Shown: positions 1 through 32,332 of the stretch, in pieces
Numbering within the stretch: position 1 is the first letter of the stretch
Layout of the letters: every line of letters starts with the position of its first letter
Source of the DNA: a virus
DNA: 32,332 nucleotides
Virus record (IMG/VR): IMGVR_UViG_3300001242_000065
Location: 1 to 32,332 of that record
Strand: one strand, 5' to 3'
Position numbers and translations under genes: made by a program
The notes under the pieces: model-generated
The model's input: only the letters and a program-made list of their open reading frames with translations
Told to the model about the DNA's origin: nothing
Databases searched by the model: none

Positions 1-859
1 CCCTGAATAAAAGGGTACACCATCCATCTTTTAATACCCGCAGACTCAGGTCAGTGTCCTCATTATACCTTCCACGCCAACGATAAGGGAGTTCAGTATT
101 TATAAGGGTACATGAATATACACGGGAATTAAAAAGATATGGACTTATATCCCCCTGTCTATCTGCTACAAATCCCTGATCATGTGGTCCAGCAAGGGCA
201 ATATTTGTATACCGATCTACAAAATCTTCCATAGCTCGGAAAAATCCGCCACCACGAACTTGAAGACGTCGATTACAATTACATCTTGTAAACATATTAA
301 TATTATCATCAACAACCCAATGCCGGGGAAACCCCCGTTTTTCAGCCCAATCCCAGATAAAATTCCGGGCCGGGATGGACCCTTGACCAAGATCATGAAA
401 GGGCATTACTACAACATTATTCTTCCCGAGGTTCTTAATATAAATATCTTTTTCCGTACTCTCTACAAAGAATTTATAACTAACTCCCAACTGATCAAGA
501 AGTTTTCCGGTTGTTTGAATTTCAGCCCGCCCTTTACTCGGTATACAGATTGGATATTTAGAGTCTATAGCAGGCCCAATGTATTCAAACTCACTATTTT
601 TTAACCTCTTTTGTTCTGGGTACCATGCTGAGTCAGTAGTAGTAGAGATATGAAGGCCAAGCCGGTCCGCGAACTCTTTTATATCTTCTTTAGTCATAAA
701 ATTCATAACTATTTTATACTGGGGTGTTGCATCCTCCATTTCAAATTCAGGCATTCCCCACCATATATCCCGCCAGTAGGGTTCAACGTCAAAAAAGCCT
801 GAAGGGGTTTTCTGCTTTACTGGACGACGGCTTTTCAATTCTTTCTTCAAATTAGACAT
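1..859 (-). CDS. TET-associated-type DNA glycosyltransferase (TAGT), C-terminus off window
   Basis: Partial gene: 286 codons are visible from the ATG at 859 and no stop occurs before the left edge. Residues 1-90 form a conserved phage module (GMPEFEMED near 35-43, then a SAWYPEQ motif at 77-83). From residue 104 a GT-A-like glycosyltransferase begins: IPSKGRA (106-112), ARN (164-166), WVVDDN with the likely metal/sugar-nucleotide acidic residues (181-186) and YNEDTDLSLR (265-274). This is the pattern of the TAGT family, whose members sit beside TET/JBP dioxygenases in phages and glycosylate 5-hydroxymethylpyrimidines in DNA (family knowledge). No TET enzyme is inside the window. It starts 12 bp after the UDP-glucuronate decarboxylase stop, with an AGGT about 7 nt upstream, so the two are probably co-transcribed. 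It could instead act on a protein or surface glycan, but the neighbour and motifs favour DNA. Confidence 0.8.
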   Translation of the reverse strand, partial: MSNLKKELKSRRPVKQKTPSGFFDVEPYWRDIWWGMPEFEMEDATPQYKIVMNFMTKEDIKEFADRLGLHISTTTDSAWYPEQKRLKNSEFEYIGPAIDSKYPICIPSKGRAEIQTTGKLLDQLGVSYKFFVESTEKDIYIKNLGKNNVVVMPFHDLGQGSIPARNFIWDWAEKRGFPRHWVVDDNINMFTRCNCNRRLQVRGGGFFRAMEDFVDRYTNIALAGPHDQGFVADRQGDISPYLFNSRVYSCTLINTELPYRWRGRYNEDTDLSLRVLKDGWCTLLFR

Positions 860-871
860 GTAAATACCTAA

Positions 872-1804
872 TTAAATAATTGATTCAAAATATTCAATTG
901 TTTTATTAAGCCCATAAATAATATCAACTTTAGGCTCCCAGTCAAGAAGTTCTTTTGCCCTAGTTATATCCGGTTTCCTCTGCCTTGGGTCATCAACCGG
1001 GAGTTGTACATACTTAATCTTTGATTTTGTATCAATAAGGGAAAGGACTAAATACGCAAGTTCTCCGATATTATATTCTAAAGGATTTCCAAGATTAATA
1101 GGTCCAGTAATACCTTCATCTGAGTCCATTAACCTTATAAACCCATCAATCATATCATCTACATAACAAAAGGACCGGGTTTGACTTCCATCCCCATAAA
1201 TTGTAATATCCTTTCCCTGTAGGGCCTGGACTATAAAATTTGAGACTACACGACCATCATCAGGATGCATTTTTGGACCGTAGGTATTGAAAATACGAGC
1301 TACCTTTATTTTTACCCCATGCTGTCGGTGGTAATCAAACATTAAAGATTCAGCAGCACGTTTACCCTCATCATAACAGGATCTGGGCCCATTTGGGTTT
1401 ACCCTTCCCCAATATGTTTCAGGTTGGGGGTGTACCTCAGGGTCACCGTATACTTCACTTGTTGAGGCCTGAAATATTTTTGCTCCAGTTCTCTTAGCAA
1501 GACCGAGCATATTAATAATTCCTAAAATTGATGTCTTTATTGTCTGAACAGGATCATGTTGGTAATGAATTGGGGATGCAGGGCAAGCAAGATTATAAAT
1601 TTCATCTACTTCAATATAGAGAGGAAAGCAGAGATCATGACGAATAAATTCAAATTTATTATTTTGGAAAAGATGTTGTATATTTTCCTTAGTACCAGTA
1701 AAGCAGTTATCAACACAAATAACCTCATTACCTTGAGAAAGTAATACCCCACATAAATGAGAGCCAAGAAAACCTGCTCCACCAGTTACTAAGATTCGTT
1801 TCAT
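872..1804 (-). CDS. UDP-glucuronate decarboxylase (UDP-xylose synthase)
   Basis: An extended short-chain dehydrogenase that oxidises, decarboxylates and re-reduces UDP-glucuronate to UDP-xylose using bound NAD. Seen from the ATG at 1804 (310 aa): the Rossmann motif GGAGFLG (8-14), the active-site segment ASTSEVYGD (113-121), YDEGK with the catalytic Tyr/Lys pair (Y144, K148), and the family-typical [17 protein letters not shown] and [17 protein letters not shown]. Length and motif order match full-length UXS enzymes, so it looks intact. The frame also opens at a TTG at 1816, but no good ribosome site precedes either start; the ATG is preferred. It lies directly upstream of the TAGT-like gene, suggesting it feeds the sugar donor for that enzyme. 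Related NDP-sugar epimerases are the main alternative, but the decarboxylase signature is strong. Confidence 0.9.
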
Positions 1805-1831
1805 GTTTTTTACCAAGTAGATAGTGAGAAA

Positions 1832-1859
1832 TATAGGGGGGAGCCGGCTCCCCCCTATA
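1832..1859 (-). terminator. 28-bp perfect palindrome, probable terminator
   Basis: TATA + six G + AGCC followed by its exact complement forms a perfect palindrome between the stop at 1888 and the sugar gene starting at 1804. On the minus strand the hairpin is followed by TATATTT, so it can act as an intrinsic terminator for the 1888-2832 gene, perhaps with read-through into the sugar genes, for which I see no separate promoter. The poor U-run makes efficiency uncertain. Confidence 0.65.
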
Positions 1860-1887
1860 GTTAGAGTTACAGGAGAAGGGCAGTTAC

Positions 1888-2832
1888 TTATTTCTGTCCC
1901 TTTTTCTGCCGAGCAAGAACTGCGTAAATAGAGTTGCCGATAACCCGATACGGTTTTTCCGGGAATTTTTCCTTGGCCATGAGCACAATATCATCCTCGT
2001 GCCGGTCACCGAGACCATCCTTCAGTACATCTTCCAGGAAAATTGCCATTCCTTCCTTGCCCTTTTTACCGGGACCAGCAGCCTTGACCTTGCCCTTCTT
2101 CTTGGTCGGGGCTTTGCCGGCGCCAAGGTCATTCAGTTTTCCGGTGACATAATCACGCAGCTTGGCCAGATCCTTCAGGAAAGGCGGGGCGATGCGGATG
2201 CCGTTGTCTTTGGCGATGGCCTTCAGATTATTGATAGTCTTGGCCTTCTTAACAGCTGCAAGAGGGGCAGAGACGTCAACGGGTTCACCCGCAGGCTCTT
2301 CCTCAGCTTCAGCCTCAGCTTCACTGGCGCGGGGACCAACTTCCCACTCGGCAAACAGTGCCCAGGTGCTGTCATCCAGCTCATCCTCAGCAACCAGCTG
2401 TTCTGAAGTTTCCTTCAGTTCTGTCATCAGGGAATCATCATCCATTTCCAGGTTGATCGGGGGCTTGAAGTACCCCCGGCCATTGATGTCCTCAGCGGCA
2501 GCAATCATGCGGTCATGCATAACATCAACATTAACGTCGGCGTCAGCAGGTTCAGTTTTAGATTCAACTTCTTTCGGTGTAGCAGTACGTTTTGTTGCCA
2601 TTTCAGTGTTCTCCTTGTCTGTGGTTGTAGTTGTGATCTTGCCCTCAGTAATGGCAGTAAGGCTTGATCGTTTTACGGTCTTTTTGATTTGGTCTATCTC
2701 TATCACGGCACTCTCTGAGCCGGACAGACTTACGAATACTGCGAGGATTTCCTTTTTGGGACCCCGCCGAACATGCTGCTGGTATATAACGCGGTTTCCG
2801 GCTTCAATTGTTGAGAAATCGATTGATTGCAT
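1888..2832 (-). CDS. Hypothetical early protein, lysine-rich/acidic, with nested in-frame start
   Basis: 314 aa; not recognised. Residues 1-58 look like a small beta-barrel (KOW/Tudor-like pattern: [10 protein letters not shown], then [11 protein letters not shown] and [11 protein letters not shown]). A Thr-rich linker follows (TTTTTD), then from Met78 a second part with an acidic stretch ([14 protein letters not shown]), a helical SAP/Rho-N-like segment ([19 protein letters not shown]), a Lys/Gly-rich linker, and a C-terminal helical domain ending near [15 protein letters not shown]. The first ATG has GGGGGAG about 7 nt upstream, and Met78 has its own strong ribosome site. It is the first gene after a strong repeated promoter and ends just before the palindromic terminator, so it is probably made abundantly. 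A nucleic-acid-binding role is inferred from composition only. Confidence 0.75.
2599..2616 (-). promoter_or_regulatory. Internal ribosome site and ATG inside the 1888-2832 gene
   Basis: On the minus strand AAGGAGA lies 8 nt before an ATG (2601) in the same frame as the long gene. Translation from it would give a 237-residue product starting [10 protein letters not shown] that lacks the N-terminal barrel. Spacing and sequence are as good as for the outer start, so two isoforms are likely. Confidence 0.6.
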
Positions 2833-2879
2833 TTTAATTCTCCCCCGAGAAGGTTTTATTTTCTGATTTTTGTCCCCTG

Positions 2880-2918
2880 TTAGAAATACTATAAACCTCC
2901 TGGTTAAGAAAGTAAAGA
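2880..2918 (-). promoter_or_regulatory. Early sigma70-like promoter, copy 1 of an exact 39-bp repeat
   Basis: Read on the minus strand: -35 TTTACT (2911-2916), a 17-bp spacer and -10 TATAGT (2888-2893), with an A/T-rich upstream tract. It is positioned to drive the 1888-2832 gene. The 39 bases 2880-2918 recur exactly at 14167-14205, including the spacer with its CCAGGAGG core. Exact conservation of the spacer suggests an operator overlaps the promoter. Confidence 0.75.
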
Positions 2919-2962
2919 GAAAAATAACTTTAAAGTAAAAAAATATTGCGCGGGGGTAACTC

Positions 2963-4495
2963 CTAGAAATAACTACCTAAATATGGCCTGCCTATCTCCA
3001 GACATTGGAGTACAGTTGCTTGTACTCTAGTATCAAACAGGCCTTCCCGGCCAAGAAGAGGTGCTATACGTACAATTTTTTTCCGCTTCTCCTCAGGGGT
3101 CTGATTTATACCATAGGCAGCGGTCACGTGATCCCATTTCCGAACGTTCTCACTAAAGTTGCCTGTGCCCAATGACTTGGCCTCCATACCCCCGGCATCA
3201 CTCTGGGTAGCCCCAACCACACAGCAATCAAAGTCAATACTCATCTGCCTGACCTGACGCCACGTTTCATTAATCCGGTGCCTGACATCAAGATTGGTAG
3301 AGAGTTCAAGCAAATCAAGATAATCAATTACTATAACATGTGGGCGCCAGCCCCGTCCATTCCAAATATCCAGGATTGATCTTAGCTCAGTAGTATTCAT
3401 TCTGGACCGGCATACTACCCGAAAATCATTATTTCCAGCCTGCTGCCGCATCCACTTTTCCCCGGCCAGGATACCCTCACGCCAGGTAAGTGGAGACACA
3501 GCTGGGCGTTGTTTATACCAGACAGCGCCTTTAAAATCTCTTGGGCTATTCTTTTTACATACAGTACAAACACAATACCCACCAGAGTTCGCTACTTCCC
3601 AATCAATAGCTTCTCCCTTTTCCTTATCAGTAATAACTCCAAACTCACAAACCCTTTCTGGACTATCACACTCATCACTCTGATTATGTGCGCAATCAAG
3701 TATAGGCACAAGCATGGGCCCACAATACTGGGGATCATAACTGCGGCCACTAAGTCGTACATGCAGGCGTCTGATCTGTTGTTCTTCTGAGAGGTCACCT
3801 ATCTGGAACAGGGCAACCCGATTCCTTGCCCTGTGTGCCCGAAAAGCAAGTTCGTCAAGCCACCAGGTTTTACCTCGTTTTGGCGGGGCCAGCAAGGTCA
3901 CAAATGTTGCGGGGCTGAATTGATTATTGAAAACTTGACCCAGGGCTCCAGGATAGGTAAAGAATGGGCTAGAGAAGGATTCAAAAGCACTTTGTATTTT
4001 TTCAATACTGGTAAAGGGGTTAAACCCCAGATCCTCAACCAGTTCCTGCCGCTTATACCCCTCTAGTATTGCCTGTGCTTCTTCAAATTCTCCCTCCTGT
4101 ACAGCCCGGCCTGCTTCCCTGACGGTTAGACGTGTCCGGCGCTCATCAAGGTAGCGTTTACTCTGCTTGAGATAATAATCAGCATCAAATTCATTTGCTC
4201 GTTCATACTCCTTGCTCAGTATATCAAGAAGTTCTGCAAGGTCATCTGCATGATCGTCATCAATACTATCATCCCGGATATGCTGTTCATAAACATCTTG
4301 GAGGAGTTTACCGGGGGCTTTCCCGTGTACTTGGTAATGATCCAGGCACCACCGGCAGATGACCTTGCTTATATCAGCCTGGAGGAGTTCGGGTTCAAAT
4401 ACGTCCTTAATTGCATTGAGGAATGGCGTACTGACAGCCATTCCTATAATGAGCTGGCGTTCCTGCCCGGTATCAATTTTACGCTTAGTTATCAT
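2963..4495 (-). CDS. DnaB-like replicative DNA helicase with cysteine-rich insertion
   Basis: 510 aa RecA-fold helicase that would unwind DNA ahead of the phage fork. Residues 15-100 resemble the DnaB N-terminal helical domain. Walker A is APPKRGKT (203-210), Walker B is VIVIDYLDLL (387-396), and a sensor-like GATQSDAGGMEAKSLG (428-443) follows. About 180 residues separate the Walker motifs, more than usual; the extra segment carries Cys258, 268, 276, 283, 308, 310 and 313, including CVCTVC, suggesting a zinc-binding insertion. The start overlaps the previous gene by ATGA, so translation is coupled within the replication operon. The DnaC-like loader two genes upstream is its expected partner. 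A RadA/DnaB-type recombination ATPase is an alternative. Confidence 0.85.
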   Translation of the reverse strand: MITKRKIDTGQERQLIIGMAVSTPFLNAIKDVFEPELLQADISKVICRWCLDHYQVHGKAPGKLLQDVYEQHIRDDSIDDDHADDLAELLDILSKEYERANEFDADYYLKQSKRYLDERRTRLTVREAGRAVQEGEFEEAQAILEGYKRQELVEDLGFNPFTSIEKIQSAFESFSSPFFTYPGALGQVFNNQFSPATFVTLLAPPKRGKTWWLDELAFRAHRARNRVALFQIGDLSEEQQIRRLHVRLSGRSYDPQYCGPMLVPILDCAHNQSDECDSPERVCEFGVITDKEKGEAIDWEVANSGGYCVCTVCKKNSPRDFKGAVWYKQRPAVSPLTWREGILAGEKWMRQQAGNNDFRVVCRSRMNTTELRSILDIWNGRGWRPHVIVIDYLDLLELSTNLDVRHRINETWRQVRQMSIDFDCCVVGATQSDAGGMEAKSLGTGNFSENVRKWDHVTAAYGINQTPEEKRKKIVRIAPLLGREGLFDTRVQATVLQCLEIGRPYLGSYF

Positions 4496-4755
4496 TGTTT
4501 GATTCTAATATAGGGTAAAAGTGCAATTTGTTCTGAATTTAATATTGCAGCATGATCAATAATTAATCCGTTAAATTCACGTCCTTCAATATTCCTAATA
4601 GATAACCATGATAATGGTTTTATATCAAGATCATTTCGTCCAATTTTACTTGCTAATAATTTTGGATAACCTAAGTTACTATTTACCCATATAAAAATGG
4701 AACTATAAGGAGCAGAGGTCATTTGTATAGTTGTATTCCCCTTCCTTCTTTCCAT
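4492..4755 (-). CDS. Hypothetical small protein between helicase loader and helicase
   Basis: 87 aa; not recognised. The start overlaps the loader stop (TAATG) and has a very strong AGGGGGAGG site 6 nt upstream; its end overlaps the helicase start, so it is a genuine operon member. Beta-rich N-terminus (SSIFIWVNSN), and a hydrophobic-acidic segment GLIIDHAAIL that resembles a Walker B strand, but there is no P-loop. It could be a structural accessory of the helicase/loader pair; that is inferred from position only. Confidence 0.65.
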   Translation of the reverse strand: MERRKGNTTIQMTSAPYSSIFIWVNSNLGYPKLLASKIGRNDLDIKPLSWLSIRNIEGREFNGLIIDHAAILNSEQIALLPYIRIKQ

Positions 4756-5297
4756 TATTTCCTCCCCCTTTTATCAACTCCAGTCATAGTCTTTACCCGG
4801 CACATTTCCATAATCCGGCTGGTAAGACGGTCATCATATATTTCAGACAATTCAGAAAGACTGAGATTACTACTTACTACCAGATTTTTACCCATTTGAT
4901 ACAGGGTATCAATTATGAGGTAGAGGCTTGCCCGCACCCAATCACTCGGCTTATCAGCGCCCAGGTCATCAAGGTAGAGCCAATCCACCTTGGTATAGTG
5001 GTCAATAATCTGCTTTTCAGTTTCGAGCGCACCGGGGGTAAAACTTGACCGTAATCTGAATAATAGTCCGGGAGCCCCCGTCCAGGTAATAACAGGCCAT
5101 TCCTGCTTTTCCTGAACTACTCTCTGCCATTGAGCATAGAGCATGGCCGCCATGTAATACGTTTTCCCCACGCCTACAGGGCCGGTAATAAATAAGGGCC
5201 TGACCTCAATATCTTGGATGGTCTTTCCCCACCATTTCTCTGGTATACCTGATTTTTCAATCTGCTTATTAATTATTTGCTGATGAATAGGGTTCAT
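4755..5297 (-). CDS. DnaC-like helicase loader ATPase (AAA+)
   Basis: 180 aa AAA+ ATPase expected to load the phage helicase onto origin DNA. Walker A GPVGVGKT (39-46), Walker B WLYLDDLGA (106-114), sensor-1 SSNLSLSEL (142-150) and the arginine-finger segment DDRLTSRI (155-162) are all present in DnaC/IstB order. It is short for the family and has only a brief N-terminal helicase-binding region (about 30 residues). It lies between the initiator and the helicase, as in many phage replication operons. IstB-type transposition ATPases share the motifs, but no transposase is nearby. Confidence 0.85.
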   Translation of the reverse strand: MNPIHQQIINKQIEKSGIPEKWWGKTIQDIEVRPLFITGPVGVGKTYYMAAMLYAQWQRVVQEKQEWPVITWTGAPGLLFRLRSSFTPGALETEKQIIDHYTKVDWLYLDDLGADKPSDWVRASLYLIIDTLYQMGKNLVVSSNLSLSELSEIYDDRLTSRIMEMCRVKTMTGVDKRGRK

Positions 5298-5299
5298 AA

Positions 5300-5509
5300 C
5301 TAGGCTTTAACTCCCTGATAGGCTATACCAGCTAGGTAAGGGTATGCCGGGGCTGGGCAATTATTTGGATGCTTAGTACAATTCAAACATCGATTAAGCG
5401 GGGCGTACTCCCCGTTACACCATACATTTGTTTTCCAGAGGTCAACGCCTTTATATTTTCGGCGTTGCCGCTGACGTCTGTCTATTCCTGAACGTCTATT
5501 GTCAATCAT
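5300..5509 (-). CDS. Hypothetical basic cysteine-containing protein
   Basis: 69 aa from the ATG at 5509, which overlaps the preceding gene's TGA. GGGAG lies about 6 nt upstream of this ATG, so it is preferred over the adjacent ATG at 5512 and over an earlier ATG at 5542 deep inside the preceding gene. The N-terminus is very basic (RRSGIDRRQRQRRKY); the rest has four cysteines in WCNGEY, RCLNCTKHPNNCP, consistent with a small zinc-binding fold. A nucleic-acid-binding role is possible. Not assigned to a family. Confidence 0.6.
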   Translation of the reverse strand: MIDNRRSGIDRRQRQRRKYKGVDLWKTNVWCNGEYAPLNRCLNCTKHPNNCPAPAYPYLAGIAYQGVKA

Positions 5510-5978
5510 CATCCACTCCCAATTGTGCCTGAAGATTTTCAAGATTATGACATATTGCTTTTAACTCATGTTGAATAAAATCCTTTTTGCTTTCCTCAGT
5601 TTTTGGCCCAACCCTTTCCAAATATTCATATAGGGGTTCAAAGGTTCCCCCAATTTCAATTTTAGGCTCTTCTACTGGTTTTCTCTTACCCTTCATTATT
5701 CTTAAGTAAGATGATAATGAAACACGGGTTGGCCCAACATGTACAATTGGTTCAAGTTCTTCCCTTACATACCCAACTGAAAGAAAATTCTTATCCTGGC
5801 CACTAGCCCGCATATAGTGGCAGATTACCTTATTGACCTTAGCCGGAAGCGGGTCCGTAATTTTAATTAGGTCTTTCAGGATAAATCCATTAGGACCGAA
5901 GTTATTGTTCAGATTTGCGTTAGTTTGATCATATTCCCAAACAGCTTTGTGTAATAATGCCTCAAGTCTGCCGTTCAT
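5502..5978 (-). CDS. Hypothetical replication-operon protein
   Basis: 158 aa from the ATG at 5978, chosen because GGAGGAAAGGGG sits directly before it; an upstream ATG at 6002 lies inside the initiator gene without such a site. Mostly helical. NGRLEALLHKAVWEYDQ is a probable amphipathic helix, the central part has PLPAKVNKVICHYMRASG, and the C-terminus is a long acidic helix ending LQAQLGVDDD. It lies between initiator and loader, so a role in primosome assembly is possible, but I recognise no family. Confidence 0.65.
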   Translation of the reverse strand: MNGRLEALLHKAVWEYDQTNANLNNNFGPNGFILKDLIKITDPLPAKVNKVICHYMRASGQDKNFLSVGYVREELEPIVHVGPTRVSLSSYLRIMKGKRKPVEEPKIEIGGTFEPLYEYLERVGPKTEESKKDFIQHELKAICHNLENLQAQLGVDDD

Positions 5979-5991
5979 CCCCTTTCCTCCA

Positions 5992-6924
5992 TTAACAGTC
6001 ATTATTTATAACTTCTGCACCTTCCATATACCGATCATATTTACTCTTGTCCTGGCAGCGGATTCCCCCTGAGGGTGTAAACCTATTGGACTGACTAGGG
6101 GATTTGTCTTTTTTATTATCATAATTCCCTTCCATCACCTTTACCCAATTTGTACTATTTGTGATAATCCAGTCAAATGTTATAGTCCAATTTCGGTCAT
6201 TATCACCACAGAGGAAATTGCTACGCAATATTTTATTTACTAGCCGACGCCAATCTCTCTCAGTAGCCAGACCCTCTTTGCGCCGGGCGGTAAGTTTATC
6301 AGCGCGCGCTGCTGTTATTTGATTAATTTTTCTGACTGGAGTGGACTCAAAAGCCTCATTCCATATTTGAAGGATTGTTTGATTATTAAATTTAGAAGGA
6401 AGGTCTTTTACTCTTTGTTTAGGAAAGGTTGTGCTTTGTTCTTGATTATTTTCCAATGAAGGAGGATTATAGGAGAAAGAATCTTCTTCTTTCTTTCCTT
6501 CTTTAGAATTCTTATTAGTACTTACTTTAGTATTCTTAAAGGGTCCGGAAAAACCGCTAGCCGGTTTTTCCGCTAGCGGTAATTCTGGCTCACGGTTTTT
6601 CTCATCATCCCAAATATATAACTCTAATCGTGTATTTCCAAATTGACCGTTAACTCTTTCCTGAACCCTGCCTATTAATCCCATTTCTTCAAGCTGTAGG
6701 AGTACTGGGCCAACTGTTTCCCTATGCATGCCGGCATAGGTACAGACTGTTTGAAGGAAGTTCTTGATATTGGGATTTTCATTGAAATCAGAATCAATTT
6801 CACACAGGGCAAGATATACAGATCTTAAATTCTTATATTCTTTGGTAGGGAAGTTATGACGAAAATATCGAATGATTCGTTTATCCCACCAGGCATGTGC
6901 ACAATCTCTTTTTCTCTTATCCAT
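5992..6924 (-). CDS. Phage replication initiator (winged-helix replisome organiser)
   Basis: 310 aa. Residues about 15-105 form a winged-helix-like domain (NFLQTVCTYAGMHRETVGPV, then LEEMGLIGRV and a beta wing). Residues 110-185 are a hydrophilic, low-complexity linker. The C-terminal 195-285 region has the WRRLVNKILRSNFLCGD and NWTITFDWIITNSTNWVKV pattern common in phage O-like/DnaD-like initiators, where it recruits the helicase loader (family knowledge). The gene order initiator, two small proteins, loader, helicase supports this. DNA coding the linker holds repeated and palindromic 9-10-mers, a lambda-like origin arrangement. It starts 3 bp downstream of the GIY-YIG gene's stop. Confidence 0.8.
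   Translation of the reverse strand: MDKRKRDCAHAWWDKRIIRYFRHNFPTKEYKNLRSVYLALCEIDSDFNENPNIKNFLQTVCTYAGMHRETVGPVLLQLEEMGLIGRVQERVNGQFGNTRLELYIWDDEKNREPELPLAEKPASGFSGPFKNTKVSTNKNSKEGKKEEDSFSYNPPSLENNQEQSTTFPKQRVKDLPSKFNNQTILQIWNEAFESTPVRKINQITAARADKLTARRKEGLATERDWRRLVNKILRSNFLCGDNDRNWTITFDWIITNSTNWVKVMEGNYDNKKDKSPSQSNRFTPSGGIRCQDKSKYDRYMEGAEVINNDC
6421..6601. other. Candidate replication origin inside the initiator gene
   Basis: The 9-mer CGGTTTTTC occurs at 6562-6570 and 6593-6601 and inverted (GAAAAACCG) at 6548-6556. The first two form an inverted repeat with 10-bp arms (6547-6556/6562-6571), and a perfect palindrome CCGCTAGCGG follows at 6570-6579. Next to this cluster, 6421-6540 is A/T-rich with a polypyrimidine tract, as expected of an unwinding element. 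The location, in DNA coding the initiator's linker, mirrors phage lambda's origin in gene O. Function is inferred. Confidence 0.5.
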
Positions 6925-6926
6925 AG

Positions 6927-7439
6927 TTAGGGCTCCTGTACAACTAAATCCATTGTATGTTCTATTTTTATTTTTGATAAAACTTTTATAATATATAATA
7001 AATCACTTTTTTTATAATAAACTCTTCCATTTAATTCAATTTTAGAAATCCACGGATTTGTTCTTAATACCCTATTAAAAGAATCAAATATTTTTATTTC
7101 TTTAATTATTTCTTTTGCTTGTTCACGAGGTAACCAAATACTATTTTTTGGTAGAATAAAGTTATATTTTGGTAGGAATGAAGCTATTAATTCAGCTTCA
7201 ATTTTATTTAAAGAAGATAAGGGGCAGGGTAATATTTTGAAATGAGTAAATTCTTTTTTACTTTTTAGGTAATGTTCAATTATTCTAGGCAAACCATTTT
7301 TGGTTTGCCCAATATATACAATTGTATTTTTTTGAAATAATAAATATATAAGGGGGGATGACCATAAATCAAGCCATTCTTTAGAAAAATCAGGAGATGA
7401 TTCAATTTCCCTGATTGTTTGGTCTTCATCATATTCCAT
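6927..7439 (-). CDS. GIY-YIG family nuclease with C-terminal helical domain
   Basis: 170 aa. The GIY-YIG core is visible: IYLL (31-34), VYIGQT (41-46), Arg52, and EAELI with the catalytic Glu near 83 followed by PKYN (90-93). Residues 110-160 form a second domain (NPWISKIELNGRVYYKKSDL) resembling a small helix-turn-helix DNA-binding module. The gene is strikingly A/T-rich compared with neighbours, suggesting recent acquisition. It is first in the replication operon behind the 7687-7715 promoter and a long leader. It could be a free-standing homing-type endonuclease or a host-DNA-degrading or repair nuclease; the sequence cannot separate these. Confidence 0.75.
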   Translation of the reverse strand: MEYDEDQTIREIESSPDFSKEWLDLWSSPLIYLLFQKNTIVYIGQTKNGLPRIIEHYLKSKKEFTHFKILPCPLSSLNKIEAELIASFLPKYNFILPKNSIWLPREQAKEIIKEIKIFDSFNRVLRTNPWISKIELNGRVYYKKSDLLYIIKVLSKIKIEHTMDLVVQEP

Positions 7440-7487
7440 TTACTTTCCCCTAAGTAGGTAAAAAGTTGGCCTTAATTCATGGCCCAG

Positions 7488-7530
7488 AAATAAAAAATAA
7501 TCAGGGGGAGGGTAAAACTAAACACCCCTG
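7488..7530 (-). terminator. Possible terminator or attenuator
   Basis: On the minus strand CAGGGG (7525-7530) can pair with CCCCTG (7502-7507) across a 17-nt loop, followed at once by ATTATTTTTTATTT. It lies between the 7687-7715 promoter and the GIY-YIG start, so it would act as an attenuator or end a small RNA. The stem is only 6 bp. Confidence 0.4.
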
Positions 7531-7555
7531 TGTCGGGCTATGTGAAAAGGGATTC

Positions 7556-7602
7556 GGAGGAAGTGTTTATAACTAGACACAGTAATTATAAACACTTCCT
7601 CC
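7556..7602. repeat. Perfect 17-bp inverted repeat
   Basis: GGAGGAAGTGTTTATAA (7556-7572) is followed after 13 bases by its exact complement (7586-7602). Neither strand has a T-run after it, so it is not an ordinary terminator. As RNA it would form a long hairpin that hides a GGAGG sequence; as DNA it could be a dimeric regulator site. Confidence 0.8.
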
Positions 7603-7686
7603 TTTACCAGAAACTCTGGGCTGACCTGGCCGGGCCAACATCCAACAGGTTAGGAAGAGAAAGGGAATTCTCCAGATACACTTTCT

Positions 7687-7715
7687 ATTTTAGGCTAAAA
7701 AAATAAAAAAGTAAA
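7687..7715 (-). promoter_or_regulatory. Sigma70-like promoter of the replication operon
   Basis: Minus strand: -35 TTTACT (7710-7715), 17-bp T-rich spacer, -10 TAAAAT (7687-7692). It has the same -35 hexamer and spacing as the repeated promoters near 2890 and 14180 but a different spacer. AAAGAAATTTCTTT, a 14-bp palindrome, lies immediately upstream. Confidence 0.6.
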
Positions 7716-7750
7716 GAAATTTCTTTCCCTTTAATATTAAATACTTAACT

Positions 7751-8662
7751 CTAACCTTCCTGTAGTAATTCCTTCATTAAATCCCGTGCATAATCCCTGG
7801 GAAGTTCAGCGGGGTCCACCCCTCTTTTCTTAATGTTAATTTGTATCACTTCCTTCCTGTACATAGCCAGATAGGCTGCAATACGCTCACTCTGTACCTC
7901 AGCTTGGGGATCTGGGTCAAAAAATGTAAATACTTTATCAAATCTGCGTAACTTCTTGGCCTGCTCTATCCGGTATTTGATACCGAAAGTACAGACAGCC
8001 CCCGGCCCTAATCTCCAGGCATCAGTTATACCCTCTACAATAACAGCAGTATTTCCCTCAATGAAGTCAAGGCCATATAGACAGTGCTTATGATCAATAA
8101 CTTCATCCTCTTTTCTGCACGCTTTATACCTGAGTTCAGCCCGGCCAGTCCAATCCCGGCCCTGATAGCTTACTAGCTGGCTGTATTGGTATATTGGGGC
8201 TATAATTCTGAATGCGTAAGGACCGTGCCGGCCAGTACCCTGGATACCCCATTGCTGAATAATTTCATCAGGGTCAAATCCCCTCTTGAGTAGGTAATTT
8301 CGGTGCCCAGTTTGTAGCGGACCGCAGCCGTAGGGTAAGACCAGGGTTTTTTTCCGTAGCGAGAACCCACTTGTCTGGCTCGCTACGAGGTTTTTAGCCA
8401 CACCCCTATACCTACCTATGGTTTTCCCCGCCTCGGCCCAGGAGCAGCTTAACAACGCTTTTACTACTTCTTTAACACTATGTCCCCCGCAGCGCCAGCA
8501 TGAGTAGAAACCATCACGTAGGTGATACCCCAGATGCCATCCGAAGTTGCCTGTGCAGAATGGGCATTGGGTATGTACCCACCCGACGCTACAGTGCTTA
8601 TGCCCGGAGCTTAGATTGGGAATTCCATTATCACGATAGAATTTAAGGGCATCGAAAATCAT
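7751..8662 (-). CDS. DNA primase (CHC2-type zinc finger plus TOPRIM)
   Basis: 303 aa. The N-terminal zinc finger has HTQCPFC (30-36) and CWRC (55-58), close to the CHC2 arrangement of DnaG/T7-type primases. The TOPRIM part has VIVEGITDAWRLG with the catalytic Glu near 210 and FFDPDPQAE with the metal-binding Asp residues near 249-251. It would make RNA primers at the phage fork. It has no helicase domain; that is supplied by the separate gene at 2963-4495. The linker between finger and TOPRIM (residues about 85-101) is encoded by a palindromic sequence repeated at 26587. The start overlaps the small membrane protein's stop (ATGA). Confidence 0.85.
   Translation of the reverse strand: MIFDALKFYRDNGIPNLSSGHKHCSVGWVHTQCPFCTGNFGWHLGYHLRDGFYSCWRCGGHSVKEVVKALLSCSWAEAGKTIGRYRGVAKNLVASQTSGFSLRKKTLVLPYGCGPLQTGHRNYLLKRGFDPDEIIQQWGIQGTGRHGPYAFRIIAPIYQYSQLVSYQGRDWTGRAELRYKACRKEDEVIDHKHCLYGLDFIEGNTAVIVEGITDAWRLGPGAVCTFGIKYRIEQAKKLRRFDKVFTFFDPDPQAEVQSERIAAYLAMYRKEVIQINIKKRGVDPAELPRDYARDLMKELLQEG
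8361..8410. repeat. 50-bp palindromic repeat, copy 1 (inside primase gene)
   Basis: Matches 26587-26636 at about 42 of 50 positions. Its left part, with the flanking CGTAGC, forms a stem CGTAGCGAG / CTCGCTACG around a 15-nt loop. The shared cores are GAGAACCCACTTGTCTG, CGCTACG and GGTTTTTAG. It stays in frame within the primase, coding part of the inter-domain linker. Confidence 0.7.
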
Positions 8663-8841
8663 AATTTTATGTCAGTAAATATTATGGTCAAGTATGCGAG
8701 TATAATGACTATCCAGAGGATTACATTTTCATTCTTGCTTTCCTTCTGGTGTTTTTTATACCCATCGTTAAATCCATCATTATAGCTATTAATTTTGGTT
8801 TCTGTAATCATGTTCTTGAGTTCATTAATTGTTTTTTTCAT
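8659..8841 (-). CDS. Small single-pass membrane protein
   Basis: 60 aa: a charged helical N-terminal half (NDGFNDGYKKHQKESKNEN) and one C-terminal membrane helix (VILWIVIILAYLTIIFTDI). GGGGGCGGG precedes the ATG. It overlaps the SNF2 gene's 3' end by 17 bp and the primase start by ATGA, so it sits tightly in the operon. No family recognised; a tail-anchored membrane protein made early in infection is a fair description. Confidence 0.6.
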   Translation of the reverse strand: MKKTINELKNMITETKINSYNDGFNDGYKKHQKESKNENVILWIVIILAYLTIIFTDIKL

Positions 8842-10507
8842 TCCCGCCCCCTATTTTATTCATAAGGTATTTGATTGTACTTGTTTCCTCAATGTCCAGG
8901 CCTTCCATTGCCGCGTGAATAACTGCTGCTTTGTAGTCAAGGATTTCAATAAATCCTTCCTCAATCGTTCCTCTGGCCATGAGGTAGTATGCTGTTGATT
9001 TACGTGTTTGACTTATACGCCAAATCCGGTCCTCAGCCTGGCTATGGTCTGTGGGTTTAAAACTGTACTCAAGGGTGCAACTATTTGCGGCCGCAGTTAG
9101 GGTTAGGCCCACCCCGGCTGCAGTTAGGTTGCCTATGAAAAGTTGACAACTGGGATCTGATTGAAATCGATCCTCAGCAGCTTTCCTGGCCAGGCCTGTA
9201 ACACTGCCATCAACTTTAACAGCAATAGCGCCAAACTTTTTCATCAGGGTGTCAATTATTTTCTTGTGCCAGGCAAACACAACAAGCTTTTCCCCGCTCT
9301 CAAGGAAATCACTAATCCAGTCAATAGCAGAATCTAGTTTGGCCTCAGCAGCAGCCTGCCGTAATTTACTGATCTGTACTATAGGCTCAAGCTCAGTGCA
9401 TTCTTTCACTACCTTATTGTATAAGGTTTTATCAACCTCAATGGGGATAACAACTCTGGTTTTAGGTGGTAAGTCTTTCAGGACATCAACCTTTTTACGC
9501 CTGAGCATTACTGTGCTCATGAGTTTGCGATTGAGTTCAGCAGTATTGCTCCGGCCATTGTATTTCCAACCCCATCCATCATGGTGTCCCTCACAATATC
9601 GGCGGATAAAGTCAAGCCAGTTGGGGAAAATAGTTGGGTTGATTATCTGTAGTAGTCGATAGATATCAATAATTCGGTTTTCAATTGGGGTGCCCGTTAG
9701 ACCAATTCGGAAAGGGGCTGACTTAGCTGCCTGGATAAATGCCCTATGTCGTTGTGTCTTTTCAACTCCAAGTTTATGAAATTCATCAGCAACAACAGTT
9801 TTCCATTCTATCTCAGCCAGATCTGGTCTGAGTTCAACAGCCTTTCCCGTTTTTTTACACGCTCGACACTCCCTTCTTTTATAGTCAATACCCTGGCATT
9901 TTGGGCATACCTGACTTTCAGCAAGAATATCATAGTTAATGACTACAATATCTGTATTAGGGGTAATACCCTGTTTTCCTGTCCGGCCTTCAATTACTTG
10001 AACCCTAACTCCAGTCATAAGTTTTTGAGCCTCTTGTACCCACATATACTTGACTGTGGCTGGGCATACTATAAGAGCGGGTAAGGCATCAGCTTTACGT
10101 AATTGGAGCCAGGCAAGAGTTTGCCAGGTTTTCCCCAGGCCCATATCATCTGCATTGAGTACCCTGCCATTTTGGAGTTCGTAGAATCCAACACCCTCTG
10201 CCTGGAATGGCATGAGTTGCCCGTTGAATCCAGGGATGTCCCAGATGGCCTGAGCTTTTCTGTTCTCGGGGATTTTATACAGTGTCCACCACTTTTTGAT
10301 CTTGGGATGGATTTCAAATCCCCAATCAATAAGCTGCTCCACATTCTTTTCATTCAGGGGTGCTGTCCAGTGCGGACTAGGCTGCGTATAAAACCTCCTG
10401 CTGTTTAGGGTTTTAACCTTAGAGACTAGTGCTGGTAATTTGGGGAAATAAATTTTAATGGAATTCCCCTCAAGTTCAGTATATTTTTGAGCTGCTCTGG
10501 ATTTCAT
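8825..10507 (-). CDS. SNF2/DEAD-box family helicase with zinc-finger insertion
   Basis: 560 aa from the ATG at 10507, which lies 3 bp after the previous gene's stop; the frame extends further upstream, but that part overlaps the previous gene and lacks a ribosome site. Superfamily 2 motifs in order: I DDMGLGKT (120-127), II DEFH (241-244), III TGTP (271-274), V GVGLTL (465-470), VI QAEDRIWRISQ (490-500). A CPKC...CRAC insertion (Cys201, 204, 214, 217) sits between motifs Ia and II. The motif set is that of Snf2-type translocases, closest in style to SMARCAL1/HARP-like annealing helicases common in phages. It probably remodels forks or displaces proteins on DNA. Confidence 0.9.
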   Translation of the reverse strand: MKSRAAQKYTELEGNSIKIYFPKLPALVSKVKTLNSRRFYTQPSPHWTAPLNEKNVEQLIDWGFEIHPKIKKWWTLYKIPENRKAQAIWDIPGFNGQLMPFQAEGVGFYELQNGRVLNADDMGLGKTWQTLAWLQLRKADALPALIVCPATVKYMWVQEAQKLMTGVRVQVIEGRTGKQGITPNTDIVVINYDILAESQVCPKCQGIDYKRRECRACKKTGKAVELRPDLAEIEWKTVVADEFHKLGVEKTQRHRAFIQAAKSAPFRIGLTGTPIENRIIDIYRLLQIINPTIFPNWLDFIRRYCEGHHDGWGWKYNGRSNTAELNRKLMSTVMLRRKKVDVLKDLPPKTRVVIPIEVDKTLYNKVVKECTELEPIVQISKLRQAAAEAKLDSAIDWISDFLESGEKLVVFAWHKKIIDTLMKKFGAIAVKVDGSVTGLARKAAEDRFQSDPSCQLFIGNLTAAGVGLTLTAAANSCTLEYSFKPTDHSQAEDRIWRISQTRKSTAYYLMARGTIEEGFIEILDYKAAVIHAAMEGLDIEETSTIKYLMNKIGGGNEKNN

Positions 10508-10509
10508 TG

Positions 10510-10758
10510 TTATATTTTGCGTTTGATAGTCCAGCCTTCGGGAGCTGCACCAGATCCTATATAATATCCGGGGATAAAAGCTGGCCACATGGTTGAAGCA
10601 GCCCCGGCATATGCCAGACTGAAACAGTAATTTTGAATTTTCTCAGCTTTGGACAGAGCATCAAAGTGTTGGGCAAAGAATGTATTTAACCAACCGGCGA
10701 GAATAAACCAGGAAATAACTGCGCTAATGACATATATTTTAAGTATTTTGTTTTTCAT
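10510..10758 (-). CDS. Small two-helix membrane protein
   Basis: 82 aa with two likely membrane helices (IYVISAVISWFILAGWL at about 9-25; FSLAYAGAASTMWPAFIPG at about 46-64) and a short polar tail. The start follows the preceding gene by 5 bp. Such proteins are frequent and mostly uncharacterised in phage early regions. Holin function is formally possible, but position in the early operon argues against it. Confidence 0.6.
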   Translation of the reverse strand: MKNKILKIYVISAVISWFILAGWLNTFFAQHFDALSKAEKIQNYCFSLAYAGAASTMWPAFIPGYYIGSGAAPEGWTIKRKI

Positions 10759-10763
10759 AGCTA

Positions 10764-11075
10764 TTACTCCTCAGTACAGGTTACAATATCCCCAGTTTCT
10801 GTTAGGGCATCAACCAGTGTATAGGTATCTTGTTCAGTGAGTACTATATAATAGCGGATTCCTGCGTGACAGATGGCGTAAATTCCCATATCCGTTGTTA
10901 AATCGGGGGAGGTTTCCCAGTGTTTAAGTTCTGAATTGAATTCAGTTACTTTGTTATGAAGAAGGTTATCTACATAGATAACCCAGGTTGAGATTCCAAT
11001 AAGTAGAATCCCCATTGCTAGAAAAAAAACTGGAACTCCATAATTGTGGATGAAATAGATTAACTTGGTTTTCAT
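10764..11075 (-). CDS. Small single-pass membrane protein
   Basis: 103 aa: one N-terminal membrane helix (VPVFFLAMGILLIGISTWVI) followed by a soluble domain of about 65 residues with a beta-rich stretch (GIRYYIVLTEQDTYTLV) and an acidic end. Its start overlaps the zinc-ribbon gene by ATGA. N-in/C-out topology with the soluble part in the periplasm is likely. Family not recognised. Confidence 0.6.
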   Translation of the reverse strand: MKTKLIYFIHNYGVPVFFLAMGILLIGISTWVIYVDNLLHNKVTEFNSELKHWETSPDLTTDMGIYAICHAGIRYYIVLTEQDTYTLVDALTETGDIVTCTEE

Positions 11076-11257
11076 TTTACCCTCACTCTGGTTCTGGTCC
11101 TAACCCGTTCATGACTGATAGGTAAGGCTCTTCTTCGTTTAGGTTCCCCGCGCATATAGGCTATAACTAGGCCACAAATAGGACAGGATTTAACCCACTG
11201 CCCATAGGTTAAATCCTGGGCCTGAAATCCTTTACATTTTGGGTTTGGGCATTTCAT
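11072..11257 (-). CDS. Zinc-ribbon small protein
   Basis: 61 aa. Two cysteine pairs, MKCPNPKC at the N-terminus and SCPICG near residue 25, form a zinc-ribbon pattern. The tail is strongly basic ([21 protein letters not shown] region), suggesting nucleic-acid contact. Both ends overlap neighbours by ATGA. The specific role is unknown; similar ribbons occur in small phage transcription or DNA-handling proteins. Confidence 0.65.
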
Positions 11258-11751
11258 AATCTTTTTATATCATCCCTGAATTCACAGAAATAATCAGATA
11301 CAGCCATTTTACGAATGATTTCAATAGCCTCTTGAACACCTCCAGAAGTCTCTATCCAATCACCTCTTGTAAGATGGAAAATCATTTGGGCAAATAGACG
11401 GTCATCCCCTTTGAACCTAGTTCCACCACAGTGGAACGGTATTCCTGATGAAAAATCAAGGTCAGCCCCTCCCAGGTTAGCCCCTCCCAGGTCAGCCTCT
11501 CTCAGGTCAGCCTCTCCCAGGTTAGCCCCTCCCAGGTTAGCCCCTCCCAGGTTAGCCCATCTCAGGTTAGCCCATCTCAGGTTAGCCCCTCCCAGGTTAG
11601 CCTCTCCCAGGTTAGCCCCTCCCAGGTTAGCCCCTCCCAGGTTAGCCCCTCCCAGGTTAGCCCATCTCAGGTTAGCTCGTTTTCCGTATCTTTTATTACT
11701 TTCAATCCAAAGTAAATGTTCAGCTAATATATCATATAATAATCTTTTCAT
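11254..11751 (-). CDS. Pentapeptide-repeat protein
   Basis: 165 aa from the ATG at 11751, chosen because AAAGGAG lies about 6 nt upstream; an upstream ATG at 11790 overlaps the previous gene. The centre is an uninterrupted run of about 15 A(N/D)LxX pentapeptides ([15 protein letters not shown]), which fold as a right-handed quadrilateral beta-helix. The C-terminal 60 residues ([18 protein letters not shown] and following) are helical and seen in other phage pentapeptide proteins. Some family members mimic DNA and protect gyrase (for example Qnr/MfpA), but the surface residues here (Gly, Trp, Arg) are not a clear DNA mimic. The DNA repeats are nearly identical, so repeat number may vary. Confidence 0.85.
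11461..11670. repeat. Fourteen tandem 15-bp units coding pentapeptides
   Basis: Units of the form GTYAGCCYCTCYCAG follow each other with no spacer; most differ at three or fewer positions and several are identical. Identity at third codon positions indicates recent expansion by slippage or unequal recombination. Confidence 0.9.
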
Positions 11752-11753
11752 GC

Positions 11754-11939
11754 CTACTCCTTTATTAGACAATAACCAGCTAACATCCAACCTTCTCCTG
11801 CTGGTTTATATTGGCAGATTTGTTTTATAATAGGACCGTGACTATTTTTCCATTTTAAATCATTAATTTGAATATTGGTTATACTTTTGGTTTCAGTCTT
11901 TCCCTTTTGCTTTCTCCAGAAACTAGCATTAATCAGCAT
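11754..11939 (-). CDS. Hypothetical small basic protein
   Basis: 61 aa; fills the space between the pentapeptide gene and the next gene upstream, with AAAGGTAAG before the ATG. Basic N-terminus ([13 protein letters not shown]), then a segment ending [14 protein letters not shown] that looks like two beta strands. Not recognised. It is accepted because spacing and ribosome site fit the operon, though its shortness leaves doubt. Confidence 0.5.
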
Positions 11940-11948
11940 AACTTACCT

Positions 11949-12254
11949 TTATTCAGTTTTTAAATGGGTAGAAAAAGAAAATTTTCTGCTGTATGTTTTG
12001 ATTAACCTGCGGAGGGAAAGCATATGTGCTTCATATGCTCCTTCACGTTCAAGATCAATACCAATAGTATCTTGTCTTGCGCTAAGAATATTATACTCAA
12101 GAATGGTATCTATAAGTAATTTAGTGCCGTAGCTAAATGGTTCAGCTTGTTCAACTCGTGCAACTATCTCTTTTGCTCTATCCTGGTTTTCTTGTGTTTG
12201 CTTACAAGATAATCCAATTACCTTTCCCCGCCCTTCTAATGTATTTTTACTCAT
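11949..12254 (-). CDS. Hypothetical helical protein
   Basis: 101 aa from the ATG at 12254 (AAGGGG 7 nt upstream); an earlier ATG at 12329 overlaps the neighbouring gene. Predominantly helical (ENQDRAKEIVARVEQAE, KLLIDTILEYNILSARQ, HMLSLRRLIKTYSRKF), with alternating charges and no visible catalytic motif. It lies in a run of small early genes. No family recognised; a coiled or helical regulatory protein is possible. Confidence 0.6.
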   Translation of the reverse strand: MSKNTLEGRGKVIGLSCKQTQENQDRAKEIVARVEQAEPFSYGTKLLIDTILEYNILSARQDTIGIDLEREGAYEAHMLSLRRLIKTYSRKFSFSTHLKTE

Positions 12255-12267
12255 GATATTCCCCTTA

Positions 12268-12702
12268 TTAGGATTTATTTTTCGATACTGGCCAGATATA
12301 AGGTAGGTTATCCGGTACATTCCAGTCATACTGTTTATAGAAATCAGGTGCTTTTCTTAATAGGTTACTCTGGTGTGCCCGGCAGAACTCTTCTGTAATC
12401 CATTCAGGTTTTAATACCCTTGAAAGAGAAAGAGCATATTCAAAGGTATAAAGTTGCTTCATATTATTTTTATACCCCCTTTCTACCCAGGTGTAAATAG
12501 ATAAATCTCTGTATGCTGTTAGGGCAAGTTCATGACCTTTCCACATAAGGACAGCCGGGTGGTTGGCCCAGGCTTTTGATTTTGCTTTGCCGTTAAGGAT
12601 ATTGAGTATCTGATCTGCCTCAACACGTTGCTTACCTAACCGTCTATAATCGAGACACCAGAGGCTATCATAGATTGAGAGAAGCGGAAGGAATGTTTGC
12701 AT
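12268..12702 (-). CDS. Pyrimidine-dimer glycosylase/endonuclease V-like protein (MSMEG_6728 type)
   Basis: 144 aa. N-terminus MQTFLPLLSIYDSLWCLDYR then RLGKQRVEADQIL, a WANHPAVLMWKGHE segment, and near the C-terminus FCRAHQSNLLRKAPDFY. This is the pattern of the small MSMEG_6728/Pyr_excise family related to T4 endonuclease V, which removes UV dimers. Phages use such proteins to repair their DNA early in infection. The catalytic mechanism of this branch is less well established than that of T4 DenV, so the activity is inferred from family. It is first in its segment, just after a terminator, so it depends on read-through or an unseen promoter. Confidence 0.7.
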   Translation of the reverse strand: MQTFLPLLSIYDSLWCLDYRRLGKQRVEADQILNILNGKAKSKAWANHPAVLMWKGHELALTAYRDLSIYTWVERGYKNNMKQLYTFEYALSLSRVLKPEWITEEFCRAHQSNLLRKAPDFYKQYDWNVPDNLPYIWPVSKNKS

Positions 12703-12710
12703 AATAGTAC

Positions 12711-12738
12711 CTAAAAGGGGGTAGCCAGTCTACCCCCT
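12711..12738 (-). terminator. Intrinsic terminator after the DUF932 gene
   Basis: AGGGGGTAG (12716-12724) and CTACCCCCT (12730-12738) form a 9-bp stem with a 5-nt loop; on the minus strand it is followed by TTTTAG. It lies 14 bp beyond the DUF932 stop. Confidence 0.8.
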
Positions 12739-12752
12739 ATAGTTATTGAGTA

Positions 12753-13880
12753 TTAAAGCAGCTCGTCAATAAGATCCCAGGCCTTGTTCTTCAGGACGTT
12801 GCTTGATCCGAACAGGTTATTGTTCAGCCGGTGTTCTACACTCCGGGCTCCCCGGTGGTGATCAGCATACTCAGTAACGGCATTGAGCAATCCCCAGGCA
12901 GTACCGTTAGCACTTACCAGTTCACTACCCATGGCCTTACCGGCATAGAGTTCATGAACGGTTCGCATAGCACGGGCATCGACGTTCTCAAGCAGGGCTT
13001 CAACCGCATCAGTACGGTCAGCCTGGCTCCAGGATTGCCCCAACAATTCAGCAACAACTTCCCGCTCCTGATCTTTCTGGCTGGTCTGTCCGGCCAGCAT
13101 CTCGTTAATAACTGCCTGATCAGCATTCTGGCGTGCAAAGAGTTTAACCAGCCACTCACTTGCTTCACGTTCTCCAACCCGGCGTTTTGCCAGCGCAGTA
13201 GCCTTGTCAATAAACTGGCTGAAGCTCCCCTGTACAAGACCGAGCTGGGCCTTAACGGCATCAGCGTCAAATACCTGATTGTGTGCAACTTTGATTGCTC
13301 TAACAGACTTTCCACTGTCAATTTCTGAGAGTGCCACGCCCAGGGTATTATGGCAGACAACTCGCTCAATAACAAACCCGGCAGTAGTTGCAAGGCTATA
13401 ATCACAGGAGGAACTCAGAAGCAGATAGCCCTCTACTTTGTCAACACCGGCAATCTGCGCCTCAGCCCCAACTTTTGCCAGTGCCCAGAATTTCTGGCCG
13501 TTGAAGAGAATACCACAGGTTTCAAGCTGAAAACCACCGGCTTCAACAAGGCTTTTGAAAAAGTGAAGGACCTCCCTGGGCTGTACGATTTTATACCCAG
13601 CGGAAACGATAGAAAGGGGGGAGCCGTTATCAGAACGGTAAAGGGCATGCCTGGCCGGGAAGGTCTTGGGCACGTCAATAACTCTACGGGAATCAGCGGG
13701 GGGAGGAACCCTGTAGGTAAGGGCACTGCGCTGAATTTCCCAGTCAAAACCACCCTCTTTTTCCCAGACCTCAATGGGGGCTCCGGGCGTAAGGGCTTGT
13801 CCCATGCCATGCCATGGGGTTTTCCCGGTATAGGCCATACTTGCCTGTCCTGCCTGGTTTACATAGATTTCTGCACTCAT
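12753..13880 (-). CDS. DUF932 (phage/plasmid-like) protein
   Basis: 375 aa. Opening with TGKTPWHGMGQAL and continuing through LYRSDNGSPLSIVSAGYKIV, LLLSSSCDYSLATTAGFVIE, RVVCHNTL and a C-terminal WGLLNAVTEYADHHRGA, this is the DUF932 family found in phages and plasmids. The function is not firmly known; proposals link it to DNA replication or recombination. A strong AAGGAG site precedes the ATG. It is the second gene behind the repeated 14180 promoter and has its own terminator, so it is likely to be highly expressed early. Confidence 0.85.
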   Translation of the reverse strand: MSAEIYVNQAGQASMAYTGKTPWHGMGQALTPGAPIEVWEKEGGFDWEIQRSALTYRVPPPADSRRVIDVPKTFPARHALYRSDNGSPLSIVSAGYKIVQPREVLHFFKSLVEAGGFQLETCGILFNGQKFWALAKVGAEAQIAGVDKVEGYLLLSSSCDYSLATTAGFVIERVVCHNTLGVALSEIDSGKSVRAIKVAHNQVFDADAVKAQLGLVQGSFSQFIDKATALAKRRVGEREASEWLVKLFARQNADQAVINEMLAGQTSQKDQEREVVAELLGQSWSQADRTDAVEALLENVDARAMRTVHELYAGKAMGSELVSANGTAWGLLNAVTEYADHHRGARSVEHRLNNNLFGSSNVLKNKAWDLIDELL

Positions 13881-13892
13881 TTTGGGTTCTCC

Positions 13893-14093
13893 TTATTTAT
13901 CAAGTTTTTCATTAATAAATTCGACAACACAAAGAAGATTATCACGGATATTTGCTAAATCCTCTTTTTTGATTGCATATTTGTTACGGCTATTAATATA
14001 GCCGTGGAGGCGAATAATTTCATTTATGCAATCGTGGATATCTTCTTCTGTGCTGGGGATACTGAGTGCGAATTGGGTTGCGGTTGTACTCAT
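13893..14093 (-). CDS. Hypothetical small helical protein
   Basis: 66 aa with AAAGGAGAACC before the ATG, almost the same leader as the DUF932 gene 12 bp downstream. Content: a helical acidic protein (EEDIHDCINEIIRLHGYI, then EDLANIRDNLLCVVEFINEK). First gene of the minus-strand transcript from the 14180 promoter. Not recognised; its position next to the divergent promoter region would suit a small regulator, but no helix-turn-helix is evident. Confidence 0.65.
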   Translation of the reverse strand: MSTTATQFALSIPSTEEDIHDCINEIIRLHGYINSRNKYAIKKEDLANIRDNLLCVVEFINEKLDK

Positions 14094-14166
14094 TTTAGGT
14101 TCTCCTTTATCACCCCCGTATAGGGTGGTCAGAGGTTTATGTGGTAGGTGGCTTACGTCTCAGCCT

Positions 14167-14205
14167 TTAGAAATACTATAAACCTCCTGGTTAAGAAAGT
14201 AAAGA
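14167..14205 (-). promoter_or_regulatory. Early sigma70-like promoter, copy 2 of the exact 39-bp repeat
   Basis: -35 TTTACT (14198-14203), 17-bp spacer, -10 TATAGT (14175-14180) on the minus strand. The 39 bases equal 2880-2918, and similarity continues upstream through the A/T-rich tract (AAAGTAAAAAAA). It drives the 66-aa gene and the DUF932 gene. Confidence 0.75.
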
Positions 14206-14289
14206 AAAAAATAATAATAAAGTAAAAAAAATAATGAACCCCCTAACTATAAGGAATTACTAGGAATAAAAAGTATAAAATTTGCGTTT

Positions 14290-14311
14290 TAATATTATAT
14301 TTATAATATTA
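14290..14311. repeat. 22-bp A/T palindrome before the late genes
   Basis: TAATATTATA, two bases, then its exact complement TATAATATTA. It includes a TATAAT on the plus strand (14302-14307), but no -35 stands at 16-18 bp. Possible operator or late-promoter element about 55 bp before the terminase gene. Confidence 0.5.
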
Positions 14312-14364
14312 AACTCTAAGTATAGGCAATTAAATTCAAAAAAATTAAGTTGAGCACATAGCCC

Positions 14365-15099
14365 ATGAGAGAAATAGTCAGAGAAAGAGTTAAACCCCTA
14401 CCCCAATCAGAACAGCAGGGACATGCTCCAAGACAACGTCAACGTCAACGTCAAAGGGTTAATCCCTCGGTTAATCCCTCGGTTAATCCCTCGGTTAATC
14501 CCTCGGTTAATCCCCCGGCCAATACCCCTGATACATATGAGTTTGAGCACGCGGCCAAGAGAAATACTAAGGGTCAGTTTGGTCAAGGTAATTGCCTTTG
14601 GAAATTTGTAAATCCCGGGAGACCTCGTATATTTGAGACCCCTGAAGCTATGTGGGCTAAGGCCTGTGAATATTTTAAATACCAACAAGATAATCCCTGG
14701 CGGGAACAGCGTATAGCAAGTAAAAGGGGAGAACCTGATATTGTTGAACTTGATAAACCAGTGCCATTTACCCTAGAGGGCTTTCGGTTGTTCTCAAATA
14801 TAACTGAGGGATGTTGGCACGCTTATCAATTGAGAACCGAATATGTAAAAGTCTGTAGGCAAATCATGGAAGTTATAAGGAATCAGAAGTTTGCTGGCGC
14901 GGCAGCAGGCTTTTTTAATCACGCTATCATAGCTAGGGATCTTGGCCTTGCGGATAAGAAGGAATTGACTGGTGTAGATAATACCCCGCTTATACCCCCG
15001 GAGCAGGGTGATAACCGGGCAAAGAATATGCGGGCTATGATGTTGGCTGCTCTGGCGGTAGACGCTGACGCTGATAGTGAGGAAGAGTCTGGTGGTTGA
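14365..15099 (+). CDS. Terminase small subunit (P22 gp3-like)
   Basis: 244 aa. Residues about 87-215 match the DNA-packaging gp3-type small terminase pattern: FETPEAMWAKACEYFKY, VPFTLEGFRLFSNI, then GAAAGFFNHAIIARDLGLAD. It would recognise phage DNA and form the ring that feeds the large subunit. The N-terminal 55 residues are an unusual extension: (RQ)4 followed by four VNPS repeats, basic and proline-rich. The C-terminus is acidic (DADADSEEES). The ribosome site before the ATG is weak. It heads the late gene run and is followed two genes later by the large subunit. Confidence 0.8.
   Translation: MREIVRERVKPLPQSEQQGHAPRQRQRQRQRVNPSVNPSVNPSVNPSVNPPANTPDTYEFEHAAKRNTKGQFGQGNCLWKFVNPGRPRIFETPEAMWAKACEYFKYQQDNPWREQRIASKRGEPDIVELDKPVPFTLEGFRLFSNITEGCWHAYQLRTEYVKVCRQIMEVIRNQKFAGAAAGFFNHAIIARDLGLADKKELTGVDNTPLIPPEQGDNRAKNMRAMMLAALAVDADADSEEESGG
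14457..14516. repeat. Five tandem 12-bp repeats in the small terminase gene
   Basis: GGTTAATCCCTC is repeated four times exactly (14457-14504), then once with a single change. They code the VNPS repeats. Just before them CGTCAA is repeated three times (14437-14454). Either coding slippage or a cluster of binding sites for the packaging enzyme. Confidence 0.9.
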
Positions 15100-15301
15100 C
15101 CTTGAGTGTATTCCCGTATCAGATTACTCCTGCTTTCTGGATAGTGTGGGCGTAATGGACGCTACTGATTGGGAAATATTGCGTAAAATGGTCAGGGAAA
15201 GTGATTTTGTATATATCTGTGAACGAAATCAATATACAGGTCATCACTATTTTATCCACTTCCTTCCCCTAGTAAGCAAGGGCCAGGGGTATATAAAATG
15301 A
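15092..15301 (+). CDS. Hypothetical small protein between terminase subunits
   Basis: 69 aa if read from the GTG at 15092, which has GAGG 9 nt upstream; a GTG at 15077 would add five residues but lacks a site. It overlaps the small terminase end by 8 bp and the large terminase start by ATGA, so it is probably translated. Content: VVDLECIPVSDYSCFLDS, an acidic helix DATDWEILRKMVRESD, and GHHYFIHFLPLV. Not recognised. Confidence 0.55.
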   Translation: MVDLECIPVSDYSCFLDSVGVMDATDWEILRKMVRESDFVYICERNQYTGHHYFIHFLPLVSKGQGYIK

Positions 15302-16857
15302 GTACTGGGGGTCAATATCTTCCCAGTCTGATTGAATTCTGGAGGATAAAACGGAAACACCAGGGGTTGCCCTGTATTATTAAGCCGTTTCATTATGATC
15401 TGGCAAATGCATATACTAAGTTGCTCTTAGGGGTACTACCCCGGCCTAACCTGATGGTCTTGGAACCCCCTAGGTGTTTGAAGACAAGTCTTTGTGATAC
15501 GTTTATTGAGTACGCTCTTTCATATTTTCCGGATAGTGAGTTCATTAAGGCTGGATTTGGTAAGGAATTACCTGTAGAGAGCGTGATTGATATTCGTAAT
15601 ACACTTTCAAGTGATTGGTATCGGAGCATGGTAGATGATCAGTGGGGTTGCCATGTTCAGATGATTGGTGAGAAAGCAGGTGGTCGTCAGGACCACTTTT
15701 ATACCCTGGAGGGTGGTAGCGTTAAGGCCGGTGGCGTTGGCACGGGTATTATCGGTTTCGGAGCTGGTAAGTTAAGGCCTGAATTTGGCGGGGCTATCGT
15801 AATGGATGACCTTCTTAAACCCCAGGATATGCGCTCTGCAGTGGTGAGGAAGGCTACCTGGGATTATGTACAGAATGGCCTTAAACCCCGGAGAAACCGG
15901 CAGAGTCCTCCATATACGCCCATTATTCTCATAATGCAGAGACTCCACCCGGAAGATCCTGCTGGAATGTGCCTGAGGGAAGAACGTGATGACTGGTATG
16001 TGGTGTGCGTACCGGCACATAATCCTGATGGTACGAGTATTTGGGAGGAAAGGATCTCAGCTGCTGAGCTTGAGAAGATGCGGGCGCGGGACCCGGAAAA
16101 GTATTATAGTCAGTACCAGCAGAACCCAAAAGCAGGTGCGGGTGTAATACTCCAGGGGCAATGGTGGTACCACTGGCAGGACCGGCTTGAGATGGAAAGA
16201 AGATTTACCCTCAAGTTCATTACTGCTGATACTGCGTTTAAGGCCCAGGATGCTAATGACTGGAGTGTATTTCAATGCTGGGGGTGTGAGGGTAAACAGG
16301 GCTTACACCTTGTTGATCAAATAAGGGGAAAATGGGAATTCCCTGAACTTCTGAAGTATGCCAAGGCATTTTGGCTTAAACACCGAACACCCCGGCGTGG
16401 ATATACCCCGGCAGCACATTTCTTCATTGAGGACAAGGCAAGTGGTATCAGTCTTATCCAGAGTATGCAGCGTCAGGGTATCCCGGTAATACCCTGGGCA
16501 CCGGCTGATAATACTAGCCCTGATAAGGTGGGACGTGCTAAACAGGCAAGTGATCCTCTTGCTACAGGTAGGATAAGCCTTCCACCACTAGATGCTCGAC
16601 AGGATCTTAAATGGAGAGATTTACCCCCGGCGTTTAAGCGGGAGTACCCCCGGCCTGATACCTTTGAGGATTTGCCTGATATTAAGTGGGTACAATGCCT
16701 AAAGGATGAGGCTGAGAGTTTTTCAACTGATGACAGTCATCTTTTTGATGACCAGGTTGATACATTTACTGAGGCTGCTTGTATTTGGATGGAGAATGGT
16801 GGGGGTGTAGGACCCCTGCCCAATATGAGTGGACTTATACAAATTAATGAACAATAG
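15298..16857 (+). CDS. Terminase large subunit (packaging ATPase/nuclease)
   Basis: 519 aa. The ATPase part has a deviant Walker A, EPPRCLKTSL (56-65), and Walker B AIVMDDLLKP (166-175). The RNase H-like nuclease part begins FITADTAFKAQDANDWS (Asp311), continues with FFIEDKASGISLIQ (Glu378) and has a late acidic cluster FDDQVD (484-488), all in the usual order. It pumps DNA into proheads and cuts the concatemer. The length is normal and the start overlaps the previous gene by ATGA. Confidence 0.93.
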   Translation: MSTGGQYLPSLIEFWRIKRKHQGLPCIIKPFHYDLANAYTKLLLGVLPRPNLMVLEPPRCLKTSLCDTFIEYALSYFPDSEFIKAGFGKELPVESVIDIRNTLSSDWYRSMVDDQWGCHVQMIGEKAGGRQDHFYTLEGGSVKAGGVGTGIIGFGAGKLRPEFGGAIVMDDLLKPQDMRSAVVRKATWDYVQNGLKPRRNRQSPPYTPIILIMQRLHPEDPAGMCLREERDDWYVVCVPAHNPDGTSIWEERISAAELEKMRARDPEKYYSQYQQNPKAGAGVILQGQWWYHWQDRLEMERRFTLKFITADTAFKAQDANDWSVFQCWGCEGKQGLHLVDQIRGKWEFPELLKYAKAFWLKHRTPRRGYTPAAHFFIEDKASGISLIQSMQRQGIPVIPWAPADNTSPDKVGRAKQASDPLATGRISLPPLDARQDLKWRDLPPAFKREYPRPDTFEDLPDIKWVQCLKDEAESFSTDDSHLFDDQVDTFTEAACIWMENGGGVGPLPNMSGLIQINEQ

Positions 16858-16865
16858 GATTATAT

Positions 16866-17066
16866 ATGTATAGTCTTGTCGTTAATTTACAATTATGTGT
16901 TGGTTGTGGGAATTGTACTGATATTTTTCGTGATCGTTATACTACACTCCTGAGCCGGGGGGAACTCTTGCTTGATGATCTTACTGATAAGGATAAGGAA
17001 TTAATTGAGTACGCTGTAAACCAATGTTATGTTGATGCCCTTTTATTTAAGGAGATTGCAAAATGA
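16866..17066 (+). CDS. Ferredoxin-like protein, single 4Fe-4S cluster
   Basis: 66 aa. Cys11, Cys14 and Cys17 (CVGCGNC) with a distant Cys54 in NQCYVDAL reproduce the spacing of single-cluster 4Fe-4S ferredoxins, in which the first three cysteines are CxxCxxC and the fourth precedes a P/Y-V-D-A-I/L turn. The acidic middle (LLLDDLTDKDKELIE) and total length also fit. The usual proline after the third and fourth cysteine is absent. It lies 8 bp after the large terminase stop, and its own stop overlaps the holin-like start, so it belongs to the late operon. It could carry electrons, or be a structural Fe-S protein; the sequence cannot decide. Confidence 0.7.
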   Translation: MYSLVVNLQLCVGCGNCTDIFRDRYTTLLSRGELLLDDLTDKDKELIEYAVNQCYVDALLFKEIAK

Positions 17067-17272
17067 GTTTTAAGCCCATGACACATAGGAAATCTATTAT
17101 AATCGCTCTGGTTGTAATAGCTGAGACTGCGTTGGTATTGTCCGGCCTTGCTCTTTTCCGGGCTGACCTGGATAAGACAATCCTGCTTGCCCTTATTGGC
17201 GTGGCATCAAATATTGTGTCCGTACTGGCTGGGGTATATATCGGTAAGACAAAAGAGGATACCCCAGCGTGA
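17063..17272 (+). CDS. Two-helix membrane protein, holin-like
   Basis: 69 aa: a basic N-terminus (KPMTHRKS), a first membrane helix (IIIALVVIAETALVLSGLAL), a short loop with charges (RADLDK) and a second helix (ILLALIGVASNIVSVLAGVYIG), ending in a charged tail (KTKEDT). Size and topology fit class II holins, and it stands in the late operon. No endolysin or spanin is recognisable beside it, so the holin call rests on topology and position alone. Confidence 0.5.
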   Translation: MSFKPMTHRKSIIIALVVIAETALVLSGLALFRADLDKTILLALIGVASNIVSVLAGVYIGKTKEDTPA

Positions 17273-18741
17273 AAAAGAAACTCTTTATACTAGCTTTGTT
17301 TCTCTGCCTGCCTTCTGTTGGGTGGGCTGCAGTATATTACCATGATCCTGATTGCGCAGAAAATGGGAATGGGCTTTCTTTCGCGTGTGCAGAAACTCCA
17401 GGCGGTGCAGGGGCTTTCAATACTACCTCTGGCGTCACATACTCAGGGGCTAATTGGTATTTATTTAAAGCTGGTTCAACTATGTCTGCCGCCTATGTAG
17501 ATATTTCTGCTGGTGGGACCTCGGCATCAGATAGGTTAACCATTGGGAGCTACACAACGGGTGGGGTGATCACAACATCAAAAGCCGTTCTTGATGGTTT
17601 CGGCAATGGGCAGACCAGAGTAATAAATTCAACCAATAAGTATTACTGGACTATCCAGGATCTTGAAATTGTCTATGACGATGAATTAACGCAAGATAAT
17701 CGTATAGGGATCGCGTGCCCGTCATCAGGAGGAACAGTTAGTACTGATTACGACAACATCATCCAGAGGGTATACGTTCACGATATACTAATAGACGAGT
17801 CTGCTGGTAATTATGCAAACGGGATTCGCTCTGTTAGCAATGGAGGATTGCAAATTATAGACACCGCCATAGATAATATATCGAGTGATGACTTTTATGG
17901 TGGTGGTGATAATTTGCAAATTATCAGGCCAAATTTTTCAGGATCTGGGCAAGGGTCTTTGGTGACAGGTGATGAAATTCAGCTAACCACTGGTACTGGA
18001 TGGTTAGTACAGGGCGGGACACTTACTCATCCCCAGCATGACGAGAAGAATACTTTCAACGCTGCTTCTACTGCTGGGGCCGGAGTGATCGAGGACGTCA
18101 CGTTGAATTGTTATGAGGGAGAGGCATTAGCAGCTTACTGCTGTTATATCCAAGCTCCAGGTACAGTTGCCAGAAGATTAAAAATAAAGGGCAGCGGCAT
18201 AGTTGGTCCTGTATTTTTTTCGGCGTCATCTACTGGCGGCGAATTCTATGATAACTATGTTATTGCGACTCAGGCAGCAGACCGGGGTGCATATGTTTTC
18301 GCAAATGACGTAAGCATGCTCAATAACACATTCGTTTATAATGGAAGTGGCGCTTCAACTGGTTATGGAATTCATGAACCTGTGACCATTACAGGTGGAA
18401 TTCAAACCAATAATATTATCTCTGGATTTTCAACAGGTATCCGCAGCACAAATAGCACAGATAGCTACAATGATATTCACGGGGTTACGTCAGACTGTAC
18501 AAATTCTGACGGTACAGCAAGAGATTGTGGGACAGGGACAATAACCTCTGACCCGCTTCTCGATAGCCAAGGACACCCGGCTTTGAATTCCCCAGTTATT
18601 AATGCTGGGGCTGATGTGGGTTTACCCTTTTGGGGTACTGCTCCTGAGATTGGTGCTTTTGAAGTTGGGGGGTACCCAGTTAAAGTCAATAACTTACCAT
18701 ACCTGATGCCAATTTGGCGGATGGGCGTAGGTGTACAGTAA
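17269..18741 (+). CDS. Secreted right-handed beta-helix protein, possible depolymerase
   Basis: 490 aa starting at a GTG that overlaps the previous TGA (GTGA). Residues 1-20 are a Sec signal peptide: KKK, a hydrophobic core LFILALFLCLP, and likely cleavage after VGWA. The body has regular short beta strands with turn-rich repeats (TIQDLEIVYDD, NIIQRVYVHDILID, GGLQIIDTAIDNI, EFYDNYVIATQ), typical of pectate-lyase-like parallel beta-helices used by phage tailspikes to cut polysaccharides. The C-terminus (DPLLDSQGHPALNSPVINAG, then IGAFE) resembles secreted bacterial beta-helix proteins. A signal peptide on a phage spike is unusual. Catalytic residues are not identifiable. Confidence 0.7.
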   Translation: MKKKLFILALFLCLPSVGWAAVYYHDPDCAENGNGLSFACAETPGGAGAFNTTSGVTYSGANWYLFKAGSTMSAAYVDISAGGTSASDRLTIGSYTTGGVITTSKAVLDGFGNGQTRVINSTNKYYWTIQDLEIVYDDELTQDNRIGIACPSSGGTVSTDYDNIIQRVYVHDILIDESAGNYANGIRSVSNGGLQIIDTAIDNISSDDFYGGGDNLQIIRPNFSGSGQGSLVTGDEIQLTTGTGWLVQGGTLTHPQHDEKNTFNAASTAGAGVIEDVTLNCYEGEALAAYCCYIQAPGTVARRLKIKGSGIVGPVFFSASSTGGEFYDNYVIATQAADRGAYVFANDVSMLNNTFVYNGSGASTGYGIHEPVTITGGIQTNNIISGFSTGIRSTNSTDSYNDIHGVTSDCTNSDGTARDCGTGTITSDPLLDSQGHPALNSPVINAGADVGLPFWGTAPEIGAFEVGGYPVKVNNLPYLMPIWRMGVGVQ

Positions 18742-18769
18742 TAAATTAGAGAAAAGAGAGGAGAAGGTA

Positions 18770-19192
18770 ATGTCACGACTGATATGGTTAAAAACAATAG
18801 CACTATGGTTGGGTATAGCTGGGTGTTTACTCCCCCTGTTCTCATGTGATGTCCTGGCTGCTCCGTCATATAAGTCAGGGCAGGCTGCTGCAACGGGTGC
18901 AGTAAATTATACCTTTACTGCTGAGGATGAATCTTGGGTGCAGGAAGTTCGCCTTCACCTTGGAGCCGTGGGACAGGCCGGTAATCTAGTTATTTTTGTG
19001 GACCGGGTAACTGGACCCTCTTATGATGTTGTTTATGTTACTCAGGACATGACCTCAACCCAGAATTTTGTATACCAGCCGGTAAGTCCTATAGTGCTCC
19101 AGGCTGGGGATGCCCTACGTGTTACCTGGGTAAATGCAAGTAATATTGGCTATGGTCTTGAGGTTGTTTACACTAAGGGGTGGACACGATGA
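18770..19192 (+). CDS. Small secreted beta-rich protein
   Basis: 140 aa from the ATG at 18770, chosen for GAGAGGAGAAGG just upstream. N-terminal signal peptide with core IALWLGIAGCLLPLF and likely cleavage at VLA/AP. The mature part, about 110 residues, alternates beta strands (NYTFTAEDESWVQEVRLHLG, NLVIFVDRV, ALRVTWVNASNIGYGLEVVY), suggesting a jelly-roll or carbohydrate-binding sandwich. Its end overlaps the fibre gene. Probably an accessory of the neighbouring exported proteins; family unknown. Confidence 0.65.
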   Translation: MSRLIWLKTIALWLGIAGCLLPLFSCDVLAAPSYKSGQAAATGAVNYTFTAEDESWVQEVRLHLGAVGQAGNLVIFVDRVTGPSYDVVYVTQDMTSTQNFVYQPVSPIVLQAGDALRVTWVNASNIGYGLEVVYTKGWTR

Positions 19193-20832
19193 AAAGCGGT
19201 ATAACCTTTTTAATCCTATTGACCTGGTTGATCCTCTTCCCGGTTATAGGCCAGGGTGCTGTTCTTGTTAATGGTGTGGATCAATCTGGGGGTGACCTCC
19301 ATTTTGTAGCCCTGTCATCTTGCGTGGGTATAACTGATGGAGTGTGTTATAATCTTACAGATCATAAACTGTATCAATGGAATGGCCTGGCAGTAGTTGA
19401 ATTTACAGGTACAGGTGATAACCTTGGGACGTCAACGTATGAAACAGTACGTGAGCTTTGGGGGGCTGGTACAGGGTTTTTACTTACGGACGGGACAGTT
19501 AAGGCTGAATCAGCTATCTCTATTACTACAGATCAAATTACTGACTTACCTACCTATTTAGATTATGCGGATATTGTAGCTCTATGGGCAGCAGGGACGG
19601 GGTTGCTTAAAACAGATGGCACAATTGATGCGAGTGTTTATCTTACTGCTGAGGCTGATCCTGTATTTCTGGCATGGGATAAAGATTATACTGATCTGAT
19701 TAATACCCCTACTATTCCGGCAGCTTCCACGGATTTATCTGATACTGCTGATCTATTACGTACAACTGATATTGGGGTGAGTGTACAGACTCCTCTTGTT
19801 GCTGGGACTGATTATCTCGCTCCTGATGGAGACGGAAGCGGGCTGAGCGGGGTGGGCGACATCACCGGAGTTCTTGGGGATGTAACAGGAGATGTTCCAG
19901 TTCTTTATCAAACATATTCAGCATTCACCGGGTCTGATGCGACCCCAGACGTGTCAACCAGTAGCCACTGGAAAACGGTTGACACCACAACGATAACTAC
20001 ATTTGACGGGACTCCGGTTGATGGTCAGCACTTATGGGTAAGGTGTGATGCTGCAACCGTGTTTGATCTGACAAGTTCCGGTATTGTGTCAGTGAACAGA
20101 ACCAGTGATTTTACTTGTGCCGCAAATACCATTCTGCATTTCATCTATGATGGCACCAGCGCAAAGTGGATCGCTACGAACATGCCGACTACGGCGGATC
20201 AGATTTCAACAACTGGACTGGTTTACTACACATCTGGAGTTGGTTTTTCTAGCACCGCTACCCCTCCGCTTGGGATTCCAGCAGATTCTACAGTGGCAAC
20301 TATTTTCGGAAGGGATGCGAATAATAATTTGACATTGGGGGTTTCTGGAACCAGCACAAATACATTCTGGAAAGGTAATGACTCAGCCACAAACGGGGAC
20401 ACAACGCAGGCATGGTCTGCTGATAAGGTGTACGATCAGTTGGCACTCAAACAGGACAAGTCCACTTTCCCGGTAGATTTCTGTGTGGCTATCAGCGACG
20501 AAGCAACAGACCTGACCGCTGGGGCAGCGAAAGTAACTTTCCGTGCACCATATGCTTTTACGTTGACTTCTTTGCGAGCCTCTGTGAATACGGCCCCGGT
20601 AGGGTCAACCATTATCATCGATGTGAATGAGGCGGGAACCACATTGATGACCACAAATAAACTGTCTATTGATGCCTCAGAGTTGACCAGTGTGACAGCA
20701 GCAACGGCCCATACTTTGACGGATACTGCCATTGCTGACGATGCGCTGATGACAGCCGATATTGATCAGATTGGAAGCTCAACAGCAGGTAAGGGGGCAA
20801 AGATATGTTTGTACGGTACGCGGGAACTTTAA
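19189..20832 (+). CDS. Secreted tail-fibre-like protein
   Basis: 547 aa from the ATG at 19189 (AAGGGG 8 nt upstream, ATGA overlap with the previous stop). Signal peptide: FLILLTWLILFPVIG, cleavage near GQGA/V. The mature chain has features of phage fibres: LYQWNG near the N-terminus, linker repeats such as TAEADPVFLAWDKDYTDLIN, SADKVYDQLALKQDK, and a C-terminal beta domain FRAPYAFTLTSLRASVNTAP...IIIDVNEAGTTLM that is widespread at fibre tips. The fibre-like content combined with a signal peptide is the odd point. It lacks a recognisable virion-anchoring N-terminal domain. Confidence 0.75.
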   Translation: MKSGITFLILLTWLILFPVIGQGAVLVNGVDQSGGDLHFVALSSCVGITDGVCYNLTDHKLYQWNGLAVVEFTGTGDNLGTSTYETVRELWGAGTGFLLTDGTVKAESAISITTDQITDLPTYLDYADIVALWAAGTGLLKTDGTIDASVYLTAEADPVFLAWDKDYTDLINTPTIPAASTDLSDTADLLRTTDIGVSVQTPLVAGTDYLAPDGDGSGLSGVGDITGVLGDVTGDVPVLYQTYSAFTGSDATPDVSTSSHWKTVDTTTITTFDGTPVDGQHLWVRCDAATVFDLTSSGIVSVNRTSDFTCAANTILHFIYDGTSAKWIATNMPTTADQISTTGLVYYTSGVGFSSTATPPLGIPADSTVATIFGRDANNNLTLGVSGTSTNTFWKGNDSATNGDTTQAWSADKVYDQLALKQDKSTFPVDFCVAISDEATDLTAGAAKVTFRAPYAFTLTSLRASVNTAPVGSTIIIDVNEAGTTLMTTNKLSIDASELTSVTAATAHTLTDTAIADDALMTADIDQIGSSTAGKGAKICLYGTREL

Positions 20833-21392
20833 TATTTTTACTTAGTTTGTGCTTGAATTGTTATGCATCAGATTGGCTGCTTAATTCTTATACATTTAAT
20901 ACCGAGGCAGGATGCACTACGGGGCAAACCATTATTGGCGACGCCGCCACAACTAATAATTATGGGTTGTCGAATAATTTAATATATTTTGTTCGCAAAA
21001 CGGCAGCAAAATCATGTAATTTGGCTACGATAGTTACCCATTTTTCTGATGCCGGTTCTACAACAACTTTTCGTTCTGCTATATATGCTGATAATGGATC
21101 TGGTACAGCACCGACAGGAGATCCCTTAGGGTATACAGCGCAGTGTAATACTACAGCTGGCGATGGCAACCCGGAGGATGCGGATTGTGCATTAGGTTCG
21201 GCTGTCAGTCTCACCGCATCAACATATTATTGGATGGGGACAATAGCCAATAACACTACAGGAGTTTATTATGGCACTACTTCTGCAAATGGCTATATGT
21301 CATGGGCGTATAGCCCGACAGATCCGTTCCCGACAATAGCATCATTTTCCGCGTGGAATAAAGACTGGTCATTAAGTGGAGAAAGTGAATGA
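20805..21392 (+). CDS. Secreted beta-rich protein of the fibre cluster
   Basis: 195 aa; starts 28 bp inside the fibre gene with AAGGGGG before the ATG. Signal peptide with core TLIFLLSLCLNC and likely cleavage after YAS. The mature part has several cysteines (AGCTTG, KSCNLATI, AQCNTT, DADCALG) that could form disulfides after export, which itself supports an extracytoplasmic location. Strands such as STYYWMGTIANNT and TTFRSAIYADNGSG recall fibre/lectin sandwich domains. Function not recognised. Confidence 0.65.
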   Translation: MFVRYAGTLIFLLSLCLNCYASDWLLNSYTFNTEAGCTTGQTIIGDAATTNNYGLSNNLIYFVRKTAAKSCNLATIVTHFSDAGSTTTFRSAIYADNGSGTAPTGDPLGYTAQCNTTAGDGNPEDADCALGSAVSLTASTYYWMGTIANNTTGVYYGTTSANGYMSWAYSPTDPFPTIASFSAWNKDWSLSGESE

Positions 21393-24247
21393 AAAGATTA
21401 ACGTTATTTTTTCTTTTTTTGCTAACTTATGTTAATTTTGCCTTTGGCAGTACAATTACTTTAGTAATAAAAGATAGTTCTGGAGTTGATAGAACAAGCA
21501 AATACGTATCGTATGGAATTCCTCTTAGCATGTCTGATAATGCCGTGTCTATTTCAACATTTAAAATATCTACCGATGAGGCGGGGACTTCTATTATTGA
21601 CGCCCAGTTCAACATAATTTCTCGGTATGATCTAGATGGAGACGGCTGGGAAGAAACAGAGCCTATCCGTACAGTTCTTTTAACTTTTCCAGCTACCGTA
21701 TCAGCTAATATGTCATCTACATATTATTTTCATACTACTGACGGGAGTGGAAATGTTGCTGGTGATAATTTAGCAGATAACTCAAATGAGGCATACTGCG
21801 CTATTAATGCAAGTTCACTATTGTTACATGTTAAAAAGACAGCAGGATTTAACCTTTTTGATCAAGTGACGGTAGATTCCACAGACATTGTTTCGTCTCC
21901 TGCCACGGATGGAATTATCCTCACTTCAGATAACGGTGGTGAAACCGCTGTTGATTACACAAGTTTCTCAAGCAATAACGCGCCAACAGTCTCAATTGTT
22001 TACAATGGTCCATTGATGGCGGTTGTCAAGGTGGCAGGTCATCTTGAGGACTCAAGCAATAACACTTTAATTCCGAGTGGGGAGAATCCGTCTGCGGTTA
22101 ACCCTATATCATATGCAGTATGGTATACTCTTTTTAAAGATGAAAGATATATTAAGGTTGATTTCAGGATTAAAAACGAAAATCCAGGGGCTGCAGGATA
22201 TGAGACAACTACAAACAGAAATATAGAAATAGCGAATCTTTACCTTAAAACTACTCTTGCTGGACTTGGAACAGTTACAGAAATTGATTTTTCAGACTGG
22301 TCTGATTTGACCAGTCCGTCAGGTGTGTACGATATTGAACAAGATCATTGTTTGCCTGGTGCGTGTGCTCAAGCGTCTGAATCGGATGCGGAAGCAATTC
22401 CAAACTTTAACTATTATATCAAATCTGATGTTAGTGGAACTCCTAATACTGAGTACACAGGAAGACGTTTTGACTCATATTCGCAGATACGTGATTCGGA
22501 TAGGGGGTTGATAGTTGCTGGCCGGTGGTGTTGGCAGAATTGGCCGTTTACAATCAAAGAAGATGCAACAAACAAAATAACCGAAGTGCATTTACTGCCA
22601 AACACTGGAACAGACCATATTTTAATGGGAGCTGCATGGAAAACATGGCAATTGATTTACGATTTTCATGCAGATGTTGCTTCTGACTATACATTTGATT
22701 CTGAACTAGCACAATTGAAATACCCTTTCGTTATTTTCCCAAGTAATTTAACAACATCAAATTTTTTCGGTGAACGTTTAGGACCGGCAAGTTTGACTAC
22801 GTCGATTACATATTCAGGCGGGGAATCGTTAGACGATGCAATAACAAACCAACAAAATTCTATCAGGGCACAATTTGATTCTACGTATTCCACCAATGAG
22901 TCTATGTTGTATGATATATTTGATTTAATGGAGTCAAGGCCAAAGACCTCTACTACTGGCATATATAATGGCCCAATCGACTGGTACGGGTGGCAACATT
23001 GGGGTGATTTAGTTAGAGATGAACTTGGATTTGGTGCTTTGAATTATGATTGGAACTATTTCGCTTCCGCATTTGGGAATTGTTTTCAGGATTTAGCAAT
23101 GGTATATGAGGGTGATGCGATGAGTTTGCGTACCGCAGATTCATTAATATTGCATCAACCTATAAACGACACAACAACAATTAATACATCTGGCGCAACA
23201 GTTCGTGATTTGCATGGCGGGTCCCGGGATGAATATAATGCAACATGCGAGGGTACTTCATTTTTAACTGGGTTTCAGAATAATGGATGCGTAACAAATA
23301 AACATCAACATTTAATTGGTCTCATATTTAATTATATTTTGACAGGAGATGATAAGTTATTTGATGGACTAAAAGATGCTGGAGATTTTATTAGACACAA
23401 TTATAGTTCAATTGCCCCTGATCATGGTGTATTTGATGGAGCAACCTCTGTTCCAGAAAAAAGATGTGATTTAGGAACATGTACATATTATAATACAGTA
23501 GAAACACGTCAATTTTCAAGAAGTATTGAATATGCGTCGTTATTGTATCAATCTACTGGAGATACTGATTATTTAACATTAGCTAAAAAAATATTTGAAA
23601 ATGCTTTATTGCAAAATGAGGATGCTGGTGGTGGATCTTTAGGATCTGACAGCGGGTCTGTTTATGTTTGGTATACTGATCAGGCATTACGTCCAGCTAT
23701 TGCTTTGTATAATTTATTATATGAGGTTGGTGATTCATATAAATCTAGCGTATCTGCATGGTTACTTCGTCTTGTTTCTTGGTATGATAATGTTTTTGAC
23801 AACTATCTGCTAGCGCAACCTGGATACGGAACAGGAGAGAATGAGGGGAAATACTTAGCGTATACACAGGGAGCCGAGTTAATTTCTGGTGCATTCTCCG
23901 GTTTATGGCATCCTGAATATATTACTGAGGTTGCTGACTTATATGCGTTTGCATATTTAGTAACAAATGAACAAGAATATTTGGATAGGGCAGCAAGAAT
24001 GTTTACTGATAAATGGTTTTATGCCGGTCAAAATACCTATGAGACTATTAATAATATTGTTGAGGCGGCATATGCGAATGATGGTCCTGCGGGCGGGGAT
24101 GCATGGTTAAAAGAGGGAATTTCTTTAATGGGTGGAAATTATTTTTTATGGGTCAAAGGACGAAGCCCCTTAGTCAGAAAAATAAATGGCGCAAACGGCC
24201 ACATGCCAATATCAGCAGAAGGAAAAACATTTGAGGCGGTGCAATAA
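21389..24247 (+). CDS. Large secreted RIFT-barrel/toroid protein, putative polysaccharide lyase
   Basis: 952 aa; ATGA overlap with the previous gene. Signal peptide (core LTLFFLFLLTYVNFAF, cleavage near AFG/S). Residues about 20-400 are beta-rich with an early DLDGDGWEE segment, like the N-terminal RIFT barrel of PcRGLX/YetA-type proteins. From about 530 the sequence is helical with aromatic repeats (WYGWQHWGDLVRDELGFG, NKHQHLIGLIFNYILTGD, ETRQFSRSIEYASLLYQSTG), typical of the alpha/alpha toroid of secreted uronate/rhamnogalacturonate lyases. I infer a glycan-degrading enzyme; substrate unknown. The second half is more A/T-rich than the late genes around it, suggesting separate acquisition. 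Confidence 0.65.
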   Translation: MKRLTLFFLFLLTYVNFAFGSTITLVIKDSSGVDRTSKYVSYGIPLSMSDNAVSISTFKISTDEAGTSIIDAQFNIISRYDLDGDGWEETEPIRTVLLTFPATVSANMSSTYYFHTTDGSGNVAGDNLADNSNEAYCAINASSLLLHVKKTAGFNLFDQVTVDSTDIVSSPATDGIILTSDNGGETAVDYTSFSSNNAPTVSIVYNGPLMAVVKVAGHLEDSSNNTLIPSGENPSAVNPISYAVWYTLFKDERYIKVDFRIKNENPGAAGYETTTNRNIEIANLYLKTTLAGLGTVTEIDFSDWSDLTSPSGVYDIEQDHCLPGACAQASESDAEAIPNFNYYIKSDVSGTPNTEYTGRRFDSYSQIRDSDRGLIVAGRWCWQNWPFTIKEDATNKITEVHLLPNTGTDHILMGAAWKTWQLIYDFHADVASDYTFDSELAQLKYPFVIFPSNLTTSNFFGERLGPASLTTSITYSGGESLDDAITNQQNSIRAQFDSTYSTNESMLYDIFDLMESRPKTSTTGIYNGPIDWYGWQHWGDLVRDELGFGALNYDWNYFASAFGNCFQDLAMVYEGDAMSLRTADSLILHQPINDTTTINTSGATVRDLHGGSRDEYNATCEGTSFLTGFQNNGCVTNKHQHLIGLIFNYILTGDDKLFDGLKDAGDFIRHNYSSIAPDHGVFDGATSVPEKRCDLGTCTYYNTVETRQFSRSIEYASLLYQSTGDTDYLTLAKKIFENALLQNEDAGGGSLGSDSGSVYVWYTDQALRPAIALYNLLYEVGDSYKSSVSAWLLRLVSWYDNVFDNYLLAQPGYGTGENEGKYLAYTQGAELISGAFSGLWHPEYITEVADLYAFAYLVTNEQEYLDRAARMFTDKWFYAGQNTYETINNIVEAAYANDGPAGGDAWLKEGISLMGGNYFLWVKGRSPLVRKINGANGHMPISAEGKTFEAVQ

Positions 24248-24318
24248 TGGCAACAGACTCGATAGCAAAATCAGCAGGGCGTGGCAGGGTACTGGCCGTG
24301 GCAATAACATTTGAGTGA
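24247..24318 (+). CDS. Micro-ORF 1 (23 aa)
   Basis: Starts on the last base of the previous stop (TAATG). Peptide MATDSIAKSAGRGRVLAVAI plus TFE. Its last codons (AVAITFE, GCAATAACATTTGAGTGA) nearly repeat in the next micro-ORF. GAGG lies 10 nt upstream. Whether it is translated is unproven. Confidence 0.35.
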   Translation: MATDSIAKSAGRGRVLAVAITFE

Positions 24319-24323
24319 AAGAA

Positions 24324-24398
24324 ATGGACCCAGTAAACAAATCCTTTCGAGTAGGTGCCGGCCTTATGTCTGGTGGCACTGCAATGACATTTGAGTGA
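24324..24398 (+). CDS. Micro-ORF 2 (24 aa)
   Basis: Peptide MDPVNKSFRVGAGLMSGGTA then MTFE; the final 18 bases match micro-ORF 1 except for one base. Glycine-rich hydrophobic middle. Ribosome site weak (GTGAAAG), so translation would rely on coupling to the preceding stop 5 bp away. Confidence 0.35.
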   Translation: MDPVNKSFRVGAGLMSGGTAMTFE

Positions 24399-24402
24399 TA
24401 AT

Positions 24403-24486
24403 ATGAAAAAACTATTTTCGGAATCAGGAGACGTCTCAACCGTCCGCGTGGCTACATTGCTGACGGTTGCGGTGAACTATAAATGA
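24403..24486 (+). CDS. Micro-ORF 3 (27 aa), possible remnant of a small membrane protein
   Basis: Peptide begins MKKLFSESGDVSTVRVATLL and ends TVAVNYK; its stop overlaps the portal start (ATGA). The opening resembles the N-terminus of small phage membrane proteins (holin-like, SEDGxxSxxRxM pattern) that normally continue through two hydrophobic helices; here it stops just as the first begins. It may be a truncated remnant kept for translational coupling to the portal gene. Confidence 0.4.
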   Translation: MKKLFSESGDVSTVRVATLLTVAVNYK

Positions 24487-26582
24487 GCAAGCGTATACGT
24501 ATAAGAGTCAATAATGCTGGGTTTACTGATCTAGCAGGTGGCCCTCTTGGTACAGGGGATCGGGGTGCATATAGCTCCCTCCCTGTTTATACAGGTAATC
24601 CATATGAGAGTAATGATTATGTTTTCCGTTGGCGACAATATGTACACTTATATGAGACCAGTTGGGAAGCCCGGAAAATTATTCGGATCATCCCTGAGGA
24701 TGCTCTGCGTAAAAAATGGGTTGCTGAAGACATCCCGGAACAGATGGCAAAACGGATTGATTCCAGGCTGGACCAGCTTCAATTCCTATCAGTTCTGAAG
24801 CGTAGTCTCATGCTTGAACGCTTGCTGGGTGGTTGTCTAACCTTTCTAGGTCTTGATGCGCAAAAGGATGAGCCTGAAAAGGTATTTCACCCCAGGGATG
24901 GGCAGGCCCTGCGGTTTTTGAATGCTGTACCTATAAGTCGTATTGCACGCATCCGGTGGTGTAATGACCCCCTGAGTGAACACTACATGCGGCCTGAGTC
25001 ATTCCTGGTCAATAGTAATGTTGTACACGTTAGTCGCTGCCTGGTATGGGATGGGGAGCCCCTATTTGACCCCTATGATTTTGCACTTAATAATTTTAGA
25101 TCTAACCTGGCTGGCTTTGGACCCTCTAAACTTGCTCCGGTCTGGGATGATATTGTTAAGGCTGTTGGTACCCGGCAGGCGGCATACCAGCTTATTCAGA
25201 TGAATAATGCGGTAATTGCAGCCATAGAGGGCCTAATTGATCTTCAGGGGACAACCTCAGGTCAGGCTGCAATTGAGAAGGTAAAGGAAATATCTAATCA
25301 GCTGAGTTTATACCGAGCTGCTGTTATTGACGGACGTAGTGTTGACATTAAACAACATAGTGCAAGTTTTGGTAGTGTACCTGAGCTGATCCTTACCTTT
25401 ATCCAGATTCTGAGCGCGGCAAGTGATATTCCGGCAACCCGTTTTCTTGGCCAAGCCCCTGGCGGTTTAAATGCTACGGGTGAGTCTGATCTTGAGAATT
25501 ATTATAATGTAATTGATAGCTATCAGCAACAGCGGATTGAACCTAATCTGCGCCGGGTATATGACGTACTGGGCTACAATATGTTTCCAAGTCAGTGGCC
25601 TAAAGAACGGGAAAATCTGGTTTTCAAGTTCCCCCCACTTTGGAATCAGAGCGATCTTGAAGAGAGTCAGACTGCAACGGCAAGAATTGATAACGTGATG
25701 AAACTCCTGTCTGAGGGTCTGATTGGAGAGGATAAGGCCATTGAGGAAATTAATGCCAAGGGCTGTCTGAGTGTGACCTTGGATGAAACCGATATCAGTA
25801 TTGTTGACCGTACTGGTCTTGTCGGACAGACTGATAATAATCAGGTTAATGTCGGTCAGGAAATTCAGAAATTACGGAACGGCATCCGGGTAAATAACAT
25901 GGATGCTCTTGGACTACTTCTCCGGGCTGCGGGCGCGTCCAACCCTGATGATATTGACCGCCAGGCCTTTGAAAAGGGATTTGCTGTTGAAATGGAACAT
26001 TTGGGTACCCTGGGTGGTGACCGGGTAAAGGTGGCTAAGGTAGTTCTGGATCATCTGCGTGAGCGTCAGGATTACTATGACCGGCTGGAACGAGTTGAGA
26101 ACTCAATTTATCTTGATAGACTTCCCCAGCCTACTGAGGGACAGCAGCATGCAGGGAATTATAAGAAACATCATCTGAAACTTCATGGCCTTGATTTCAG
26201 TATTGAGAACCCCCAGGGAAGTGAACGCCAGGGAAAAGATAGTGCTGGGAAATCTTGGACAAGTATTCTGCCGGCTCATTACGGGTATGTGCGAAGGACA
26301 GAGGGTGCTGATGGTGATCACGTAGATGCCTATATTGGCCCCCATGAGGAAAGTGAGCTGGTATTTGTAGTTGACCAGCAAGATCCCCAGAGCAAGAAGT
26401 TTGATGAGCATAAGGTTATCTTTGGCTGTCTGTCAATGTTGCAGGCGAAAGAGCTTTATGTATCAGCATTTAGTGATGGTCAGGGTGAGGCCCGGATTGG
26501 TGGAATTACCCCTGCGCATATTCAGGAATTTAGGGGTTGGCTTACCGGGGGAAATACGCACGCACCCTACGGTAAGAAGTAA
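24483..26582 (+). CDS. Portal protein (DUF1073-like) fused to an InPase-like domain
   Basis: 699 aa. Residues 1-450 are the portal: YESNDYVFRWRQYVHLYETS, WEARKIIRIIPEDALRKKW, LLGGCLTFLGLD, and the conserved AASDIPATRFLGQAPGGLNA then ESDLENYYNVIDSYQQQ. This is the DUF1073/HI1409-type portal forming the DNA gate at the head vertex. From about residue 555 there is a second domain, KKHHLKLHGLDFSIENPQG, ILPAHYGYVRRTEGADGDHV and DEHKVIFG, matching the inorganic-pyrophosphatase-like domain often appended to phage portal or head proteins; its role there is unclear. It is followed by a terminator. Confidence 0.88.
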   Translation: MSKRIRIRVNNAGFTDLAGGPLGTGDRGAYSSLPVYTGNPYESNDYVFRWRQYVHLYETSWEARKIIRIIPEDALRKKWVAEDIPEQMAKRIDSRLDQLQFLSVLKRSLMLERLLGGCLTFLGLDAQKDEPEKVFHPRDGQALRFLNAVPISRIARIRWCNDPLSEHYMRPESFLVNSNVVHVSRCLVWDGEPLFDPYDFALNNFRSNLAGFGPSKLAPVWDDIVKAVGTRQAAYQLIQMNNAVIAAIEGLIDLQGTTSGQAAIEKVKEISNQLSLYRAAVIDGRSVDIKQHSASFGSVPELILTFIQILSAASDIPATRFLGQAPGGLNATGESDLENYYNVIDSYQQQRIEPNLRRVYDVLGYNMFPSQWPKERENLVFKFPPLWNQSDLEESQTATARIDNVMKLLSEGLIGEDKAIEEINAKGCLSVTLDETDISIVDRTGLVGQTDNNQVNVGQEIQKLRNGIRVNNMDALGLLLRAAGASNPDDIDRQAFEKGFAVEMEHLGTLGGDRVKVAKVVLDHLRERQDYYDRLERVENSIYLDRLPQPTEGQQHAGNYKKHHLKLHGLDFSIENPQGSERQGKDSAGKSWTSILPAHYGYVRRTEGADGDHVDAYIGPHEESELVFVVDQQDPQSKKFDEHKVIFGCLSMLQAKELYVSAFSDGQGEARIGGITPAHIQEFRGWLTGGNTHAPYGKK

Positions 26583-26586
26583 TGGT

Positions 26587-26636
26587 GAGAACCCACTTGT
26601 CTGCCCCGCTACGGGGTTTTTAGGGTGCCCCCTATA
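26587..26636. repeat. 50-bp palindromic repeat, copy 2 (after portal gene)
   Basis: Second copy of the element at 8361-8410. Here it lies 4 bp after the portal stop and contains a terminator-like hairpin. A wider inverted repeat also spans it: CGGGGTTTTTA (26612-26622) with TAAAAACCCCG (26656-26666), 33 bases apart, giving alternative foldings of the transcript. Confidence 0.7.
26604..26621 (+). terminator. Short intrinsic terminator after the portal gene
   Basis: CCCCG CTA CGGGG TTTTT on the plus strand: a 5-bp GC stem, 3-nt loop and five T. It is short, and the next gene on the same strand has no clear promoter, so partial termination is likely. Confidence 0.6.
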
Positions 26637-26703
26637 GGGTAGCCTGCCCTGGGGGTAAAAACCCCGGAGAAACGAAACAAATTAGTATAATGGAGAGTAT
26701 CTA

Positions 26704-26937
26704 ATGGGAAATTTAATTGATAGAACATCTAAATTAACAATTCCTAATTTTTTAAGAATAGAAAAAGAAACAGTTACTGCGCAACATAAAATCTACTCAA
26801 AAGGGTTTAAAAATATAAGATCATATTGGTGGTGGGTGTGTAAATTTAGTTTTAATGATTTTTTCCGCGCCCTTTTGGGTATTAAAAGGACACCTAAACA
26901 GAATAAAAGAACACCATTACAGCGATTAGGGTTTTAA
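26704..26937 (+). CDS. Hypothetical small basic protein
   Basis: 77 aa; GGAGAG 8 nt before the ATG; stop overlaps the next start by one base. Basic and A/T-rich, with SYWWWVCKFSFNDFFRALLG, an aromatic-rich amphipathic segment, and a Lys/Arg-rich tail (KRTPKQNKRTPLQRLGF). Not recognised. Its base composition differs from the portal and morphogenesis genes on either side, suggesting it was inserted between them. Confidence 0.6.
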   Translation: MGNLIDRTSKLTIPNFLRIEKETVTAQHKIYSKGFKNIRSYWWWVCKFSFNDFFRALLGIKRTPKQNKRTPLQRLGF

Positions 26938-27854
26938 TGCCAATTTTACTTGACCATAAACAACTTGAGAAGCTGGAAAGACGTAGGCGTACCCCGCGCA
27001 GGGTTAAGGGCGTAAAAAGTCCTGCTAGTCCTGAGCGTATTCTACGTCAGCAGCTTGAAGCCCTGTGGGCGCGGGTATTACTACCGGCAACAGAACGCCT
27101 GAAACAATATGCGCAGGAAGGGGTAAACGCACAGGTTATAGCAGATTATCTTGATCAGGTATTACGTCAGGCTGAATTCGAATACGGACTGGCTGCAGAT
27201 GATTTCCTTACCACCTGGAAAGTGAGTATGGACCGGCAGACCCGGACGGCACTTATGCGTGGCCTTGCGGATAGTCTGGGCGTTGACCTCACAGCCCTTT
27301 ATGATGATCCTATTATTCAGGATGTACTTGCAGTAAGTTCCCTGGACGCTGCGGGGTTGATAACAAGTATTCCCAGTGAGTATCTTGGGCAGGTAGCACG
27401 GTCAGTACGGGATAACTTTACTGGTGTCCCTCTTCCTGAGGGCAGGAGCCTGACGGAACAGATACAACACCTTGGGAGTGTGAGCTATGGGCGGGCAAAG
27501 CTGATAGCCCGTGACCAGACAAAGAAGTTGAATTCAAATCTTAACCAGGCCAGGCAGCAGAGTGTTGGCATTACCCTGTATATTTGGAAAACGGTAAGGG
27601 ATGAGCGTGTTGTAGGCAGGCCGGGTGGTCTCTATCCCCAGGGAAATAAAGCACATGGTAACCACTACGTAATGGAAGGTTTGTACTGCCGGTGGGATGA
27701 CAGTACAGTTTATAGTGAGGACCGGGGGGAAACGTGGAAGAAACGTCAGGCTGAGATGCCCCAGACCCACCCTGGACAGGATATTCAGTGCCGGTGTCAT
27801 GCTGCCCCGGTTGTTGACATTGATCAAATACTAAAATATATGGAGGCTGCGTGA
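26937..27854 (+). CDS. Head morphogenesis protein (Mu gpF / SPP1 gp7-like)
   Basis: 305 aa. The C-terminal third carries the Mu F domain: KLIARDQTKKLNSNLNQARQ, YIWKTVRDERVVGRPGG, a GNHYVMEGLYCRW segment and the metal-binding-like HPGQDIQCRCHA. The N-terminal two thirds are helical. Proteins of this family act as minor head proteins during prohead assembly and usually follow the portal gene, as here. The start overlaps the preceding stop (TAATG) and the end overlaps the next start (TGATG). Confidence 0.85.
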   Translation: MPILLDHKQLEKLERRRRTPRRVKGVKSPASPERILRQQLEALWARVLLPATERLKQYAQEGVNAQVIADYLDQVLRQAEFEYGLAADDFLTTWKVSMDRQTRTALMRGLADSLGVDLTALYDDPIIQDVLAVSSLDAAGLITSIPSEYLGQVARSVRDNFTGVPLPEGRSLTEQIQHLGSVSYGRAKLIARDQTKKLNSNLNQARQQSVGITLYIWKTVRDERVVGRPGGLYPQGNKAHGNHYVMEGLYCRWDDSTVYSEDRGETWKKRQAEMPQTHPGQDIQCRCHAAPVVDIDQILKYMEAA

Positions 27855-28336
27855 TGAGTAATGTGATTAAAAAGGGACAAGTAGGAGAATTAGTTGGTAT
27901 TGGTTAATTTAAAATTAAGGATATACGAGGGGAAGTTTTAGATATTGAGTGGGATGATGGGCGTATAGGAGCAATGAATAGGGATTCTTTTTTGCGTTCT
28001 GGTGTAATAAAATGGAAAAATTCTCAAACCCCATTTGAAAACGGTTGTGCCCTGGCTCAGGCTGAAATTCAGAATAAACTGGGGAACAGGTTTGGGAATG
28101 ATAATTATCAGTTTGAATGGCAAAAATTAGAAACTCAAATTAGGTTTTTAAGAAAACAAATAGAAAATCTATATTCTGGGGCTTCAAAAGAGTTTACTGT
28201 TTCTGGGAATGTGGAAAAACAGCGATTAAATTATATTAAGGCTGATAAATTACAAAAGGAAATGGATGGATTAATTAAACAACGGAATAAACTTGAAGAG
28301 GAAGAAAGGAAAAAGGAAAAATCTTTTAATTTTTAA
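27854..28336 (+). pseudogene. Small head-region gene interrupted by an in-frame TAA
   Basis: An ATG at 27854 with GGAGG 7 nt upstream opens a frame reading MSNVIKKGQVGELVGIG, then TAA (27905-27907), then continues without further stops to 28336 (FKIKDIRGEVLDIEWDDGR...). The codons on both sides of the TAA make one plausible small beta-barrel (KGQVGELVGIG-x-FKIKDIRGEVLDIEW), followed by a helical coiled region (KLETQIRFLRKQIENLY, KLQKEMDGLIKQRNKLEEEE). The downstream part alone could restart at the ATG at 27974 and give 120 aa, but no good ribosome site is there. A nonsense mutation, suppression or a sequencing error would each explain it. Function unknown; it lies between head morphogenesis and protease genes. 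Confidence 0.65.
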
Positions 28337-28345
28337 GGAAATACC

Positions 28346-29599
28346 ATGCAACATATATTTAATTCATTCCTGGTAATTGATGAGCAGCCAGTACCCAAGT
28401 GGGAGAAAACTCCTGATGGCTTTCTTCGCTGCCGGGCGCGCATATTAGCAGAGCGGGTAATGCCCTATTCAGTACAAGAGTTTGAGGAAGGTTCACTTCC
28501 TATTAATACCCCTGACGTTATTAATATGTATGTGAGTGGGGAAACTCTTGCTGACCCTGCTGCATTACGTAGTTTGGAGGGCTCCCTGGTAGTAGCCGGG
28601 GATCATGCCTGGTGTGATCTTGAGACGGTTAAACAGCATGCGGTTGGTCACGTAGTGGGCACACCCTATGTTCAGGATGGATATGTATGGTGTGAACTTC
28701 TTATTACTGATCAGAGCACAATTGATAAGGTAGTGAATAAGGAACTTGGGGAAATCTCTGCAGCTTACCTGGCTGAAAGTGTGTTTGAACCTGGAGAATT
28801 TAACGGTCAAGCATATGATGCCCGGCAAGAGCAGTTACAATATAACCATGTTGCAGTCCTTCCTATTGGGCATGGACGTGCAGGCCGCGATGTTAGAATC
28901 ATGAACAAAAAAAATCAAGACAACAAAGGAGTAACTACAATGCCTGATGACAAAGACAAAGATGTAAAGGTAATTCGTGAACGACTGTTCCGGGTAAAGC
29001 TGGCTAATACCGGCAAGTTTATTAATGCTGATGAGGAAACGGCCACTGCTGTGGAGGAGGAGTCCAAAGTCAGTGGAGCCAAGCTGGAAACCACCATGAG
29101 TGAACTTGAGACCAAGAATGCTGAGCTTGCTGAACTCCAGGGCCAGGTTGAGGAACTTAAGGGCCAGCTCAGTGTCTACAAGGAAAAATTGGATCAGCTC
29201 CTTGCTGAGGAAACCATTGAGCACGCTGCTGAGGGTATGATTGCTGAGGGTGAAGAGGCTGAGGAAATCATTGAAAACTCAGCTATCTTCAATGAGAAGG
29301 GTGAGGAAGAGCCGGAGGAGAAGAAAAAGGAGTTCATGAACTCCCTGCGCAAACTCCATGGCCCCAAACTTCATACAGCTGTCCTCGGTGCCCTGGGTGT
29401 TAATACTGAGGGGATGTCCCCTGAGGCGATTCGTGGCTCTTTTAAGGCACAGCACCAGATCTGCAATTCCATGAAGGGTAAACGTACTGTTGCCGGCGCA
29501 AAGATGTTCAATAGCGGCATGAAGAGAGAAACCACTGTTGCTGGGGATGGTGTGAATCGTTCTGGCCATCAGCGCCTTGGTTTTGGCGGTAAGAAATAA
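28346..29599 (+). CDS. DUF2213 prohead protease with C-terminal scaffold
   Basis: 417 aa. Residues 1-190 match the DUF2213 protease-like pattern: RILAERVMPYSVQEFEEG, SLVVAGDHAW, ELGEISAAYLAESVFEPG, then YDARQEQLQYNHVAVLPIGHGRAG with the conserved NHVAV and GRAG. Residues 199-417 form a separate charged part with a coiled coil (ELETKNAELAELQGQVEELK) and an acidic region, the usual make-up of a scaffold. The enzyme would cleave scaffold and capsid during head maturation. AAGGA precedes the ATG. An internal start produces the scaffold part alone. Confidence 0.85.
   Translation: MQHIFNSFLVIDEQPVPKWEKTPDGFLRCRARILAERVMPYSVQEFEEGSLPINTPDVINMYVSGETLADPAALRSLEGSLVVAGDHAWCDLETVKQHAVGHVVGTPYVQDGYVWCELLITDQSTIDKVVNKELGEISAAYLAESVFEPGEFNGQAYDARQEQLQYNHVAVLPIGHGRAGRDVRIMNKKNQDNKGVTTMPDDKDKDVKVIRERLFRVKLANTGKFINADEETATAVEEESKVSGAKLETTMSELETKNAELAELQGQVEELKGQLSVYKEKLDQLLAEETIEHAAEGMIAEGEEAEEIIENSAIFNEKGEEEPEEKKKEFMNSLRKLHGPKLHTAVLGALGVNTEGMSPEAIRGSFKAQHQICNSMKGKRTVAGAKMFNSGMKRETTVAGDGVNRSGHQRLGFGGKK
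28940..29599 (+). CDS. Nested in-frame scaffold protein
   Basis: 219 aa read from the in-frame ATG at 28940, residue 199 of the protease. AAAGGAG (28925-28931) stands 8 nt before it, better than the outer gene's site. The product starts MPDDKDKDVKVIRERLF and comprises the linker, coiled coil and C-terminal part. Many phages make scaffold this way from an internal start in the protease gene (as lambda Nu3 in C), so more scaffold than protease is produced. Assignment rests on this arrangement. Confidence 0.6.
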   Translation: MPDDKDKDVKVIRERLFRVKLANTGKFINADEETATAVEEESKVSGAKLETTMSELETKNAELAELQGQVEELKGQLSVYKEKLDQLLAEETIEHAAEGMIAEGEEAEEIIENSAIFNEKGEEEPEEKKKEFMNSLRKLHGPKLHTAVLGALGVNTEGMSPEAIRGSFKAQHQICNSMKGKRTVAGAKMFNSGMKRETTVAGDGVNRSGHQRLGFGGKK

Positions 29600-29660
29600 C
29601 TTGGCCCGGTTATCAATTAATATATAAACAAGTTCATAATCCATTAAGGAGGATTAACAA

Positions 29661-30287
29661 ATGACTTTTGCAAGTGGTTACAGAGGTACAAGCATGGGGT
29701 CCGTTCAGACCGCATATACTGATCAGCCCGGTCAGGCTGTTGCGGGCATGGAGGCATTTGCTAGTGATAACAATGCTAAAGATTCAATCTTCATCGGTGA
29801 GACCAATGGTATTGCCTGTGGGCGTGGCATTGTTACTGCTCAGGTTGCTGAGGCTGCGTATAAAATGCAGTTGCCTAATATTGAGGCATACCTGCCCATT
29901 GGTAGTGAGGATGCTACTGATTTTGCTGGTATTCTTATGTTTGATGAGGCCTGTCAGAGTGATGAAAACGGCGTTCCCGGTTGGGCCAATGGTCGCCAGG
30001 GACGTTATATGCGGCCCCAGCGGTCAGGCGGCCGCATTTGGGTAAAGGCTGTTGAGGCTATTGATCCCCAGACGGCTAGTGTTAACTGGGTTGTTACTGC
30101 CCCGGCTGATGCCTCTTATGCTCTGGGTGAGTTCAGTCCGTCTGCCCTGGGTGGTGGTGCTGCGGGCGTGAGTGTTGCCCTTACTAACTGTAAATGGATT
30201 ACTGCTGCTGATGCCGGTGGTTTGGCTATCATTGAGATGGTGGGTGCTATTGTTGGTGTTACCCCCACGGATGAAAGCAGCTTCTAA
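29661..30287 (+). CDS. Structural cement/decoration-like head protein
   Basis: 208 aa with TTAAGGAGG before the ATG. Gly/Ala-rich, without charged clusters; motifs GETNGIACGRGIVTAQ, YLPIGSEDATDFAGILMFDE and GGRIWVKAVEAIDPQTAS are like the gp24-type structural cement proteins that usually precede DUF2184 capsid genes. It would sit on or between capsomers. Position and composition carry most of the weight. Confidence 0.7.
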   Translation: MTFASGYRGTSMGSVQTAYTDQPGQAVAGMEAFASDNNAKDSIFIGETNGIACGRGIVTAQVAEAAYKMQLPNIEAYLPIGSEDATDFAGILMFDEACQSDENGVPGWANGRQGRYMRPQRSGGRIWVKAVEAIDPQTASVNWVVTAPADASYALGEFSPSALGGGAAGVSVALTNCKWITAADAGGLAIIEMVGAIVGVTPTDESSF

Positions 30288-30327
30288 TATCAATAACTGA
30301 ATATAAACGGCAAAAGGAGGAAATACA

Positions 30328-31284
30328 ATGCCTTACGATTTTACAAAAGGTGGTGCGAGTAACATCACTGCAACTGAGTTGATTGTCAGTGTATTTGACC
30401 AGGTTGAGGCCGGGTTTTATGATGCACTGTATCCTGAAATCTTGTGGAGGGATATTATCGGTGAAGGAAGTGTCAAGACTGATATCAATCCCGGCGCAAT
30501 GAATTACGTTTACCGTTCCAGGGATATTAAGGGCCAGGGTCAGTTTGTTCAGGGTGATCCTAATAATATCCCCCGTGTTGGCCAGGTTGTTGGTCAGGTA
30601 ACTGTACCTATTCTGGACGCTGCGGTTGGGGCAACCCTGACCAATGCTGAGGCCAGACGGTATCAGTATGGTTATCAGTCAGCTCTCGCCCAGGACTATG
30701 GTGAGATTATGAAACGTGCTGTTGACTATCATGTTGAGCGTGTGTTCTTCTTTGGTGATGTCAGCGCTGGGTTTGCGGCCTTCCTGGATTATCCCAGTGT
30801 GGATAAAATTACAGCAGCTGCTCTGTGGTCTGCGGGCACTCCTGAGGATTGGGTTGAATCCATTAATGACGCAATCACAACGGTATGGGTGAATAGCAAG
30901 ACCATTCATTTGCCTGATACTGTTTACCTGCCCCCGGCCAAGTTCGCCATGTTGACGAAGGCCCATGTTATTGGCGCCGGTTCTGTGGGTGTGGCGGTAA
31001 GTGCCCTGAAGTATCTCATTGAAAATAATATCTACACTGCCCAGACTGGAAAACCCTTAAATGTCAAGTCCCTGCGGTATTTGACTGGCGCGGGTCCTGG
31101 TGGTGTTGATCGTGCGATTATTCTTGAGAGTAATCCGCGCAACTTTGTTCTGCCCTTCCCGATGCCGTATACCCTGGCCCAGCCGGTTCCGATTCCCCTG
31201 GGCGTGGATATGTTTGCTGAGTATATTTTCGGCAGCTTTAACGTCAAGTATACGATGGCAATGGCTTACCTGGACGGCATTTAA
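30328..31284 (+). CDS. Major capsid protein (DUF2184-like)
   Basis: 318 aa with AAAAGGAGG before the ATG, one of the strongest ribosome sites in the window. Sequence pattern of DUF2184 capsids: FYDALYPEILWRDIIGEG, YVYRSRDIKGQGQFVQ, VGATLTNAEARRYQYGYQSA, VERVFFFGD, and near the end AEYIFGSFNVKYTMAMAYLDG. It would form the HK97-fold shell. Codon choice is uniform and the length is normal. Neighbours (protease, cement, adaptor) are the expected ones. Confidence 0.88.
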   Translation: MPYDFTKGGASNITATELIVSVFDQVEAGFYDALYPEILWRDIIGEGSVKTDINPGAMNYVYRSRDIKGQGQFVQGDPNNIPRVGQVVGQVTVPILDAAVGATLTNAEARRYQYGYQSALAQDYGEIMKRAVDYHVERVFFFGDVSAGFAAFLDYPSVDKITAAALWSAGTPEDWVESINDAITTVWVNSKTIHLPDTVYLPPAKFAMLTKAHVIGAGSVGVAVSALKYLIENNIYTAQTGKPLNVKSLRYLTGAGPGGVDRAIILESNPRNFVLPFPMPYTLAQPVPIPLGVDMFAEYIFGSFNVKYTMAMAYLDGI

Positions 31285-31321
31285 CCCTAATTAGTAGTTT
31301 AATTTCAACAGGAGAATTAAA

Positions 31322-31729
31322 ATGGCAAATGCAAAACGACAACGGGAAGTACAGCCCGGAGCAGTTAAAAAGTCTTCAACCGTGCTTGTTGCAAATCAGC
31401 ATACCGGGGGTATTGTATTCCCCCGGAAGGGACAGGGGGGAGTACACGTGCCCCCTCTGCGCCTGCCCCCCGGCAGTGTTACCCCGGTGGATCGTGAAGA
31501 ATGGGAAGCACGCAAGAAATCGCCGGTTGTACAATATTACCTTGACAATGGATTGCTGGCTGAGGTCAACAGGGTGGGTCCGGTGCCCGTGCTGGATTCC
31601 ACCACCTCCCACCCGGAAGTGCCGGAACATCTTCAGGATGAGGAGCATGAAGGAAAGCAAATCTTGGCGGAAGCGGCACCGGCAACGGCAAGGGTTCGCC
31701 AAAAGAAGAGGGCAACGATTACAATTTGA
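31322..31729 (+). CDS. Hypothetical head-region protein
   Basis: 135 aa with ACAGGAGAA before the ATG. Proline- and Val-rich N-terminal part (GGIVFPRKGQGG, VPPLRLPPGSVTPV), then PVVQYYLDNGLLAEV, an acidic helix and a basic tail (ARVRQKKRATITI). Proteins of this pattern often lie between the capsid and adaptor genes and are listed only as hypothetical structural proteins. A second frame (31329-31763) overlaps it completely and lacks a ribosome site. Confidence 0.65.
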   Translation: MANAKRQREVQPGAVKKSSTVLVANQHTGGIVFPRKGQGGVHVPPLRLPPGSVTPVDREEWEARKKSPVVQYYLDNGLLAEVNRVGPVPVLDSTTSHPEVPEHLQDEEHEGKQILAEAAPATARVRQKKRATITI

Positions 31730-31757
31730 TGACTGGGAGTTTGAGTTGGAGTTTGAT

Positions 31758-31797
31758 GGTTGAACGGGCTCTGTTCAACCAGTTTGGGAACAGAGCC
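31758..31797 (+). terminator. Two overlapping alternative hairpins before the adaptor gene
   Basis: GGTTGAAC (31758-31765) pairs with GTTCAACC (31773-31780); alternatively GGCTCTGTTC (31767-31776) pairs with GAACAGAGCC (31788-31797). They share GTTC and cannot both form. Only TATTTGAG follows the second, so termination would be weak. Possibly an attenuator or RNA-processing site. Confidence 0.45.
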
Positions 31798-31829
31798 TAT
31801 TTGAGCTATTAAGCCAGGAGGACTTAGAG

Positions 31830-32201
31830 ATGACATATGCTGAATTCATAGCCCTTTACCCTGAGTTTACAACTATGTCTCAGGTTATTGTTGAGGATAA
31901 ACTTACACGTGCAGAATTGTTATTATCAAGTAGTGCGTGGGGTGACTTCTATCAAACAGCAATTGGCCTTGATGCGGCGCATAATCTGGCATTGAGAGCA
32001 GCTATTGGTAGTAGTACAACAGGGGGTATCAAGGCAGCAGCAGGACAGATAACGAGTGCAAGTGGTGCGGGCCTATCTGTTGGTTTTGCTCAATCACAAA
32101 GTAATAATCAAACTGAAGAATGGTATAATAAGACAATTTATGGTCAAGAATATTTAAGACTGCGTTCTGTAGTCATAGCCCCGTGTTTGATGACCACATG
32201 A
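31830..32201 (+). CDS. Head-tail adaptor (DUF4054-like)
   Basis: 123 aa with CCAGGAGGA before the ATG. MTYAEFIALYPEF at the start, a helix with the ELLLSSSAWGDFY pattern and HNLALRAAIG, then the Gly/Ser-rich GQITSASGAGLSVGFAQ and YNKTIYGQEYLRLR match DUF4054-type adaptor/completion proteins, which connect portal and tail. Position after the capsid gene fits. The stop overlaps the next gene by ATGA. Confidence 0.8.
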   Translation: MTYAEFIALYPEFTTMSQVIVEDKLTRAELLLSSSAWGDFYQTAIGLDAAHNLALRAAIGSSTTGGIKAAAGQITSASGAGLSVGFAQSQSNNQTEEWYNKTIYGQEYLRLRSVVIAPCLMTT

Positions 32202-32332
32202 ATATTTTCTTGACTATACCGGGGTTTACCCCGCATGGCGGTATAAGGGTAATTCTTGAGTGGGCAAATAGGTTGTCTGCCTTTCACAAGGTTTACCTCT
32301 ACAGTCGGAGCCGGCAACGGCTTGATTGGTTT
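32198..32332 (+). CDS. Glycosyltransferase (GT4-like) N-terminus, truncated by window edge
   Basis: 45 codons are visible: MNIFLTIPGFTPHGGIRVIL, then EWANRLSAFHKVYLYSRSRQ. The first strand, the glycine-rich P-x-x-x-x-GG turn and the helix with ANRL are the N-terminal Rossmann signature of GT-B family 4 glycosyltransferases. It overlaps the adaptor stop by ATGA and so is expressed in the head/tail operon. No acceptor can be named from this fragment; a virion-protein or DNA sugar modification is possible. Confidence 0.6.
   Translation, partial: MNIFLTIPGFTPHGGIRVILEWANRLSAFHKVYLYSRSRQRLDWF

Follow-up and report, generated by a model that had tools for sequence, protein, structure and literature searches.

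Five consecutive late genes of an uncultivated phage, lying between the genes for the terminase large subunit (TerL) and the portal protein, each begin with a predicted signal peptide. The question is whether their products are exported and, if so, whether they ever join a tailed-phage virion, a particle that is taught to be assembled wholly in the cytoplasm. The reading developed below, to which we give about an even chance, is that the five genes form an accessory set of adhesins, fibres and depolymerases made as Sec substrates and released with, and probably partly on, the virions.

The window (the whole stretch of DNA that was analysed, 32,332 nucleotides) matches, at 100% identity, part of IMGVR_UViG_3300025010_000009 (68,775 bases), whose direct terminal repeat of 127 bases indicates a complete circular map of 68,648 bases (68.6 kb), numbered here from base 1 of the window. 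A contractile tail is predicted because the genome has matches to a sheath protein (phrog_205), a tape measure, Baseplate_J and a Collar fibre; the opposite strand carries UDG/exonuclease, ThyX, clamp-loader, RecA-like and helicase-like genes. The cassette (17269-24247) is flanked by the TerL and portal genes, and directly upstream of its first gene, with an overlap of 4 bases, is a gene for a 69-aa protein whose family matches are weak (DUF3792 and phrog_2720) and whose two transmembrane-like (TM-like) segments suggest a holin-like function (Table 1). A capsid search of genome contigs found no relatives and so pointed to no prophage or host; an epimerase scan matched many diderm phyla about equally, singling out no host.

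Several other features of the genome were noted. Between TerL and the two-TM gene is a 66-aa protein with a ferredoxin-like CVGCGNC motif (Fer4 matches sub-threshold), and a pentapeptide-like repeat protein (ANLGG repeats) is encoded by DNA with an underlying repeat of about 15 bases. The portal protein has DUF5661 and inorganic-pyrophosphatase domains fused to its C-terminus, the latter domain being present by itself in many other viral contigs. A short FENGRAKAQxEIxNK-like motif is repeated in several small, otherwise unrelated late proteins of the phage and is also scattered in its relatives G008, G009, G011, G014 and G017. From the window end onwards, a block intervening between head and tail genes contains sulfotransferase and sugar-transferase-like genes, and its gene order is kept in G008 and G006.

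Table 1. Coordinates of the cassette, its borders and other features described in the text (window numbering unless a circular map or a relative is named).
Feature	Coordinates	Strand	Description
Pentapeptide-like repeat protein	11254-11790		ANLGG repeats
TerL	15298..16857	+	left border; phrog_38 E 1e-72; Idiomarinaceae phage 1N2-2 TerL 37%
66-aa protein	16866-17066		ferredoxin-like motif
69-aa protein	17063..17272	+	holin-like topology; two TM-like segments, KD 2.5 and 2.4
SP1	17269..18741	+	490 aa, exported (predicted); signal peptide MKKKLFILALFLCLPSVGWA followed by AVYY, score 8.3, own-composition shuffles 0%
SP1 predicted signal peptide	17269..17328	+	20 aa
SP2	18770..19192	+	140 aa, small; weakest signal peptide, cut probably after VLA, residue 30
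SP3	19189..20832	+	547 aa, exported (predicted) fibre; phage tail-fibre C-terminal domain
SP3 predicted signal peptide	19189..19257	+	21-23 aa
SP4	20805..21392	+	195 aa, exported (predicted); signal peptide MFVRYAGTLIFLLSLCLNCYA followed by SDWL
SP4 predicted signal peptide	20805..20867	+	21 aa
SP5	21389..24247	+	952 aa, exported (predicted), PcRGLX-like, polysaccharide-lyase-like; bacterial homologues
SP5 predicted signal peptide	21389..21448	+	20 aa
Portal protein	24483..26582	+	right border; PF06381 E 1e-59, PF18823 E 1e-45
FENGRAKAQxEIxNK-like motif sites	window 27974-28336; circular map 36815-37003, 37236-37466, 40746-40994
Head/tail intervening block	circular map 32198-36179		sulfotransferase and sugar-transferase-like genes
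SP6	circular map 49548-50057		between baseplate gene and Collar fibre
About 130-aa gpF-protease protein	G007 4461-4892; G014 2807-3205; G011 4066-4446		signal-bearing
Genes after fibre genes	G015 (IMGVR_UViG_3300028835_002099) 23893-28921		1164-aa and 447-aa proteins

The open reading frames begin at 17269, 18770, 19189, 20805 and 21389, the last ends at 24247, and each is preceded by a Shine-Dalgarno-like sequence; the short overlaps and small gaps claimed for them in the initial annotation were seen as one 28-base gap and overlaps of 4, 28 and 4 bases. Signal peptides were called by our own scorer of n-, h- and c-regions, used in place of SignalP. Of 19 well-known signal peptides of E. coli it recovered 18, and its background calls are 2 among the other 67 phage genes with products of 100 aa or longer and 0.7% among shuffled N-termini. 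All five of the signal peptides claimed initially were called, four of them convincingly: the scores of SP1 (8.3), SP5 (7.8), SP4 (6.9) and SP3 (6.85) are equalled by at most 0.7% of own-composition shuffles, and these proteins have a clear Sec/SPI architecture (positive n-region, hydrophobic h-region, small residues at -3 and -1, no further transmembrane segment). The fifth, SP2, is weak, with a score of 6.0 that is reached by 15% of own-composition shuffles and an N-terminus that has a long hydrophobic stretch and Asp at -4 of the cleavage site between VLA and AP; its export is likely rather than secure. Five adjacent calls against a background of about 3% are far beyond chance, and Sec targeting of the cassette proteins is well supported by their N-termini. 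A lipobox check found a marginal IAGC motif in SP2 alone, inside its hydrophobic stretch; the idea of SP2 as a lipoprotein or small superinfection-exclusion protein was dropped, and the cassette proteins range from 140 to 952 aa. No clear site with Gln at +1, as in the Bacteroidetes Q-rule, was found in the window proteins, SP3 alone having an alternative between VIG and QG, which would be anticipated if the host is not one of the Bacteroidota. Outside the window, the tail-fibre module of the complete genome contains a sixth signal-bearing gene, SP6 (169 aa).

SP3 is recognisable from its sequence as a phage-type fibre, which confirms its initial label of fibre-like. Its residues 416-546 are similar to tail-module proteins of isolated phages (37-55% identity, tblastn E 6e-11 to 3e-3; 37-54% when aligned) that infect Synechococcus, Sphingomonas, Microcystis, Planktothrix and a rhodobacterial host, and this C-terminal domain matched 520 viral-contig stretches. 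Among the 74 complete N-termini of the best 80 of these stretches, convincing signal peptides were found in the window phage and L114 only, and the genes neighbouring the L114 fibre are also signal-bearing. The SP3 gene is placed between TerL and portal, not with the tail-module genes that follow the baseplate. Residues 52-174 match gp101 of Cellulophaga phage phi19:1, which is itself signal-bearing and annotated from MS/MS, and through this one repeat-rich stretch SP3 is the only member of the window cassette to share detectable sequence with a Cellulophaga cassette.

Homology supports the placement of SP5 among PcRGLX-like proteins with a RIFT barrel, a beta-sandwich and an alpha/alpha toroid, with putative lyase activity. 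It has matches in 5 of 395 Desulfobacterota genomes (25-34% identity, open frames of 900-1017 aa) and aligns with homologues of about 900-1000 aa over most of its length (22-27%); the four homologues that were scanned match PF21345 (PcRGLX_2nd) above cut-off, together with toroid matches, and some homologues carry their own signal peptide. SP5 itself is below cut-off against all family models (GH127 toroid E 1e-4, C5-epim_C E 0.002). The initial label of RIFT-barrel/toroid lyase-like thus holds in kind, by way of the bacterial homologues, but is sub-threshold for SP5 itself. A PDB sequence search with SP5 found nothing, and its single-sequence AlphaFold2 model has a pLDDT of 35, at which the Foldseek matches to designed helical repeats were set aside as noise.

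The other three proteins are less informative. SP1, initially labelled a beta-helix, is possibly of the right-handed type and SP4 possibly a lectin-like beta-sandwich; searches of Pfam, PHROG, NCBIfam and 297 Desulfobacterota genomes found no match for either. A PDB sequence search with SP1 gave antibody-light-chain chance matches only, and its single-sequence AlphaFold2 model (pLDDT 33) is uninformative. SP2 has a sub-threshold match to choice_anch_R of NCBIfam (E 0.03). For SP1, SP2 and SP4, the searches gave no diverged homologues in which conservation of the signal could show.

Relatives of the phage were found by capsid and portal searches, with head proteins 50-77% identical. The TerL-portal interval is empty in G004, G006 and G012; in G008 it contains lectin-like, fibre and SGNH-hydrolase proteins, all signal-less, and in G009 a CBM96 protein, an SGNH hydrolase and an SP6 homologue (47%), all three signal-bearing, besides other proteins. 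The SGNH family is represented by a signal-bearing protein in G009 and a signal-less one in G008, which are 33% identical. In the interval between portal and gpF, G012 encodes a fibre and a lectin-like protein, both signal-less, and G007 four signal-bearing proteins, including a DUF1565 protein and a weakly GH123-like one. In G006, the baseplate-linked fibre is directly followed by two signal-bearing proteins, one of them a collagen tail fibre (phrog_5073 E 1e-16). Because the TerL-portal and portal-gpF intervals of relatives contain fibres, lectins and hydrolases that are either signal-less or signal-bearing, these intervals resemble a second site for fibres or decoration, which may be occupied by exported or cytoplasmic versions.

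Cassette content is wholly different from relative to relative, and this complete turnover, like the bacterial homologues of SP5, would be expected if the genes were morons, i.e., recently captured bacterial secreted genes that have no function in the phage cycle and occupy a tolerant insertion site. However, the genes are tightly packed with overlapping starts and ribosome sites, SP3 is of phage type, and the pattern is found again both elsewhere in the group and among the Cellulophaga phages described below, all of which makes the moron explanation very improbable.

Elsewhere in the relatives, a signal-bearing protein of about 130 aa with one conserved Cys pair is encoded between gpF and the protease in three genomes (G007, G014 and G011). 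After its fibre genes, G015 encodes a 1164-aa signal-bearing repetitive protein, the C-terminal part of which is autotransporter-like, and a 447-aa porin-like protein (labels assigned by eye).

The cysteines of the mature proteins bear on the question of export. For the window phage and its relatives, taking exported proteins with any mature Cys, the number of Cys is even in 14 of 16 exported proteins; among signal-less proteins of structural or fibre type it is even in 8 of 27 (Fisher P 0.0004), and with one representative per family it is even in 11 of 13 exported proteins (P 0.002). Parity separates the groups, whereas Cys content alone fails to do so when replication genes are counted in. 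Mature SP1, SP3 and SP4 have eight, six and four Cys, respectively, and SP2 has none; SP5, with nine, is an exception. Even parity suggests that disulphides are formed outside the cytoplasm, as a statistical hint from small numbers.

The match of SP3 to phi19:1 led to the cassettes of Cellulophaga phages, for which virion status is taken from the GenBank wording "based on experimental MS/MS proteomics analysis". Consecutive signal-bearing genes are found in phi10:1 (gp091-095, four of the five MS/MS-annotated), phi19:1 (gp101-104, all four) and phi18:3 (gp085-087, all three), so that 11 of the 12 products of these runs are annotated in GenBank as virion proteins, an annotation that is also compatible with co-purified secreted protein. 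The window cassette likewise consists of at least three consecutive signal-bearing late genes. The premise of the initial annotation that virion proteins normally have no signal peptides is broken by these runs. The Cellulophaga cassette is common to Assiduviridae and Pachyviridae; its 777-aa lyase is 97-98% identical among phi19:1, phi10:1 and phi19:3, and phi14:2 and phi4:1 encode signal-less homologues of this lyase that are likewise MS/MS-annotated. The lyases of the phages Ingeline and Nekkels were described by Bartlau et al. as carrying 'signaling peptides' (PMC8776804).

Signal peptidase I substrates of Bacteroidetes have Gln at +1 (the Q-rule; PMC5837995). Gln immediately follows a plausible cut in 18 of 19 distinct Cellulophaga cassette N-termini, which are not all independent since several belong to near-identical homologues, compared with 4 of 79 among the remaining proteins from two of these phages; such a difference is difficult to account for if the signals are not in fact used. 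It bears on the possibility that the signal-like N-termini are unused for export and that their hydrophobic segments serve to anchor or pack the proteins while the tail is assembled in the cytoplasm, in which case virions would carry uncleaved forms. Such a role would suit the fibre-type domains, the location at a fibre site and the fact that, in Cellulophaga phages, signal-bearing products are annotated from MS/MS as belonging to the virion, but the complete n/h/c architecture, the Cys parity and the Q-rule of the Cellulophaga cassettes are expected only with real cleavage, and we consider it improbable.

Export without attachment has more in its favour. The five proteins could be secreted or periplasmic effectors that never join virions; late in infection they would bind or trim the glycans of the host's own surface, either to clear capsule or biofilm for release or to prevent readsorption and superinfection. 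This possibility, which we hold to be real but doubtful, draws on the same signal-peptide evidence for export, on the likeness of SP5 to bacterial exported polysaccharide-degrading proteins, on glycan-related genes in the genome (a sulfotransferase and a nucleotide-sugar epimerase/decarboxylase-like gene) and on the well-known freeing of soluble depolymerases at lysis (PMC5380687). Yet ordinary fibres occupy the same sites in relatives, SP3 has a fibre tip domain, and virion MS/MS underlies the annotation of the analogous proteins in Cellulophaga phages. The initial annotation had read the cassette as a secreted set that binds and degrades glycans, for capsule or biofilm clearing, for coating virions or for blocking superinfection. 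Export and a glycan-active or adhesin character are sustained by the signal calls and by SP3 and SP5 homology; among the proposed purposes, dressing of the virion is favoured, by analogy, over capsule clearing and superinfection blocking because the signal-bearing runs of Cellulophaga phages are MS/MS-annotated as virion proteins.

If the cassette is an accessory set released with and partly on virions, it would probably be expressed late in infection, and its products would be directed to the Sec machinery of the host and cleaved by signal peptidase, as their N-termini indicate. They would then fold in an oxidising compartment, mostly with paired Cys, as the parity statistics suggest, presumably accumulate in the periplasm or at the surface, and exit with the burst. 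At least some may become or remain associated with virions, as outer fibres or depolymerases, which for the window proteins is suggested by analogy with Cellulophaga phages only, and others, perhaps SP1 and SP5, may be free enzymes that act on capsule or biofilm. Points against this explanation are that an exported fibre must meet a cytoplasmically assembled tail before lysis, that the signal of SP2 is weak and that the Cys number of SP5 is odd. The more general proposal is that some tailed phages decorate their virions by a Sec-dependent pathway: fibres and depolymerases would undergo export, cleavage by signal peptidase and periplasmic oxidation, and would be loaded onto virions only at lysis or later, the cassette being transferable and not tied to one type of tail. 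This is tentative, and we place it somewhat below an even chance.

Accessory fibres and depolymerases are of a known kind; the unusual feature is the Sec route. In the literature on phage signal peptides, the clustered exported-fibre pattern was not found described and so is new as far as we found, signal peptides on flavophage lyases being already in print (PMC8776804). If fibres and depolymerases are routinely Sec substrates, the phage particle would be finished partly outside the cell and possibly disulphide-bonded, exported parts could be shared between co-infecting phages, and they would be missed or misread by annotation. Since the Cellulophaga phages are cultured, the question is directly testable now.

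The cassette and its members can be compared with four known systems. Textbook depolymerases, which occur in tail spikes or as soluble by-products of these, have no signal peptide and fold in the cytoplasm, whereas the cassette proteins are signal-bearing. Nevertheless, virion-associated and soluble phage depolymerases (PMC5380687) are, as the cassette proteins would be, glycan-active, expressed late and of use in adsorption or release. Bacterial PcRGLX-like proteins (PF21345/PF21346, rhamnogalacturonan exolyase-like) align lengthwise with SP5, some of them with signal peptides, but SP5 falls short of the PcRGLX models and is phage-encoded. The fibres of Synechococcus phage S-CRM01 (gp13), Sphingomonas phage Carli, RPMD05_87 and Microcystis phage Mwe-JY26 have an A2-type C-terminal domain as in SP3 (37-55% identical); they have no signal peptide and are located in tail modules, in contrast to the signal-bearing SP3 in the TerL-portal interval. 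Closest in arrangement are the Cellulophaga cassettes (phi10:1 gp091-095, phi19:1 gp101-104, phi18:3 gp085-087, phi46:3 gp079-082 and Ingeline_1 31-34), which, like that of the window, consist of adjacent signal-bearing late genes, in runs of three to five that include fibre-like and pectate-lyase-like proteins, gp101 sharing a stretch with SP3. They differ in being located after tail genes or before lysis genes and not between TerL and portal, and in that their hosts are Bacteroidota and their signals obey the Q-rule, whereas the signals of the window do not.
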